Source of the DNA: Mycobacterium dioxanotrophicus
Lineage (GTDB): Bacteria; Actinomycetota; Actinomycetes; Mycobacteriales; Mycobacteriaceae
Assembly (NCBI RefSeq): GCF_002157835.1
Contig: NZ_CP020809.1
Location: forward strand, 248,001 to 312,000
DNA: 64,000 bases
Reading direction: 5' to 3'
This document shows positions 1-64,000 of the stretch, piece by piece; the stretch's first letter is position 1; each line of letters begins with the position of its first letter. A model generated the notes under the pieces. That model saw nothing but the letters and a program-made list of their open reading frames with translations. It ran no database searches and had not been told where the DNA came from. The position numbers were made by a program, and so were the translations under genes.

Positions 1-1
1 G

Positions 2-3000
2 TTGGAGCACTTGGCTTTCTTCGTCCTGGACGGTTGGCTGCGCCAGGTCCCGGTCGGGGTGGTCGGCGAGTTGTACGTCGCAGGCACCGGATTGGCGGCG
101 GGCTACATCGGCCGTCCGGATCTGTCGTCGACCCGCTTCGTCGCGTGCCCGTTCGGCGGTCCCGGTGCCCGGATGTACCGCACCGGAGACCTCGTGCAGT
201 GGGGCGCCGACGGGCAACTGCGGTACGTGGGACGTGCCGACAAGCAGGTCAAGATCCGCGGCTACCGCATCGAACTCGGTGAAGTGCATGCTGCGCTGGC
301 CGGCCTGGCCGGGGTGGGTCAGGCAGCCGTCATCGCTCGCGAGGACCGGCCCGGCGACAAGCGCCTGGTGGGTTACATCACCGAGACGACGCCGGGAGCG
401 ATCGATCCGGTCGCGGCGCGCGCGACACTGTCCGACCGTCTCCCGACCTACATGGTGCCGTCCGCAGTGGTGGTGATGGACACGCTGCCGCTGACCGTGA
501 ACGGCAAACTCGACACCAAGGCCCTGCCTGCACCGGAGTATCAGGACGCCGAGCAGTATCGCGCACCGGTCAACGCCATCGAGGAGATCCTCAGCGGCAT
601 CTACGCCCAGGTGCTCGGGGTCGAGCGGGTCGGCGTCGACGATTCGTTCTTCGACCTTGGCGGGGACAGCATTTCGTCGATGCAGGTGGTCGCGCGGGCA
701 CGCGCGGCGGGCCTCATCTGCCGGCCGCGCGACATCTTCGTCGAGCAGACCGTCAGCAGGCTGGCCCGGGTCGCGACGTTCTCCGACAGTGAGACGACCG
801 TCGTCGACGAGGGCACCGGCGCGGTGGTAGCCACCCCGATCATGCGGTGGCTGCACGAACTTGACGGCCCGACCGACCAGTTCAACCAGACCGTGGTGCT
901 GCAGGCGCCGGTCGGGGTCACCGACGCCGACGTCGTCGTGGTGCTGCAGGCCCTGCTGGATCGGCACGGCATGCTGCGACTGACGAGCGACACAACGGAG
1001 ACGGGCGAATGGTCGCTGACCGTTCCCGCGGTCGGCTCGGTCGATGCCGGCAGCTGTCTGCACGTCGTGGACGCACTGTCCGACGACGCCCTGCTGGCGG
1101 CGCGGTCGCGGCTTGACCCGGCTGCCGGGGCCATGCTCACCGCACTGTGGGTGCCGGAGACCCGGCGCTTGGCATTGATGGTCCACCATCTGGCCGTCGA
1201 TGCGGTGTCGTGGCGAATCCTGTTGGAAGACTTGAACATCGCGTGGGCGCAGCACCGCAGCGGTCAGGAGGTGGCGCTGCCGGGCGGGGGAACCTCGTTC
1301 GCGCGGTGGGCGCGGGTTCTCGATGACCACGCCCGAGCCGATGCGGTTCTGAACACGGCCGACGCTTGGCGGCAGGTCACGGCCACCCCGGCCGCGTTGC
1401 CTGCCGTGCAGCCCGCGTTGGACACCTACGCGAACGCCGGGCAGTTGTCGCTGGAGCTGGATGCCGCGACCACCCAGCAGTTGCTGACCGAGGTGCCCTC
1501 GGCGTTTCACGCAGGCGTGCAAGACATCCTGCTGATCGCGTTCGGGTTGGCGGCCACCGAGTTCCTCGGTGCCGGTGACTCGCCGGTCGGTGTCGACGTC
1601 GAGGGACACGGCCGCGTCGAGGAGATCGGGCCGGGCGCTGATTCGCACATCGATCTGTCCCGCACGGTCGGCTGGTTCACCACCAAGTACCCCGTGTCGT
1701 TGGCCGTGGGCGGGATGAGCTGGGAGCAGGTGTGTTCCGGCGACACCGCGCTCGGACCGGTCATCAAGGCGGCCAAAGAGCAACTGCGTGCCCTGCCGGA
1801 CGGCATGACCTACGGCCTGTTGCGTTACCTGAATTCGGACGTAGATCTGGGTGGTTCGGATCCGGCGCTCGGGTTCAACTACCTCGGGCGCCTCGGCGCA
1901 GGCGCCGGTGACCTGTCAGACGAGCTGTGGCAGATCGATCAGGATGCCGTGGCGGTGACCGCCGCAGCCACGGCGGTACCGACCCCACTGGGCCACACCG
2001 TCGAGCTCAACGCCGGAATCCTGGACGGCGGCAACGACATCGACGACGGTCCGCGCCTGCACGCGACCTGGACCTGGGCGCTGTCGGCACTGGACCACGC
2101 GCAGGTCACCCGGTTGAGCCAGCTGTGGTTTGACGCATTGGCCGGGATCTGCGCACATGTCCGCTCCGGTGGCGGCGGATTGACGCCGTCCGACGTCGCA
2201 CCCGCGCGGTTGGACCAGCAGCAGATCGATGAACTGCAACAGCGCTACGACATCGCCGACGTGCTGCCGCTGACGCCGCTGCAGCAGGGACTGTTGTTCC
2301 ACACCGGTGCTGCGCAGGGCCATGAGGACCTGTATTCGGTTCAGCTGGACATCAGCATGACCGGTTCGGTCGACCCCGACCGGCTGCGCGATGCCGTGCA
2401 TGACGTGCTGAGGCGCCGCCCGAACGTGGTGGCCCGGTTCTTCGAAGATTTCGGTGAGCCGGTGCAGCTGCTCTCGGCCGAGCCCGAGCTGGCGTGGCAG
2501 TACGTCGAATTGGCCGAGAATGCTGATGTCGACGGGCAGATCGCCCGGCTGTCGGCCGCGGAACGTGCGGCGGTGTGCGATCTGGCGAACAAGCCGCCGT
2601 TCCGGGCCGCCCTGATCCGCACCGCAGTCGACCGCTACCGGTTCATCCTCACCAACCACCACATCGTGCTAGACGGTTGGTCGAAACCGATCCTGCTGCA
2701 AGAGATCTTCGCCGGTTACTTCGGTGCGCGGCTGCCCGCCCCGGTGCCGTACCGGAGGTTCGTCAGCTGGCTGTCCGACCAGGACAACGCGGCCGCCAGG
2801 GAGGCGTGGCGCAGGGTGTTCGCCGGGTTCGACACTCCGACGCTGATCGGTCCGCCCGGCCGCCTGTCACTCGGGCGGCGTGGCGTCGAGTCTTTCCAGG
2901 TCGATGCCGAGACCACCAAGGCCCTCGCCGATCTGGCGCGTTCGTGCCACACCACCGTCAGCACGGTGCTGCAGGCCGCGTGGGCCCAGTTGCTGATGTG

Positions 3001-3498
3001 GCTGACCGGCCAGCACGACGTCGCTTTCGGCACAGCGGTTTCCGGTCGGCCCGCCGACATGGCGGGCGCCGACTCGATGGTGGGTCTGCTGATCAACACG
3101 GTGCCGGTGCGGGCGACGATCACACCTGCGACCACCATTGCCAGCCTGCTCGACCAACTGCAGGGGGCGTACACCGATACCCTGGACCATCAGCACCTCG
3201 CCTTGGCAGAGGTGCACCGCGCGACTGGCCATGACCAGCTGTTCGACACGGTTTTCGTCTACGAGAACTACCCGATCGACACGGCTGCATTGCTGGGCGT
3301 GCACGAATTGGCCATCACTGACTTCGCCAATCGCGAATACAACCATTACCCGCTTTCGGTGCAAGCCGTTCCGGGTCATGAACTGGGCCTTCGCGTCGAA
3401 TTTGACACTGACGTCTTCGACGCGGCCCGCATCGGCAGGTTGGTAAACCGGTTACGACGGGTACTGGTGGCCATGACCGCAGAGACGAGGGAGCAGTC

Positions 3499-3502
<4 letters not shown>
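2..3502 (+). CDS. mps1: Mps1-like glycopeptidolipid peptide synthetase, C-terminal part
   Basis: This is the 3' end of a nonribosomal peptide synthetase; the true start lies before the window. Visible domains are the end of an adenylation domain (residues about 1-180, core motifs [17 protein letters not shown] and NGKLD), a carrier domain (LGGDS near 220), an epimerization domain (about 275-740, HHLAVD near 394) and a condensation domain (about 750-1160, HHIVLDGWS near 886). It ends in a condensation domain, so the next adenylation domain must be supplied in trans by the following gene, which overlaps it by 4 nt (ATGA). In known GPL producers Mps1 loads D-Phe and D-allo-Thr and Mps2 loads D-Ala and L-alaninol. 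The A-T-E-C end here, and the A-T-E-C-A-T-R order next door, fit that scheme exactly. Assignment to GPL rather than another lipopeptide rests on this architecture plus the adjacent gap gene. Confidence 0.88.
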
Positions 3503-11187
<7,685 letters not shown>

Positions 11188-11190
11188 CCG

Positions 11191-11988
11191 ATGTGGAGCC
11201 AAATTCTCGGCTGGGCACTGTTGGTGGCATTGAACCCGATGCTGCTGGGCGGCATCGTGCTGGTGATCTCACGGCCCCGTCCCGAACAGAACCTGTTCGC
11301 GTTCTGGGTGGCCTGTGTGGTCGTGAACGTGGTGACGTTGACGGGTGCGGTGATAGCGCTGCACAGCGTGCCGTCCTTCGCCGCGTTCGCGCAGGGACTG
11401 TCCACCCGCGACCCGGAATCGGGGATCCAGCCCCTGGCGCTGTGCACGGGAGTGCTCGCGCTGGGTATCGCCGTGTTCATGGCGGTGCGCAGCCGGGTGC
11501 GGCCACGGGTCGCGGCCTCCACGTCCGGCCGCGGTGAATCCACGGTCCTGGTCTTGGAATCGGATGAGCGGGACACCGACGCACGCCGCCCGGGCCCCGT
11601 CAGGTCCGCGCTACATGCGGTGGCGTCTCCGGTCGTCCGGTTGATGACGCGGGCGCGCGACGAGTGGGACAGCGGAGCGCTGTGGGTATCGATGGCGCTG
11701 TCGCTGATTTATGTGCTGCCACCCCCGTTCATCCTTGTGATCAGCACGGTGATCGTCGCGTCGGCGACCCCGATCGTCACGCAGCTGGTCGCGGTCCTGG
11801 TGTTCGTCGCGGTGATGCTCGTGGTTTTCGAGATCGCCCTGCTCAGTTATGCGATCGTCCCGGCCAAGACACATGCGGTGCTGGAATTGGTGCACGGGTG
11901 GGCGTTGGTGCACCGCACACAGATCCTGATCGTCCTGTTCGGTCTGGTGGGGATCTGGCAGGTGCTCACGGGCGTCGGCATTGCGTAA
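11191..11988 (+). CDS. gap: Gap-like glycopeptidolipid addressing membrane protein
   Basis: A 265-residue integral membrane protein starting 3 nt after the synthetase stop, so probably coupled to it. Six hydrophobic segments are visible (about 5-27, 37-60, 82-103, 163-190, 195-222 and 240-262), with a hydrophilic, Arg-rich cytoplasmic loop at about 104-160. The position directly after an Mps2 with a reductase, and the topology, match Gap, the small integral membrane protein needed for GPL export to the cell surface in M. smegmatis. Gap belongs to the GAP/Sap-type small membrane protein family, not to a classical transporter family, and its mechanism is not known. The 3' end overlaps the start of the chorismate mutase gene by 8 nt. 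Confidence 0.85.
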   Translation: MWSQILGWALLVALNPMLLGGIVLVISRPRPEQNLFAFWVACVVVNVVTLTGAVIALHSVPSFAAFAQGLSTRDPESGIQPLALCTGVLALGIAVFMAVRSRVRPRVAASTSGRGESTVLVLESDERDTDARRPGPVRSALHAVASPVVRLMTRARDEWDSGALWVSMALSLIYVLPPPFILVISTVIVASATPIVTQLVAVLVFVAVMLVVFEIALLSYAIVPAKTHAVLELVHGWALVHRTQILIVLFGLVGIWQVLTGVGIA

Positions 11989-12556
11989 ACCCGGAACCGC
12001 CGCGTGGATTGCCTGCACGGCGGTCCTCGTCGGCGTCGGCGGAGCCCTCGGCGTACCCGCGGTGCACGCCGATCCGGAAAGTCCGCTGCTCCCACTGATC
12101 GACGCCGCAGCGCAGCGCCTTCAGACGGCCGACGCCGTGGCCGCGTACAAGTACCGCGCCGGTGGCGCGGTGGACGACCCGAAGCGTGAGCAGCAGGTGA
12201 TCGATGCTGTGACGGCGGCAGCCACGGCCGCCCACATCGATCCGGGCTACGTCGGCAACGTCTTTCGCAACCAGATCGACGCGACGAGTTCCGTCGAGTA
12301 CTCGCGGTTCGCGCAATGGAAGATCGATCCTGCTGCGGTGCCGGCCGCGGCGCCGGACCTGTCCGAGACGCGTGCGACGATCGACCGGCTCAACCAGACC
12401 ATGGTGCGGGAGATGGCCGCACAGTGGGATGACCTGCACTCACCGTCTTGCGCCGCGGACCGCGACGCCGCACTGAGCGCCGTCACCACCTCCCGGGAGC
12501 TCGACCCGGTCTATCAGTCCGCGCTGGCGTACGCCACGCATGCGTATTGCCCGTGA
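11981..12556 (+). CDS. Secreted chorismate mutase (AroQ gamma type)
   Basis: A 191-residue protein with an N-terminal signal peptide; likely cleavage is after VHA near residue 30, leaving a mature start DPESPLLPL. The all-helical mature part resembles the secreted mycobacterial chorismate mutase Rv1885c: the PLIDAAAQRL, DAVAAYKY, DDPKREQQVI and VFRNQIDA stretches are typical of the exported AroQ gamma class. The enzyme converts chorismate to prephenate, here presumably outside the cytoplasm. The start codon is TTG at 11981, overlapping the end of gap by 8 nt; no other in-frame start upstream of the signal peptide is plausible. Tight coupling to a GPL gene is curious because the first amino acid of the GPL peptide is D-Phe, a chorismate mutase pathway product, but an exported enzyme is hard to place in that supply route. 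Confidence 0.82.
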   Translation: MRKPGTAAWIACTAVLVGVGGALGVPAVHADPESPLLPLIDAAAQRLQTADAVAAYKYRAGGAVDDPKREQQVIDAVTAAATAAHIDPGYVGNVFRNQIDATSSVEYSRFAQWKIDPAAVPAAAPDLSETRATIDRLNQTMVREMAAQWDDLHSPSCAADRDAALSAVTTSRELDPVYQSALAYATHAYCP

Positions 12557-12569
12557 GGGCGCCGCGGCG

Positions 12570-15425
12570 TCAATCGTCCTCCCACAACAGCAATTGACGC
12601 ACGGCCGGTCGGGACCCGTAGGGCTGCAGCATCCGACTGGCCGGACGCGGGCGCACCCGTTGCGGCCACCAGAACCAGCGCCCGAGCAGTGCGGCGATGG
12701 ACGGCGTCATGAACGAGCGCACGATCAGCGTGTCGAACAGCAGGCCCAGCGCGATCGTGGTGCCGATCTGACCGAGCACCCGTAGGTCGCTGAACGCGAA
12801 CGACGCCATGGTGAAGGCGAACACCAGGCCGGCAGCGGTGACCACCCCGCCGGTGCCGGCCATGGCCCGGATGATGCCGGTGTTGAGGCCTGCCGCGACC
12901 TCTTCTCTGAATCGGGATATCAGCAGCAGGTTGTAGTCGGATCCGACGGCCAGCAGCAGAATCACGGCCAGTGCCAACACAACCCAGTACAGCGGGATGC
13001 CGAGGATGTCCTGCCACACCAGCACCGAGAGCCCGAACGACGCGCCAAGCGACAGCGCCACGGTGCCGACGATGACCAGCGCGGCGACCAGGCTCCGCGT
13101 GATGAGCATCATGATGAGCAGGATCAGGCTCAGCGCCGAGATACCGGCGATCATCAGGTCGTACTTGGCCATGTCCTGAATGTCTTTGTAGGTCGCGGCC
13201 GTTCCGCCGATGTAGATGTGCGACCCGGCCAGGGGCGTGCCCTTCACGGCTTCCGCGGCGGCGTGCCGGATCGCGGCGATGTGCGAGATACCTTGGGGCG
13301 TCGCGGGGTCGACATCATGGGTGATGATCATGCGGGCGGCCTTGCCGTCCGGGGACAGGAACAGTTTCAGGCCACGCTGGAATTCGGGGTTGGTGAAGGC
13401 TTCGGGCGGCAGATAGAAGGAATCGTCGGTCTTCGCGGCGTCGAAAGCCTGGCCCAGCGCGGTGGCGTTCTGAAGCGCCGCCGCGGTCTGGTCATAGATT
13501 CCCGATTGCGTGGCGTAGTTGGTCATCGTCAGGTCGCGGTTGGTCTGCTGGCTGGCGATTTGTGGCGGGATCAGCGCCAGCAGTTTCGGTTGCAGCTGGT
13601 CCAATTTGTCCAGGCTGGCCGTGACATTTCCCAGCTGGTCGGTGAGCGCGTCGATCCCGTCGAGCGCGTCGAACAGCGACCGCAGCGCAGCGCACATCGG
13701 GATGTCGAAACAGTGTGGCTCCCAATAGAAGTAGTTACGCAGGGGCCTGAAGAAGTCGTCGAAGTTGGCGATCTTGTCGCGCAGATCCTGTGTCACGGCG
13801 ACGGTTTGGTGGAACGCTTCGACCTGGTCGTGGGTGGCCGCGGCGCTCTGCTGCTGCAGGGCGTACTGCTGGCGCAGGATGCCGATGGTCTTGTCGATCT
13901 CGCCGACCTGCTTGAGCAGGTCTTGGGCGCGGTCCTGCTGATACTTGAGATTCTGGATCTGCCCGGCGCTCTGGGCACTGATCTGGAACGGGATCGAGCT
14001 GTGGTCCAGCGGCGTGCCCAGCGGGCGGGTGATGGACTGCACCTGCGCGACGCCGGGGGTGTGGAACACGGCCTTGGCGACGCGCTCCAGCAGGATCATG
14101 TTGGCCGGGTCCCGCAGGTCGTGGTCGGACTCGATCATCAGCAGCTCCGGATTGAGCCGGGCTTTCGAGAAGTGGCGTTCGGCCGCCGTGTATCCGACGT
14201 TGGACGGCGCACTCGCGGGCATGTAGGAGCCGACGTCGTAGCTGGTCTTGTAACCCGGCAGGGCCACGAGACCGATCAGGGCCACCCCGATCGTCACCAC
14301 CAGAATGGGGCCGGGCCAACGCACGATGGCTGTGCCGATCCGGCGCCATCCGCGCGTGCGGGTGCTGCGTTTCGGCTCGAGCAACCCGACCTGGCTACTG
14401 AGCGTCAGCACTGCCGGTGCCAGCGTGAGGGCCGCGACGAGGGCTACCAGGACACCGATCGCAGCCGGAATGCCGAGGCTTTGAAAGTAGGGCAGGCGCG
14501 TGAAGCTCAGGCAGAAGACCGCGCCCGCGACCGTAAGGCCCGAGCCGAGGACCACGTGGGCCGTCCCGCTGTACATGCTGAAGTACGCGGTCTGGCGGTC
14601 CTCCCCGGCGCTGCGGCCCTCGTGGTAGCGGCCGAGGAGGAATATCGCGTAGTCGGTGCCCGCGGCGATCACCAGCAGCGTCAGCAGATTGGTGGAATAT
14701 GTTGACAGACCGATGATCCCGGTATCCGCCAGGAAAGCCACGATGCCGCGGGCGGCGGCCATCTCGATGAGCACGGTGATCAGCACCAGGATCATGGTGA
14801 CCACCGAGCGGTAGACCAGCAGCAGCATGATCGCGATGACCAGGATGGTCAGCAGCGTGACCTTGGTTGTGCCTTCGTTGCCGACTTCGAATTGGTCGGC
14901 GACCTGTGGTGCCGCACCGGTGACGTACGCCTTGACACCCGGTGGGGCCGGTGTGTGGTCGACGATGGCGCGAACCGCGTTGACCGACTCAAGGGACAGC
15001 GCCTCGCCTTGATTGCCTGCCAGGAACACCTGAACGTAGGCGGCCTTGCCGTCGGGGCTCTGTGAGCCCGCCGCTGTCAGCGGATCACCCCAGAAGTCCT
15101 GGATGTGCTGGACATGCTTGTGGTCCTGCGATATTCGCTGAACCAGGGTGTCGTAGTAGGCGTGCGCATCGGCACCGAGCGGCTGGTCGCCCTCCAGCAC
15201 GATCATGGCCGCGCTGTCGGAATCGAACTCGCCGAAGACTTCGCCGATGCGTTTGAATGCCTGCAGCGACGGCGCGTCGGGCGAACTCAATGCGACGTTG
15301 TGGGCCTCGCCGACCACTTCCAGCTGCGGCACCAGCACGTTGGTTATCGCCGCGACGGCAAGCCAGAACAACACGATCGGCACCGAAAGCCGGCGGATCG
15401 TCTTGGCCACCCTCTGGCCGCTCAT
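12570..15425 (-). CDS. mmpL: MmpL-family RND transporter
   Basis: A 951-residue RND-superfamily transporter. The chosen start is the ATG at 15425, which overlaps the mmpS stop (ATGA); a longer frame upstream is Arg/His-rich and not protein-like. It has one N-terminal membrane helix (about residues 12-32), a large extracytoplasmic domain, a block of helices with a [15 protein letters not shown] motif, a second extracytoplasmic domain containing long helices ([10 protein letters not shown] region) and a final helix block with [15 protein letters not shown]. The paired Asp-Tyr motifs are the proton-relay signature of MmpL proteins. It resembles the MmpL4/MmpL5 subgroup because it is paired with an MmpS. 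Substrates of this group include GPL precursors, siderophores and drugs. The TetR control seen here is more typical of an inducible efflux pair than of a constitutive GPL exporter. Confidence 0.92.
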
Positions 15426-15865
15426 CCGGATTTGTCCAGGCAGTAGGTGTAGGCGTTCAGGGTGTTGACCGATCTCTCGTCTTTGACCGCGTCGTCGATG
15501 GTGATCCGGCAGCCGATGGAATCGCTGTCGCCCTGGGCCTGGACGTTGACGAACACCGCGGGATCGGTGGTGGTGGTGTCGTAGGACCACGGCAGCGGGG
15601 CATCGACGACGAGCTGCGGTTGGGCGTGGACGTCCAGGTAGTTGATCGACGCCACGGTTCCCGGCGGACCGAAGACCTCAAGTACCACATGCTTGGGGTT
15701 GAACGGAACGATCTCGCTCGAGAGGTCGCTGGGGGTTCCCGTGTGCGCACCACCGAAAGCGCCGTGCAATCGGTATACGGAGAATGCAGCGATGGCGATG
15801 ACCCCGAGTGCGACCACCAGCATCCAACCCCGCTTGACCGAGCTGCCAATCGAAAGTGTCCGCAC
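15422..15865 (-). CDS. mmpS: MmpS-family membrane protein
   Basis: A 147-residue partner of the following mmpL. It has a short cytoplasmic N-terminus, one membrane helix ([21 protein letters not shown], about residues 11-31) and an extracytoplasmic beta-rich domain with the family pattern [19 protein letters not shown] and the closing [18 protein letters not shown]. The start is taken as GTG at 15865, preceded by a purine-rich AAAGGCGAA stretch; this gives the usual MmpS length of about 140-150 residues. MmpS proteins assemble with their cognate MmpL and help export. The ATGA overlap with mmpL and the operator-like sequence about 90 nt upstream indicate one regulated transcript. Confidence 0.92.
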
Positions 15866-15952
15866 CCGTTCGCCTTTCGATAACCGGGACGCGATGGCTG
15901 GGGTTGGAGTGGTCCTTTCCGCGCGGTGGGAAACAACCGCTCTGAACGGTAC

Positions 15953-15973
15953 GGTACGGTACAGGACTGCCGT
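15953..15973. promoter_or_regulatory. Operator-like site upstream of mmpS
   Basis: In the intergenic region between the tetR stop and mmpS, a stretch containing GTACGGTACAGGAC matches the first half and centre of the perfect palindrome found in front of tetR (14 of the first 17 positions by eye). It is preceded by three tandem copies of ACGGT (15946-15960). It lies 88-108 nt upstream of the mmpS start, in a suitable place for repression of mmpS-mmpL by the neighbouring TetR. Confidence 0.55.
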
Positions 15974-16014
15974 GGGCAAGGGGTTGTCAGCGGCGATTTC
16001 GAGCGAGCGCGGTC

Positions 16015-16623
16015 TTACTCGACCGGACGGGTGAGGCTCGGGATCATGACATTGTCGACCAGTGCTTGCACCGTCTCCGCGGTGGGCGGCCGGTTCGGGA
16101 TGATCGACCGGTAGATCAGGTAGCCCGGCATCAGATCCCACAGTTCGTCGCTGATCGCGGATTCGCTGATCTCGCCGCGCGCGACGGCCTCTCGCAGGAT
16201 CAGCTCAAGCATGGCTTTGCGCTGATCGAGGAACTGGTGCTGCATCGCGTCGCTGAGGGCGGGGTCGCGCGACACCTCGGTGAGGACCGCGCGGATGGTG
16301 GTGCCGTGCTGGTGGGCCTGTTCGCAGATCACCTGACCCACGCGCAGCAGATCTCCGTGCAGCGAGCCGGTTTCGGGCGGGACGGCGACCTGGCGGATGC
16401 CCTCGATGAAGGCGGCCAGTACCAATTCGCCCTTCGAGGGCCAGCGTCGGTACACCGTGGCCTTGCTCGCGCGGGCAGTCGCGGCCACGGCGTCCACGGT
16501 CAGTCGGTCGTAGCCGTGCTCCTGCAGCAGCCGCAGCGTGATGGCGAGCAGCTCTGCTTCGCGCGGCGACCATGGCGAGGATTCCGCGGCGACGTCGACG
16601 GTCCGGGACACAGCGCCCACCAT
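16015..16623 (-). CDS. TetR-family repressor of the mmpS-mmpL pair
   Basis: A 202-residue TetR-type regulator. The N-terminal helix-turn-helix (about residues 36-62) has the typical LTVDAVAATARASKATVYRRW.SKGEL pattern, followed by a ligand-binding C-terminal domain of the TetR_C group often seen with efflux genes. It is co-oriented with and directly upstream of mmpS-mmpL. A perfect palindrome sits 15-35 nt upstream of its own start and a degenerate copy precedes mmpS, so autoregulation plus control of the export pair is likely. This resembles TetR-MmpS5/MmpL5 efflux units described in M. abscessus. The inducer is unknown. Confidence 0.9.
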   Translation of the reverse strand: MVGAVSRTVDVAAESSPWSPREAELLAITLRLLQEHGYDRLTVDAVAATARASKATVYRRWPSKGELVLAAFIEGIRQVAVPPETGSLHGDLLRVGQVICEQAHQHGTTIRAVLTEVSRDPALSDAMQHQFLDQRKAMLELILREAVARGEISESAISDELWDLMPGYLIYRSIIPNRPPTAETVQALVDNVMIPSLTRPVE

Positions 16624-16637
16624 AGATCCACCGGGAC

Positions 16638-16658
16638 AGTACGGTCCAGGACCGTACT
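16638..16658. promoter_or_regulatory. Perfect palindromic TetR operator
   Basis: Two 10-bp arms, AGTACGGTCC and GGACCGTACT, flank a single A and are exact reverse complements. The site lies 15-35 nt upstream of the tetR start, where binding would block transcription. A related half-site precedes mmpS. Confidence 0.82.
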
Positions 16659-16671
16659 CTTCGGCAATAGG

Positions 16672-17547
16672 TCAGTGCCCCAGATGGATCTGGACGCCTT
16701 GGGTCCGCAACTGGCCGAAGCTGTAGCTGAACTCGCCGCGGTGCCCGACCGAGACGACGTAGCGGTCTTGGCCTTCGGTGACGGGAAAACTGAACGAGAA
16801 GGTGCAGTTGGCGCTGTTGCCCTTACCCTGGCCCAGCGCGGTCGTGGCAAGGATCTCGCCCTTGCCGTTCTTAACGATTACTTGCGTGTCTCGGCCGACG
16901 TCGGAGTACCCGTTGGCGCCTTGACAGGTTGCGCCGTCAGACGCGATTGCATCTACGCCCGCGCTGTCGGTCACGACGAAAATGCCTGAGACCGTTGCGC
17001 TGTCAAGCGTGTGGAAGCCCTGGGTGAACTGTGGGCAGAACGAGTCGACGGCGATCTTGTCGGCAGGCACGCCTTGCTGCGGTCCGCCGTCTTCGAGCTG
17101 ACGGCAGACTTGATGCCCGTGCGCGACGGCGTTGGCATCGGAGTTGAACTGGTTGGTCAAACCCGCTTCCTTCAGCGCCGAGAGGTACCCGGTTTCCGGC
17201 GGGGGAGGTGGGCGGCGGGCGGCCATCAACAGCACCCAGGCGACCACCGCGACCATGACGAGGATGACGGTCGCCGCCCCTGTTCCCAGCCACGTCGAGC
17301 GGATGCTCGACCGGGAGGCGGGCAACTCGACGTAGTCCGGCAGCATCCGGCCGCCATCGGGGTCCGACGATTGGGCCCGGCCGTCGCGGACGCGGTTCGT
17401 TGGGTGACCTGCGGCGTAGTACCGGCCTTCGTGGCGCGCCGTGGGATCCGGCCGCCATCCTGTCGGCGACGTGGACTCCTGCACTCGACCGCAGCGATCG
17501 CACGTGCCGCTGCGGTCGACTTCAGCACCGCAGAACGGGCAGTTCAT
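16672..17547 (-). CDS. Zinc-ribbon, DUF2510, single-pass membrane protein with DUF732-like exodomain
   Basis: A 291-residue protein of composite design. Residues 1-20 form a zinc ribbon (CPFC and CDRC pairs). Residues about 29-54 resemble a DUF2510 motif (GWRPDPTARHEGRYY..G). One membrane helix spans about residues 85-108. The exported part begins with a Pro-rich linker and a DUF732-like segment (YLSALKEAGL, DANAVAHGHQVC), a domain largely confined to mycobacteria. A C-terminal beta-rich region with several Cys follows. DUF732 proteins have no established function. The gene sits upstream of tetR on the same strand but is separated from it by the operator, so it may be transcribed independently. 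Function is unknown; a link between a cytosolic metal-binding sensor and the envelope is only a guess. Confidence 0.75.
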   Translation of the reverse strand: MNCPFCGAEVDRSGTCDRCGRVQESTSPTGWRPDPTARHEGRYYAAGHPTNRVRDGRAQSSDPDGGRMLPDYVELPASRSSIRSTWLGTGAATVILVMVAVVAWVLLMAARRPPPPPETGYLSALKEAGLTNQFNSDANAVAHGHQVCRQLEDGGPQQGVPADKIAVDSFCPQFTQGFHTLDSATVSGIFVVTDSAGVDAIASDGATCQGANGYSDVGRDTQVIVKNGKGEILATTALGQGKGNSANCTFSFSFPVTEGQDRYVVSVGHRGEFSYSFGQLRTQGVQIHLGH

Positions 17548-17764
17548 CGGATCCGCAATTCATCATCACTACTGTTATATGTCGGTCAGATCCGATTCGA
17601 GTGCGGGCGGGGCTGATTCGCGCGGAACTGTGACCCACATCGGCGAATCCCGCCCGGCCGGCGAAGAACGCCCGGAACATTGTTGGGATCGGTAGCTGCG
17701 GTGACGCCCTGTACTGGATGTGCAGGCAAAGCCGCGGCGCGGCGCCCGACGAAAGGATCTGACG

Positions 17765-18148
17765 ATGAATCGAGTTGCACGGCTCGCGGCGACCGCGGTC
17801 ATGACGGGCGCCGTGGCGGCCGGCCTGGCGCTGAATGCGGTTGCCGCCCAGGCCGACCCGTTTCCCGCTGAGCCGCACAGTTGGTGCCCGGGCCAGGCGT
17901 TGCCGTTCAACAACCTTCAGTGGGATATGGGTGTCTGCCACACGTGGTACATCGTCCCGTTCGGCCAGGGCAACGTGCGGATGGTCGACCTGAAAGGCAA
18001 CCCCCTGGACAGCTTCATCTCCGCCGACGGGCCGGCGCCGATGCTCACCCCACCGCCGCCTCCGCCTCCGCAGCCTCCGCACCCGTTCTGCACCCCGCGC
18101 GGCTCGTTGATCATCATCCCGCCGATCTGCGACGAGATCGGCTACTGA
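17765..18148 (+). CDS. Small secreted proline-rich protein
   Basis: A 127-residue exported protein. The start is the ATG at 17765, preceded by AAAGGA at a good distance. The signal peptide (about residues 1-31) ends in AVAAQA before DPFP. The mature part has four Cys, a WCPGQALPFNNLQWD segment, a GQGNVRMVD segment and a run of Pro residues (about 96-106). Similar short secreted proteins with this WCPGQ motif are common in mycobacteria and have no known role. Its 3' end overlaps that of the convergent ROK gene by 7 nt. Confidence 0.75.
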   Translation: MNRVARLAATAVMTGAVAAGLALNAVAAQADPFPAEPHSWCPGQALPFNNLQWDMGVCHTWYIVPFGQGNVRMVDLKGNPLDSFISADGPAPMLTPPPPPPPQPPHPFCTPRGSLIIIPPICDEIGY

Positions 18149-19353
18149 TTGGTCGCGTTGGTCGTGCGCGTGTCGAAGACCAACTCCTGCGCGGTGGCGA
18201 GGCCGGTGGCGATCGCTCCCGTCAACACCGCATCCTCGCCCAGCTGACCGGCGACGATCTCGGGGATCACCGGAGTGGTGGCGGCCAGCGCCGTGCGGAT
18301 GGGTGCCGCGAGCAGGTCCGCGTTGCTGCCGATGCCGCCGGCCAGGATGATCAGCGACGGATCCAGGATCGCGATGATCGCCGACACCACGAAAGCCAGC
18401 CGAATCGTCTCTTGCGCAACCACTTCGAGGGCCACCGGGTCGCCTGAGCGAGCCAGCTCGAAGACGGCCTTGGCACTTCGGACGTCGGTCAGACCGGCGT
18501 CGTGGGCGGCCGCCACCACGGCCTGCCCCGCCACGGCGGCCTCCGCCGATGCCGGTCCCGGCGTACCGCTCACCTTGAACGCCAGATCCGAGATCTCACC
18601 GGCCGCACCGCGGGTGCCGCGGTAGATCTGCCCGTCCAGCACGAACCCCATGCCCAGGCCGGTGCCGACGGTCAGGCAGGCGAACGTGTCCACCCCGACG
18701 GCAGCACCTGCCGCATGCTCGCCTGCCGCGCAGAGATTGGCGTCGTTCTCGACCATCACGATCGAACCGCTCTGATCCAGGCCGGCGATGAGCTCGTGCA
18801 GCAGGCCCCGTCGCTCCCAGCCCGGGAGATTCGGAGCGCGACGCACCGTTCCGTCTTCCAGGTCCGGTACGCCTGGGGTGCCGACGACGGTGACGACGAC
18901 ATCCTCGGCGGCAAGGCCGGCTTTCGCGACACAACGCTCGGCGCAGGTGAGCACTGTGCGCAGCAGCGCTGAGCCCGAACGGCACCTGTTGGGTTCGTCG
19001 ATGCGCGCCACGATGCGTCCCGCCAGATCTGCGACAGCGACCCGAATCTGCTGTCTGCCGATATCGATACCGACGACATGTCCTGCATCCGAGACGATTT
19101 CGTACACCACGGGCGCACGTCCGGGTTTCGACGGGCCCATCCCGGCCGGCCGCACGAGGCCCTGCGCCTCAAGGTCCGCCAATGCCTGTCCCACGGTCGG
19201 CTTCGACAGTCCGGTGGCGGCGGCCAACTGCGGCCGGCTCGCCTCGCCGTGCTCACTGAGGCGGCTGAGAATCAGACGCTGATTCAGTGCCCGCATGTGT
19301 GCGGGTGTGCCTATCTCACGTCCGCTGTTGCTCGTCACGTGCAGATTCTCCAT
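18142..19353 (-). CDS. ROK-family transcriptional repressor
   Basis: A 403-residue ROK protein of the repressor type. The N-terminus (about residues 20-80) is a winged helix-turn-helix (SRPQLAAATGLSKPTVGQALADLE). The rest is a sugar-kinase-like fold with the nucleotide-binding GIDIG loop, a VENDANLCAAGEH segment and GTGLGMGFVLDGQIYRG. The usual Cys-rich zinc motif of ROK proteins (CxCGxxGC) is not visible after GTRGAAGEISDLAF, suggesting a diverged member. It is divergently transcribed from an APC-family permease with a 23-bp palindrome between them, so it probably represses that permease, itself, or both. The ligand, usually a sugar or sugar phosphate in this family, cannot be read from sequence. 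Confidence 0.88.
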   Translation of the reverse strand: MENLHVTSNSGREIGTPAHMRALNQRLILSRLSEHGEASRPQLAAATGLSKPTVGQALADLEAQGLVRPAGMGPSKPGRAPVVYEIVSDAGHVVGIDIGRQQIRVAVADLAGRIVARIDEPNRCRSGSALLRTVLTCAERCVAKAGLAAEDVVVTVVGTPGVPDLEDGTVRRAPNLPGWERRGLLHELIAGLDQSGSIVMVENDANLCAAGEHAAGAAVGVDTFACLTVGTGLGMGFVLDGQIYRGTRGAAGEISDLAFKVSGTPGPASAEAAVAGQAVVAAAHDAGLTDVRSAKAVFELARSGDPVALEVVAQETIRLAFVVSAIIAILDPSLIILAGGIGSNADLLAAPIRTALAATTPVIPEIVAGQLGEDAVLTGAIATGLATAQELVFDTRTTNATNQ

Positions 19354-19401
19354 CTCGTGTGGCGACGGCCCAATCTGGGATCTTCCCCCGACAGATTCTA
19401 T

Positions 19402-19424
19402 GTGTTAAGAAACTTTACTAACAC
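19402..19424. promoter_or_regulatory. Palindromic operator between the ROK gene and APC permease
   Basis: Outer arms GTGTTA and TAACAC are exact inverses, and the core follows TTAnnAAA-C-TTTnnTAA, centred on 19413. It lies 19-41 nt upstream of the permease start and in the divergent promoter region of the ROK gene. The AAA/TTT core resembles operators known for ROK regulators. Confidence 0.75.
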
Positions 19425-19442
19425 TTAGCGCGGAGGTTGACA

Positions 19443-20879
19443 ATGACTTCGAATCCCGGTTATCACGTGAACGCTCCGGCCACGCCCTCGCCCGATCTGG
19501 AACGCAAGATCGGCCCGCTGCAGGCGACCGCGATCAACATGACCCAGATGTGCGGCATCGGGCCGTTTGTCACCATCCCGGCGATGGTGGCGACCATGGG
19601 CGGCCCGCAAGCGATGTTCGGATGGCTGATCGGCGCCGTGCTCGCCGTGGCAGACGGATTGATCTGGGCCGAGTTGGGCGCAGCGATGCCGGGAGCCGGC
19701 GGAACGTACATCTATCTGCGCGAGGCCTTTCAATACCGGACGGGCCGGCTCATGCCGTTCCTGTTCGTCTGGAGCGCTGTGCTGTTCATCCCGTTGATCA
19801 TGTCGACCGGGGTGATCGGGCTTGTCCAATACCTCGGCTACCTGCTTCCTGGAGTTGTCGCCGACGGCGGCCTCACCGTGCTCGGCCACGTCATCGGTGC
19901 GGTCATCACGCTGCTCGTCGGTGCTGCGCTGTTCCGACGGATCGGAGAGATCGGGAAGCTCACCACAGGACTGTTCGTCGTCATGCTCCTGGCGGTGCTC
20001 GCCACGATCGTCGCGGCATTCAGTCATTTCGACCACACGCAGGCATTCGCGTTCACGCCGGGGGCATTTCAGTCCGGCGGCGCGTTCTGGGCCGGACTCG
20101 GTGCGGGGCTGATCATCGCGATCTACGACTACCTCGGATACAACACGAGTGCATATCTCGGCGGTGAGGTCGTCGACCCCGGCCGGACGATTCCGCGATC
20201 GATCATCATCTCGATCCTGGGCATCGCGGGTCTGTACCTGCTGATGCAGATCGGTGTGCTCGGAGCGATTCCGCTCGAGGAATTGAAGAGCGCGACGTCT
20301 GTGGCATCGACTGTGCTGGAGAACTCCTGGGGTGCGACCGCGGCGCAGGTGGTGACGGCACTGATCGTCATCGCGGCCGTCGGATCGGTGTATGCCGGGC
20401 TCCTCGGCGGATCCCGGGTGCCTTTCGAAGCGGCGCGCGACCACGTATTCCTGCCGGTCTTCGGGCGGGTGCATCCGAAGCTGCGGCTGCCGACCGCCGG
20501 CGTTGTGACCATGACGGCCATAACCCTTGTGGGGACGCTGTTCTCGCTCACCGTGGTCATCAACGCCGCTGTCGCGACGCTGGTCATCGTCCAGTCCCTG
20601 GCCCAGGTAGCCGCCATCGTCGTACTGCGGCGCAGGCAGCCCCACCTGAAGCGTCCCTACCGGCAGTGGCTCTACCCGGTGCCGACTCTGGTCGCCCTCG
20701 TCGGCTGGGTTTACATCTACGTATCGTCGACGTGGCAGTCGATCGGTTTGTCGATCGGCTGGATGATCCTGGGGGCCATTGGTTTTCTGGTCTACGCACG
20801 CACCGAGAAAACCTGGCCATTCGGCCCCAAGCCAATTCACGAGGGCTTCGCGTCCGCAGCTGAAAAGAGGACTCAATAG
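19443..20879 (+). CDS. APC-family amino acid/amine permease
   Basis: A 478-residue polytopic permease. The ATG at 19443 is chosen because GGAGG at 19432-19436 is 6 nt upstream; an in-frame TTG at 19437 abuts the ribosome site. About twelve membrane helices are visible, starting with the APC motif INMTQMCGIGPFVTIPAM, with the conserved AELGAAMPGAGGTYIYLREAF loop and a YDYLGYNTSAYLGGEVVDPGRTIPRSI segment. APC proteins import amino acids, polyamines or related amines by proton coupling. It is divergent from the ROK repressor and alone on its strand. Substrate is not evident. Confidence 0.88.
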   Translation: MTSNPGYHVNAPATPSPDLERKIGPLQATAINMTQMCGIGPFVTIPAMVATMGGPQAMFGWLIGAVLAVADGLIWAELGAAMPGAGGTYIYLREAFQYRTGRLMPFLFVWSAVLFIPLIMSTGVIGLVQYLGYLLPGVVADGGLTVLGHVIGAVITLLVGAALFRRIGEIGKLTTGLFVVMLLAVLATIVAAFSHFDHTQAFAFTPGAFQSGGAFWAGLGAGLIIAIYDYLGYNTSAYLGGEVVDPGRTIPRSIIISILGIAGLYLLMQIGVLGAIPLEELKSATSVASTVLENSWGATAAQVVTALIVIAAVGSVYAGLLGGSRVPFEAARDHVFLPVFGRVHPKLRLPTAGVVTMTAITLVGTLFSLTVVINAAVATLVIVQSLAQVAAIVVLRRRQPHLKRPYRQWLYPVPTLVALVGWVYIYVSSTWQSIGLSIGWMILGAIGFLVYARTEKTWPFGPKPIHEGFASAAEKRTQ

Positions 20880-21044
20880 CGCACCCGCCGATCCAGGCTA
20901 GTTAGCACACTGACTCTGCGTCCACGGCGCAAATCGCGAGAAACCAACGCCCTCACCGCAGGGTCAACGGTGAGACGTGTCACTCGATCAGGTTGCGCAC
21001 GAATGGTTTCGGGCCGAGGAAACTTGTCGGACCTGAGTGCAATA

Positions 21045-22352
21045 ATGGGTGTCATGCCATCGGGCGCAATATCTTTCGACGCTGACGCGGTCAGTCCCGC
21101 GCAGCGGTTGGAGGTGTTGATCGACGAATTGTCGGAGTTGTGCGGGCAACGCAACGCCATCGACGGACGCATCGTCGACATCGTCGCCGAACTGGAGCGC
21201 GACGAATTGTGTGGCGCCACCGGGGCCCGCTCCATCACGGCGTTGGTGGCCTGGAAAACCGGTGTCACCCCGAACAACGCCGACACGATCGTGGCGGTGG
21301 CACGCCGCGCCGAGCAATTCCCCCTCTGCACCCAAGCCCTGCGGGAGGGCCGGTTGTCACTCGATCAGGTCGGGGTGATCGCCGACCGCGCCGCCGACGG
21401 CTCCGATGCGCACTTTGCCGAGCTGGCGGCGGTGGCCACCGTGGCCCAATTACGCACCGCGATCAAACTCGAACCCAAGCCCGAACCCCAACCCGATCCC
21501 GACGCGCCCACTGAGCCGGAGCCGGTGGCGCCGGAGCCGAAACGCTCGTTCACCAAAATCGAGCACGACGACTACACGACCTACCAGATCACCCTGCCCC
21601 GGCTGGAGGCAGCGAAACTCGATGCCGGGATGCGGTCGCATCAGGAGGCGCTGATCGCGGCGTGGAAACGCGACGACGACGAAGGGGACCAGGTATCGGA
21701 ACAGGCACCACCCTTCCCGAATGCTGTCGATGCGTTCATGAGCCTCGTGGAGGCCGGCTGGGACGCGGACGTGGAGCGCCGCCCGCACGGGCAGCACACC
21801 ACCGTCGTCGTCCACGTCGATCTCGACAAAGATGGCGAGAAACCCGTCGCCGCCCTGCATCTGGGCCCCGTGCTCACCGACGACGAACGGCGTTACCTGA
21901 CCTGTGACGCCACCTGCGAAATGTGGTTCGAACGCCACGGGCAACCCATCGGCGCGGGACGTGCCGCCCGCACCGTCAACCGCCGGCTGCGCCGCGCGTT
22001 GGAGCACCGCGACCGGTGCTGCGCCGTCCCCGGCTGCGGAGCCACCCGCGGCCTACATGCGCACCACGTGCGGCATTGGGAGGACGGCGGCCCCACCGAG
22101 CTGGACAACATGGTCTTGCTGTGTCCCTACCACCACCGGTTGCACCACAAGGGCGGCATCACCATCACCGGCCCCGCCCACCAGCTCAGGGTCACCGACG
22201 CCACCGGCCGCGCACTGCACCGGGGTTCGCTGGCCCGGCCACCGACCACACCCCCACCCCAGGTGCCGCCCTATCGCGGGCCGACCGGCGAACGCGCCGA
22301 CTGGTGGTGGTACACCCCCTTCCAACCCCAACCACCACCATCGCCCAATTAA
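21045..22352 (+). CDS. 13E12-repeat family HNH endonuclease-domain protein
   Basis: A 435-residue protein with an N-terminal DUF222 region (about residues 1-290) and a C-terminal HNH nuclease domain (about 324-370; CAVPGCG, HAHHVRHW.DGG, LLCPYHHRLHH). An acidic, Pro-rich insert (about 142-165) divides the DUF222 part. Such 13E12 proteins occur in many copies in mycobacterial genomes; the M. tuberculosis REP13E12 copies serve as integration sites for the phiRv1 prophage. The start is uncertain: ATG at 21045 or 21054; the frame is open further upstream to 20970. It overlaps the convergent amidohydrolase end by 4 nt. Its cellular role is unknown; no inverted repeats or target duplication were found around it. 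Confidence 0.85.
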   Translation: MGVMPSGAISFDADAVSPAQRLEVLIDELSELCGQRNAIDGRIVDIVAELERDELCGATGARSITALVAWKTGVTPNNADTIVAVARRAEQFPLCTQALREGRLSLDQVGVIADRAADGSDAHFAELAAVATVAQLRTAIKLEPKPEPQPDPDAPTEPEPVAPEPKRSFTKIEHDDYTTYQITLPRLEAAKLDAGMRSHQEALIAAWKRDDDEGDQVSEQAPPFPNAVDAFMSLVEAGWDADVERRPHGQHTTVVVHVDLDKDGEKPVAALHLGPVLTDDERRYLTCDATCEMWFERHGQPIGAGRAARTVNRRLRRALEHRDRCCAVPGCGATRGLHAHHVRHWEDGGPTELDNMVLLCPYHHRLHHKGGITITGPAHQLRVTDATGRALHRGSLARPPTTPPPQVPPYRGPTGERADWWWYTPFQPQPPPSPN

Positions 22353-23998
22353 CCTCGGTAGACGGTCTTTCCGCCAACGATGGTCTCGACTGCGCGCAGA
22401 GTCCCGACGTCCTCGGCGGTGAAGATGTCCTGGTCGAGGATCACGAGATCGGCCCGCATGCCTTCCGAGATGCGGCCGGCCCGATCCTGACTGTTGGCGT
22501 AAGCGGAGCCCGCGGTGTAGGCATCGATCGCCGACCGCAGTGAGATGCCTTCCTGCGCTTGCAGAGGGGTATCGAAGACACCGTCGCCGATCGCGTGTGG
22601 ATCGGCATGCGTGCCGGTGCGGTGCACCGCGGTATGGATGGCCCACAACGGATTCGGGTCCGTCACCGGCCAGTCGCTGCCCATCGCCAGGGTGCCGCCG
22701 TGGCGTTGGATTGACGCGAACGGGAAGTGCCACGGTTCACGCTCGGGGCCAAGTAGCGGCAGCTTGCGTTCGACGATCTCCTTGTCGCGGCGGGCCCACA
22801 GGGCCTGGATGTTGGCGATGACGCCGAGTTGGCCGAACCGCGGAATATCCTGGGGGTCAACCACATCCAGATGAGCGATCTGATGGCGGGCGTTGAACTG
22901 CGGGTGACTGGCGATGGCGTGCTCGAGGGCGTCGAGGCATTCCCGCACGGCCCGGTCGCCGACAGCGTGCATGTGGATGCCGAACCGTTCGCCGGCCAGC
23001 AACGCCGTCACCTTATGCAGGTCCTCAGGATCGATGAACGACTGACCGCTGGGGATGTCGTGACCCGCCACGGCACGGTACGGCGCCAGCATGGCGGCCG
23101 TGCAGTTCTCGCAGATGCCGTCCTGCATGACTTTGACCATGCTTGCGGTGAAACGGGAATGGCCCGACAGACTGCGCCTGGCACACAGGCCATCGAGCTG
23201 TTCGGCACCCTGCTCGGCCTCCCACCACAGTGCGCCGACCACCCGGGCTGTCAGCTCGCCTGCTTCGTCGGCGTCGACATAGGTCGCGAAATTGTCCTTC
23301 AAGCCGAAGAACTCGGCGCCCACGGCAGCGTCCTGCCAACCCGTCACCCCTACGGAGTGCAGGCGGCGTTGCGCCTCCAGCAGTGCCTGACGCATGAACT
23401 GCGGCGTCACTTCGGGGATCAGCGCGTTGACGGCGTCACCGCCGCGGTCCAACAGCACCCCGGTCGGTTCGCCCGTGTGGTCCCTGATGATCCGTCCTCC
23501 GGTGGGATCCGCTGTGGCCGAGGTGATCCCGGCCAACTCCAGCGCACGCGTATTGACCCACGCGCCGTGATAGTCGTGGCTGGTCAGGATGACGGGCCGA
23601 TCAGAGACCACGGCGTCGATGTCGTGGCGGGTGGGAAACCCGTCGGGAAAGGCGTCGCCGTACCAGCCGGCCCCGGCGATCACGGATTCGCCGGGATGGC
23701 GTGCGGCGTACTCGGCGATCGCGGTCAGGTAGGCCTGACGGTCGTGTGCCAGACCGGACAGGTCACACCGCAGCGCCGCCATGCCGGCGGCGACCGGATG
23801 CGCATGAGCGTCGACGAACCCCGGCAGAAGACTTGTTCCGCCCAGGTCGGTGATGTCCGTGTGGGTTCCGATCAGATCACGGTCGACGCCGCGGCCCACG
23901 GCGACGATGGTGTCGCCCTGGATCGCCACGGTGTCGGCCGGTTCCGCGCCGGCAGGCTGGAACACGGCGGCGTTCGTGAAGATGCGGTCGGCGAACAT
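22349..23998 (-). CDS. Amidohydrolase family 3 protein (YtcJ-like)
   Basis: A 549-residue metal-dependent amidohydrolase. Visible motifs are VDAHAHP (metal-binding HxH, about residue 60), HMHAVGDRAVRECLDALE and HQIAHLDVVD (metal His), and MGSDWPVTDPNPL (catalytic Asp). Closest known relatives in this family include N-substituted formamide deformylase and other YtcJ-type hydrolases of exocyclic amide or formamide bonds. It is the last gene of a six-gene operon, starting 1 nt after the GMC oxidoreductase stop. In that setting it could hydrolyse an amide or formamide formed during degradation of the amine handled by the first enzyme. The substrate is not determined by sequence. Confidence 0.86.
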   Translation of the reverse strand: MFADRIFTNAAVFQPAGAEPADTVAIQGDTIVAVGRGVDRDLIGTHTDITDLGGTSLLPGFVDAHAHPVAAGMAALRCDLSGLAHDRQAYLTAIAEYAARHPGESVIAGAGWYGDAFPDGFPTRHDIDAVVSDRPVILTSHDYHGAWVNTRALELAGITSATADPTGGRIIRDHTGEPTGVLLDRGGDAVNALIPEVTPQFMRQALLEAQRRLHSVGVTGWQDAAVGAEFFGLKDNFATYVDADEAGELTARVVGALWWEAEQGAEQLDGLCARRSLSGHSRFTASMVKVMQDGICENCTAAMLAPYRAVAGHDIPSGQSFIDPEDLHKVTALLAGERFGIHMHAVGDRAVRECLDALEHAIASHPQFNARHQIAHLDVVDPQDIPRFGQLGVIANIQALWARRDKEIVERKLPLLGPEREPWHFPFASIQRHGGTLAMGSDWPVTDPNPLWAIHTAVHRTGTHADPHAIGDGVFDTPLQAQEGISLRSAIDAYTAGSAYANSQDRAGRISEGMRADLVILDQDIFTAEDVGTLRAVETIVGGKTVYRG

Positions 23999-23999
23999 G

Positions 24000-25562
24000 T
24001 CACGCCCGCTCTACGGTGAGCGGCTGCCGGTCGGCGAGCACCATGGCGCTGGCGTGCTCGGCCACCGCCATGATGGTGCCCACCGGGTTGACCGACGGGA
24101 TGGTGGGGAACACTGATGCGTCGACGACACGCAGTCCGTCCACGCCGCGCACCCGCAGCCGGGAATCACACACCGCCATCGGATCGTCGTCGGCGCCCAT
24201 GCGGCAGGTGCCTGACACGTGGTACACCGTCTGGTGCGTCGCGCGCAGCGCTTCGGACAGCTCTTCGTCCGACTGGGCGTCCGGGCCGGGAAAGACCTCG
24301 CGGACAAGCCAGTTGGCCATCGGCTCGGTCGCTGCGATGCGACGGGCCAATCGGATCCCGGCGATCAGGACTGCCTCGTCGTGACCGTTGGGATCGGTGA
24401 AGTAGCGGTAGTCGATCGACGGGCTTTCTGCGGGATCGGATGACGTGATCCACACCCGCCCGCGGCTGCTGGGTTTCGCGACGTTGGGTGCGATCGAGAC
24501 GATGCGCTCGGGCATCTCGACGCCGTACGTGACGGCATGGTCGGCGACAGCCTCGACGGGGAAGTGCATCAGCACCTCGGGCCGCGCGGGGCTGTCCTCC
24601 GACAATCGCACCGCGGCTCCGGCGTCCCACCCGGTGGCGCAGGTATCGGGGACATCGGCGCCGGCCTCCCAGACGATGAGGCCCTCGGCATGGTCCATCA
24701 GGTTCTCGCCGACGCCCGGGGACTCCACCACGGTGGTCACACCGGCAGCGGCGAGTACGTCCGCGGGGCCGATTCCCGACAGCTGCAGCAACTTTGGTGA
24801 ATCGATGGCACCGCAGCACACGATGACTTCGCGGTCGGCCCGGAACTCACGACGGTTGCCGTCAGCGTCACGGGTGAGGACCCCGACGGCCCTGCCGCCT
24901 TCGATGATCAGACGTTCGGCGTGCCGGCCGTGCTCGACAACGAGGTTGGCGCGGTCGGCGATGGCGTCGTGCAGGTAGTGCACCGAGGTGGAAGAGCGCA
25001 GGTGACTGGCCGGGGTGTAGCCGATCTCGAAGAATCCGGCTCCGACACCGGTGGTGGCGAACTCGGGATCGGAGTTCCAGGCCCGGCGGGCGGGCAGGCC
25101 GAGCGCCCGCCGGGCGGAGTCCACCACATCGCTGACGTACGGGTTGCGGTCCTTGTCGGCGACCGGTTCGACCGGCGCCAGGATCCGGTCGAACGCGTCG
25201 TGCACCGAGGCGGTATCCCACCCTGTGACGCCCATCGCGGCCCATTCGTCGAGATCGGCGGCCAGTGGCCGCCAGGTGATCATCGTGTTCGCCGTCGAGC
25301 AGCCGCCGAGGATCTGCATCCTGGCCTGCCGGATGCCCGAGTTACCGCGCTCCTGGGCCACACTGCGGTAGTCGAGGTCGTATTCGCTTTCCAGCATCTG
25401 CGCCCACCGCCGGATGTCGCGGGCGCGGGGCTCGTCCTTGTCAGAGGGGCCCGCTTCGAGCACTGTGACCGTGACGTCAGGGTCTTCCGAAAGTCGCGAC
25501 GCCACAATGCATCCGGCAGTGCCGCCGCCGACGATCAGGTAATCGGCCATGCTCATGCTCAT
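24000..25562 (-). CDS. GMC-family FAD-dependent oxidoreductase
   Basis: A 520-residue flavoprotein of the glucose-methanol-choline family. The N-terminus has the FAD-binding YLIVGGGTAGCIVASRLSED with a following EAGP. The second signature is GGCSTANTMITWRP, and the C-terminus has VVDASVFPTIPSVNPVGTIMAVAEHA with catalytic His in YHVSGTCRMG and NPVG context. Members oxidize alcohols or hydroxyalkyl amines such as choline. The start is ambiguous: three in-frame ATGs occur at 25562, 25556 and 25550 in a tandem ATGAGC repeat, only 2 nt after the permease stop. Embedded in the amine-dehydrogenase operon it probably oxidizes a hydroxylated intermediate or an alternative substrate. Confidence 0.86.
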   Translation of the reverse strand: MSMSMADYLIVGGGTAGCIVASRLSEDPDVTVTVLEAGPSDKDEPRARDIRRWAQMLESEYDLDYRSVAQERGNSGIRQARMQILGGCSTANTMITWRPLAADLDEWAAMGVTGWDTASVHDAFDRILAPVEPVADKDRNPYVSDVVDSARRALGLPARRAWNSDPEFATTGVGAGFFEIGYTPASHLRSSTSVHYLHDAIADRANLVVEHGRHAERLIIEGGRAVGVLTRDADGNRREFRADREVIVCCGAIDSPKLLQLSGIGPADVLAAAGVTTVVESPGVGENLMDHAEGLIVWEAGADVPDTCATGWDAGAAVRLSEDSPARPEVLMHFPVEAVADHAVTYGVEMPERIVSIAPNVAKPSSRGRVWITSSDPAESPSIDYRYFTDPNGHDEAVLIAGIRLARRIAATEPMANWLVREVFPGPDAQSDEELSEALRATHQTVYHVSGTCRMGADDDPMAVCDSRLRVRGVDGLRVVDASVFPTIPSVNPVGTIMAVAEHASAMVLADRQPLTVERA

Positions 25563-25564
25563 GC

Positions 25565-26959
25565 TCAGGCCACCGCCGGCTGCGCGGCCAGGGCGGCCAC
25601 CTTCGGCCGCATCAAAACGTAGTAGAGCGGGCAGATGACGGCCAGCCCGACGATCCACGAGATATCCACGCTACCGAGAGCTTTGGCCGTGAATCCGGTG
25701 AACAACGTCGTCGACAAGAACGGGATCTGCACCGCGATGCCGATGAAGTAGCACGCGATCGCGATCCAGTTGAACTTGCCGTACCGGCCGCCGTCGCGTT
25801 CGAACAGCGAGTCGATGTCGTAGACGCCGTGGCGCAGCAGGTAGTAGTCGACGAGATTGACGGCGGTCCACGGGATCAGCACGCACAACAGCAACGCCAG
25901 GAAGTTCGCGTAGTTGGCCAGGAAGTCGTCGGCGCTTACCAGAGCGGGGATGATCGCGATGACGAACAACACGATCGCGGTCACGGCGCGGCTGCCTGCA
26001 CCGGGGCGCCACCGCGGGAACAGGTTCTGCCCCACCGTGATCGTCGAGAGTGCGCCGCAGTAGAGGTTCATGGCGTTCGTCGCGGTGATGCCGATGGCGA
26101 AGATCGCGAACACGCCTGTGCTCACGCCGCGCGTCAGCGTCGAGAGTCCTTCGAGGGTCTCGTCGGAGGGCAACGCAGCGCCGACGAGCACGCCGAGCAA
26201 CATGGGCAGCACCGAGCCCAGCACGCAACCGGCGTAGGTTCCCCAGAACGCGGCACGCTGCCCGGTGTCCTTGGGCATGTACCGGGTGTAGTCGGAAACG
26301 TAGGGCGCATAGGCGATCTGCCACAGTGCGGCCACCGACAGCGTCGCCATGAAACCGGCCCAGCTGTATCCGCTGGTGTGCCAGGTGCCACCGGGCACGC
26401 CGTTGACGCCGACCATCCAGATGAACGCCACGACCAGCGCCCCGCCGGCAACCACGGACAGGAACGCGGTGACTCGGTGGATGAGCCGATAACCCACGAT
26501 GGTGGCCACCACGCTGATCAGCCCGATGATCGTGATGGACCAGTTGGTGGGCAGCCCGGTGACCTTGGCCAGCGCCTGGCCGCCGAGCACCGCGTTGGAC
26601 GCGAAGAAGCCCAGGTACATGAAGACCACCAGCACCACCACGAGAAGGCTTCCGTACGAGCCGAACTGGGCTCGGGTCTGCAGCATCTGGGGCACGCCCA
26701 TCTGCGGTCCCTGGGCGGCGTGCAGTGCCATCACCACACCGCCGATGACATTGCCCAGGATGATCGCGCACGCGCCGGCCCACAACGGCAGGCCGAACAC
26801 CGTGGTGGCCAGCGCGCCGGTGATGATGGTCAGCAACATGATGTTGGAACCGAACCAAACGGTGAACAGGTCACGGGCGCGGCCGTGGCGTTCGTCGACC
26901 GGGACGTGTTCGATGGTCCGCTGTTCCACGGGTGCGGACACCGGCGCTTTGTCGTTCAT
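25565..26959 (-). CDS. NCS1-family nucleobase/cation symporter
   Basis: A 464-residue permease with about twelve membrane segments, resembling cytosine/purine/hydantoin permeases (NCS1). Early motifs include FTVWFGSNIMLLTIITGALAT, GLPLWAGACAIILGNVIGG and GPQMGVPQMLQTRAQFG; further on WTAVNLVDYYL is typical. NCS1 proteins import N-heterocycles such as cytosine, allantoin or hydantoin with H+ or Na+. In an operon with a possible histamine dehydrogenase, uptake of an imidazole or amine is attractive but unproven. GGGAG lies 5 nt before the ATG; the gene starts 12 nt after the aldehyde dehydrogenase stop. Confidence 0.87.
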   Translation of the reverse strand: MNDKAPVSAPVEQRTIEHVPVDERHGRARDLFTVWFGSNIMLLTIITGALATTVFGLPLWAGACAIILGNVIGGVVMALHAAQGPQMGVPQMLQTRAQFGSYGSLLVVVLVVFMYLGFFASNAVLGGQALAKVTGLPTNWSITIIGLISVVATIVGYRLIHRVTAFLSVVAGGALVVAFIWMVGVNGVPGGTWHTSGYSWAGFMATLSVAALWQIAYAPYVSDYTRYMPKDTGQRAAFWGTYAGCVLGSVLPMLLGVLVGAALPSDETLEGLSTLTRGVSTGVFAIFAIGITATNAMNLYCGALSTITVGQNLFPRWRPGAGSRAVTAIVLFVIAIIPALVSADDFLANYANFLALLLCVLIPWTAVNLVDYYLLRHGVYDIDSLFERDGGRYGKFNWIAIACYFIGIAVQIPFLSTTLFTGFTAKALGSVDISWIVGLAVICPLYYVLMRPKVAALAAQPAVA

Positions 26960-26971
26960 GGGACTCCCTAT

Positions 26972-28453
26972 CTACAGCGCGATCCAGGTGGTTTTCAGGC
27001 CGGTGTACTTGTCGAGCGCGTGCAGGGACAGATCGCGACCGAATCCGGACTGCTTGAATCCCCCGAAGGGGGTCTGGGGGCTCAGCGCGTCGACCGTGTT
27101 CACTGAGACGGTGCCTGCGCGCAGCGCCGCGGCGACGCGGTGGGCGCGGGACAGGTCACGGGTCCACACCGAGGCGGCCAAGCCGTAGATGGTGTTGTTG
27201 GCCATCGCGATCGCCTCTGCCTCGTCGGAGAAGGTCTGTACTGCCAGCACGGGGCCGAAGACCTCCTCGGTGACCAGCTCGGCCGTCGGCGCGAGCTTCG
27301 CGACGATGGTCGGAGCAACGAAACAACCACGGCCATCGACGGTTTCGCGGGTCCCTCCGGTGACGATCTCGCCGTCAGCGCGGGCCCTGTCGATGAATCC
27401 CACGACGCGCTGGGTGTGCTGCTCGTCGACGAGGGCACCCAGGGTGGACGCCGGATCCAGCGGATTGCCCGGCCGTACCTCGGCCGTGCGCTTCACGAGC
27501 TCGGCGAGGAACTCGTCGGCGATCGATTCGTGCAGCAGCAGGCGGGAATTCGACGAGCACACCGCGCCCTGGTTGTAGAACGCGCCGAAGATCGCCTTCT
27601 CCACCGCGGCGTCCAGGTCGGCATCGGCGAACACTACATTGGGACTCTTGCCGCCGCACTCCAGCCAGACCTGCTTGGCATTGGAATCCGCGGCGTAGCG
27701 CAGGAACCGCTTGCCGGTTTCGGTGGATCCGGTGAATGCGATGACATCGACGTCGGGGTGCCGGCCGAGGGCTTCCCCGGCGGTGGGGCCGAGGCCCGGA
27801 ACGACGTTGAACACGCCTTCGGGCACACCGGCTGCCACAGCGAGTTCGGCAAGCCGCACCGACGAGAGCGGCGCTTGCTCGGCGGGCTTGAGCACCACCG
27901 AGTTCCCCGCTGCCAGGGCGGGAGCCACCTTCCACACCGCCAGGTCCAACGGGAAGTTCCACGGTGTGACGGCGCCGATGACGCCCAGCGGCTCACGGGT
28001 GACCAGCGCGAGGTTGCCGGGCTCGGTAGGCGCGATCTCACCACCCTGCTTGTCGAGCGACTCGCCGTAGAACGCGAAAAGCTCTGCAGCTGAGGGTACG
28101 TCGACGGTGTGGGCCTCGGAGACCAGCTTGCCCATGTCCATCGAATCCAGCAGTGCGAGCTCTTCGGCGTGTTCTCCGATCAACTCGGAGAGCTGCCGAA
28201 GCACCCGCTTGCGGTGTGAGGCCGAGGCGCGCGACCAGACACCCGAATCGAACGCGGCGCGTCCCGAGGCGACGGCCGCGTCGACGTCCTCGGTGTCGCC
28301 CGACGCCACCGGTGCGATCAGTTCTCCGGTGGCGGGGTTGATCGAGTCGAACGTCTCGCCGGAGACCGCGGGCCGGTATTTGCCGTCGATGAAAACCTCG
28401 GTGCGAGGCGTGATCTCACCGGCGAGGCGGGTCCAGTCGTCGAGCGTGGTCAT
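26972..28453 (-). CDS. NAD(P)-dependent aldehyde dehydrogenase
   Basis: A 493-residue class I/II aldehyde dehydrogenase. The catalytic Glu is in WLECGGKSP (about residue 260) and the catalytic Cys in NQGAVCSSNSR (about residue 294); nucleotide binding is supported by TPWNFPLDLAVWKVAPALAAGN and FTGSTETGKR. The start at 28453 is preferred over the ATG at 28459 because GAGAGG is 7 nt upstream of the former. It resembles aminoaldehyde dehydrogenases such as gamma-glutamyl-aminobutyraldehyde dehydrogenase. Placed 11 nt after the cupin gene and downstream of the amine dehydrogenase, its natural role is to oxidize the aldehyde made by that enzyme (imidazole acetaldehyde to imidazole acetate, if the amine is histamine). 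Confidence 0.9.
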   Translation of the reverse strand: MTTLDDWTRLAGEITPRTEVFIDGKYRPAVSGETFDSINPATGELIAPVASGDTEDVDAAVASGRAAFDSGVWSRASASHRKRVLRQLSELIGEHAEELALLDSMDMGKLVSEAHTVDVPSAAELFAFYGESLDKQGGEIAPTEPGNLALVTREPLGVIGAVTPWNFPLDLAVWKVAPALAAGNSVVLKPAEQAPLSSVRLAELAVAAGVPEGVFNVVPGLGPTAGEALGRHPDVDVIAFTGSTETGKRFLRYAADSNAKQVWLECGGKSPNVVFADADLDAAVEKAIFGAFYNQGAVCSSNSRLLLHESIADEFLAELVKRTAEVRPGNPLDPASTLGALVDEQHTQRVVGFIDRARADGEIVTGGTRETVDGRGCFVAPTIVAKLAPTAELVTEEVFGPVLAVQTFSDEAEAIAMANNTIYGLAASVWTRDLSRAHRVAAALRAGTVSVNTVDALSPQTPFGGFKQSGFGRDLSLHALDKYTGLKTTWIAL

Positions 28454-28464
28454 GTGCATACCTC

Positions 28465-28824
28465 TCAGGGGACGTAGATGGCGAACTGCTTGACCAGCGG
28501 CTCGGTCACGCGATACTCGCCGCGCCAGCCCTTGGTCAGCGTGAAGGAGTCGCCGGGGCCGAAGGTGTGGGCGACGCCGTCGTCACCGGTCAGGGTGATC
28601 GAGCCTTCCAGAACCCGGGTGTACTCGTCGCCCGGGTAGCTCTCGATGAACTCGGCGTACGGCTCGGCGCGCCAGGACCCGACGGTGAACTTCTCGTCGG
28701 AGCTGGCGAGATGCACGGCCTCGGTTTCGGCAGGGTTGCCCTCGCGGAGGGTTTCGGCGGTGACGTAGCTGCTGGGCGTCATGGTGGCGACGGCTTCCGG
28801 GCCGGAGGGGATCAGGGCAGGCAT
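28465..28824 (-). CDS. Small cupin-domain protein (Cupin_3/DUF861-like)
   Basis: A 119-residue single-domain cupin. A sequence around YTRVLEGSITLTGDDGVAHTFGPGDSFTLTKGWRG is the cupin core, resembling the EutQ/ureidoglycine aminohydrolase-like DUF861 group, although the usual metal-binding His pair is poorly preserved. GGAG lies just upstream of the ATG at 28824. It sits 8 nt after the amine dehydrogenase and 11 nt before the aldehyde dehydrogenase, so it is part of the pathway. It may act on an amine-derived intermediate or have a binding role; no specific function is assigned. Confidence 0.8.
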   Translation of the reverse strand: MPALIPSGPEAVATMTPSSYVTAETLREGNPAETEAVHLASSDEKFTVGSWRAEPYAEFIESYPGDEYTRVLEGSITLTGDDGVAHTFGPGDSFTLTKGWRGEYRVTEPLVKQFAIYVP

Positions 28825-28832
28825 CTTGCTCC

Positions 28833-30950
28833 TTATGCGTTGGCCGGGACGACCGGCGTGATCGGTAGATACATGACAGGTTCGGTGGCGAGTTCGGACG
28901 TTTCGCGGAGGTACGGCACGGGGCCGAGAGATTGCGGTTCGTCGAGTTCTTCGGCATAGCGATGTCCCGACCAGACGGCAGCGGCGATGGTGGCGGGCGC
29001 CCACACGTCGCCGATGGCGCGCACGCTGCGCAGATCTGCTGCGGCCCATTCGCTTTCGCGGCTCAACAGCTCCTGGTAGAGGCCGTCGTGGGGGAGCCGC
29101 GCGGTCACCATGACCACCGAGTCGGCACTCACGCTGCCCTCGTCGCCGGTGTAGACACACGCGGTGCGCACCCCGTCGGCGGTTACGGCGGTGACCGCGG
29201 TGTTGGTGCGCACGTCGATGCCGGCCCGGATCACGCGCTTGCGGATCCGCGCGACCTCCAAAGTATTGGTGGTCCACTGCGATACGTGCGCTGCGGGCGT
29301 GATCAGGATGACCTCGAGGCCCTCCTTGGCGAGCAGCTCCGCGATCACGCCGCCCATGTAGTAGTGGTCATCGTCGAACACCACGACGCGGCGACCACGC
29401 GGGCGGGTGCCCGCCATGATGTCGTCTGGGCTCAAAACATCTGCGCCTTGGGCGATATCGAGCGGGGTGGTGTGCCAGCGGCCGACCCCGTCGCTGCGCC
29501 AGCCCGCGCCGGTGGCTACGACGACGTGGTTGAAGTCGTTGTCGATGATGTCGTCGGCGGTCATCTCGCTCTGCATGAAGACCTCGACGTTGTCGAGCTT
29601 GGCGATCTGGGTTTCGCGGTAGTCGACGACCCGGATCCAGGCGGACAGGCTCGGCAACTTGGATTCGCGGGCCACGCGTCCACCCAGGGTTCGGGTGGCC
29701 TCGGCGAGGCTCACGGTGTAGCCGCGGTTGCCCAGCGAGCGGGCGGCTTCCAGCCCGGCCGGCCCGGCGCCGACCACGAGCACCGTGGCGTCGCTGGCCT
29801 TGGCCCGGATCTTCTCGGGGTGCCAGCCGCGGCGGAATTCCTCACCCATGGTGGGGTTCTGGGTGCAGCGGATGGGAGACATGGTGAAGTCACCGGACAC
29901 ACAGATGTTGCAGCCGATGCACTCTCGGATGTCCTCGAGGTTGCCCGACTCGATCTTGCTGGGCAGGAACGGGTCGGCGATGGACGGCCGGGCCGCGCCG
30001 ATCAGGTCGAGCACGCCGCTCTTCACCTGGTGCACCATCATGTCCGGTGAGGTGAAACGACCAATGCCCACAACAGGTTTGGTGGTCAACGCCTTGAGCC
30101 CGCGAACGTAGGGCTCCTGTTCGGCCTCGGGGCCGAAGCGCGACGTCACCGAATCGTCCTCCCAGCTGCCCAACACGAAGTCCCACAGATCGGGGTGCTC
30201 GCCGAGCATGCCGATGACATCTTCGATCTCGGCGCGCGTGATGCCCTCGTCGCCGAGCAGCTCGTCGACCGAGATGCGGCAGGCGACGGCGGCTTTGCCG
30301 TCGCACATCTCGCGGGTGTCCTCGAGGATCTCGCGCAGCAGGCGGGCCCGGTTCTCGATGCTGCCGCCGTATTCGTCGGTGCGGTTGTTGTAGCGCCGGG
30401 ACAGGAAGTGGTGCAGGCCGCCGATGGCGTGGCCGGCGTAGACGTAGATGATGTCGTATTCGGCCTGCAGGGACCGGCGGACGGCTTCGCGGTGCCAGTA
30501 CCGCATATCGGCGATGTCGGACTTGGTCATCTCGCGGGCCTGCACCGGGTCGTAATTCCACGACACCACGGGCAGGTTCTGCGGGCCCAGCGGGGCTTCC
30601 CGGCTGATCAGGTTCGGCGAGTTCAGACCGTTGTGGGCCAGCTCGATTCCGGCCAGAGCACCACCCTCGTGAATCTTCTCCGCGATCCGGGCCACGGCGG
30701 GCAGGTCCTGGTCGTCCCACAGGCGCAGTTCGATGAACGGGCCGATGTCGGAGGTCGGGTGGATCTCGACCTGCTCGGTGCACACCACGGCCCAACCGCC
30801 CTCGGCCTTGATCCGCCGCATGTACGCCTCACCCGACGGATCGCGGTAGCCCATGCCATTGCAGTGAGGTACCTGGTAGAAGCGGTTGCGCGCGGTGACC
30901 GGGCCGATCTGTACGGGCTCGAACAGGATGTCGTACCGGGGGTCTCGCAT
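28833..30950 (-). CDS. Flavin/iron-sulfur amine dehydrogenase, histamine dehydrogenase-like
   Basis: A 705-residue homologue of trimethylamine dehydrogenase: an FMN TIM barrel (1-340), a 4Fe-4S site and a C-terminal FAD/ADP-binding-type domain (GAGPAGLEAARSLG, about 394-408). Cys30 in RFYQVPHC matches the Cys that binds FMN covalently. Cluster ligands are Cys344, 347, 350 and 362. Catalytic-type Tyr171, His174, Arg225 and Asp265 are present. Hand alignment shows that the trimethylamine aromatic bowl (Tyr60, Trp264, Trp355) is Gln60, Trp263, Asp354 here, the set reported for Nocardioides simplex histamine dehydrogenase (Gln65, Trp267, Asp358). The electron-transfer Tyr442 position is Arg440, also non-conserved in that enzyme. 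It probably deaminates histamine or a related primary amine to an aldehyde. It is the first gene of the operon, with AGGAG 8 nt before ATG. Confidence 0.88.
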   Translation of the reverse strand: MRDPRYDILFEPVQIGPVTARNRFYQVPHCNGMGYRDPSGEAYMRRIKAEGGWAVVCTEQVEIHPTSDIGPFIELRLWDDQDLPAVARIAEKIHEGGALAGIELAHNGLNSPNLISREAPLGPQNLPVVSWNYDPVQAREMTKSDIADMRYWHREAVRRSLQAEYDIIYVYAGHAIGGLHHFLSRRYNNRTDEYGGSIENRARLLREILEDTREMCDGKAAVACRISVDELLGDEGITRAEIEDVIGMLGEHPDLWDFVLGSWEDDSVTSRFGPEAEQEPYVRGLKALTTKPVVGIGRFTSPDMMVHQVKSGVLDLIGAARPSIADPFLPSKIESGNLEDIRECIGCNICVSGDFTMSPIRCTQNPTMGEEFRRGWHPEKIRAKASDATVLVVGAGPAGLEAARSLGNRGYTVSLAEATRTLGGRVARESKLPSLSAWIRVVDYRETQIAKLDNVEVFMQSEMTADDIIDNDFNHVVVATGAGWRSDGVGRWHTTPLDIAQGADVLSPDDIMAGTRPRGRRVVVFDDDHYYMGGVIAELLAKEGLEVILITPAAHVSQWTTNTLEVARIRKRVIRAGIDVRTNTAVTAVTADGVRTACVYTGDEGSVSADSVVMVTARLPHDGLYQELLSRESEWAAADLRSVRAIGDVWAPATIAAAVWSGHRYAEELDEPQSLGPVPYLRETSELATEPVMYLPITPVVPANA

Positions 30951-31163
30951 GGAGCTACTCCTAGAGTTCGTGTAGGCGGCGCGATGGCGACGGGAGCTGA
31001 GCCGTGAGCTGGGTCACGCCGGTACTAGCCATCGTTGTGCCGCGCATAACCGAGGTCAACTAGTGGTTTCAGCGGTTTTGCATCTGATTTTCCGATGAAG
31101 TCCGCTGTGTGCCCGCCCCCTCCAAGCCAGGTGACGACCTGGCAATGACCGCGACCCGCGGGC

Positions 31164-31211
31164 GTAACGCAGTGGCGGGAAATCCGCCCGAACATCACCG
31201 CGGCGTTACGT
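31164..31211. repeat. Nested inverted repeat
   Basis: CGTAACGC at 31164-31171 and GCGTTACG at 31204-31211 are exact inverses. Between them GGCGG and CCGCC form a second small hairpin around GAAAT (31175-31189). It could be a regulator site or an RNA structure in the permease leader. Confidence 0.5.
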
Positions 31212-31237
31212 AAGCGGGGTTCGGGGAGCCCGGTTCG

Positions 31238-31293
31238 CGAGTGGCCAGTTATGCACGCAAATGAGCGAAAAAACGCGAATAACTGGCCACTCG
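31238..31293. repeat. Long perfect hairpin, 15-bp stem
   Basis: The arm CGAGTGGCCAGTTAT (31238-31252) is repeated exactly as its inverse ATAACTGGCCACTCG (31279-31293), with a 26-nt loop that itself holds a GCG-A6-CGC element. No T-run follows, so it is not a classical terminator. A perfect stem of this length between genes suggests a dispersed palindromic repeat or a regulatory RNA structure. Confidence 0.85.
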
Positions 31294-31434
31294 GTCGCCG
31301 TTGGGCGGTGACGCCCCGGGGAGGCCACCAACGATCGCATCGGAATTTCCGATTCAAATTCACTGAAAAGGATGTTTTACAGCTGCGCGGACGCGGGTCA
31401 GTGTGGGGGCCATCACATCGAGAGAAGGATGATC

Positions 31435-32970
31435 GTGGAAACCGAACCAAGACTGGCAGCCACGGGCGATCGGGAGACCGCCCAGGCTGATCGTGAGGTC
31501 AAGCACCTCAAGAAGACGCTGGGCCGGCTCGACATCGTGTTCTTGATCGTCGCCGCGGTGGTGTCGATCGAGACGCTCGGACAGGTATCCGGATTCGGCG
31601 CGGAAACCTTCACCTGGGCCCTGGTGCTCGCGGTGTTCTTCCTGGTGCCATACGGCCTCGTGTTCGCCGAGACCGGCGGCGCGTTCACCGGTGAGGGCGG
31701 TGTATATGTCTGGTGCCGCAAGGCTTTCGGTCGCCCGGTGGCGGCCATCGCCTCGCTGCTGACCTGGGTCACCCAGCCCGTCTGGGTCGGTGGCTCGATG
31801 GCGTTCATCGCCTCGGAGACCTGGAGTACCTATATCACGCCGTTCGAGCACGGCACGGTCACCGACTACGTGTTCAAGCTGGTGTTCATCTGGCTCACCG
31901 TGCTCGCCGCGATCATCAGTCTCAAACACGGCAAGTGGATTCCGAACGTCGGCGCCATCCTCAAGATCGCCTTCCTGGTCATCTTCTTGGTGACCACCGC
32001 GATCTACGCCTCGCGGAACGGCGTCGCGGGCCTGTCCGTCAGTGACTTCAGCCCGACCGTGGCCGGCATGCTCGGCGTGACACCGCTGCTGCTGTTCTCC
32101 TACCTGGGTTTCGAATCGGGCAACAGTGCGGCAGGCGAGATGAAGAACCCCGCCCGGGACGTACCGATCTCGATCGCCCGGTCGGCAGGCATCGCCGCGG
32201 CCGCCTACCTGCTGCCGATCTTCGCCATCCTCGTCGTGCTGCCGAAAGACGACATCACCGGCATCGGTGGGTTGATGGAAGCGGTCGCGAAGGTGTTCAG
32301 TGTGTACGGCTCGGCCGCGCCGGCGATGCTCACGGTCACCGGCGTCATCTTCGCGATGATCCTGATGACCCAGGGTTCGGCCTGGATGATCATCAGCGAC
32401 CGCATGCAGGCCATGGCCGCGGCCGACGGCGCGTTCTTCGGCGGGTTCTTCGGCCGGTTCCACCCGCAGCTGGGCACGCCCGTGCGCGTCAACCTGCTCT
32501 CTGGTGTCGTGGCGACCGTGTTTTGCCTGGTCGCGATGCAGGTCACCGGGTCCTCGGCGTCGATCTTCGGTGTGGTGCTGAGCATCTCGATCTCGACCTT
32601 CCTGCTCAGCTACGTCATCTCGATTCCGGCCGCGGTGCGGCTGCGCACCCGGTTTCCCGACGTGGCACGGCCGTTCCGGGTGCCGACCGGCAACACGGGC
32701 TTCCGCATCCTGGGCGGGTTGTGCTTCCTGTGGGTCGCGCTGGGGTCGTGGGTGGCCGTCTTCCCCGGCACTCTGGAGAGCCTGTTCGGTATCGATTACG
32801 ACTTCGAGAAGACGTGGGGCGTCAGCCAGCTGACCTTCGAGGAGTTCACGCTGGGCACTCTGGTGGTGCTGGGCATCCTCGGCGCGGTGGGTTACCTGCG
32901 GGCCCGGGCGGTGCGCGCCGAACGCCCGGACACGACGCCACTCGAAGCGCCGGACGACATCTTGACCTGA
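31435..32970 (+). CDS. APC-family amino acid/amine permease
   Basis: A 511-residue polytopic transporter of the amino acid-polyamine-organocation superfamily, of the glutamate/GABA-antiporter-like type. About twelve helices are visible, with AETGGAFTGEGGVYVWCRKAFG, a FSYLGFESGNSAAGEMKNPARDVPISI segment and RPFRVPTGNTGFRILG. The GTG at 31435 is preferred: AGAAGG lies 6 nt upstream, whereas it directly abuts the ATG at 31429. It is divergent from the amine dehydrogenase operon over a shared regulatory region, which suggests import of the amine substrate or a related compound. Substrate specificity cannot be read from sequence. Confidence 0.87.
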   Translation: METEPRLAATGDRETAQADREVKHLKKTLGRLDIVFLIVAAVVSIETLGQVSGFGAETFTWALVLAVFFLVPYGLVFAETGGAFTGEGGVYVWCRKAFGRPVAAIASLLTWVTQPVWVGGSMAFIASETWSTYITPFEHGTVTDYVFKLVFIWLTVLAAIISLKHGKWIPNVGAILKIAFLVIFLVTTAIYASRNGVAGLSVSDFSPTVAGMLGVTPLLLFSYLGFESGNSAAGEMKNPARDVPISIARSAGIAAAAYLLPIFAILVVLPKDDITGIGGLMEAVAKVFSVYGSAAPAMLTVTGVIFAMILMTQGSAWMIISDRMQAMAAADGAFFGGFFGRFHPQLGTPVRVNLLSGVVATVFCLVAMQVTGSSASIFGVVLSISISTFLLSYVISIPAAVRLRTRFPDVARPFRVPTGNTGFRILGGLCFLWVALGSWVAVFPGTLESLFGIDYDFEKTWGVSQLTFEEFTLGTLVVLGILGAVGYLRARAVRAERPDTTPLEAPDDILT

Positions 32971-33000
32971 GCCGAGACGGACCGCGCGTGCCCGCCGCTT

Positions 33001-33028
33001 ATTTACTAGACAGATCGACCTAGTAAAT
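33001..33028. promoter_or_regulatory. Inverted-repeat operator overlapping the tetR start region
   Basis: ATTTACTAG (33001-33009) and CTAGTAAAT (33020-33028) are exact inverses with a 10-bp spacer. The site ends 6 nt before the start codon of the TetR gene, so binding would block transcription or translation initiation; autoregulation is likely. Confidence 0.78.
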
Positions 33029-33034
33029 GAGAGC

Positions 33035-33625
33035 ATGTCCGCCATGACGAAGCGGGGCCGCCCGGGTGGGCAAGCGCGGCGTCGGCTGCTGGACGCGGCG
33101 GCGCGTCGGTTCTACGCCGACGGCATCGCGGCGACGGGTATCGACGTGGTCACGGCCGACGCGGGCGTGGCAAAAATGAGCCTCTACAACAACTTTGCGT
33201 CCAAGGCGGAGTTGGTGGCGAGCTATCTCGAAGAGCGACACGCAGAATGGCTCGGCCTGTACGCGCGGCGCCGCGCGCACGCCGTGACTGCCGAAGACAA
33301 GGTGCTGGCCGTGTTCGACGCCTACGCCGACCACGCCGAAATGGGCTATGAGCACGGCTTCCGGGGATGCGGCCTGCTCAACGCCGCCGCCGAATTGCCC
33401 GTCGGCGACCCCGGCCGCGATGCAGTGCGCCGCCACAAGGAGGAAGTGGAACAGATCCTGCGCAGCGAGCTCGTCGCCATCTGCGGTGAACATGCCGCAG
33501 ATGGCGTCGCCGAGCACATGTCGTTCCTGTTGGAGGGATCGATCGCACGCGCCGGACTGGAAGGCCGATCGGACCGGATCGCGCACGCCCGCGCCTTGGC
33601 CGCCGCATTGATGGCAGCCCTGTGA
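33035..33625 (+). CDS. TetR-family regulator
   Basis: A 196-residue TetR-type repressor. The helix-turn-helix covers about residues 32-58 (ATGIDVVTADAGVAKMSLYNNFASKAELV). The C-terminal half contains a GFRGCGLLNAAAEL segment seen in TetR proteins of the AcrR/YcdC-like group. A 28-bp inverted repeat lies immediately upstream. Its stop overlaps the GTG start of a DMT-family transporter (GTGA), so it very likely controls that transporter together with itself. The two ATGs (33035 and 33044) are both possible starts. Confidence 0.9.
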   Translation: MSAMTKRGRPGGQARRRLLDAAARRFYADGIAATGIDVVTADAGVAKMSLYNNFASKAELVASYLEERHAEWLGLYARRRAHAVTAEDKVLAVFDAYADHAEMGYEHGFRGCGLLNAAAELPVGDPGRDAVRRHKEEVEQILRSELVAICGEHAADGVAEHMSFLLEGSIARAGLEGRSDRIAHARALAAALMAAL

Positions 33626-34593
33626 CACCGCGGACCGTCGGGATGGTGGCCATCGTCGTCGCGTCGTTGCTGTGGGGAACCACCGGTACGGCGTCGGCCC
33701 TGGCGCCGTCGGTCGGCGCCGTGACAGTCGGGGCGGCGGCGATGGGCGTCGGCGGTCTGCTGCAGATCGTCTTCAGCCGGCGCGCGCTATATCGGGACCG
33801 CGCAGCGCTTTCGACGCGGTACCGGCTGGTGACGTTCGGGGGCGCGTGTGTCGCCGTGTATCCGTTGGCGTTCTACAGCTCGATGCGCATCGGTGGCGTC
33901 GCGTTGGGGTGTGTCGTGTCGCTGGCGTCGGCGCCGTTGGCATCAGCGGTGATAGAGCGGCTCTGTGACGGGCGTGCTCTCACGAGGCAGTGGGCACTCG
34001 CGTGCGGGTTCGGCATCGGCGGCAGCGTGTTGCTCAGCCTGTCGCGGCATTCCGACTCGGGCGGCGCGCACTCGGCGACGCTGGGCGTTGTGCTCGGGCT
34101 GGCGGCGGGCGGCTCGTACGCCGGCTACTCCTGGGCCATGCGTCGGCTCATGGACGACGGGACAAGCCGCGGGGCTTCGGCCGCAGCGGTTTTGGGCCTC
34201 GGCGGCATTCTTCTGATGCCGGTGTTCGTGGCGACCGCGGGCAGCGCCGTCGTGACGTATCCGGGCATCGTTGTGATCGCGTATCTGGCGGTGTTGCCGA
34301 TGTTCTTGGGATACGTCCTCTTCAGTTATGGGCTGGCGCGTGTCGGCGCCACCTCGGCGACCACCGTCACTCTCGTCGAACCGGCCGCGGCGACCGTGCT
34401 TTCGGTGGTGATCCTGCACGAAACCGTCGGCGCCGTCGGCTGGGTCGGTGTCGCGCTGATCGCGGCGGCGCTCGTCGTGCTGACCTTGCCCGGCGTCTCG
34501 CCGCGGTCCGGGCGCGCCGCGAATAAACTCGTCAGACAACCCCACGACGCTGTAGGGAGTCCCGGATGCGCCGACGTCCCGACGTCACGCTGA
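33622..34593 (+). CDS. EamA/DMT-family transporter
   Basis: A 323-residue membrane protein with ten predicted helices in two EamA repeats (about 8-130 and 150-295), including ASLLWGTTGTASALAP at the start of repeat 1 and SYAGYSWAMRRLMD/TTVTLVEPAAATVLSVVILHE in repeat 2. DMT transporters usually export metabolites or amino acids. It starts with GTG overlapping the tetR stop, and its hydrophilic tail overlaps the LysR gene by 28 nt. It could export a toxic metabolite sensed by the TetR protein. Confidence 0.87.
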   Translation: MTPRTVGMVAIVVASLLWGTTGTASALAPSVGAVTVGAAAMGVGGLLQIVFSRRALYRDRAALSTRYRLVTFGGACVAVYPLAFYSSMRIGGVALGCVVSLASAPLASAVIERLCDGRALTRQWALACGFGIGGSVLLSLSRHSDSGGAHSATLGVVLGLAAGGSYAGYSWAMRRLMDDGTSRGASAAAVLGLGGILLMPVFVATAGSAVVTYPGIVVIAYLAVLPMFLGYVLFSYGLARVGATSATTVTLVEPAAATVLSVVILHETVGAVGWVGVALIAAALVVLTLPGVSPRSGRAANKLVRQPHDAVGSPGCADVPTSR

Positions 34594-35504
34594 CCCAGCT
34601 GCGGTACTTCGTCAAGGCCGCCACGTATTCGTCGATGACCAAGGCCGCCGACGAACTGCACATCGCGCAGTCGGCGGTGTCGGCCGCGATCAGCCAGCTT
34701 GAGCAGCAGATCGGGACGCAGTTGTTCATCCGGCACCGCGCCCGCGGCCTGGCCCTGACCGCCGCCGGGGAAGAGATGCTGCGTGACACCCGCGCACTGC
34801 TGGCACATCTCGACGAGGTGCTCGACAACGCCAGCGGCCGGGTCGACCAGGTGCACGGAACGGTCCGGCTGGCGTGCTTCGTGACCTTGACGCCGTTCGT
34901 ATTGCCCCGGCTGTTGTCCGACCTCGGTGCCCGCCATCCCGAGCTGGAGGTCGAGGTCGTCGAGACGTCGGCGGATGCGATCCGCACCGTGCTGCGCAAC
35001 GGCACCGCGGAGCTTGCGCTGACCTACGATCTGGCACTCGGAACCGGCGTGGACGTCGAATCTCTTGGTGTGGCAGCGCCGTACGTGGCGCTGCCGGCCG
35101 AACACCGGCTGGCCAAACGGAAATCGATCCGGCTGACAGAGCTGACCGACGAGCCGATGGTCTTGCTCGATCTCCCGGACAGCCGTGACTATTTCGAGTC
35201 GCTTCTCGCCAAAGCCGGTGTGACACCACGTATTCGGTACCGCTCGGCCAGCTACGAGGCGGTCCGCGGTTTGGTCGCACGCGGACACGGGTTTTCGATC
35301 CTCAACCAGATCCCGGCGCACCGCGGAACCTACGATGGCGGCGCGGTGAGTACTGTCGCCATCCGCGACGACCTCCCTGGGCTGCCCATCGTCCTCGCCC
35401 GGCTGCAGTCGGTTCGCAGCACCGCTCGTGCACGTGCCGTGGCCGAGGCCGCGCGGGCCATCTTCGCCGATCGCCGTGCCGCAGGTGATGCGGAGAGTGG
35501 TTAG
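34566..35504 (+). CDS. LysR-family transcriptional regulator
   Basis: A 312-residue LysR regulator. The N-terminal winged helix-turn-helix (about residues 8-67) reads TLTQLRYFVKAATYSSMTKAADELHIAQSAVSAAISQLE; the rest is a periplasmic-binding-like effector domain (about 95-300). The start at 34566 lies inside the end of the DMT gene in another frame, with GGGAG just upstream, so the pair is probably co-transcribed. Unlike most LysR genes it is not divergent from a target; targets are not evident. A SigK-type promoter for the next unit begins 33 nt after its stop. Confidence 0.9.
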   Translation: MRRRPDVTLTQLRYFVKAATYSSMTKAADELHIAQSAVSAAISQLEQQIGTQLFIRHRARGLALTAAGEEMLRDTRALLAHLDEVLDNASGRVDQVHGTVRLACFVTLTPFVLPRLLSDLGARHPELEVEVVETSADAIRTVLRNGTAELALTYDLALGTGVDVESLGVAAPYVALPAEHRLAKRKSIRLTELTDEPMVLLDLPDSRDYFESLLAKAGVTPRIRYRSASYEAVRGLVARGHGFSILNQIPAHRGTYDGGAVSTVAIRDDLPGLPIVLARLQSVRSTARARAVAEAARAIFADRRAAGDAESG

Positions 35505-35536
35505 AGGTCACTCGTGACGCTGTTTTGAGGTTGCGG

Positions 35537-35563
35537 CCATCCGCAGGCCGGGTGGCTCCGAAC
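35537..35563 (+). promoter_or_regulatory. SigK-type promoter of the SRPBCC-epimerase operon
   Basis: CCATCC at 35537-35542, a 15-nt spacer, then CCGAAC at 35558-35563. The SigK consensus known from M. tuberculosis is CCATCC and CCGAAT, so 11 of 12 positions match. It is 30 nt upstream of a GTG start that has a GGGGAGG ribosome site. Confidence 0.72.
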
Positions 35564-35593
35564 CACTGAGGCAACCGTCTCTGGGGAGGTGTC

Positions 35594-36961
35594 GTGGGAA
35601 TCGTGCACAGCAGCGTGGTGGACTCGCCTCGCGAAGAGGTGTTCGCGTGGCATGAGCGCCCCGGCGCGATACACCGACTGATGCCGCCGTGGCAGCCGTT
35701 GAACGTCGTGTCGGAGGCCACGTCGCTGGTCGACGGCCGGGCAGTGCTCGGCTTGCCCGGCGGCCTGCGGTGGATTGCGCAGCATCAACCGGGGTCCTAT
35801 GACCGGCCGGCGCGGTTCGTCGACGCACTGGCCCGGGACGGGTGGCGGTCGCTTCCGGCGAGTCTGATCGGCTCGTGGCGGCACGAGCACCTCTTCGAGG
35901 CCGTCGACGCCGGGCGCACCCGCGTGATCGACCATGTCGACACCGCTGTTCCGGGAAGCTTGCTGCGACCGACGTTTCTGTACCGGCACAGCCAGCTTGC
36001 CGAAGACCTGGCCGGCCACCGGTGGTCCCATGAACACGGCCGGCGGCCGGGCACTGTCGCGGTGACCGGTTCGAGCGGCTTGGTGGGGACCGCACTGTCG
36101 GCGTTTCTGTCGACCGGTGGTTACCGGGTGATCCGGCTGGTCCGCGGCCAACCCCGCAGTGACTTCGAACGCCGTTGGCAGCCGGACGCGCCCGACTCCC
36201 ATCTGCTCGATGACGTCGATGCCGTTGTGCACCTGGCGGGGAGCTCCATCGCCGGCCGGTTCACCGATGCTCACAAGCGGTCAGTCCGGGAGAGCCGGAT
36301 CGACCCGACCCGGCGGCTTGCGCAGTGCGCGGCGGCCGCGATCAACGGTCCCTCGACGTTCGTGTGCGCATCGGCGATCGGCTTCTACGGATACGACCGC
36401 GGTGATGCCGAGCTGGACGAAGCCGCGACACCGGGCGGCGGGTTTCTCGCCGATGTGGTCGCCGACTGGGAAGCCGCCACGGCACCGGCAACGGCGGCCG
36501 GGTTGCGGGTGGTCAACGTGCGTACCGGCATCGTGCAGACCCCGCGCGGCGGAACGCTGCGGTTGATGCGTCCGTTGTTCGCGGCGGGTCTGGGTGGCCG
36601 GTTGGGGAGTGGCAGGCAGTGGTTGTCGTGGATCGACGTCGATGACCTCGTCGACGTCTATCACCGTGCGCTGGTCGATCCTGCGCTGTCGGGTCCGGTG
36701 AATGCGGTTGCGCCGCAACCGGTTCGCAATGCCGAGTACACCGCCACCCTGGCGCACGCTCTGCATCGACCGGCGGTGTTGCCGGTGCCCGATCTGGGGC
36801 CGGCCCTGCTGCTCGGCGAGCAGGGCGCACGTGAGCTGGCCGCGGCAAGTCAGCGGGTGGTGCCGATCCGGTTGCTCGAGGCCGGACACCGCTTCCGCAG
36901 GCCGTCTCTCGAGCAGTGTCTGCGCTATCAACTCGGGAACATCGCTGAGGAACACACGTGA
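35594..36961 (+). CDS. SRPBCC domain fused to a TIGR01777-type epimerase (SDR39U1-like)
   Basis: A 455-residue two-domain protein. Residues about 1-145 form an SRPBCC (START-like) ligand-binding domain. From about 155 on there is an NAD(P)-binding Rossmann domain (VAVTGSSGLVGTALSAFLS), with VVHLAGSSIAGRFTDAHK and CASAIGFYG, of the TIGR01777 epimerase family, and a DUF1731-like C-terminus (RRPSLEQCLRYQLGNI). Start is GTG at 35594 with GGGGAGG upstream. Reaction unknown; the family is atypical SDR. A SigK-like promoter precedes it, and the gene overlaps the next one by 4 nt (GTGA), so it heads a stress-responsive unit. Confidence 0.87.
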   Translation: MGIVHSSVVDSPREEVFAWHERPGAIHRLMPPWQPLNVVSEATSLVDGRAVLGLPGGLRWIAQHQPGSYDRPARFVDALARDGWRSLPASLIGSWRHEHLFEAVDAGRTRVIDHVDTAVPGSLLRPTFLYRHSQLAEDLAGHRWSHEHGRRPGTVAVTGSSGLVGTALSAFLSTGGYRVIRLVRGQPRSDFERRWQPDAPDSHLLDDVDAVVHLAGSSIAGRFTDAHKRSVRESRIDPTRRLAQCAAAAINGPSTFVCASAIGFYGYDRGDAELDEAATPGGGFLADVVADWEAATAPATAAGLRVVNVRTGIVQTPRGGTLRLMRPLFAAGLGGRLGSGRQWLSWIDVDDLVDVYHRALVDPALSGPVNAVAPQPVRNAEYTATLAHALHRPAVLPVPDLGPALLLGEQGARELAAASQRVVPIRLLEAGHRFRRPSLEQCLRYQLGNIAEEHT

Positions 36962-37407
36962 TCAGGATGCAGCGCCAGGTGACCGCCGGCTGCCCGCCGG
37001 AGGTGGCCTTTGCCTACCTTGCCGATTTCACCACGACAGAACAGTGGGATCCCGGGACGGTCCGCACTGAACGACTCTCCGGTGACGGCGGCAGAGGAAC
37101 TCGCTACGCCAACACTTCCCGCTTCGCGGGGCGCACGAGCGATCTCGTGTACGAGGTGACTGCTCTCACGCCGGGTGAGTCCATCGAACTGCGCGGCGAA
37201 AACGCCTCCGTCGTCGCCCATGACACGATCACCGTCGCTGGCCGGCCGAACGGATGCTTGGTGACATACCAGGTGGCATTCGCCTTCGCTGGGTGGCTGC
37301 GCTGGGTGGAACCACTGTTGCGATTCGCAGTCGCCGACCTGCTCGACAAGGGTGCGCGAGGCCTCGATCGTGAACTGGCGCGGTTGCATTCGCTCGGCAC
37401 GGGGTGA
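36958..37407 (+). CDS. SRPBCC-family lipid-binding/cyclase-like protein
   Basis: A 149-residue single-domain SRPBCC protein (START-like fold), starting with GTG inside the stop of the preceding gene. Segments such as CPPEVAFAYLADFTTTEQWDPGTV and LVTYQVAFAFAGWLRWVEPLLRF are typical of polyketide cyclase/dehydrase-like proteins that bind hydrophobic ligands. A second SRPBCC domain is fused to the epimerase upstream, so the two may bind the same ligand. No catalytic assignment is possible. Confidence 0.82.
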   Translation: MIRMQRQVTAGCPPEVAFAYLADFTTTEQWDPGTVRTERLSGDGGRGTRYANTSRFAGRTSDLVYEVTALTPGESIELRGENASVVAHDTITVAGRPNGCLVTYQVAFAFAGWLRWVEPLLRFAVADLLDKGARGLDRELARLHSLGTG

Positions 37408-37487
37408 GCGCTCGGCGGTCTGCTGTCCGATGGCCGCAAAACGAGTTGCCGGTCGGCGCCTGGAATGCGGATTCTGATGGTGTGGAC

Positions 37488-38375
37488 ATGCATCCCAACC
37501 AGCTGACGATCACCACGGACATGGTGCGCATTCTGGTGGGCGAGCAGTTTCCCCAATGGCGCGGTCTCCCGATTGAACAGATCGCTTCCTCGGGCACCGT
37601 CAATGCGTTGTTCCGAATCGGTGAGCGGCTCTCCGCTCGATTTCCGCTGGAATCAGAAGACGCCACCGTGGTCCGGCAGCGTTGGTGCTCCGAAGCCGAG
37701 GCGGCTCGGCTGCTCGTTGGCCGAACTCGGTTCAGCACGCCGGAGCCGATCGCACTCGGGCAGCCCGGTGCGGGCTATCCGCTTCCGTGGTCGGTGCAGA
37801 CCTGGGTGCCCGGTTCGGTCGTCCGCGGTGACGAGCCGGGCCGCTCACAGCTGCTGGCGCGGGACCTGGCCGAGTTCATCGCCGGTGTGCGCACCATCGG
37901 CACCGACGGCAAGACCTTCGACGGAGTGGGCCGCGGTGGTGACCTGACCTCGCACGACGAGTGGATCAACCGGTGCCTTCATGAGAGTGAACGACTCTTC
38001 GACGTCGCACCGTTTCGTCGGATCTGGGCTGAACTGCGGTCTTTGCCGCGCGAGTCGCCCGACGCGATGACACACGGCGACCTCATTCCCGGCAACGTTG
38101 TGGTCGACCACAGGCGACGGCTCGTCGGGATCATCGACGTCGGCGGACTGGGGCCGGCCGACCCCGCTCTCGACCTGGTGTGTGCCTGGCACTTGTTCGA
38201 CGAGCCGGCACGACGCGTCCTACGCGGCACCCTGAACTGCGATGACCTGGAGTGGGAACGCGGAAAAGCGTGGGCATTTCAGCAGGCGATGGGTCTGGTG
38301 TGGTACTACGAGCGCAGCAATCCGTCGATCAGTGAAATGGGTCGACGCACCCTGCATCGCATCGCCACCGACTGA
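37488..38375 (+). CDS. Aminoglycoside phosphotransferase-fold kinase
   Basis: A 295-residue APH-family protein. The catalytic loop is MTHGDLIPGNVVVDHRRRLVGIIDVGGLGPADPALDL (about residues 198-235), with the catalytic Asp in HGDL and metal-binding Asp in IIDVG. The ATG at 37488 (MHPNQLTI) is chosen because the frame upstream to 37404 is not conserved-looking; a GTG at 37404 overlapping the previous stop is the alternative. The family phosphorylates small hydroxylated molecules; environmental members are rarely resistance genes. It likely belongs to the same transcript as the two SRPBCC genes. Confidence 0.85.
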   Translation: MHPNQLTITTDMVRILVGEQFPQWRGLPIEQIASSGTVNALFRIGERLSARFPLESEDATVVRQRWCSEAEAARLLVGRTRFSTPEPIALGQPGAGYPLPWSVQTWVPGSVVRGDEPGRSQLLARDLAEFIAGVRTIGTDGKTFDGVGRGGDLTSHDEWINRCLHESERLFDVAPFRRIWAELRSLPRESPDAMTHGDLIPGNVVVDHRRRLVGIIDVGGLGPADPALDLVCAWHLFDEPARRVLRGTLNCDDLEWERGKAWAFQQAMGLVWYYERSNPSISEMGRRTLHRIATD

Positions 38376-38404
38376 TCCCCTCATCAACGAGGATGCCGCC
38401 GCGC

Positions 38405-38989
38405 TCACGTCTCAACGGATATCGCGATCTCGTTGCGTCGCAGGCACGCCAGTGTCCACGGCGGATCGTAGAACCAGGCACTGGGCTCACTGACTGGCGC
38501 GAACCCGTAGTCTCGCAAGGTTTCTCGAAGCTGACGGGTTTTCTCGGCCGTTCTCGATGGTCCGCGATCACCGCTGAAGCGCAGCACCGCAACGGTTTCC
38601 GGGGCCAGCTCGACCAGCGAGACGCGCTCATCATCAGGGGCGGGCAACGATTGCAGTGTGGACCCGGCCGGAAGGTAGAACCGGATCACCCAGCTCTGCT
38701 GCTCACTGCCCTGCTGCTCGACGGGCATGGTCATCGCGATCGGTTCCCGCTGCTGGTTGGCGCCGAATATGTAGCGCGCCAGGCGCCGGAACCCCGCGCT
38801 GCGGGCCGCTTCCTCGTTCGCGAGTACGTGTGTCTGGGCCGCGATACGAGGGCCGTACTGCCGGATTTCCACGCCTGGCACCAACGGGCGCGCGGTATGC
38901 GGCGGCTCCTCGACACCGAGCCGGATGCCTACCGCCGACCCGGCTACCTCCAGCACGCGGGTCGCAGCCGTCTGTATCTGGGTCAACAT
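38405..38989 (-). CDS. SOUL heme-binding family protein
   Basis: A 194-residue SOUL-domain protein. The N-terminal helix (about residues 1-22) is hydrophobic-amphipathic; the SOUL domain follows with PGVEIRQYGPRIAAQTHV, EAARSAGFRRLARYIFGAN and IAMTMPVEQQ, and ends with WFYDPPWTLACLRRNEIAI. SOUL proteins bind heme or porphyrins in eukaryotes; bacterial members are little studied. It lies 25 nt downstream of the SDR gene and should share its SigK-type promoter. Upstream in-frame ATGs overlap the SDR gene and look non-coding, so 38989 is used. Confidence 0.87.
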   Translation of the reverse strand: MLTQIQTAATRVLEVAGSAVGIRLGVEEPPHTARPLVPGVEIRQYGPRIAAQTHVLANEEAARSAGFRRLARYIFGANQQREPIAMTMPVEQQGSEQQSWVIRFYLPAGSTLQSLPAPDDERVSLVELAPETVAVLRFSGDRGPSRTAEKTRQLRETLRDYGFAPVSEPSAWFYDPPWTLACLRRNEIAISVET

Positions 38990-39014
38990 GGCGAGTCCTT
39001 CCGATGCCGCTGTT

Positions 39015-39974
39015 TCACGAGAGTCCGATCGCCCCGGCGCAATACCGCCACACCTGTTCGAGTGTGGTTTCGGTGTAGCGGGTCGTCGGCAGATAGTGGA
39101 TGGGCCGCATGCGGCGGTCATGCCAGAACTGTCCCGAGGGTGGCGTCGGCGTCGTCGCGGTGAGCCAAACCGCGGTGTCGGCGGCCTGCTCCGGCGTGCG
39201 CAGGATCGGTCGGAACAGGCGGCGAAACCCGGGCAACGCCTGCGTGAGACCTGGGGTGTCGGCCCAGCCCGGATGCATTGCGGCGACCGTCACTGATCGC
39301 CCGGCCCAGCGTTGGGCCAGCAGCGGCAACAGGGCGACCTGGATGCGCTTGCTGCGGGCGTATGCGGTGGCGCCGTGGTAGGTGCCGGTTTGATACTCGA
39401 TGTCGTCGGCATCCAGAGACTGGGTGTACATCCCTCCCGAGGAGACCAACACCACCCTCGGATCTGGTGCGGCGGCCAGCAGAGGTAGCAGAAGTTCGGT
39501 CAGCAGCAGCGGTCCCAGTACGTGGGTGGCCAGGCACAGTTCATGCCCGTCGGCACTGTCGGTCCGCTGCGCGGGCAGCACACCCGCGTTGTGGATCACC
39601 GCGTCGATGCGGCTGTGGCGGCCGCTCAGGTCGGCGGCGAACGCCCGTATATCGGCAAACGCGGACACATCGCAGCGTTCGACGACCAGGTCGGCGTCGG
39701 GATCGGCTGCCGAGAGGTCGCGCCGGGCGGCCTCGCCGCGGGAACGGTCGCGAACAGTCATGAGCACGGTGGCGCCGCGCGCGGCGAGGCCCGCGGCAAT
39801 CGCCCGTCCGATACCGGAGTTGGCACCCGTGACCAGGACCGTGGCGCCGGCCAGGTTCTCGCCATCGGAATCGGGCGTTGGCCAGAACCGCTGTCGAAAC
39901 CCGATGCCCACCCGTGAATAGCCAAGGGCGATCGTCCGGTCGAGCAGTTCGTCAACTACAGCAGAGGTGGTCAT
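39015..39974 (-). CDS. Short-chain dehydrogenase/reductase
   Basis: A 319-residue SDR related to retinol dehydrogenase/protochlorophyllide reductase-like enzymes. The cofactor loop is TGANSGIG (about residue 50), the structural motif NAG is at IHNAGVL, and the catalytic Ser, Tyr and Lys are in VSSGG and YARSK. An N-terminal extension (about 40 residues, VVDELLDRTIALGYSRVGIGFRQR) precedes the Rossmann fold. A perfect SigK-type promoter lies so close that the -10 ends 8 nt before the ATG and no ribosome site is present, so the mRNA is probably leaderless. It is followed by the SOUL gene. Confidence 0.88.
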   Translation of the reverse strand: MTTSAVVDELLDRTIALGYSRVGIGFRQRFWPTPDSDGENLAGATVLVTGANSGIGRAIAAGLAARGATVLMTVRDRSRGEAARRDLSAADPDADLVVERCDVSAFADIRAFAADLSGRHSRIDAVIHNAGVLPAQRTDSADGHELCLATHVLGPLLLTELLLPLLAAAPDPRVVLVSSGGMYTQSLDADDIEYQTGTYHGATAYARSKRIQVALLPLLAQRWAGRSVTVAAMHPGWADTPGLTQALPGFRRLFRPILRTPEQAADTAVWLTATTPTPPSGQFWHDRRMRPIHYLPTTRYTETTLEQVWRYCAGAIGLS

Positions 39975-39982
39975 CGACAGTG

Positions 39983-40009
39983 ATTCGGCGCGCGCACCTA
40001 CCCGGATGG
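39983..40009 (-). promoter_or_regulatory. SigK-type promoter of the SDR-SOUL unit
   Basis: On the minus strand: CCATCC (40004-40009), a 15-nt spacer, CCGAAT (39983-39988). Both hexamers match the SigK consensus exactly. The start codon follows after 8 nt, so transcription would begin at or next to the ATG. Confidence 0.82.
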
Positions 40010-40025
40010 GTCATCCGGCGCGAAA

Positions 40026-40766
40026 TCAGGTCAAGGGGATGGTGACGACCGGGCTGCCTGTCGGCTGGGTCGATCCGGCGCCGGGTTCGACCGTGACCGC
40101 AACCGCGGCCGCCGAATTCAGTGCCGGGATGACCTCACCGCCTGGGGGCGGCATGGTGTCGGCGCTCATGGTGCCTGCCGATCTCGATGGCCCGGACGCG
40201 GGGATGAACCACATCTGATACACGTGCCCCTGCGGGGGTGGCGGCACATTCGTCATGGACACGACCACGGCGTTGGCCTGAGCCGAGGCGCTCAAAGTTA
40301 TGGTGCCGCCTGCGACCGCGGCTGTGGTGGTGCGGGTGTCGGGGTAAGCGAGGACCTGAGCGACCGATGGCACGCCGGTGGGCTCGTGGGTGGACCGCAG
40401 CACGACGACGCCGGCGACGGCGATCACGACGGCAGCGGCGGCTGCCACCGCTACCCGCGCGACCAACCGGCGTCTGCGCGCACGGTGTCGAGCCAGATCG
40501 TCGCCGCCGCCACGCTGTGGTTGTTCCTGGACAGCTCGCAGTAAGGACTCGCGCAGACGAGCAGGTGGCGTGAGCGCGTCGCCGGCAGTGACCAGCGCCA
40601 TCGTCTCCTGAGTGTCGGCAACGATGCGCGCGAACGCGTCGGCCGTGGCTGCGCCTGCGGTGGCCAGTCGGTGGGCGATCTCGGCGCGCTCCGCTTCGGA
40701 CACGGCACCCAGCGCGTACGGGTAGGCAAGGTCGAGGAGTTCGTCGTCGGTGTGGTTGTCAGCCAT
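40026..40766 (-). CDS. rskA: Anti-sigma-K factor RskA
   Basis: A 246-residue single-pass membrane anti-sigma factor. The cytosolic N-terminus (DDELLDLAYPYALGAVSEAERAEIAHRL) is the SigK-binding type; one membrane helix (VARVAVAAAAAVVIAVAGVVVL, about residues 102-123) follows an Arg-rich stretch. The exported C-terminal domain has the RskA pattern VYQMWFIPASG and a closing proline/glycine-rich segment. It overlaps sigK by 8 nt. In M. tuberculosis RskA holds SigK at the membrane and is released by regulated proteolysis. The same overlap and order are seen there (Rv0444c-Rv0445c). Confidence 0.93.
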   Translation of the reverse strand: MADNHTDDELLDLAYPYALGAVSEAERAEIAHRLATAGAATADAFARIVADTQETMALVTAGDALTPPARLRESLLRAVQEQPQRGGGDDLARHRARRRRLVARVAVAAAAAVVIAVAGVVVLRSTHEPTGVPSVAQVLAYPDTRTTTAAVAGGTITLSASAQANAVVVSMTNVPPPPQGHVYQMWFIPASGPSRSAGTMSADTMPPPGGEVIPALNSAAAVAVTVEPGAGSTQPTGSPVVTIPLT

Positions 40767-41391
40767 CGGAACCCACCCCCAGACAGTTCTTCAGCCGGAT
40801 CAGCCCGTCGCGGATGCGGGTCTTGATGGCGGGGAGCCCGGAGCCGAGGAGTTCGGCGACCTCGCGGTAGGTGTGGCCCCCGTAATAGGCCAGCGCGATC
40901 GCCTCCCGCTGGGTGTCGGTCAACGTGTCGAGGCAGTCAACGACTTGCTGCTCGTCCAACCTCTGACCGACCTCGTCGGCGACGACGTCGTGCTCGCGCC
41001 CCAACTGGCTGGCACCGTACGCGTGGTTGCGATCGCTGGCCGACTGTTCGGAGCGCACCCGGTCGACGCTGCGGCGCTGGGTCAGAGTCAGCAGCCAGCC
41101 GATCGGGCTGGCGAGCGCCGGGTCGTACTCGCGCGCCGCCGACGTCCACACCTGCAGGTAAACCTCTTGGGAGACCTCCTCGGCCAGTGCCGGATTGCGG
41201 AGGATCCGGGAGGACAGACCGAAAACCCGTGCGCAGGTCATGTCGTAGAACTCGGTGAAGGCATCGCGATCTCCGGCTGCGATCGCGCCGAGTCGGCGGG
41301 CCAGCTCAGTTGCGTCGGCGGCGCGCGCGCCGGACGTCGACTCTGCCGCGCGGTCACCCGTACCGCGGTCACGACCGCGGGGGAGGTCCAT
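40759..41391 (-). CDS. sigK: ECF RNA polymerase sigma factor SigK
   Basis: A 210-residue ECF sigma factor. Region 2 (about residues 40-110; FTEFYDMTCARVFGLSSRILRNPALAEEVSQEVYLQVW, with GWLLTLTQRRSVDRVR) and region 4 (about 150-202; LTDTQREAIALAYYGGHTYREVAELL) are clear. Assignment as SigK comes from overlap with rskA and from the gene order downstream of ufaA1-, DUF1365- and flavoprotein-like genes, as at Rv0445c-Rv0449c. The sigma factor appears to direct at least three promoters in this window, including its own operon promoter, giving positive feedback. The N-terminal 25 residues may not all be translated. Confidence 0.93.
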   Translation of the reverse strand: MDLPRGRDRGTGDRAAESTSGARAADATELARRLGAIAAGDRDAFTEFYDMTCARVFGLSSRILRNPALAEEVSQEVYLQVWTSAAREYDPALASPIGWLLTLTQRRSVDRVRSEQSASDRNHAYGASQLGREHDVVADEVGQRLDEQQVVDCLDTLTDTQREAIALAYYGGHTYREVAELLGSGLPAIKTRIRDGLIRLKNCLGVGSDG

Positions 41392-41436
41392 GCCGGGATT
41401 TTTGCACAGACCGGGCCGTCGAGGGGGATCGTGCCC

Positions 41437-42729
41437 TTATCCAGCGTCATGGTGACCATCACCGGATGCGCGGTCAAGCACGAATTGGTGGACGTCGAGG
41501 TACCCCGAGGCGAAGCCGGCTTGGGAGTACGCGAGGTAAAACCCCCACATGCGCCGAAAGATCTCGTCGAAACCCAGCGCTTCGGCGCTGCTCGTGCGAG
41601 AGGTGAACCGTTGCAGCCACAGTCGCAACGTGTGTGCGTAATGCGAACCGAACGAATACCGATCGACAACCCGAAGCCCGGTGCGGCTTGCGACGATCTG
41701 TTCGAGCAGACCCACCGATGGCAGGAATCCGCCGGGAAAGATGTACTTGTGAATCCACGTATAGGTATTGCGGGTCGCGCGCATCCGGTGATCAGGCATT
41801 GTGATGGCCTGCAATGCGATTCGGCCGTCGTCAGCGAGCAGCCGGTCGAGGGTGTACAGGTAGGTCGGTAGGTAGCGGTGACCGACGGCCTCGATCATCT
41901 CGACCGAGACGATCGCGTCGTAGGTGCCCCGCACGTCGCGGTAGTCGCACAACGCAACGGTGACCTCGCTCGACAGGCCGGCGGCGGCGATGCGATTGCG
42001 AGCCAGCAGCTGCTGTTCACGTGACAGCGTGATCGTGTGAACCCGGGCACCCCGCTGTGCGGCCCGGATCGCCAATTCTCCCCAGCCCGTGCCGATTTCG
42101 AGAAGTCGCGTGCCTGCTGCGACAGCGGCTCCATCGAGCAGGCGGTCGATCTTGCGCTGTTGCGCCTCGCCGAGGTCCTGCCATGTTGGTGTGGCGTCGG
42201 CGCCCGTGAACAACGCTGACGAGTACGTCATGGAGTCGTCGAGGAACAGGCTGAAGAACTCGTTGGACAGGTCGTAATGATGGGCGATGTTCGCGCGGGC
42301 ATCGCCGCGTGCGCCGTATTGACTGTGAGGCACCCGCGGCAGGAACACACGGCGCAAGCGGTGCAGTGGCGCCGGCACGAGAGTATCGATGCGACCGGCC
42401 AATACCGTCAGAACCTCCGTGAGATCTGGGGATGACCAGTCACCGGCCATGTAGGACTCCCCGAAACCGATCAGACCGCCCGCGGCCAGCCGGGCGAAGA
42501 AATGATCGGGGCGGTGCAACACCATCCGCGGCGAAGCGGCGTCCGCGACGGATGCTGTGTCCGAGTAGTCCACCCGGATGGGCAGATCGCGGGTGGCGCT
42601 TCGGAACAATGCTTCTGCGATGGACGCGCCGAACCGGGCGCGTGGGCCACGGGGGACCCTGGAGAGCTCACGCCAGCGCGTCGGACCCTCTTGCCGGGCG
42701 GGGATGATTCGGGTCTGGTCGAGTGCCAT
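41437..42729 (-). CDS. ufaA1: Cyclopropane-fatty-acyl-phospholipid synthase-like methyltransferase (UfaA1-like)
   Basis: A 430-residue SAM-dependent CFA-synthase-family enzyme. The SAM-binding motif is LLEIGTGWGELAIRAAQRGA (about residue 215). Typical family motifs are SQYGARGDARANIAHHYDLSNEFFSLFLDDSMTYSSA and YTWIHKYIFPGGFLPS. Such enzymes add a methylene or methyl group to unsaturated fatty acids of phospholipids. The start at 42729 overlaps the DUF1365 stop by 1 nt (TGATG). The order flavoprotein-DUF1365-CFA synthase is a conserved module also seen in proteobacteria (cfa operons) and at Rv0447c-Rv0449c, pointing to joint modification of membrane fatty acids under SigK. Confidence 0.92.
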   Translation of the reverse strand: MALDQTRIIPARQEGPTRWRELSRVPRGPRARFGASIAEALFRSATRDLPIRVDYSDTASVADAASPRMVLHRPDHFFARLAAGGLIGFGESYMAGDWSSPDLTEVLTVLAGRIDTLVPAPLHRLRRVFLPRVPHSQYGARGDARANIAHHYDLSNEFFSLFLDDSMTYSSALFTGADATPTWQDLGEAQQRKIDRLLDGAAVAAGTRLLEIGTGWGELAIRAAQRGARVHTITLSREQQLLARNRIAAAGLSSEVTVALCDYRDVRGTYDAIVSVEMIEAVGHRYLPTYLYTLDRLLADDGRIALQAITMPDHRMRATRNTYTWIHKYIFPGGFLPSVGLLEQIVASRTGLRVVDRYSFGSHYAHTLRLWLQRFTSRTSSAEALGFDEIFRRMWGFYLAYSQAGFASGYLDVHQFVLDRASGDGHHDAG

Positions 42730-43445
42730 CAGATCCTCTCCTGAGGTCGAGTGACAACGGGCAGGCCGCGCGCCCAGAGGCGCACGCCCTGCCACCGGAT
42801 ACGCAGCGCCACCAACAGCGGAGCCAACGGAACAGCCACCAATGCCCGCAGCACGGTGGCGGTGTCGGCGGCATGCACCGCACCGGTCATCGTGGCGCTG
42901 AAAACGGTGGAGCCGGCGGGGTCACGCAAGTGGACGGCAACATGGAGCTGCCGGTCCGGTTCCGGAACGTGCAGGTGGTAGTTGCCCGTCACCGCGTTGA
43001 ACGGAGAAACGTAGAAATCCTTGGCCACAATGGCATTACCGTGCGGATCGGTGCGCACCAGGTACCGGTGTCGACCTCCGTAGGTGTTGTGCACCTCGGC
43101 CACGACGCAGGCCACTGCCCCGGCGCGGTCATGGCACCAATACAGCGTGAGCGGGTTGAACACGAAGCCGAGAACACGCGCGTTGGCGAGCATCAGAACC
43201 CGGCCCCCGGGCACGGAAATTCCATGCTCTGCCAGGTATGCATCGATGTTGGCGCGCAGTCCGCACTGCGGCTCCCCGGCGTGGTCAGCGGACCTGAACT
43301 GGGCGAACGGCCGCAACAGCCCCGGCAGCTGAGGCAGCTCGTCGAGGTCGACCAGCCAGCTGTAACTGTGGTAGCCGAATTCGTGATGGATCGGCCGGCG
43401 GCGGACGTGCCGGATGCGAGTTCGAACGATCCGCGGCAACGTCAC
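42729..43445 (-). CDS. DUF1365 family protein
   Basis: A 238-residue DUF1365 protein with the family start RTRIRHVRRRPIHHEFGYHSYSWLVDLDELP, the central LANARVLGFVFNPLTLYWCHD and AEVHNTYGGRHRYLV, and DFYVSPFNAVTGNYHLH. It is the equivalent of Rv0448c. The start is GTG at 43445, overlapping the preceding stop (GTGA), and its end overlaps the CFA synthase start. DUF1365 proteins always travel with a CFA-synthase-like enzyme and a flavin amine-oxidase-like protein; the biochemical role is not established, though a part in making furan or cyclopropane-type fatty acids has been proposed for related clusters. Confidence 0.9.
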   Translation of the reverse strand: MTLPRIVRTRIRHVRRRPIHHEFGYHSYSWLVDLDELPQLPGLLRPFAQFRSADHAGEPQCGLRANIDAYLAEHGISVPGGRVLMLANARVLGFVFNPLTLYWCHDRAGAVACVVAEVHNTYGGRHRYLVRTDPHGNAIVAKDFYVSPFNAVTGNYHLHVPEPDRQLHVAVHLRDPAGSTVFSATMTGAVHAADTATVLRALVAVPLAPLLVALRIRWQGVRLWARGLPVVTRPQERI

Positions 43446-44779
43446 ACCGCGCTCCCGACCGGGTGGCGAAGCTGTGGCCCAGGACCGGACCAGCTGCCCT
43501 GGAGCCGCTGCGCGGCAAGGACGCCCGAGCGGGCACCGTCCTCGTGGAAGCCCCATCCGTGATACGCGCCTGCGAATGCGATCCGGTGATCGCCCAACTC
43601 GGGCAGGCGTCGTTGTGCGGCAACGAAATTCGGTGTGTACTGCGGGTGTTCGTACACCATGGCGGCGTGCACTGCATCGGGATCGACTCTGCCGCCGTCG
43701 CCGAGGGTCACCAGGAACCGTCGATCCGTCGCGTCGAGGCGCTGCAGTCGGCTGAGGTCGTAGCTGACCAGAACCCGGTCCGAGGATGAGGCGCAGTCCG
43801 GCAGCCGATAGTTCCATGACGCTCGGGCCCGGTGGCGCGTCGGCAACACCGACGTATCGGTATGCAGCACAGTGTGGTTCACGGAATAGGTCAACGCACC
43901 GAGAATCTCCGTCTCGGCTGCGGTGGGCCCGTCGAGAACGGCCAGGGCCTGGTCTGGATGGGTCGCGATGACGGCTGCATCGAACTGGTCGACCCGGCCC
44001 GCGTCGTCGCGGACCACCACCCCTGTCGCGGTGCGAGCCACGCTGCGCACCGGAACGCCAGTGCGGACGGTGTGCAGCCGCGCGGTGATCGCGTCCACGT
44101 ACCGAGCTGAGCCGCCGGTCACGGTGCGCCATGTCGGCGATCCGAATACCGTCAGCATCCCGTGGTGATCAAGGAACCGCAACAGGTATCCGAGCGGGTA
44201 GTCGAGTGCGATGTTCGGGGGACACGACCACACCGCGGCGACCAACGGCACCATGAAATGTGCTGTGAAATAGCGGGAAAACCGCGCAGAGGTCAGGAAT
44301 TCGCCGAGGGTGCGGCAGCTGCCGTCGTCCAGTGCGAGTTCGGTGCGGGCCAGTCGGTGAAAGCGCGTCACCTCCGCGAGCATCCGCTGATAGCGCAGCC
44401 GAACCACCGCGGACGGTTGCGCCAACAACCCGCTGGGTCCTTTGGCCCCGGCGTACTGCAGACCGCAGCCGTCACACCGGACGGACATCGACATGTCCGA
44501 TTCCTGAGATTGCACGCCGAGCTCATCGAACAGCTTCAGCAGAGTCGGGTAGGTGCGGTCGTTGAAGACGATGAATCCCGAGTCGACCGCAACCGTGGAT
44601 GCTTCATCGCGGCCGGTCGGCAGCCGATGGGTGTGCGCGTGTCCACCACAGCGCGGTTGCGCCTCGAACAGCGTGACCTCGGCGTCTCGGGCCAGGACCC
44701 ACGCGGCGGTCAAGCCGGACACACCACTGCCGATGACAGCGATCCGCCGGACGAGCGATGTCTCCTCTTGTCGATTCAC
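43442..44779 (-). CDS. FAD-dependent amine oxidase-like flavoprotein (Rv0449c-like)
   Basis: A 445-residue flavoprotein. The FAD-binding loop IAVIGSGVSGLTAAWVLARD is near the N-terminus, followed by EAQPRCGGHAHTH; DRTYPTLLKLFDELGV and PLVAAVWS are typical of the NAD(P)/FAD protein group found with CFA synthases (COG2907). It leads the operon with DUF1365, ufaA1, sigK and rskA. The GTG at 44779 is chosen; no ribosome-binding site is visible, and the SigK-type -10 box ends 7 nt upstream, so a leaderless transcript starting at the GTG is likely. The reaction may be oxidation or desaturation of a fatty acyl chain. Confidence 0.9.
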   Translation of the reverse strand: MNRQEETSLVRRIAVIGSGVSGLTAAWVLARDAEVTLFEAQPRCGGHAHTHRLPTGRDEASTVAVDSGFIVFNDRTYPTLLKLFDELGVQSQESDMSMSVRCDGCGLQYAGAKGPSGLLAQPSAVVRLRYQRMLAEVTRFHRLARTELALDDGSCRTLGEFLTSARFSRYFTAHFMVPLVAAVWSCPPNIALDYPLGYLLRFLDHHGMLTVFGSPTWRTVTGGSARYVDAITARLHTVRTGVPVRSVARTATGVVVRDDAGRVDQFDAAVIATHPDQALAVLDGPTAAETEILGALTYSVNHTVLHTDTSVLPTRHRARASWNYRLPDCASSSDRVLVSYDLSRLQRLDATDRRFLVTLGDGGRVDPDAVHAAMVYEHPQYTPNFVAAQRRLPELGDHRIAFAGAYHGWGFHEDGARSGVLAAQRLQGSWSGPGPQLRHPVGSAV

Positions 44780-44786
44780 ACCAGAG

Positions 44787-44813
44787 GTTCGTCGCTGCGC
44801 GGCACCTGGATGG
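44787..44813 (-). promoter_or_regulatory. SigK-type promoter of the flavoprotein-DUF1365-ufaA1-sigK-rskA operon
   Basis: On the minus strand: CCATCC (44808-44813), a 15-nt spacer, ACGAAC (44787-44792). The -35 is exact and the -10 matches 4 of 6 positions of CCGAAT. It falls between the end of aspA and the flavoprotein GTG, with the same spacing as the perfect SDR promoter. Confidence 0.68.
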
Positions 44814-44834
44814 GTGTGGTGCCGCGGACAATGC

Positions 44835-46256
44835 TCAGAGCGCCTCGGCGGCCTTGGGATCGTTTGGCCGGCAGAGGTTCTCGGGGCTGAGGATGCGAGC
44901 CAAGGTCTCCTCGTCGAGCAGCGCCGAGCGTCGCACCAGCTCAGGGATCGACGCGCCGGTGGCGATGGCCTCGGCGACGAGCGCGGTGGCCGCCTCGTAG
45001 CCGAGCACAGGATTGAGCGCTGTGGCGATGCTGGCCGACCGCAGCACGGTGTCACGCATGTGCTCGGCATTGGCGGTGATGCCCTGGATGCACCGCGTGC
45101 CGAGGACGTCGACGGCGGCCGTGAGGTGGTTGAGCGAGGACAGCAGGGCCCGGGCGATGATGGGCTCGAAGGCGTTGAGCTGCAACTGCCCGGCCTCGGC
45201 GGCCATGGTGACCGTGAGGTCGTTGCCGATGACCTCGAACGCGACCTGATTGACGACTTCCGGGATCACCGGGTTGACCTTGCCCGGCATGATGCTCGAA
45301 CCGGCTTGCACGGCAGGCAGGTTGATCTCGCCCAGCCCGGCCCGCGGGCCTGAGGACAGCAGCCGCAGATCGTTGCAGATCTTCGACAGCTTCACCGCGG
45401 CCCGCTTGGTTACACCGGAGAGCTGCACGAAGGCCCCGACGTCGGAGGTCGCCTCGACCAGGTTCCCGGCAGTGCTCAGCGGCAAGCCGGTGAGCACGCG
45501 CAGCCGCTCACAGACCAGCGCGGCGTACTGCGGATGGGTATTGAGGCCGGTACCTATGGCTGTGCCACCCAGGTTGATCTCGGCGATGAGCGCCAAGGCC
45601 TCTTCGAGCCGGTCGGCGTCTTCACCGATGGTGATGGCGTACGCGCCGAACTCCTGGCCGAGCGTCATCGGCACGGCGTCCTGCAACTGAGTGCGACCGA
45701 GCTTGAGCATGTCGGCGAATTCGATCGATTTGGCGGTGCAGCGCTCGGCGAGCCCGCGCAATGCCTGTTCGAGGGACCGCGCAGCCATCCCGAGGGCGAC
45801 TTTGACCGCGGTGGGGTAGACGTCGTTGGTGCTCTGCCCGAGGTTGACGTGCTCGAGCGGATGAAGGTGGCGATACTCGCCCCGCTGGTGACCGAGGATT
45901 TCCAGCGCGCGGTTGGCGATCACCTCGTTGGCGTTCATGTTTGTCGACGTTCCGGCGCCGCCCTGGATCTGGTCCACGACGAACTGGTCGTGCAGGGCCC
46001 CACCGCGGATCTCGATGCACGCCGCGATGATGGCCTGGGCGATTCCGTCGTCGAGCTGCCCGAGCTGTAGATTCGCCTCGGCCGCAGCCTGTTTCACCGC
46101 AGCCAGAGCCACCACCAGATCAGGGTTTTGCGAGATCGGCACGCCGCTGATGGGGAAGTTCTCCAGCGCGCGGGCGGTGTGCACGCCGTAGTAGACGTCG
46201 GCGGGGACATCCTTGTCGCCGAGTAGGTCGTGCTCAGTGCGGGTCGGGGTGGGCAT
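44835..46256 (-). CDS. aspA: Aspartate ammonia-lyase
   Basis: A 473-residue member of the fumarase/aspartase family. N-terminal RTEHDLLGDKDVPADVYYGVHTARALENFPISG is typical of aspartases rather than fumarases; GGAGTSTNMNANEVIANRA and the signature GSSIMPGKVNPVIPE are complete. It converts L-aspartate to fumarate and ammonia. Last gene of a five-gene operon, 3 nt after the M20 hydrolase, which suggests that the hydrolase releases aspartate from an N-substituted precursor. This would feed carbon to the TCA cycle and release ammonia. Confidence 0.93.
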   Translation of the reverse strand: MPTPTRTEHDLLGDKDVPADVYYGVHTARALENFPISGVPISQNPDLVVALAAVKQAAAEANLQLGQLDDGIAQAIIAACIEIRGGALHDQFVVDQIQGGAGTSTNMNANEVIANRALEILGHQRGEYRHLHPLEHVNLGQSTNDVYPTAVKVALGMAARSLEQALRGLAERCTAKSIEFADMLKLGRTQLQDAVPMTLGQEFGAYAITIGEDADRLEEALALIAEINLGGTAIGTGLNTHPQYAALVCERLRVLTGLPLSTAGNLVEATSDVGAFVQLSGVTKRAAVKLSKICNDLRLLSSGPRAGLGEINLPAVQAGSSIMPGKVNPVIPEVVNQVAFEVIGNDLTVTMAAEAGQLQLNAFEPIIARALLSSLNHLTAAVDVLGTRCIQGITANAEHMRDTVLRSASIATALNPVLGYEAATALVAEAIATGASIPELVRRSALLDEETLARILSPENLCRPNDPKAAEAL

Positions 46257-46259
46257 GGT

Positions 46260-47417
46260 TCATCTTCCAACGAGCAGCCGGTGACGGATGGCGGTTTGGC
46301 CGGCGGCATCGATAACAGTGCCCGCCAGGGCGAGCGCGCCTTGCGCGATGGCCGCTTCGGCAGCCGGAGTGATGGTGGCAGCGGCGAACTCTGGTTGATG
46401 GTTGACCGCGGGCAGTGAGTCAATACCGATATACGGATGGATGGCGGGCAGCGTCTGCGACACGTTGCCCATGTCGGTGGACGCCCGCGCCATCATCGTG
46501 TCGGGCCCGGTCGCGAAGCGCCGGCCCGCGGCGGTCGCGCGGCGCTCGTAGCAGGCGAGCAGCTCATCGTCGGTCCGGAACTCCGCATACGGCTTGGATT
46601 CCGGGGTCACCGTGAGCTCGGCACCCGACGCCAGGGCACCGGCTTCGAAGCAGCGCATCACCTTGGGCTCGATCTCGGCCAACTGCGCGAGCGTTTCGGC
46701 GCGCACGTACCACCGGCCCTCGGTGCGTTCGGCGATCGCGTTCGGGGCCTCACCACCCCGGGTCATCATGCCGTGCACCCGTACCGACGACGGTAGTTGT
46801 TGACGCAGCAGCCCTATCGCGACCTGGGCGATGGTGAATGCGTCGGCCGCGTTGATACCGCGTTCCGGGTAGGCGGCAGCGTGCGACGACTTGCCGTGGT
46901 AGGCGATGTGGCTGTGCGACACGGCAAATGGCTGGGCCCGCGCCACGTCGACCGGGCCGGGATGGACCATCGCGGCGGCGTGCAAACCGTCGAAGCCGTT
47001 GCGCTCCAGCAGTTCGATCTTGCCGCCGCCGCCCTCTTCGGCCGGGGTGCCGATCACCGACAGGGTCAAGCCCAGATCGTCGACGACGGGCCCCAGCGCG
47101 AGCGCAGCGCCGACGGTGATCGCGGAGATCAGGTTGTGCCCGCACGCGTGACCGAGCCCGGGCAGCGCGTCGTACTCGGCGCACAGCGCGATGCGCAGGT
47201 CGCCGCTGCCGATCCGCGCCGCGAACGCGGTGTCCAGGCCGCAGTACTTCTCGGTGACGTCAAACCCGTTGTCCGCCAAGGGACCGGCGACACGCGGGGC
47301 CGACCACACCTCTTCCCAGGCGATCTCGGGATGATCGTAGAGGTCGCGGGACAGCTCGATCAGCCCCGCGTGGGCCGCGCTGACCCCGGTGGCGACGGCG
47401 GCGTCGACGGTGGTCAC
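46260..47417 (-). CDS. M20-family amidohydrolase (PM20D2/AbgB-like)
   Basis: A 385-residue zinc-dependent M20 peptidase/amidohydrolase. Motifs are DHPEIAWEE, CAEYDALPGLGHACGHNL (metal ligands), GTPAEEGGGGK (catalytic Glu and ligand), and SHSHIAYHGKSSHAAAYPE in the lid domain. Closest types cleave N-acyl amino acids or dipeptide-like amides, such as p-aminobenzoyl-glutamate. The start is GTG at 47417, overlapping the DUF1028 stop (GTGA). Followed within 3 nt by aspartase, so cleavage of an N-acyl- or N-formyl-aspartate is a testable prediction. Confidence 0.88.
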   Translation of the reverse strand: MTTVDAAVATGVSAAHAGLIELSRDLYDHPEIAWEEVWSAPRVAGPLADNGFDVTEKYCGLDTAFAARIGSGDLRIALCAEYDALPGLGHACGHNLISAITVGAALALGPVVDDLGLTLSVIGTPAEEGGGGKIELLERNGFDGLHAAAMVHPGPVDVARAQPFAVSHSHIAYHGKSSHAAAYPERGINAADAFTIAQVAIGLLRQQLPSSVRVHGMMTRGGEAPNAIAERTEGRWYVRAETLAQLAEIEPKVMRCFEAGALASGAELTVTPESKPYAEFRTDDELLACYERRATAAGRRFATGPDTMMARASTDMGNVSQTLPAIHPYIGIDSLPAVNHQPEFAAATITPAAEAAIAQGALALAGTVIDAAGQTAIRHRLLVGR

Positions 47418-48088
47418 TGGTCCCCCGGAACTCCGTAGGACGGTGCCCGGGTCGGGTCGACGCCACGCACGCGGTAGTCATTTTTCTGCGGCTGCCACAG
47501 CGCCCACAACGCGGCCAGCTCACCGATGGGATCGTCGGAGTGGTCGACCCGAAGGTCGGTCACGGGCCACGGAACATCTTCCACCACAAGCATTCCGGCG
47601 GAGTGCACGGGGCCGGCCTCGCCGCCGGCGGCGAGTGCCGCGCGCAGCCCGTCGAGCAGCCTGTCCTCGAACGCCTTGGCGGTGCTGCCGGCATAGCCGC
47701 CCAGCAGTTCGGCGATCACCGACTCGTCGGCGAGCAGATTGCCCGCCGCCACTGCCGCTTCGCCTTCGAGGTGGGTGTGCACGCCGAGGCTGTTGGGCCC
47801 GGAGTGCACGGCGGTGCTGCCATTGGCGTCGACGACGGTCAGCTGCCGGTAGTCGGGGAACTTCTCTTGTGCCAGTACGGCTTTGAGTGCGGCCTCGGCA
47901 TCGAGTTCCCCGGCGAGCGCATCGAGCACGAGCGTCCCGAGGGCCGGGTTGGTGACATTCTGCGACGCGACCACCCCAACCCCGGCCCGGGCGTGGGCGC
48001 AGCGCGATGCGACCGCGGGGCTCGACGACGAGATCACGATGCCGAAGGCGCCGGTGCCGGAGTCACGGGCGACAAGGGAGAACGTCAT
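47414..48088 (-). CDS. DUF1028 family protein
   Basis: A 224-residue DUF1028 protein (MTFSLVARDSGTGAFGIVISSSSPAVASRCAHARAGVG...), a family with an Ntn-hydrolase-like fold, often next to Rid proteins and M20 hydrolases. The ATG at 48088 overlaps the Rid stop (ATGA). Thr2 could serve as a nucleophile if Met is removed, which is inference. Its role in the pathway is unknown; autocatalytic hydrolysis of an amide or a ring-opened intermediate is possible. Confidence 0.85.
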   Translation of the reverse strand: MTFSLVARDSGTGAFGIVISSSSPAVASRCAHARAGVGVVASQNVTNPALGTLVLDALAGELDAEAALKAVLAQEKFPDYRQLTVVDANGSTAVHSGPNSLGVHTHLEGEAAVAAGNLLADESVIAELLGGYAGSTAKAFEDRLLDGLRAALAAGGEAGPVHSAGMLVVEDVPWPVTDLRVDHSDDPIGELAALWALWQPQKNDYRVRGVDPTRAPSYGVPGDQ

Positions 48089-48522
48089 TTCGCCTCCCCA
48101 GAGATCACCGCGGTGGCGTCGATCTCGACGAGCCACTCGGGGCGGGCGAGGGCCTCGACCACCAGGCCCGTCGACACCGGGAAGACGCCCTTGAGCCAGC
48201 GTCCCATGACCCGGTACACGGTCTCTCGATACCGGATGTCGGTGAGGTACACGGTGACCTTGACGATGTCGCGCAGCGAGCTGCCTGCCTCATCGAGGAG
48301 CATCGCGATGTTGCTCATCGCCTTCTCGGTCTGCGCTTCGACGTCGCCGATACCCACTGATTCCCGTGTCTCGAGGTCCTGGCCGATCTGCCCGCGCAGG
48401 TAGACCACCCCGCCGGCGACGACGGCCTGGCACAGGTCGTTGTCGAGGTTCTGTTCGGGATAGGTGTCCTTGGTGTTGAAGGGCCGGATCCGGGTGTGGG
48501 TCGGTGTTGCGATGTCGGTCAT
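48085..48522 (-). CDS. Rid (YjgF/YER057c/UK114) family protein lacking the catalytic Arg
   Basis: A 145-residue Rid-family protein with VVYLRGQIGQDLETRESVGIGDVEAQTEKAMSNIAMLLDEAGSSLRDIVKVTVYLTD and RPEWLVEIDATAVISG. The Arg that positions the imine carboxylate in E. coli RidA (Arg105, FPARS) is replaced: here FPVSTGLVVEAL has no Arg at that position. It is therefore probably a Rid4-7-type protein and not a general 2-aminoacrylate deaminase. The ATG at 48522 (AGAGGA about 8 nt upstream) is preferred over GTG at 48528. It lies 21 nt after the monooxygenase gene. Confidence 0.86.
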   Translation of the reverse strand: MTDIATPTHTRIRPFNTKDTYPEQNLDNDLCQAVVAGGVVYLRGQIGQDLETRESVGIGDVEAQTEKAMSNIAMLLDEAGSSLRDIVKVTVYLTDIRYRETVYRVMGRWLKGVFPVSTGLVVEALARPEWLVEIDATAVISGEAK

Positions 48523-48543
48523 GACCACTGTCCTCTTTCCTCT

Positions 48544-49800
48544 TCAGGTCTGGTTGGCGGCTTTGTAGGCCAGGTAGCTGCGCTGGATCGCGATCTGGTC
48601 GGCGAGATATTTGGCGTCGTGCCAGACGCCCCAGATGAAGCTCGAACCGCGTCGGGACTGCCAAGGAAGTCCGAGGAAGTACACGCCGGGCTCCGTCGAC
48701 ACGCCGCGCTGGTGTTTCGGTTTGCCGTTTTCGTCGAACGCGTCGACCTGCAGCCAGCCGTAGTCGAACGCGAAGCCGACGGCCCAGATGATCGACGTGA
48801 TCCCGGCGGCGGCGAAATCCAGCACGAGGATGGGATGGGTCACGCAGCCCGGGTTGGGGCCGAGGATGCGGGCCTGCGGCTCCTCGGGCAGATCGAGACC
48901 GTTGCGGGCGACGTAGGCGTCGGCCTCGTCGAGCATCGACAGGTAGTTCGCGTCGCCGGCCTCGATGTTGTTCCGCAGATCGGGGGCGAAGCGCATGACA
49001 CCGTTGTCGAACGCGCCGGCCATGCCGAGCAGCGTGATCCCGCTGGCGGCCAGCGACCGGAAATCGACGGTGTGCCCGCCGTGCGCGCCGCTGACGGCGA
49101 TGGTGACATGCTCGGCTCCGCGTGGCGGTGCGGCCATGTCCCACTTGCCGAGAACGCCGAGCCACCAGCAGAAGTCGCGGTTGCGGTAGCTGCGGGGCGG
49201 CCGGTCGTGCGGACCGACGGCGAGGTAGACCTGCCGGCCCGACTGCTGCAGTTCGTCGGCGATCTGCACACCTGACGATCCGGCGCCGACGACCAGTACG
49301 GCGCCGTCGGGCAGCTGCTGCGGATTGTGATAAGCGCTCGAATGAAGCTGGTGGATACCCACGCTTTGCGGAACGACTGGCGGGATGACGGGCTTCTGGA
49401 ACGCGCCGGTTGCCGCCACGACGTAGCGGGCCTCGATGGTGCCGTCGGAGGTCTGGGCGGTGAAGCCCGGCCGGCCGTCGTTCTTGCGGACCGATGTCAC
49501 CTCGACGCCGGTGCGGATGGGCGCGTCGATCTTCTCGGCGTAGGAGACGAGATAGTCGGCGACCTGTTCCTTGCCGGCGAACCCGTCGGGGTCGATATTG
49601 AACTCCTGGCCCGGAAAGCGGTCATGCCAGGCGGGCCCGTTGGCCACCAGTGAGTCCCACCGCCACGACCGCCAGCGCTCGGCGACCCGATCGCGCTCGA
49701 CGACGAGGTGCGGAACGCCCTGCAAACCGAGGTGCTCGCTCATCGCGATACCGGCTTGACCCGCGCCGACGACGAGAACCTCGGTCTCTTGGCTCGACAT
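48544..49800 (-). CDS. Flavin-dependent monooxygenase (FMO/CzcO-like)
   Basis: A 418-residue flavoprotein with two dinucleotide-binding motifs: VLVVGAGQAGIAMSEHLG (FAD, about residue 8) and VLVVGAGSSGVQIADELQQ (NADPH, about residue 168). The intervening ERWRSWRWDSLVANGPAWHDRFPG, FHSSAYHNP-like HSSAYHNPQQLP and ATGAFQKP motifs are typical of class B flavin monooxygenases. GGAGG lies 5 nt before the ATG at 49800. As the first gene of the Rid-DUF1028-M20-aspartase operon it probably hydroxylates or N-oxygenates a nitrogen compound before hydrolysis. A palindrome 55-75 nt upstream is a likely operator. Confidence 0.88.
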   Translation of the reverse strand: MSSQETEVLVVGAGQAGIAMSEHLGLQGVPHLVVERDRVAERWRSWRWDSLVANGPAWHDRFPGQEFNIDPDGFAGKEQVADYLVSYAEKIDAPIRTGVEVTSVRKNDGRPGFTAQTSDGTIEARYVVAATGAFQKPVIPPVVPQSVGIHQLHSSAYHNPQQLPDGAVLVVGAGSSGVQIADELQQSGRQVYLAVGPHDRPPRSYRNRDFCWWLGVLGKWDMAAPPRGAEHVTIAVSGAHGGHTVDFRSLAASGITLLGMAGAFDNGVMRFAPDLRNNIEAGDANYLSMLDEADAYVARNGLDLPEEPQARILGPNPGCVTHPILVLDFAAAGITSIIWAVGFAFDYGWLQVDAFDENGKPKHQRGVSTEPGVYFLGLPWQSRRGSSFIWGVWHDAKYLADQIAIQRSYLAYKAANQT

Positions 49801-49854
49801 CCCAACCTCCACTGCTCGGACAGAATCGCTCGTTGGAAACCATGATTCAGCCGC

Positions 49855-49874
49855 GCGCTGTATCTGTACAGCGC
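49855..49874. promoter_or_regulatory. Inverted-repeat operator upstream of the monooxygenase operon
   Basis: GCGCTGTA (49855-49862) and TACAGCGC (49867-49874) are exact inverses with a 4-bp spacer, in an AT-richer stretch 55-75 nt upstream of the monooxygenase ATG. No regulator gene is adjacent, so the controlling protein lies elsewhere. Confidence 0.6.
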
Positions 49875-50095
49875 ATATATTCGATCTAATTCATCTGAAA
49901 AACCGATCCGCGGCCGGGCGGCGCGATCCGTGCGGGGGTAACGGTTCACCGGCCCGTCACCATGCGTTCGACGTGGCGCACAGCGCCGGGGCACGGTTTG
50001 GACCACCATCTTCAGATGTGGGCACGAGACGTTTGACAGCACCCGGCGAGACTCCCGATACCGGGATCCCGACGGCGGTGGCCGCCAGCATGACG

Positions 50096-51721
50096 ATGGC
50101 CGAGCAGTACGACTGGCATCAGGACTATCTTCGCAGGCACCGGGTGTCGCGACGGAACTTTCTGCGAGGCTCGGCAGCATTGGCGGCAGTCGCCGGTCTC
50201 GGGGTATCTCCGTTCGGTCACCGCGCCTACGCCGCCGACGCACCGCTGACGGTGGCCAACCGCCGCGTGGGCTACGGTTCCGACGCGGCGAGCCAACTGC
50301 GGTTCGCCGCACAGCTGTCGCGCAGCCCGGGCGGGCTGAAAGTCTTCGTCGATCACGGCCCCACGCCGGCGCTGGGCGCGACGGCCGAGGCCGAGGTCCG
50401 CAACCTGGTCACGCAGATTCCCGACAGTCGTGGGGGTGTGCTCGCGGCCGAGCAGTTCTACGCCCATGTGCCGGTCGACGGGTTGCCGGGACGAGCACCG
50501 CATTTTTATCAGTGGCGCACCGAAGACGGTTTCGTCAGCGACGTGTTGTCCGCGTCGACGGCGATGCCCAGCGCACGCGACGCACAGGTCCCGTTCAGAT
50601 TCACCATGTTGGGCGATCAGGGGACCGATGACACCCCGGCGCTGCCGCCGGGATTGAAGCCCGGCGATTACGACGACCAGTACTACAAGCCGGACAACGA
50701 CCCGACCGTCGGACATACCACCAACGTGTTGAACCAAATCGTCGCGTCACGCCCGGATTTCCATGTGCTGGCCGGGGATATCGCCTACGCCGACCCCTCG
50801 GGTGCGGGTAAGCCGGGAACGTTCGTGCCCTCGGGCGGGGGCAATCCGCCGTCGGGATTCGACAAGTTCAATCCGTTCGTGTGGGACGTCTACTTCGGGT
50901 CGATCGAGCGCAGCGCCGCGACGACGCCGTGGATGTTCGCCACCGGCAATCACGACATGGAAGCGAGCTACCCGGCGCACGGGTACGCCGGGCATCTGGC
51001 CCGGCTCGACTTCCCGGGCAACGGCCCCAAGACCTGCCCGTCGGTGTACTCGTTCGTCTACGGCAACGTCGCGGTGCTCTCCTTGGACGCCAACGACGTC
51101 AGCTACGAGATCAAGGCGAACACCGGGTACTCGGGTGGGGCCCAGAACAGCTGGGTGGAACGCACGTTGGCCGCGCACCGGGCCGATCCCGACATCGACT
51201 TCATCGTCTGCTTCTTCCATCACTGTGCGTATTCGACGACGGATTCGCACGCCAGTGACGGCGGCGTCCGCGCGGCCTGGGTCGACTTGTTCGACCGCCA
51301 TCGGGTGGACCTGGTGCTACAGGGCCACAACCACGTCTTCGAGCGGACCGATCCGATTCGTGGCGGCCGCCCGACGCGGGCCGCCGAAGACAACGCCGTC
51401 GTCTATCCCGACACCGACGGCACGGTGTATTACACGGTGGGTTCGGGCGGGCGGCCGCGCTACAACTTTCAGCCAGGCGAATCGGAGAGCTATCGCGGGC
51501 ACGTGATAGCCGACACCTTCGTGCCCAACAGCTACGTTTGGGATGCCAACGGAGACAAGCAGCCTGAGGGCGTCGCGTGGTCACGGGTGCGGTTCCGCAA
51601 CTACGCCTTCATCCGCGTCGATGTGCGGCCCGGGACGTTCGTCAGTGAGATGGATGTCGTCGCGGTCGACGAATACGGCAATGAACTGGACAAGCTCACC
51701 TACCGGCGACAGCCGTCGTAG
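50096..51721 (+). CDS. Tat-exported purple acid phosphatase-like metallophosphoesterase
   Basis: A 541-residue protein. The N-terminus has a Tat signal, RRNFLRGSAALAAVAGLGVS (Arg-Arg near residues 18-19), so it is exported folded. A fibronectin-like N-terminal domain is followed by a metallophosphoesterase with the five metal motifs: GDQG (about 180), AGDIAYAD (about 224), GNHD (about 285), FFHH (about 373) and GHNH (about 411). This matches bacterial purple acid phosphatases, which release phosphate from monoesters outside the cytoplasm. Start uncertain: ATG at 50096 or 50090, with no obvious ribosome site; an open frame extends upstream to 49973 but lacks protein-like features. Confidence 0.86.
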   Translation: MAEQYDWHQDYLRRHRVSRRNFLRGSAALAAVAGLGVSPFGHRAYAADAPLTVANRRVGYGSDAASQLRFAAQLSRSPGGLKVFVDHGPTPALGATAEAEVRNLVTQIPDSRGGVLAAEQFYAHVPVDGLPGRAPHFYQWRTEDGFVSDVLSASTAMPSARDAQVPFRFTMLGDQGTDDTPALPPGLKPGDYDDQYYKPDNDPTVGHTTNVLNQIVASRPDFHVLAGDIAYADPSGAGKPGTFVPSGGGNPPSGFDKFNPFVWDVYFGSIERSAATTPWMFATGNHDMEASYPAHGYAGHLARLDFPGNGPKTCPSVYSFVYGNVAVLSLDANDVSYEIKANTGYSGGAQNSWVERTLAAHRADPDIDFIVCFFHHCAYSTTDSHASDGGVRAAWVDLFDRHRVDLVLQGHNHVFERTDPIRGGRPTRAAEDNAVVYPDTDGTVYYTVGSGGRPRYNFQPGESESYRGHVIADTFVPNSYVWDANGDKQPEGVAWSRVRFRNYAFIRVDVRPGTFVSEMDVVAVDEYGNELDKLTYRRQPS

Positions 51722-51731
51722 CCTCGGGCAT

Positions 51732-52201
51732 ATGACCAAACTGGCACCATCGGCAAGCGGCATCGCCCGATTCGGTCGGGCAGCCTGGTTTTTCGGTAAT
51801 GCCTACGAGGCGGTCGTCGGCGTGCCTCAACTCATCGCCGGCGCCACTCACCGCCGCCCGGGGATCATCGGCACCGGCAGCCCCGCGCCCTATTACGCAC
51901 CCATCACGCCGGCAGCCATGGGTGGAACGTCGGTGGTGTTGCACCGAGGATGGCAGGGCGGTGCCGATCACCGGACCGTCGTCGCCGCGGGCGCGTCGCT
52001 GGCCGGCGCGCTCGGTTTGAGCACCTATCTCATCCGGGTATCAACATCCCGCTCCTCAAAGGAGAAATCGCCCCGGAGGTGCAAGCGCATCTCATCGCCC
52101 GCTGGCATCGGCTCAACGTGATGCGGCTGGGATTGCTGATCGTCACCGAGGTGCTGGTCCGACGGATCGAGCCCGTTGCAACTAGAAGGGAGAATTCATG
52201 A
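51732..52201 (+). pseudogene. Frameshifted small membrane protein (DUF1772-like)
   Basis: A gene begins at ATG 51732 (MTKLAPSASGIARFGRAAWFFGNAYEAVV) and reads coherently to LGLSTYLIR near 52037. In this frame the sequence then becomes Ser/Arg-rich and stops at 52121. The next frame continues the expected protein from GINIPLLKGEIAPEVQAHLIARWHRLN to MRLGLLIVTEVLVRR, ending at 52201 with an ATGA overlap to the flavin reductase. The joint sequence fits a DUF1772-like protein (about 155 residues; the NIPL and WHRLN motifs are typical). One base is missing at a GGG run (52036-52038). It is either a true pseudogene or a sequencing/assembly error at a homopolymer. Confidence 0.8.
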
Positions 52202-52746
52202 AGATCGGTATCGTCATCGGGTCGATCCGTGAGGGCCGTAACGGCAAGGCGGTCGGCGACTGGGTCGCCAAAGGCGCCGCGCAGCGCGCCGATGCGGAGT
52301 TCGAGGTTCTGGATCTCAAGGAGTTCGACGTCCCCTTGCTGACCTCGGGGACCGTACCCGCGACGGCGCAGAAGCAATACGATTCACCGAACGTCACGCG
52401 CTGGAGCCAGGCGATCGACACGTGTGACGGATTCATCTTCGTCACCCCGGAGTACAACCACGGGGTCCCGGGAGCACTCAAGAACGCCGTCGACAGCCTG
52501 GGCTCCGAGTGGTTCCACAAGACGATCGCGTTCGTGTCCTACGGCGCCGACGGCGGAGTCCGCGCCGTAGAGCACTGGCGCCAGATCGTCGCCAACTTTC
52601 AGATGCTCGATGTCCGCGCCCAGGTGGCACTGTCCCTATTCCAGGACTTCGGTGCCGACGGGTTCGCGCCGCTGGAGCGACGCGACAGCGAATTGGGCGT
52701 CCTGTTCGACCAACTGATTGCCTTGACCGGCAAGGTCATTGCGTGA
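52198..52746 (+). CDS. NAD(P)H-dependent FMN reductase
   Basis: A 182-residue flavodoxin-fold reductase of the ChrR/NADPH-dependent FMN reductase family. The FMN phosphate loop is GSIREGRNGKAVGDW (about residues 8-22) and the isoalloxazine-binding segment is TPEYNHGVPGALKNAVD (about 81-97). Such enzymes reduce quinones, azo dyes or chromate and supply reduced flavin. Its ATG overlaps the stop of the frameshifted gene upstream (ATGA), so translation may depend on that gene. Confidence 0.9.
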   Translation: MKIGIVIGSIREGRNGKAVGDWVAKGAAQRADAEFEVLDLKEFDVPLLTSGTVPATAQKQYDSPNVTRWSQAIDTCDGFIFVTPEYNHGVPGALKNAVDSLGSEWFHKTIAFVSYGADGGVRAVEHWRQIVANFQMLDVRAQVALSLFQDFGADGFAPLERRDSELGVLFDQLIALTGKVIA

Positions 52747-52757
52747 GCTGACCGCCC

Positions 52758-53501
52758 TCACCCGGGGGTACAGATGACGGCCAGCGCGTCGTTGACCGCG
52801 TCGACGCCGTGGGGACCGATCCGCTCGGCGAGGCGACCGCGCAACTCATCTCGTGCCGCCGCGGGCAGCGTCAGATGGTTGGAATAGGTGAACACCAGAT
52901 TGAGCCAATCCTCGGTGGTGTAGTGCAACTGCTCGACCACGTTGCGGTTGTCCACCGTGAAGCCACCGTCTTCGATGAGTGCGGTCACCTCGGCCAACCG
53001 GGTGGCGTCGACGATCGAGCTGCGCTCGTCACCGAGATAGTCGGAGTAGATGTCGTCGAGGTCGGCCCACGTCGGCGCCTTCGGCACGATCCGGTTCGAC
53101 AACAACGCCAGCCGCCCACCGGGATTGAGGATGCCCCGCACCTTGGCCAGTGCGGGTCGCGGCTGGACCCAGTGAAACGACTGGGCGAACACCACCAGAT
53201 CGAACGTTCGGGAGCCGGGCTGCCAGTCCTCGAACGTCGCGATCTCAACAGTGACCCCCTTGCCCGCGGCGACGCCGGCCATCCGGGAGTCGGGTTCCAC
53301 CGCGAGAACTGTTGCGCCGGCACGGATCAACTGCACCGACGCGATCCCGGTGCCCGCCCCGACATCCAGCGTCGCGAGCCCCGCAGCGGTGATCAGATCA
53401 GCGATCAGCGCCCGCGGATAACGTGGCCGGTACCGGTCATAGTCGTCGGACGCCGCGCCGAAAGATTCGGCCCGCCTGCGGTCAGCGTGGAGTTCTTCCA
53501 T
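52758..53501 (-). CDS. Class I SAM-dependent methyltransferase
   Basis: A 247-residue methyltransferase. The SAM site is LDVGAGTGIASVQLIRAGA (about residues 46-64), followed by VLAVEPDSRM and FDLVVFAQSFHWVQP, the last being typical of the UbiE/Trans-aconitate-like group with a FHW motif. The ATG at 53501 is used; a longer frame reaches 53567. The gene stands alone on its strand, convergent with the flavin reductase. Substrate unknown. Confidence 0.88.
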   Translation of the reverse strand: MEELHADRRRAESFGAASDDYDRYRPRYPRALIADLITAAGLATLDVGAGTGIASVQLIRAGATVLAVEPDSRMAGVAAGKGVTVEIATFEDWQPGSRTFDLVVFAQSFHWVQPRPALAKVRGILNPGGRLALLSNRIVPKAPTWADLDDIYSDYLGDERSSIVDATRLAEVTALIEDGGFTVDNRNVVEQLHYTTEDWLNLVFTYSNHLTLPAAARDELRGRLAERIGPHGVDAVNDALAVICTPG

Positions 53502-53594
53502 GTCCTCACTGTAAGAGGCCGACACCGGCTGGGATCGGGCCGCGGCGGGTGCGAGGCCGACATGCACTGCGTACCAGCTGAATTCGGTCCGAGG

Positions 53595-54203
53595 TCACTC
53601 GGCATCCTCCGCTCGGTCGGCGATGGTGAGCCGGTCCCTCGGTGGTATCTGGCCGACCCATCTTCCGGCATGCGGCATGTCGAGGCCGAACTGATCGAGC
53701 ACCCGCGCCACGATGTAATCCACGACGTCGTCGATGGTCCGGGGGTTGTTGTAGAAGGCGGGCACGGGCGGAAAGATGGTGGCGCCCATGCGCGTCAGCT
53801 CCAGCATGTTCTCCAGGTGTACCGCCGACAGGGGCGCTTCCCGCGCGATCAGAACCAGCCGGCGACGCTCTTTGAGCGTGACGTCCCCGGCGCGTCCGAG
53901 GAGCCCGTCGCCGTAGCCGGTGCGCAGCGCCGCGAGGGTCTTCATGCTGCAGGGGGCGACGACCATGCCGTCGACCCGATAGGACCCGCTGGCAATGGCT
54001 GCGCCCTGATCGTCGGGCTTGTAGACCGTGTCGGCCATCGCCTCGACCGCCTTGACCGTCAGGCCGGTTTCCTGGGCGAGGGTGGTGCGGGCCCACCTGC
54101 TGATCACGAGGTGGGTTTCGACCTGCAGTTCGCGCAGCGCCTTGAGGAGCCGGACGCCGATCGGTGCCCCGGTCGCCCCGGTCATAGCGACGACGAGTTT
54201 CAC
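53595..54203 (-). CDS. UbiX/Pad1-family flavin prenyltransferase-like protein
   Basis: A 202-residue flavoprotein of the UbiX family. Features are the N-terminal MTGATGAPIGVRLLKAL, the Cys-containing MVVAPCSMKTLAALRTG loop, RRRLVLIAREAPLSAVHLENMLELTRMGATIFPPVPAFY and a C-terminal LDQFGLD. UbiX makes the prenylated FMN cofactor of UbiD decarboxylases. No UbiD gene is seen within the window, so the partner decarboxylase must be elsewhere. AGG-containing upstream bases precede the ATG at 54203. Confidence 0.9.
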   Translation of the reverse strand: MKLVVAMTGATGAPIGVRLLKALRELQVETHLVISRWARTTLAQETGLTVKAVEAMADTVYKPDDQGAAIASGSYRVDGMVVAPCSMKTLAALRTGYGDGLLGRAGDVTLKERRRLVLIAREAPLSAVHLENMLELTRMGATIFPPVPAFYNNPRTIDDVVDYIVARVLDQFGLDMPHAGRWVGQIPPRDRLTIADRAEDAE

Positions 54204-54314
54204 CGTCCGCGTACCTCCCGAAGCAGGGCTGTTTTGTCACACGTATCCGCCGGAGGCGAACGTCGTGCCCATGTTTCCAGATGGATTGCCGATCTGGCGG
54301 GATCGCGGTGGCGG

Positions 54315-55568
54315 TTACCGCGTCGTGTTCAGGCGCGAGAGCGCGGCGATGGTGAGGGCCTCGACTCCCGTGGACAGCGTGGGCTCGAGGACGGGTGCGA
54401 ACAACGGGGAGTGGTTGGTCGGTACCGGCCGCCCGGTGCGTGCCGACTCGTCGTAGGTCTCCTGCGGATAGCCGCCCCAGAACCAGAACGCCGTCGGCGC
54501 GCCCGCGGCGGTGCCGAAGTGGCCGACATCCTCGCTTCCGGCCAACGGCTGGGGATTCTCGATGACCCGCTCGGCGCCGAAGTGGTCTCGGAACACCGCG
54601 GCTAGCTGCTGCATGACGGGGTCGTCGACGACCGTCACGGGGAAGCTGTGCGTGGTGGTCACGGCGGGCTCCTTGGTGGCTCCGGACGCGGTCGCCTCGG
54701 CCTGGGCGATGCGGCTGATGGAGGCCAGAGTCTTGCTGCGCACGTTTTCGTCGAAGGTGCGGACGTTGATCCCGAGTTCGGCGTCATCGGGAATGATGTT
54801 GTCTTTCGCGCCGGCGTGCAGGTAGCCGACCGTGACGACGGCCGGGTCGAACGGCGAGAGCTCCCGCGACACGATCGTCTGTAGCCGCTGCACGACGTTG
54901 GCGGCCATCACCACGGGATCGACGGTCGATTCGGGTTGGGAGCCGTGCCCGCCATGGCCGAACAGCTGCAGCTTGAGAGAGTCGGCAGCGGCCATGGCCA
55001 CCCCGGTCTTATAGGCGATGAACCCCGCCGGGATCGGCCCGACGTGCTGGCCGAGGACGACATCGGGGGTGGGGAAGCGGTCCAGGATGCCGTCGGCGAT
55101 CATCGCCGACGCTCCGCCGCCGATCTCCTCGGCGGGCTGGAACACCGCGACCACGGTGCCTGACCAGTGCTTCTTGGTCTCGGTCAGCAACTGCAGCGTG
55201 CCGACCAGCGCGGTGGTGTGCATATCGTGCCCGCACGCGTGCATGACCGGGACGTCCTTGCCGTCCGGGTTGGTCGCCCGGGCCGTGCTCGCGTACGGCA
55301 GGCCCGTCTGTTCCTGCACCGGCAGGGCATCGAAATCCGCGCGCAGCCAGACGACCGGGCCGGGACCGTTGCGCAGGACGGCCACGACACCGGTGCCGCC
55401 GACGCCTGCGGTCACCTCGAGGCCGAGTGGGGCGATCGCCTGCTGAACCTTCTGCGCCGTGCGGTGCTCCTGGAAGGACAGCTCTGGGTGCGCATGCAAG
55501 TCGCGATAGAAATCGGCGAGCCCCGCGCCCAGCCGGTCGGCCCAGTCCTTCGGCAAATCGATCGTCAT
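54315..55568 (-). CDS. M20-family N-acyl amino acid amidohydrolase
   Basis: A 417-residue M20D amidohydrolase of the hippurate/IAA-amino acid hydrolase type. It has LHAHPELSFQE, LRADFDALPVQEQTGLPYAS, MHACGHDMHTTALVG (metal His/Asp/Cys), FQPAEEIGGGASAMIADG (catalytic Glu) and a C-terminal GSEDVGHFG segment with the last ligand site. It cleaves amide bonds of N-acyl amino acids. Stands alone, 111 nt downstream of no related gene. Different subgroup from the M20 protein of the aspartase operon. Confidence 0.9.
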   Translation of the reverse strand: MTIDLPKDWADRLGAGLADFYRDLHAHPELSFQEHRTAQKVQQAIAPLGLEVTAGVGGTGVVAVLRNGPGPVVWLRADFDALPVQEQTGLPYASTARATNPDGKDVPVMHACGHDMHTTALVGTLQLLTETKKHWSGTVVAVFQPAEEIGGGASAMIADGILDRFPTPDVVLGQHVGPIPAGFIAYKTGVAMAAADSLKLQLFGHGGHGSQPESTVDPVVMAANVVQRLQTIVSRELSPFDPAVVTVGYLHAGAKDNIIPDDAELGINVRTFDENVRSKTLASISRIAQAEATASGATKEPAVTTTHSFPVTVVDDPVMQQLAAVFRDHFGAERVIENPQPLAGSEDVGHFGTAAGAPTAFWFWGGYPQETYDESARTGRPVPTNHSPLFAPVLEPTLSTGVEALTIAALSRLNTTR

Positions 55569-55673
55569 GTCGTCCCTCCCGGTCGGTGCCGGATCATCGT
55601 AGGCCCCAAGCTGTGCGCCGATAGCGTGAATCGAGCCAATCAGCTACCGAAAAGCCGTGCAGAGTAACCAGTT

Positions 55674-55784
55674 TCAGTGTGTCGCTACGCCGATGATCTG
55701 CCAGATCATGTCGAGCACCTGGCTGCGCCGGTCGACGGGCCGCGGTTGGCCCGCGTCGATGAGGGCACAGCGGGAAACCTTCAT
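55674..55784 (-). CDS. Possible 36-residue open frame after the Ddn-like gene
   Basis: A short frame MKVSRCALIDAG...MIWQIIGVATH lies 13 nt downstream of the Ddn-like stop on the same strand. It lacks a well-placed ribosome site and any recognisable domain. The rest of the 55569-55797 interval shows nothing else. Confidence 0.2.
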   Translation of the reverse strand: MKVSRCALIDAGQPRPVDRRSQVLDMIWQIIGVATH

Positions 55785-55797
55785 GGGCACGATCGGT

Positions 55798-56238
55798 TCA
55801 GTCCTTCACGTCGCAGATCACGACGGGAATGTCACGAGTCGTCCGCTTCTGATAGTTCGCGTAGCCCTTGTACGACGCGACGATGTTGGGCCACAGCTCG
55901 GCCTTCTCGTCGGGACTGGCGGTGCGGGCGTGCACCTTCAGACGCTGCCCGTCGAGCACCAACTCGGCGTCGGGGTGCGCCTGCAGGTTCCGATACCAGT
56001 CAGGGTCGCGGTCGTCACCGCCCTTCGACGCCACGAGTATCACGCGTTTGGTGTCGTGCACGGGCGTTGTCAGGTAGCAGGACCGGGGCTGGCCGGACTT
56101 GCGCCCGACGGTGTGGAGCTCGACCAGCGGCATGCCAAAAGGTTGGGCCAGCAACCGTTTCCCGCTGACCGTGAGGACGAACCGGTGGGCGAGATTCATC
56201 AGCTTGGCGCCGCTGTCCTTGAGCGTATTGGTGTTCAT
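55798..56238 (-). CDS. Ddn-type F420-dependent nitroreductase family protein
   Basis: A 146-residue protein of the deazaflavin (F420)-dependent nitroreductase/quinone reductase family typified by M. tuberculosis Ddn. Motifs include LVELHTVGRKSGQPRSCYLTTP, VASKGGDDRDPDWYRNLQAHPDAEL and TTRDIPVVICDV. Such proteins reduce quinones and activate nitroimidazole prodrugs with F420H2; the gene family is greatly expanded in mycobacteria. The ATG at 56238 has no strong ribosome site visible. Confidence 0.88.
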   Translation of the reverse strand: MNTNTLKDSGAKLMNLAHRFVLTVSGKRLLAQPFGMPLVELHTVGRKSGQPRSCYLTTPVHDTKRVILVASKGGDDRDPDWYRNLQAHPDAELVLDGQRLKVHARTASPDEKAELWPNIVASYKGYANYQKRTTRDIPVVICDVKD

Positions 56239-56451
56239 CGCGTGTTCTCATTCTGATGTAGGGCGTCCGAAGCCGTCTGAACCGAGCCTAGGTGTTGCGC
56301 CGTGCGGACGCGTGCCTTATCGACGTCTCGCGCGTCGTTCAGCTCGCATACAGCGAATTACCAGGTATCACAGGCTATTTCGATAACCGACCGGATGCCC
56401 GGCGTGCGCGTACGGTCACATCGGGGGGCTTCGTGCAGATGGGAGATGGCG

Positions 56452-56745
56452 ATGGAACATCGTCACCAGAATCGTCGCCGTGTGATCGTCGCCGGCGGCG
56501 GTGTGCTTGTGGTGTTGGGCATGTTCACCGCGGCGTGCGGCGGGAAACAAGCGCCCTCCGGTCCCACGACGACGACAACCACGACGACCACGACCACGAC
56601 GACCACGCCTGCGCCGCTACCCACGGGAGCCCCCGCATCACCGACCGAGAAGAGCATCACCCCCGGCGGCGGCAACCTGTTCACCCCGACGGTGCTGGCG
56701 CCCCCGGCGCCGACCGAACCGCCCGGTGTGCACCGCAATCACTGA
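56452..56745 (+). CDS. Small lipoprotein with a 14-residue threonine run
   Basis: A 97-residue predicted lipoprotein. After the N-terminal basic stretch and hydrophobic segment (VIVAGGGVLVVLGMFTAAC), the lipobox Cys is near residue 27. The mature part begins CGGKQAPSGP and contains fourteen consecutive Thr encoded mostly by ACG/ACC codons (a trinucleotide-repeat-like tract near 56567-56608), then a Pro-rich tail. GGGAG is 6 nt upstream of the ATG at 56452. Poly-Thr/Pro stretches in mycobacterial envelope proteins are often O-mannosylated. No functional domain is visible. Confidence 0.75.
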   Translation: MEHRHQNRRRVIVAGGGVLVVLGMFTAACGGKQAPSGPTTTTTTTTTTTTTTPAPLPTGAPASPTEKSITPGGGNLFTPTVLAPPAPTEPPGVHRNH

Positions 56746-56755
56746 ATCGCCTGCG

Positions 56756-57496
56756 TCAGCCGGCCATGGTGAGGCCGCCGCTGACGCTGAGTACCTGGCC
56801 GGTGATGTAGTTCGAGTGGTCGGACGCGAAGAACAGCACGGCGTCGGCGATCTCCGCCGGGGTCGCCAAGCGTCGGAACGGGATGGCGCGGATCAGGCCG
56901 TCACGGACCTTCTCCGGCAGTGACGCGAACAGTGGTGTGTCGGTCGGACCGGGGCACACACAGTTGACGTTGATGTGGTGTCGCGCCATCTCGCGGGCCA
57001 GGGACTTGGTGAAAGCGATGAGCCCACCTTTGGTCCCGGCGTAGACGGTCTCGCCCAGGGACCCCACGCGCCCGGCGTCACTGGCGATGTTGACGATTTT
57101 GGCTGTCGCGTCCGCTGCGAGGATCGGTTCGAGAAATGCCCGGGTGAGCCGCACCGGGCCGAGGAAATTCACTGCGACGAGCGATTCCCAGAGGGCATCG
57201 TCGTTGGACATGAAGGGTTCGACGCGGTCGAAGCCTGCGGCGTTGACGATGACCTGCGGGATGCCGTGCGTCGCCACGACGGTGTCCCGCAGGGCAGTGA
57301 TGGCGGCCGCGTCGGCGAGATCGACCACATGGGCCGTGGCCGTTGTGCCGATGGTGGCGACCGTGTCGGACAGGCCCTGTGGATCACGGTCGACGGCGAC
57401 GACCGTCGCGCCTGCGGCGCTGAGCCCGACGGCGATGGCCCGGCCGATTCCCGAAGCCGCCCCCGTCACGACCGCGGTCTTGTCGTCGAGTCGCAT
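56756..57496 (-). CDS. Short-chain dehydrogenase (BadH-like)
   Basis: A 246-residue classical SDR with TGAASGIG (about residue 11), VNAAG (about 87), catalytic Ser in NIASDAG, and YAGTK (about 154-158), ending with ITGQVLSVSGGLTMAG. It resembles 3-hydroxyacyl- and 2-hydroxycyclohexanecarboxyl-CoA dehydrogenases. It is divergent from an enoyl-CoA hydratase-like gene and near an LLM monooxygenase and a TetR gene, so a CoA-thioester degradation step is likely. Confidence 0.87.
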   Translation of the reverse strand: MRLDDKTAVVTGAASGIGRAIAVGLSAAGATVVAVDRDPQGLSDTVATIGTTATAHVVDLADAAAITALRDTVVATHGIPQVIVNAAGFDRVEPFMSNDDALWESLVAVNFLGPVRLTRAFLEPILAADATAKIVNIASDAGRVGSLGETVYAGTKGGLIAFTKSLAREMARHHINVNCVCPGPTDTPLFASLPEKVRDGLIRAIPFRRLATPAEIADAVLFFASDHSNYITGQVLSVSGGLTMAG

Positions 57497-57564
57497 GGTT
57501 GCCTCCTGTGGCCTGCGGGTGCTGCCCGAAGACCACTATCGGACGCCGACCGGAGAAAAGTCAA

Positions 57565-57609
57565 CCGCTCGGTCGAATATTGACCTAATGGGTCGAACTG
57601 TCCTAGCTT
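57565..57609 (+). promoter_or_regulatory. Promoter/operator region of the crotonase gene
   Basis: CCGCTCGGTCG (57565-57575) includes an ACCG-CT-CGGT palindrome when the preceding A is counted. Two direct copies of GGTCGAA (57571-57577 and 57591-57597) flank TTGACC (57580-57585). TTGACC is followed 18 nt later by TAGCTT, a plausible -35/-10 pair for the plus-strand gene. The 11-mer CCGCTCGGTCG recurs inverted at 60191-60201 upstream of the TetR gene. Confidence 0.5.
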
Positions 57610-57653
57610 TGGGTGAGTCAGGATGCGTCGACCCCACATGAGACGGAGAAGAC

Positions 57654-58454
57654 ATGAACCTCAACGACTACCGGCAACTGACACTGAGCCGGCGGGACAA
57701 CGGGGTCTTGCTCATCACCATCGACCGGCCGGAGAAATACAACGCGGCCGATGAGGAGATGCACGCCGAACTGGCCGCCATCTGGCGCGACGTCTCCAGT
57801 GACAAGGAGACCCGCGTCGCTGTGATCACCGGTGCAGGCAGGGCTTTCAGCGCGGGCGGTGACCTGGCCATGGTGGAGCGGATGGCCGGTGACTACGACC
57901 GGGTTTCGCACATGCTCGGCGAGATGAGCGACCTGGTCTACAACATGATCAACTGCGACAAGCCGATCGTCTCGGCCATCAACGGCGTGGCGGTCGGCGC
58001 CGGCGCGGTAGCGGCGTTGCTCGCCGATATCGCCATCGTCGCCGAGGACGCCCGCATCGGCGACGGGCATGTCAAACTCGGTGTCGCCGCCGGCGACCAC
58101 GCGGCCATCATCTGGCCTCTGCTGGCCGGGATGGCCAAGGCCAAGTACTACTTGATGACGGGTGAGATGATCACCGGCGTCGACGCCGAACGCATCGGCC
58201 TGGTCGCCAAAGCCCTTCCCCGAGAACAGGTTCTGGATGAGGCTTTAAGGATCGCGGACGGACTCGCGGCGGGCGCCCAGCAAGCCATCCGGCTGACCAA
58301 GCGGTCGCTGAACAACTGGCTGCGGCAAGCCGGTCCGGTCTTCGATCAATCGGCGGCCTACGAGATGCTCACCTTCCTCGGACCCGACGTGGTCGAGGGA
58401 TACACAGCGCTGCGGGAGAAGCGGGCTCCCCGGTTCCCCTCCGCCGAGTCCTGA
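57654..58454 (+). CDS. Crotonase-superfamily enoyl-CoA hydratase/isomerase-like protein
   Basis: A 266-residue crotonase-fold protein. The oxyanion-hole segments are [14 protein letters not shown] (about residue 62) and [20 protein letters not shown] (about 107-126). The two catalytic Glu of classical hydratases are not at the expected places by hand alignment: the first is Val in [11 protein letters not shown] and the second is His in GDGHVKLG. It may therefore catalyse isomerization or another reaction on an acyl-CoA. GGAGAAG lies upstream of the ATG. It is followed after 24 nt by the LLM gene and divergent from the SDR. Confidence 0.86.
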
Positions 58455-58478
58455 GTCAGAGCGCCGAGGAGGTAAGCC

Positions 58479-59486
58479 ATGCAGATCGGTCTCGTCGTGA
58501 TGGACGAAAACCCAGCCGACGCACTGAAAGTCGTGAAAGCCGCAGATCGCGCCGGCGTGCATTCACTGTGGACGATCGACTACTACAACCGCAGCAGCCT
58601 CGCCCGCGCGTCGGCGTTCGCGGCCGCGACCGAGAACGCGATCGTCGGAACCAGCGTCACCCCGTTGTTCGCCCGGTCGCCGTTGGCGCTGGCCTCGGCG
58701 GCCGCCGATATCCAGGCGATCGCCGACGGCCGGTTCGTGCTCGGCGTGGGCAGCAGCACCCGCCGGATGAACCAGGACTGGTACGGCGCCGCCCTGCAGC
58801 ATCCTGCCCCGCAGGTCCGGGACCGCATCGAGCTGGTGCGCAGCCTGATCGCGCACCGCAGCGGGCCGTTCCGGTATGCCGGCCGGTTCGATGCCGTCAC
58901 CATGGCGCACTACGACCGGCCCGAACTGCCCGACAGCGTGCCGATCCTGGCGGCCGCGGTCGGCGAACACATGATCCGCGCCGTCGGACGAAGCGCAGAT
59001 GGCTTCGTCGGGCACACCATCGCCTCGGCCGACAATCTGCGTGACGGGGCACTGCCCCTGTTGGCGGCGGCCGCTGCGGAGGCCGGGCGCAGTTCGGCAG
59101 ACTTGCGAATCACCACCCAGATCGTCGCGGCGGCGAGCTCCGACCGGGCGTCGGCCCGCCGTGACGCCGCGGCCCAGGTCGGCTTCTACTCCACGCCGAA
59201 GGGCTACGACGCGCTCTTCCCTGGCGGGCAGCACCAGGCCGAACGTGTCGCCAGCCGGGAATCCCTGGCCCGCAACGACATCGACGGCATCGTCGCGGCC
59301 GGCCAGGCGATGGTCGACGACCGCGCGGTGTACGGGAGCCCCGAGGACATCGTCGACCAGTTGCGCCGTTATGCCGATGTCGTCGACTGGGCGCTGCTCT
59401 ATCCGCCCCACTTCGGTGTCGAGTCGCAACGGATCCACGCCAACGAGCATCTACTCATCGAGATCGCCGCCGCGGCACGGGTTTAG
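58479..59486 (+). CDS. LLM-class F420-dependent oxidoreductase
   Basis: A 335-residue luciferase-like TIM-barrel flavin/F420 enzyme. The family segments are MQIGLVVMDENPADALKVVKAADRAGVHSLWTID, IVGTSVTPLFARSPLALASAAADIQAIADGRFVLGVGSS and GSPEDIVDQLRRYADVVDWALLYPP. GAGGAGGTAAG precedes the ATG (very good ribosome site). In mycobacteria many LLM proteins use F420. In this cluster it could oxidize an alcohol or a ketone in a lipid or alicyclic acid pathway. Confidence 0.88.
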   Translation: MQIGLVVMDENPADALKVVKAADRAGVHSLWTIDYYNRSSLARASAFAAATENAIVGTSVTPLFARSPLALASAAADIQAIADGRFVLGVGSSTRRMNQDWYGAALQHPAPQVRDRIELVRSLIAHRSGPFRYAGRFDAVTMAHYDRPELPDSVPILAAAVGEHMIRAVGRSADGFVGHTIASADNLRDGALPLLAAAAAEAGRSSADLRITTQIVAAASSDRASARRDAAAQVGFYSTPKGYDALFPGGQHQAERVASRESLARNDIDGIVAAGQAMVDDRAVYGSPEDIVDQLRRYADVVDWALLYPPHFGVESQRIHANEHLLIEIAAAARV

Positions 59487-59495
59487 GTCGCCACC

Positions 59496-60158
59496 TCAGT
59501 CGAAGATGCGCAACGCGCGGTCCACGATCGCCGCGCGCAACTCGGCCCGATCATCCTCGTGGGTTCCCGGCCGTATCCAGACCGAGGACTGGTTGAGGAT
59601 CCCGTGCAAACATTGCAACGCGACATTGACATTGGGACAGGTGAATTCGCCGCTCGCGATGCCCTGCGCGGCGACCTTGCGGAACACCGCGTCGTGCCTG
59701 CGGCGCATGTCCTTCATCGGTTCCTCGAAAACCTTTGGCCAGCTGCGTGGCCACGAGAACACCGTTGCCACCTCGGGAGCGGTTTCGGTGAGGATGAGGA
59801 TCTGCTCATCGATGAGCGCTGCGAGGTGGTCCCGCGCAGGCACGTCACCGAGAGCCTCTTCGCGTGCGGCCAGGCGCTGGAGAACTTCCTGCGTGAGCGA
59901 CTCCAGGGCCGCGGCGACGAGCTCATCCTTCGACGAGAAATAGTGGTACAGCGTCGCTTTGGCGATGTCGGTCTGCTCCGCAACCCCTTCCAGGCTCATC
60001 CCCTGATAACCGGACTCCGTCAGGATCCGGGTGGCGGTCCTGACGATCTCGGCCTTACGGCGGTCGCGACGCCGGGCCACGCGGCTGGACCCCGTCACTG
60101 GCTCAGCGCCCATACGGCCATCGCTCCCTCGGCACTCCGCGTGGTTGGTCGACGCCAT
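59496..60158 (-). CDS. TetR-family regulator
   Basis: A 220-residue TetR regulator. The helix-turn-helix is at about residues 50-80 (GMSLEGVAEQTDIAKATLYHYFSSKDELV), the ligand domain follows, with FSWPRSWPKVFEEPMKDMRRRHDAVFR typical of TetR proteins next to fatty-acyl genes. The N-terminal 30 residues are low-complexity; translation may start at the in-frame ATG at 60113. It is convergent with the LLM gene and likely controls the crotonase/SDR pair, because an 11-bp element in its own upstream region recurs in their divergent promoter. Confidence 0.87.
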   Translation of the reverse strand: MASTNHAECRGSDGRMGAEPVTGSSRVARRRDRRKAEIVRTATRILTESGYQGMSLEGVAEQTDIAKATLYHYFSSKDELVAAALESLTQEVLQRLAAREEALGDVPARDHLAALIDEQILILTETAPEVATVFSWPRSWPKVFEEPMKDMRRRHDAVFRKVAAQGIASGEFTCPNVNVALQCLHGILNQSSVWIRPGTHEDDRAELRAAIVDRALRIFD

Positions 60159-60190
60159 CCTAGCGAAAGTGCCCCGCCTGTTCGGTAAAC

Positions 60191-60201
60191 CGACCGAGCG
60201 G
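60191..60201 (-). promoter_or_regulatory. Candidate TetR site upstream of its own gene
   Basis: CGACCGAGCGG is the exact inverse of the 11-mer at 57565-57575. It is 33-43 nt upstream of the TetR start at 60158. It lies in the short interval between the cutinase gene end and the TetR gene. Confidence 0.5.
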
Positions 60202-60230
60202 CCGAACAGCCGACCCGAATCCCGAGAGGG

Positions 60231-60962
60231 TTATCCGCCTTGGGGGTGCGTGGCCTGAACACCGGCCGTGGAAGCGCCGACCCCGAGGTGGGCGGCAGCG
60301 TAGGCGGCCGCCTGGTCGGTCATCCCGTTGTCGGCGTACTGGTTGTGTGCGCCGTTGTCGCCGCCGGTCGGCGAGCACACCGGATCCTCGGGGATGCACA
60401 GGTCGAGGGTCTTGGGTGCGTACTGGGCACCGACCTTGATCGGCGGTGCGCCGGTGTAGATCATCTGCAGGAACCCGCTCGACGGCTTGCCGAAGAGCGC
60501 GACCGTGGCGACGTGGTCGACGACCGATGCCGGCATCGGCCCGGTGAGGCCCGGCGGCAGCGCGAATCCCGCCGGGACGGCATCCGCGGTGATGTACGCC
60601 GCGACGGCGGCGCCTTGCGAGTAGCCGCCGAGCACCATCTTGGTGTTCGGGCACACGTTGGCGGTATCGCGGACCTTGTTGCTGGCGTCGACGACACCGT
60701 CGGCCGCAGTCGCGAAGTCAAGAGACGCCGGATAGTTGACGGCATAGACATCGACGGACTTGCCCGGGATCTTCGCTCGCAGGGAATCGACGAACGCCTC
60801 ACCGACGCGCCCGACACCCGGAGGTTCGAACGTGCCCCTGGCGAACACCACCTGCACGTCAGGACACGACTCGGCGGATGCCTGGGCCGCTACGGCGAGC
60901 GACCCCGCCGCCACGAACGGTGCAACGGCAGCGACAACCAACCAACGATGAATTCGGTTCAT
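60231..60962 (-). CDS. Cutinase-like secreted serine esterase (Culp family)
   Basis: A 243-residue exported alpha/beta-hydrolase. The signal peptide (about residues 1-31, ending in AQASA) precedes ESCPDVQVVFARGT, the Culp-type start of the mature protein with a disulfide Cys. The nucleophile elbow is GGYSQGAAV (about residue 117) and Asp/His of the triad are expected near DPVC and in the C-terminal AHLG segment. Culp proteins hydrolyse lipid and mycolate-type esters on the mycobacterial surface. The ATG at 60962 is used because it leads directly into the signal peptide. Confidence 0.9.
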   Translation of the reverse strand: MNRIHRWLVVAAVAPFVAAGSLAVAAQASAESCPDVQVVFARGTFEPPGVGRVGEAFVDSLRAKIPGKSVDVYAVNYPASLDFATAADGVVDASNKVRDTANVCPNTKMVLGGYSQGAAVAAYITADAVPAGFALPPGLTGPMPASVVDHVATVALFGKPSSGFLQMIYTGAPPIKVGAQYAPKTLDLCIPEDPVCSPTGGDNGAHNQYADNGMTDQAAAYAAAHLGVGASTAGVQATHPQGG

Positions 60963-61090
60963 GCGACAACCCCCAACCCTCGACACGCAAACTCGCGGAA
61001 GCGCCGTTGGCCCCACAATTCACGCCAAGCAGATACCCAGCATTCTCCCACCCGAATCGGATCGGCGATGTGACCTGGAACACGGACCGC

Positions 61091-63625
61091 TCAGTCCATT
61101 CGGCCGGCGTCCACCAGGCGCAGGACCGCCGTGCCCGCTTCGTCGGATTCTTCGAGATCCACCTCGACGTCGAATCCCCAGTCCCGGTCGCCCGCCGGGT
61201 CATCGAGGATCTGCCGTACCCGCCACACACCGGGCTGCCGGTCGAAGATCAGCATCGCGGGGCCGCGCGCATCGGGACCGGTGCCGAGGTCTGAATGTTC
61301 GGCGAAGTACTCCAGGCCGACCTCTTCCCAGCGCGACGCGGGCCAGCCCGCGTCGCCGTCGAGCTCGCCGAGCTCGTCCCAGCGTCGCCTGGCGAACAAC
61401 TCGACCCGACGGAACAGCGCGTTGCGGACCATCGCGGTGAAGGCACGTTCGTTACCGGTCAGCGGGCGCGGCCGGGTCGGTGTCGCGACGGGCATGTCAT
61501 GAGGCTGGTCGGGGTCGGTGAGCTGCTCCCACTCGTCGAGCAGGCTCGAATCGACCTGTCGGACAAGCTCGCCGAGCCACTCGACGATGTCGACGACCTC
61601 GTCGGTACGGGCGGCGGCGGGGACACCGGAACGCAGGGCTTTGAACGCGTCGGACAGATAGCGCAGCACCGCGCCCTCCGAACGCGTCAGCCCATAGCCG
61701 CTGACGAACTCCCGGAAGGTCATCGCGCGTTCCCACATCTCGCGCACGATCGACTTGGGGGACAGCCGGCCGTCCGCGGCCCACGGGTTGGTACGCAAAT
61801 AGACGTCGAAGGCGTGGTTGAGCAGTTCTTCGAGCGGCTTGGGATAGCTGATGTCGTCGAGCAGTTCGATGCGTTCGTCGTACTCGATGCCGTCGGCCTT
61901 CATCTGCGCGACGGCCTCGCCCCTGGCCTTGTTCAACTGTGCGGCCAGGATCTGGCGCGGATCCTCCAGCGTCGCTTCCATCACCGAAACCACATCCAGC
62001 GCATAGGTTTCCGACGCGGGATCGAGCAGGTCGATCGCGGCGAGCGCGAAGGTCGACAACGGCTGGTTCAGCGCGAAGTCGGGCGGCAGGTCGACCGTGA
62101 GCCGGTACCGGCGACCGTCGGGGTCGGGCTCGCCGAGCCGTTCGAGCACCCCGGCCTGCAACAGCGAGCGGGCGATGCCGACGGCCTCGCGGATCAGCCG
62201 AAGCTGCCGTTTGCGCGGCTCATGGTTGTCGGTGAGCAACCGGCGCATCGCCACAAACGGATCACCGGGACGGTCGACGACGTCGAGGATCATCGCCGTC
62301 GACACCCGCATGTTGCTCGTCAGCGCTTCCGGCGCAGCGGCGACCAACCGGTTCATGGTGGCCTCGCTCCACGGCACCATGCCCTCGGGGACCTTCCGGC
62401 GCACCAGTTTTCGGCGCTTCTTCGGATCGTTGGCTACCTTCGCGAACTGCTTGAGATTTTCCACCTCATGATCGGGCGCCTGTACCACGACGGTGCCCAC
62501 GGTGTCGTAGCCGGCGCGCCCCGCCCGGCCCGCGATCTGGTGGAACTCCCGGGCGCTGAGCAGCCGGGTGCGCGTGCCGTCGTACTTCGACAACGCCGAG
62601 AACACCACGGTGCGGATCGGCACGTTGATGCCGACGCCGAGAGTGTCGGTGCCGCAGATGACCTTCAGCAGGCCGGCCTGTGCGAGCTGCTCCACCAGCC
62701 GCCGGTACTTCGGCAGCATCCCGGCGTGGTGCACCCCGATGCCGTGCCGGACCAGCCGCGAGAGCGTGGCCCCGAATGCCGACGTGAAACGAAACCCGCC
62801 GATGGCCTCGGCGATGGCGGCCTTCTCCTCCTTGGTGCTCACGTTGACACTCATCAGTGCCTGCGCGCGTTCGAGCGCCGAGGCCTGGGTGAAATGCACG
62901 ACGTAGACCGGGGCCTGCTTGGTGTCGAGCAGATCCTGGATCGTCTCGTGCATCGGTGTCGTCGCGTACGAGTAGAACAGCGGCACCGGTCGTTCGGCAC
63001 CCGCCACCAGAGCTGTCGGACGCCCGGTGCGGCGGGTGAGGTCCTCGCGCAGGAACGTGACATCGCCGAGCGTGGCCGACATCAACAAGAACTGGGCGCG
63101 TGGCAGTTCCAGCAGTGGCACCTGCCATGCCCAGCCGCGGTCAGGGTCGCCGTAGAAGTGGAACTCGTCCATCACCACCAGGCCGATGTCGGCCTGCGCG
63201 CCTTCCCGCAGCGCGATGTTGGCGAGCACCTCCGCCGTGCACGCGATGATCGGCGCCTCCGAGTTGACCGCCGCATCGCCGGTGAGCATGCCGACGTTCA
63301 CCGCGCCGAACACGTCGCAGAGGGCGAAGAACTTTTCACTGACGAGGGCCTTGATCGGCGCCGTGTAGTAGCTCCTGGCACCGGCAGCCAGTGTCGCGTA
63401 GAGCGCACCGGTGGCGACCAGCGACTTGCCGGACCCGGTCGGGGTGGCCAGCACCACGTTGGCCCCGCTCACCAACTCGATCAGCGCCTCTTCCTGCGCC
63501 GGGTACAGCGTGGTGCCATTGGCCTCGGCCCAGGCGGCGAAGTCGGTGAACAGCGCGTCGGGATCAGCGCTTCTGGCGCGCAGCGCGGACAGGTCGCCGG
63601 GGTCGTCGAGGAGCGCAATGGTCAT
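61091..63625 (-). CDS. DEAD/DEAH-box helicase with DUF3516-like C-terminus
   Basis: An 844-residue superfamily 2 helicase. Motifs are TPTGSGKS (Walker A, about residue 59), TAPIKAL (Ia), MDEFHFY (II, a DEFH variant), SATLGD (III) and, in the second domain, GVGINVPIRTVVFSALSKYDG plus QIAGRAGRAGYD (VI). The C-terminal 330 residues match the DUF3516 type and end in a beta-rich region. It resembles Ski2/HelY-like RNA helicases but is shorter and common in mycobacteria. The ATG at 63625 gives MTIALLDDPGDLS; upstream frame is not conserved-looking. Role, possibly in RNA turnover or DNA repair, is not known. Confidence 0.88.
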   Translation of the reverse strand: MTIALLDDPGDLSALRARSADPDALFTDFAAWAEANGTTLYPAQEEALIELVSGANVVLATPTGSGKSLVATGALYATLAAGARSYYTAPIKALVSEKFFALCDVFGAVNVGMLTGDAAVNSEAPIIACTAEVLANIALREGAQADIGLVVMDEFHFYGDPDRGWAWQVPLLELPRAQFLLMSATLGDVTFLREDLTRRTGRPTALVAGAERPVPLFYSYATTPMHETIQDLLDTKQAPVYVVHFTQASALERAQALMSVNVSTKEEKAAIAEAIGGFRFTSAFGATLSRLVRHGIGVHHAGMLPKYRRLVEQLAQAGLLKVICGTDTLGVGINVPIRTVVFSALSKYDGTRTRLLSAREFHQIAGRAGRAGYDTVGTVVVQAPDHEVENLKQFAKVANDPKKRRKLVRRKVPEGMVPWSEATMNRLVAAAPEALTSNMRVSTAMILDVVDRPGDPFVAMRRLLTDNHEPRKRQLRLIREAVGIARSLLQAGVLERLGEPDPDGRRYRLTVDLPPDFALNQPLSTFALAAIDLLDPASETYALDVVSVMEATLEDPRQILAAQLNKARGEAVAQMKADGIEYDERIELLDDISYPKPLEELLNHAFDVYLRTNPWAADGRLSPKSIVREMWERAMTFREFVSGYGLTRSEGAVLRYLSDAFKALRSGVPAAARTDEVVDIVEWLGELVRQVDSSLLDEWEQLTDPDQPHDMPVATPTRPRPLTGNERAFTAMVRNALFRRVELFARRRWDELGELDGDAGWPASRWEEVGLEYFAEHSDLGTGPDARGPAMLIFDRQPGVWRVRQILDDPAGDRDWGFDVEVDLEESDEAGTAVLRLVDAGRMD

Positions 63626-63701
63626 GGCGTCGGTGCAGTGGGTGTGGGCATCGTGGTGACAAGCGTGCCTGACCACGGGTCGGCACCGTGCGGCAGGTCC
63701 G

Positions 63702-64000
63702 TCAGGCGTCGTCGAGCATGTCGTGGAGGAACTGGCCGCCGTGAACGGCCGCCAGCAGTGATCCCTCGGCGGCACGGTTGGCGATGAACAGCATTTCGTC
63801 ACCGGCCTCGAGCACGTCGTCGGGCTGCGGCAGGATGACCTGCGAACTGCGGACCAGGCTCACCAAGGCGGTGTTCGACGGAAGGTCCAACTGGTCGACG
63901 CGCCGGCCGACGAGCGGGTTGGCTTCGGGCAGGGTCAGTTTGGTCAGCTCGGCCCGGCCGCCTCGCAGGCCCATGAGCCGCACCAGGTGGCCGATGTCGA
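63702..64000 (-). CDS. TrkA C-terminal (RCK-C) domain protein, partial
   Basis: The last about 99 residues of a protein whose start lies beyond the window end. The segment DIGHLVRLMGLRGGRAELTKLTL, then NPLVGRRVDQLDLP, SLVRSSQVILPQPDDVLEAGDEMLFIANRAAEGSLLAAVHGG, is a TrkA-C/RCK_C ligand-binding domain, as in the Trk potassium-uptake regulators CeoB/CeoC of mycobacteria. Its stop is 77 nt upstream of the helicase start, same strand. Whether it is part of Trk or of another regulated transporter cannot be decided from the fragment. Confidence 0.78.
   Translation of the reverse strand, partial: DIGHLVRLMGLRGGRAELTKLTLPEANPLVGRRVDQLDLPSNTALVSLVRSSQVILPQPDDVLEAGDEMLFIANRAAEGSLLAAVHGGQFLHDMLDDA

Follow-up and report, generated by a model that had tools for sequence, protein, structure and literature searches.

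The locus analysed here raises the question of which amine is oxidised by a mycobacterial flavoprotein related to trimethylamine dehydrogenase (TMADH), and which pathway this oxidation would feed. The window, that is, the whole stretch of 64,000 nucleotides of Mycobacterium dioxanotrophicus that was analysed, contains the gene as an open reading frame of 705 amino acids, which runs from ATG to stop without an internal stop:

28833..30950, minus strand, histamine dehydrogenase-type flavoprotein (HDH) with C30, the cluster Cys, Y171/H174/D266, Q60/W263/D354, and I176 together with F355

The initial annotation had described a full-length TMADH-type protein at exactly these coordinates, with no strand given, and this was borne out, with 44.2% identity to TMADH (PDB 1djn) in the aligned region. 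The PDB search ranked the HDH of Nocardioides simplex first (3k30, 1038.6 bits, 67.5% identity over the aligned length), followed by the HDH of Rhizobium sp. 4-9 (6de6, 875.2 bits, 55.7% aligned identity), 6l6j (672.4 bits, 48.2%) and TMADH (545.4 bits). Among named proteins, those of mycobacteria come closest, with 97% in Mycobacterium sp. 852013-50091_SCH5140682 and 93-95% in M. wolinskyi and M. goodii, and some source records call the relatives NADH:flavin oxidoreductase or dimethylamine/trimethylamine dehydrogenase. No close copy was found in the genome besides the reading frame itself, the next best long matches being about 30% identical.

The window protein was aligned with the PDB chains 3k30, 6de6, 6l6j and 1djn. 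C30 corresponds to the 6-S-Cys-FMN cysteine (C35 in N. simplex, C30 in TMADH), and C344, C347, C350 and C362 correspond to the four [4Fe-4S] cluster cysteines of TMADH, as had been claimed. The Tyr/His/Asp catalytic triad that the available text of PMC10180351 names for HDH is present as Y171, H174 and D266, and Arg225 is also kept. Regarding the bowl positions, Q60, W263 and D354 align with Q65, W267 and D358 of N. simplex HDH, in agreement with the set that had been attributed to that enzyme; the Rhizobium HDH has the same bowl residues, and the three are conserved in all 120 listed homologues (the best 120 of 8000 scored, window HDH included). TMADH belongs to the same protein family and shares the flavin and cluster cysteines, but its bowl of Tyr60, Trp264 and Trp355 is different. 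The replacement of these residues by Gln60, Trp263 and Asp354 holds for the residues themselves, whereas the substitution of Asp354 for Trp355 is correct by loop position but not by alignment column, where the four other proteins have no residue opposite Trp355 and E356 of TMADH is the partner of D354. Likewise, the TMADH residue Tyr442 is indeed lost (Arg440), but this loss is not specific to the window protein, because 3k30, 6de6 and 6l6j also carry Arg at that place.

The agreement of the three bowl residues does not extend to the whole active site. The proposed histamine site of N. simplex HDH comprises eight residues according to the available text of PMC10180351, and seven of them are matched in the window protein (Q60, I69, F72, E74, N110, W263 and D354). 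The eighth, Tyr181 of N. simplex, is Ile176 here, so the aromatic found at this site in N. simplex (Tyr181) and Rhizobium (Phe176), a proposed binding residue that was not taken as family-defining, is missing. The Rhizobium residue is Phe176 in the paper and 179 in the numbering of the aligned chain. All active clones of its saturation library were unsubstituted at this position, as far as PMC10180351 describes them, and Ile at such a substitution-intolerant site counts against a histamine dehydrogenase. Among the same best 120 of 8000 homologues, residue 176 is Ile in 106, Leu in 10 and Met in 4.

However, a second position changes together with this one. A set of 103 rows with Q60/W263/D354, with reference, short and duplicate rows included, was used to compare residues 176 and 355, both listed as tunnel residues of the Rhizobium enzyme in the available text of PMC10180351. 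An aliphatic residue at 176 is paired with Phe355 in 31/33 rows (the exceptions are L078 and L152), whereas an aromatic 176 is paired with Met355 in 58/68 and with Phe355 in 3/68; the rows are related, so these counts are not independent. Given the pairing in 31 of 33, we read this as an aromatic that moved within the pocket, from 176 to 355, and it looks less like one that was lost. Other differences from N. simplex HDH are Trp131 in place of Asp, Phe355 in place of Leu, and the loop YAGHAI in place of YGAHGY, while the Rhizobium enzyme differs by Phe176, Met355 and Cys266 where the window protein has Ile, Phe and Asp. The Ile176/Phe355 variant is a natural test of the residues that build the histamine pocket.

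A quick maximum-likelihood tree (IQ-TREE, 85 rows, SH-aLRT support only, several long branches flagged) placed the window HDH with the characterised HDHs, close to the N. simplex enzyme and amid HDH-type proteins of actinobacteria. Nineteen Ile/Leu176 proteins from mycobacteria, Rhodococcus, Gordonia and relatives, the window HDH among them, form a group (support 100) inside a fork of 27 rows (support 89). The N. simplex group is part of this fork, whose inner branching is only partly settled. The Rhizobium HDH lies in a separate fork of 29 rows (support 100), and TMADH forms a distant branch of its own with two mycobacterial TMADH-like proteins (L020, L021). Three mycobacterial paralogues (L052-L054, 63%) also fall inside the 27-row fork; they carry Glu60, Val69, Tyr72 and Leu176, and no hin genes were seen in their stretches.

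The gene context decides how the enzyme is read, since its neighbours are of the hin type, that is, of the histamine degradation pathway of Pseudomonas. The genes on both sides of HDH are as follows:

22349..23998, minus strand, Amidohydro_3 amidohydrolase, accessory; some Alphaproteobacteria have an amidohydrolase next to a GMC gene close to hin genes
24000..25565, minus strand, GMC oxidoreductase, choline-oxidase-like, accessory; its closest PDB entries are choline oxidases (379-398 bits), and as there is no start codon at 25565 the ATG is probably at 25562
25565..26959, minus strand, NCS1-family permease (Transp_cyt_pur), accessory, with a 47% homologue near an N. simplex-type HDH locus (L062)
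26972..28459, minus strand, aldehyde dehydrogenase (ALDH; Aldedh), putative HinD role (imidazole acetaldehyde to imidazoleacetate); best NCBIfam match PuuC, below cut-off
28465..28830, minus strand, small cupin (Cupin_3, Pfam) between HDH and ALDH; the true start is probably a few codons inside
31372..32970, plus strand, APC-family permease, putative HinA role (amine uptake), 66.8% identical to the permease beside the L062 HDH
33035..33625, plus strand, TetR regulator by family match, only a candidate for a pathway role
34566..35504, plus strand, HinK-like LysR regulator

The LysR protein has 3fzv and 6m5f as its best PDB sequence hits (175 bits each, the next 103), and 6m5f is titled as HinK of P. 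aeruginosa. A second gene group lies at 44.8-49.8 kb, 13.9 kb from the HDH group:

44835..46256, minus strand, aspartate ammonia-lyase, HinI role (PRK12273 exceeds its cut-off with 720.5 bits; TIGR00839 aspA reaches 648 bits against a cut-off of 681.2)
46260..47417, minus strand, M20 amidohydrolase by family match, HinG role suggested by gene order and class
47414..48088, minus strand, DUF1028 protein, the only DUF1028 match in the genome, HinH role suggested by gene order
48085..48528, minus strand, RidA-family protein (Ribonuc_L-PSP), HinL role
48544..49812, minus strand, FAD monooxygenase, putative HinF role (imidazoleacetate monooxygenase), 73% identical to the gene at L062

In the available text of PMC6467879, HinF is a FAD-monooxygenase (EC 1.14.13.5), HinL an enamine deaminase, HinH and HinG amidases and HinI an aspartate ammonia-lyase, and PMC8231116, likewise in its available text, places hinG, hinH, hinL and hinF at PA5390-PA5393 in P. 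aeruginosa. By family and order, the FAD monooxygenase, RidA, DUF1028 and M20 amidohydrolase genes reproduce the published hinF-L-H-G order, with hinI in addition; of the Pseudomonas Hin proteins, HinK alone was compared by sequence, through the PDB. The HinI, HinD, HinA and HinK roles of the Pseudomonas putida U and P. aeruginosa pathway would also be filled by fitting families. On the other hand, the window differs in having HDH where Pseudomonas has the HinC aminotransferase, in its hinI gene directly after hinG, and in the extra NCS1, GMC, Amidohydro_3 and cupin genes. No match to a class-III aminotransferase was detected in the window at E <= 1e-40, with that of L165 as the query. Between LysR and the hin genes, a CMAS methyltransferase, a DUF1365 protein and a FAD amine-oxidase-fold protein lie together on the minus strand (41437-45070), with no pathway link seen.

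Enzymes of the HDH family oxidise histamine with a Cys-linked FMN to imidazole acetaldehyde and ammonia, and the electrons leave via the [4Fe-4S] cluster. The window protein would perform this same reaction, with electrons leaving through its own cluster, on histamine taken up by the APC permease, and would take the place of the HinC aminotransferase. The ALDH would then convert imidazole acetaldehyde into imidazoleacetate, HinF together with HinL, HinH and HinG would open the ring and release aspartate, and the aspartase HinI would yield fumarate. The HinK-like regulator may bind a palindrome shared by three transcription units. The reactions, substrates, electron acceptor and regulation in this scheme are predicted from gene families, their order, conservation and association. 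With a probability of roughly 0.86, we consider the window HDH to be a histamine dehydrogenase that catalyses the first step of a hin-type histamine-to-fumarate pathway, the genes of which lie together with its own within 27 kb. The histamine dehydrogenase proposed in the initial annotation thus appears well founded on sequence grounds, the two characterised HDHs being its closest solved relatives, the N. simplex enzyme lying near it in the tree and hin gene families occurring in its neighbourhood. The feature is, however, much larger than the single gene of that annotation, extending to a probable pathway.

The same arrangement was found at other loci. The HDH of L062 is 94.1% identical to 3k30, i.e., of the N. 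simplex type, and is accompanied by ALDH, the APC permease, hinF, hinL, hinH, hinG, hinI, LysR and NCS1, while GMC, Amidohydro_3 and cupin had no match in that stretch. In six mycobacterial stretches (L045-L049 and L051), hinF/L/H/G/I are close to LysR, the APC permease, HDH and ALDH; another (L050) has the same set without hinI, and Gordonia polyisoprenivorans (L100) and a relative (L059) have the same genes rearranged. Plasmids of the proteobacteria Ideonella, Haematobacter, Pseudohalocynthiibacter, Leisingera and Rhizobium gallicum combine HDH with hinF/L/H, with a distance of some 9-13 kb between HDH and the hin genes in Ideonella. The hinF match of Paracoccus (L071) is fragmented and falls where no gene is annotated, and Shinella (L073) has hinL/H. 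Sinorhizobium pSymA (L070) carries none of hinF/L/H, and its HDH-family protein has Glu60. Some of the other HDH loci have a cupin as well; that of Ideonella is annotated as such and lies downstream of HDH.

For a count of this association, the best 80 of 585 confirmed loci from a genome scan for the HDH family were joined with 20-kb and plasmid stretches collected before. One duplicate and five genes in short stretches were removed, near-copies were retained, and 103 distinct genes of the HDH family remained, all in stretches of 12 kb or more (L082 holds two). Among the 94 genes with Q60/W263/D354, at least two of hinF/L/H are nearby in 69, one in 6 and none in 19, and none of the nine genes without this set has any of them (Fisher p 2e-5, relatedness ignored). 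The 25/94 with fewer than two in the fetched stretch count against the pathway reading, although the absence at L044 is an artefact of a stretch that was too short, since its contig has the hin genes at a distance of some 17 kb. Separated by residue 176, at least two of hinF/L/H accompany Tyr in 2/2, Phe in 41/61, Ile in 13/16, Leu in 11/13 and His in 2/2. Matches to GMC were found at 21/94 and to Amidohydro_3 at 12/94 of the genes with the set, and at 0/9 of the others. In Alphaproteobacteria the identity of these matches is no more than about 29-34%, which is close to the family level, but in L067, L091, L092 and L154 a GMC and an amidohydrolase gene adjoin each other, a few kb at most from hin genes. 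In Pseudohalocynthiibacter (L068, 2519-4203), genes for ETF beta and a FAD-binding protein lie beside aspartase, hinF/L/H, ALDH and HDH, which points to ETF as a possible electron acceptor in that organism. Among Klebsiella plasmid records, 475 have a HinF-like match (E <= 1e-60) and 105 a DUF1028 match (E <= 1e-20), and some of either may be other family members.

A survey of 148 genomes of the same genus found HDH-family matches in 10 (E <= 1e-150), 9 of which carry the window HDH type; two of these (G033 and G041) also have the Glu60 paralogue, and G143 has the paralogue only. HinF is present in 17 genomes (E <= 1e-120), in 9/9 with HDH vs 8/139 without it (Fisher p 3e-10). Of the eight HDH-less genomes with hinF, three have a class-III aminotransferase near the hin genes (L164, L165 and L168), one has a nitrilase and a haem aldoxime dehydratase (L163) and one a nitrilase on a cut contig (L170), while the four first-step queries matched nothing in the stretches of the other three (L166, L167 and L169). 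Class-III aminotransferases had no match at E <= 1e-40 in the genus stretches around the window HDH type. That different enzyme families occur at the same place argues for a single substrate, histamine, which this step would convert from amine to aldehyde. Outside the genus the swap is not strict, given that the aminotransferase has a 32-37% match in each of the proteobacterial HDH stretches L078, L127 and L151, and that L132 has HDH plus a 42% match to an Arthrobacter amine oxidase. In an Arthrobacter plasmid (L076, 5874-7844), a primary-amine oxidase gene lies with ALDH, LysR and hinF/L/H/G/I. The gene pair of L163 (13367-15462), in a mycobacterium without HDH, is near LysR, an NCS1 permease and hinF/L/H/G/I, and suggests an aldoxime/nitrile entry to imidazoleacetate.

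The Ile at position 176 leaves room for another substrate. The clade that carries it could have shifted to a different imidazole-ethylamine, such as N- or ring-methylated histamine, with histamine as a minor substrate and a locus that still degrades imidazoleacetate. The Ile, Leu or Met of the 120 best homologues at a site that is intolerant in Rhizobium HDH would fit this shift, as would neighbours without an assigned role (GMC, Amidohydro_3 and NCS1). Nevertheless, hin linkage is as frequent for Ile/Leu176 (24/29) as for Tyr/Phe176 (43/63), and the Phe355 that accompanies the aliphatic residue in 31/33 looks like the aromatic in a new position rather than its loss, so we regard such a shift as improbable.

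A polyamine dehydrogenase acting on putrescine, agmatine or 1,3-diaminopropane together with a PuuC-like aldehyde dehydrogenase seems very unlikely. The N. simplex and Rhizobium enzymes oxidise these amines to some degree, according to the available text of PMC10180351, and the ALDH has PuuC as its best match, although below cut-off; but the recurring partners that can be named are imidazoleacetate genes and a HinK-like regulator, and no GABA or guanidinobutyrate gene was seen among the neighbours run against Pfam (part of the window ORFs). Least credible of all is the dimethylamine/trimethylamine dehydrogenase after which some source records name the relatives: the 44.2% identity to TMADH agrees with it, whereas Tyr60 is replaced by Gln, Trp355 is absent and TMADH branches far away with L020 and L021.

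If the window HDH does catalyse the first step of a hin-type pathway, some mycobacteria and related actinomycetes would be able to take histamine all the way to fumarate by a route that is complete and regulated, histamine dehydrogenase would be the first hin step in actinomycetes and proteobacteria, and the NADH:flavin oxidoreductase or dimethylamine/trimethylamine dehydrogenase names of these proteins would be corrected. It would also tie DUF1028 to a pathway step worth testing. The enzyme and the pathway are of known kinds, while no precedent is apparent for their combination, this host group or this pocket variant in the literature searched (mostly non-subscription journals), in which a histamine pathway in environmental-type mycobacteria does not seem to have been described. 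The nearest parallel is the putative pathway of cheese Brevibacterium, an actinomycete with hinA/D/F/G/H/I/L homologues whose growth on histamine is shown in PMC6467879; there, in the available text, the proposed first step is a copper histamine oxidase or a HinC homologue and not HDH. More broadly, it is conceivable, though rather doubtful at present, that imidazoleacetaldehyde and imidazoleacetate form a hub with exchangeable entry modules (within one bacterial genus, a flavin dehydrogenase in some species, a class-III aminotransferase in others and, near the module of at least one more, aldoxime dehydratase plus nitrilase), with the aromatic wall of the histamine pocket moved from 176 to 355 in this clade of the dehydrogenase and GMC/Amidohydro_3/NCS1 as another, undescribed entry. 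As a guess, the latter might serve the oxidation of imidazole-ethanol (histaminol) or the release of histamine from N-acyl histamines.

Concerning regulation, a pattern search detected three candidate operators:

31083..31095, minus strand, putative operator TCGGAAAATCAGA, upstream of HDH
31340..31352, no strand, putative palindromic operator TCGGAATTTCCGA, upstream of the APC permease
49894..49906, minus strand, putative operator TCGGTTTTTCAGA, upstream of hinF

The pattern TCGGWWWWTCMGA occurs at four places in the 8.08 Mb genome, namely before HDH, the APC permease and hinF and at C1:1384387, and its reversed control had no match in the same 8.08 Mb; as the pattern was derived from these same sites, only its rarity counts. 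A wider pattern with at most one mismatch is found upstream of HDH in 11/21 sequences, of hinF in 5/16, of LysR in 1/21 and of ALDH in 0/21, compared with a background of 55/3000 random 430-bp pieces of the same loci. Among the hinF upstream regions of L045-L049, only that of L047 has the site with at most one mismatch, and no operator site was detected before HDH or hinF in the N. simplex-type stretch (L062).

Moreover, a perfect 15-bp inverted repeat (CGAGTGGCCAGTTAT / ATAACTGGCCACTCG) lies between HDH and the APC permease (31238-31293), and the genome has one further copy of its inner 14-base arms, at C1:4041605, with a different loop. At the start of the window, two very long adjacent reading frames of 1166 and 2562 amino acids occupy the plus strand (2-11187).
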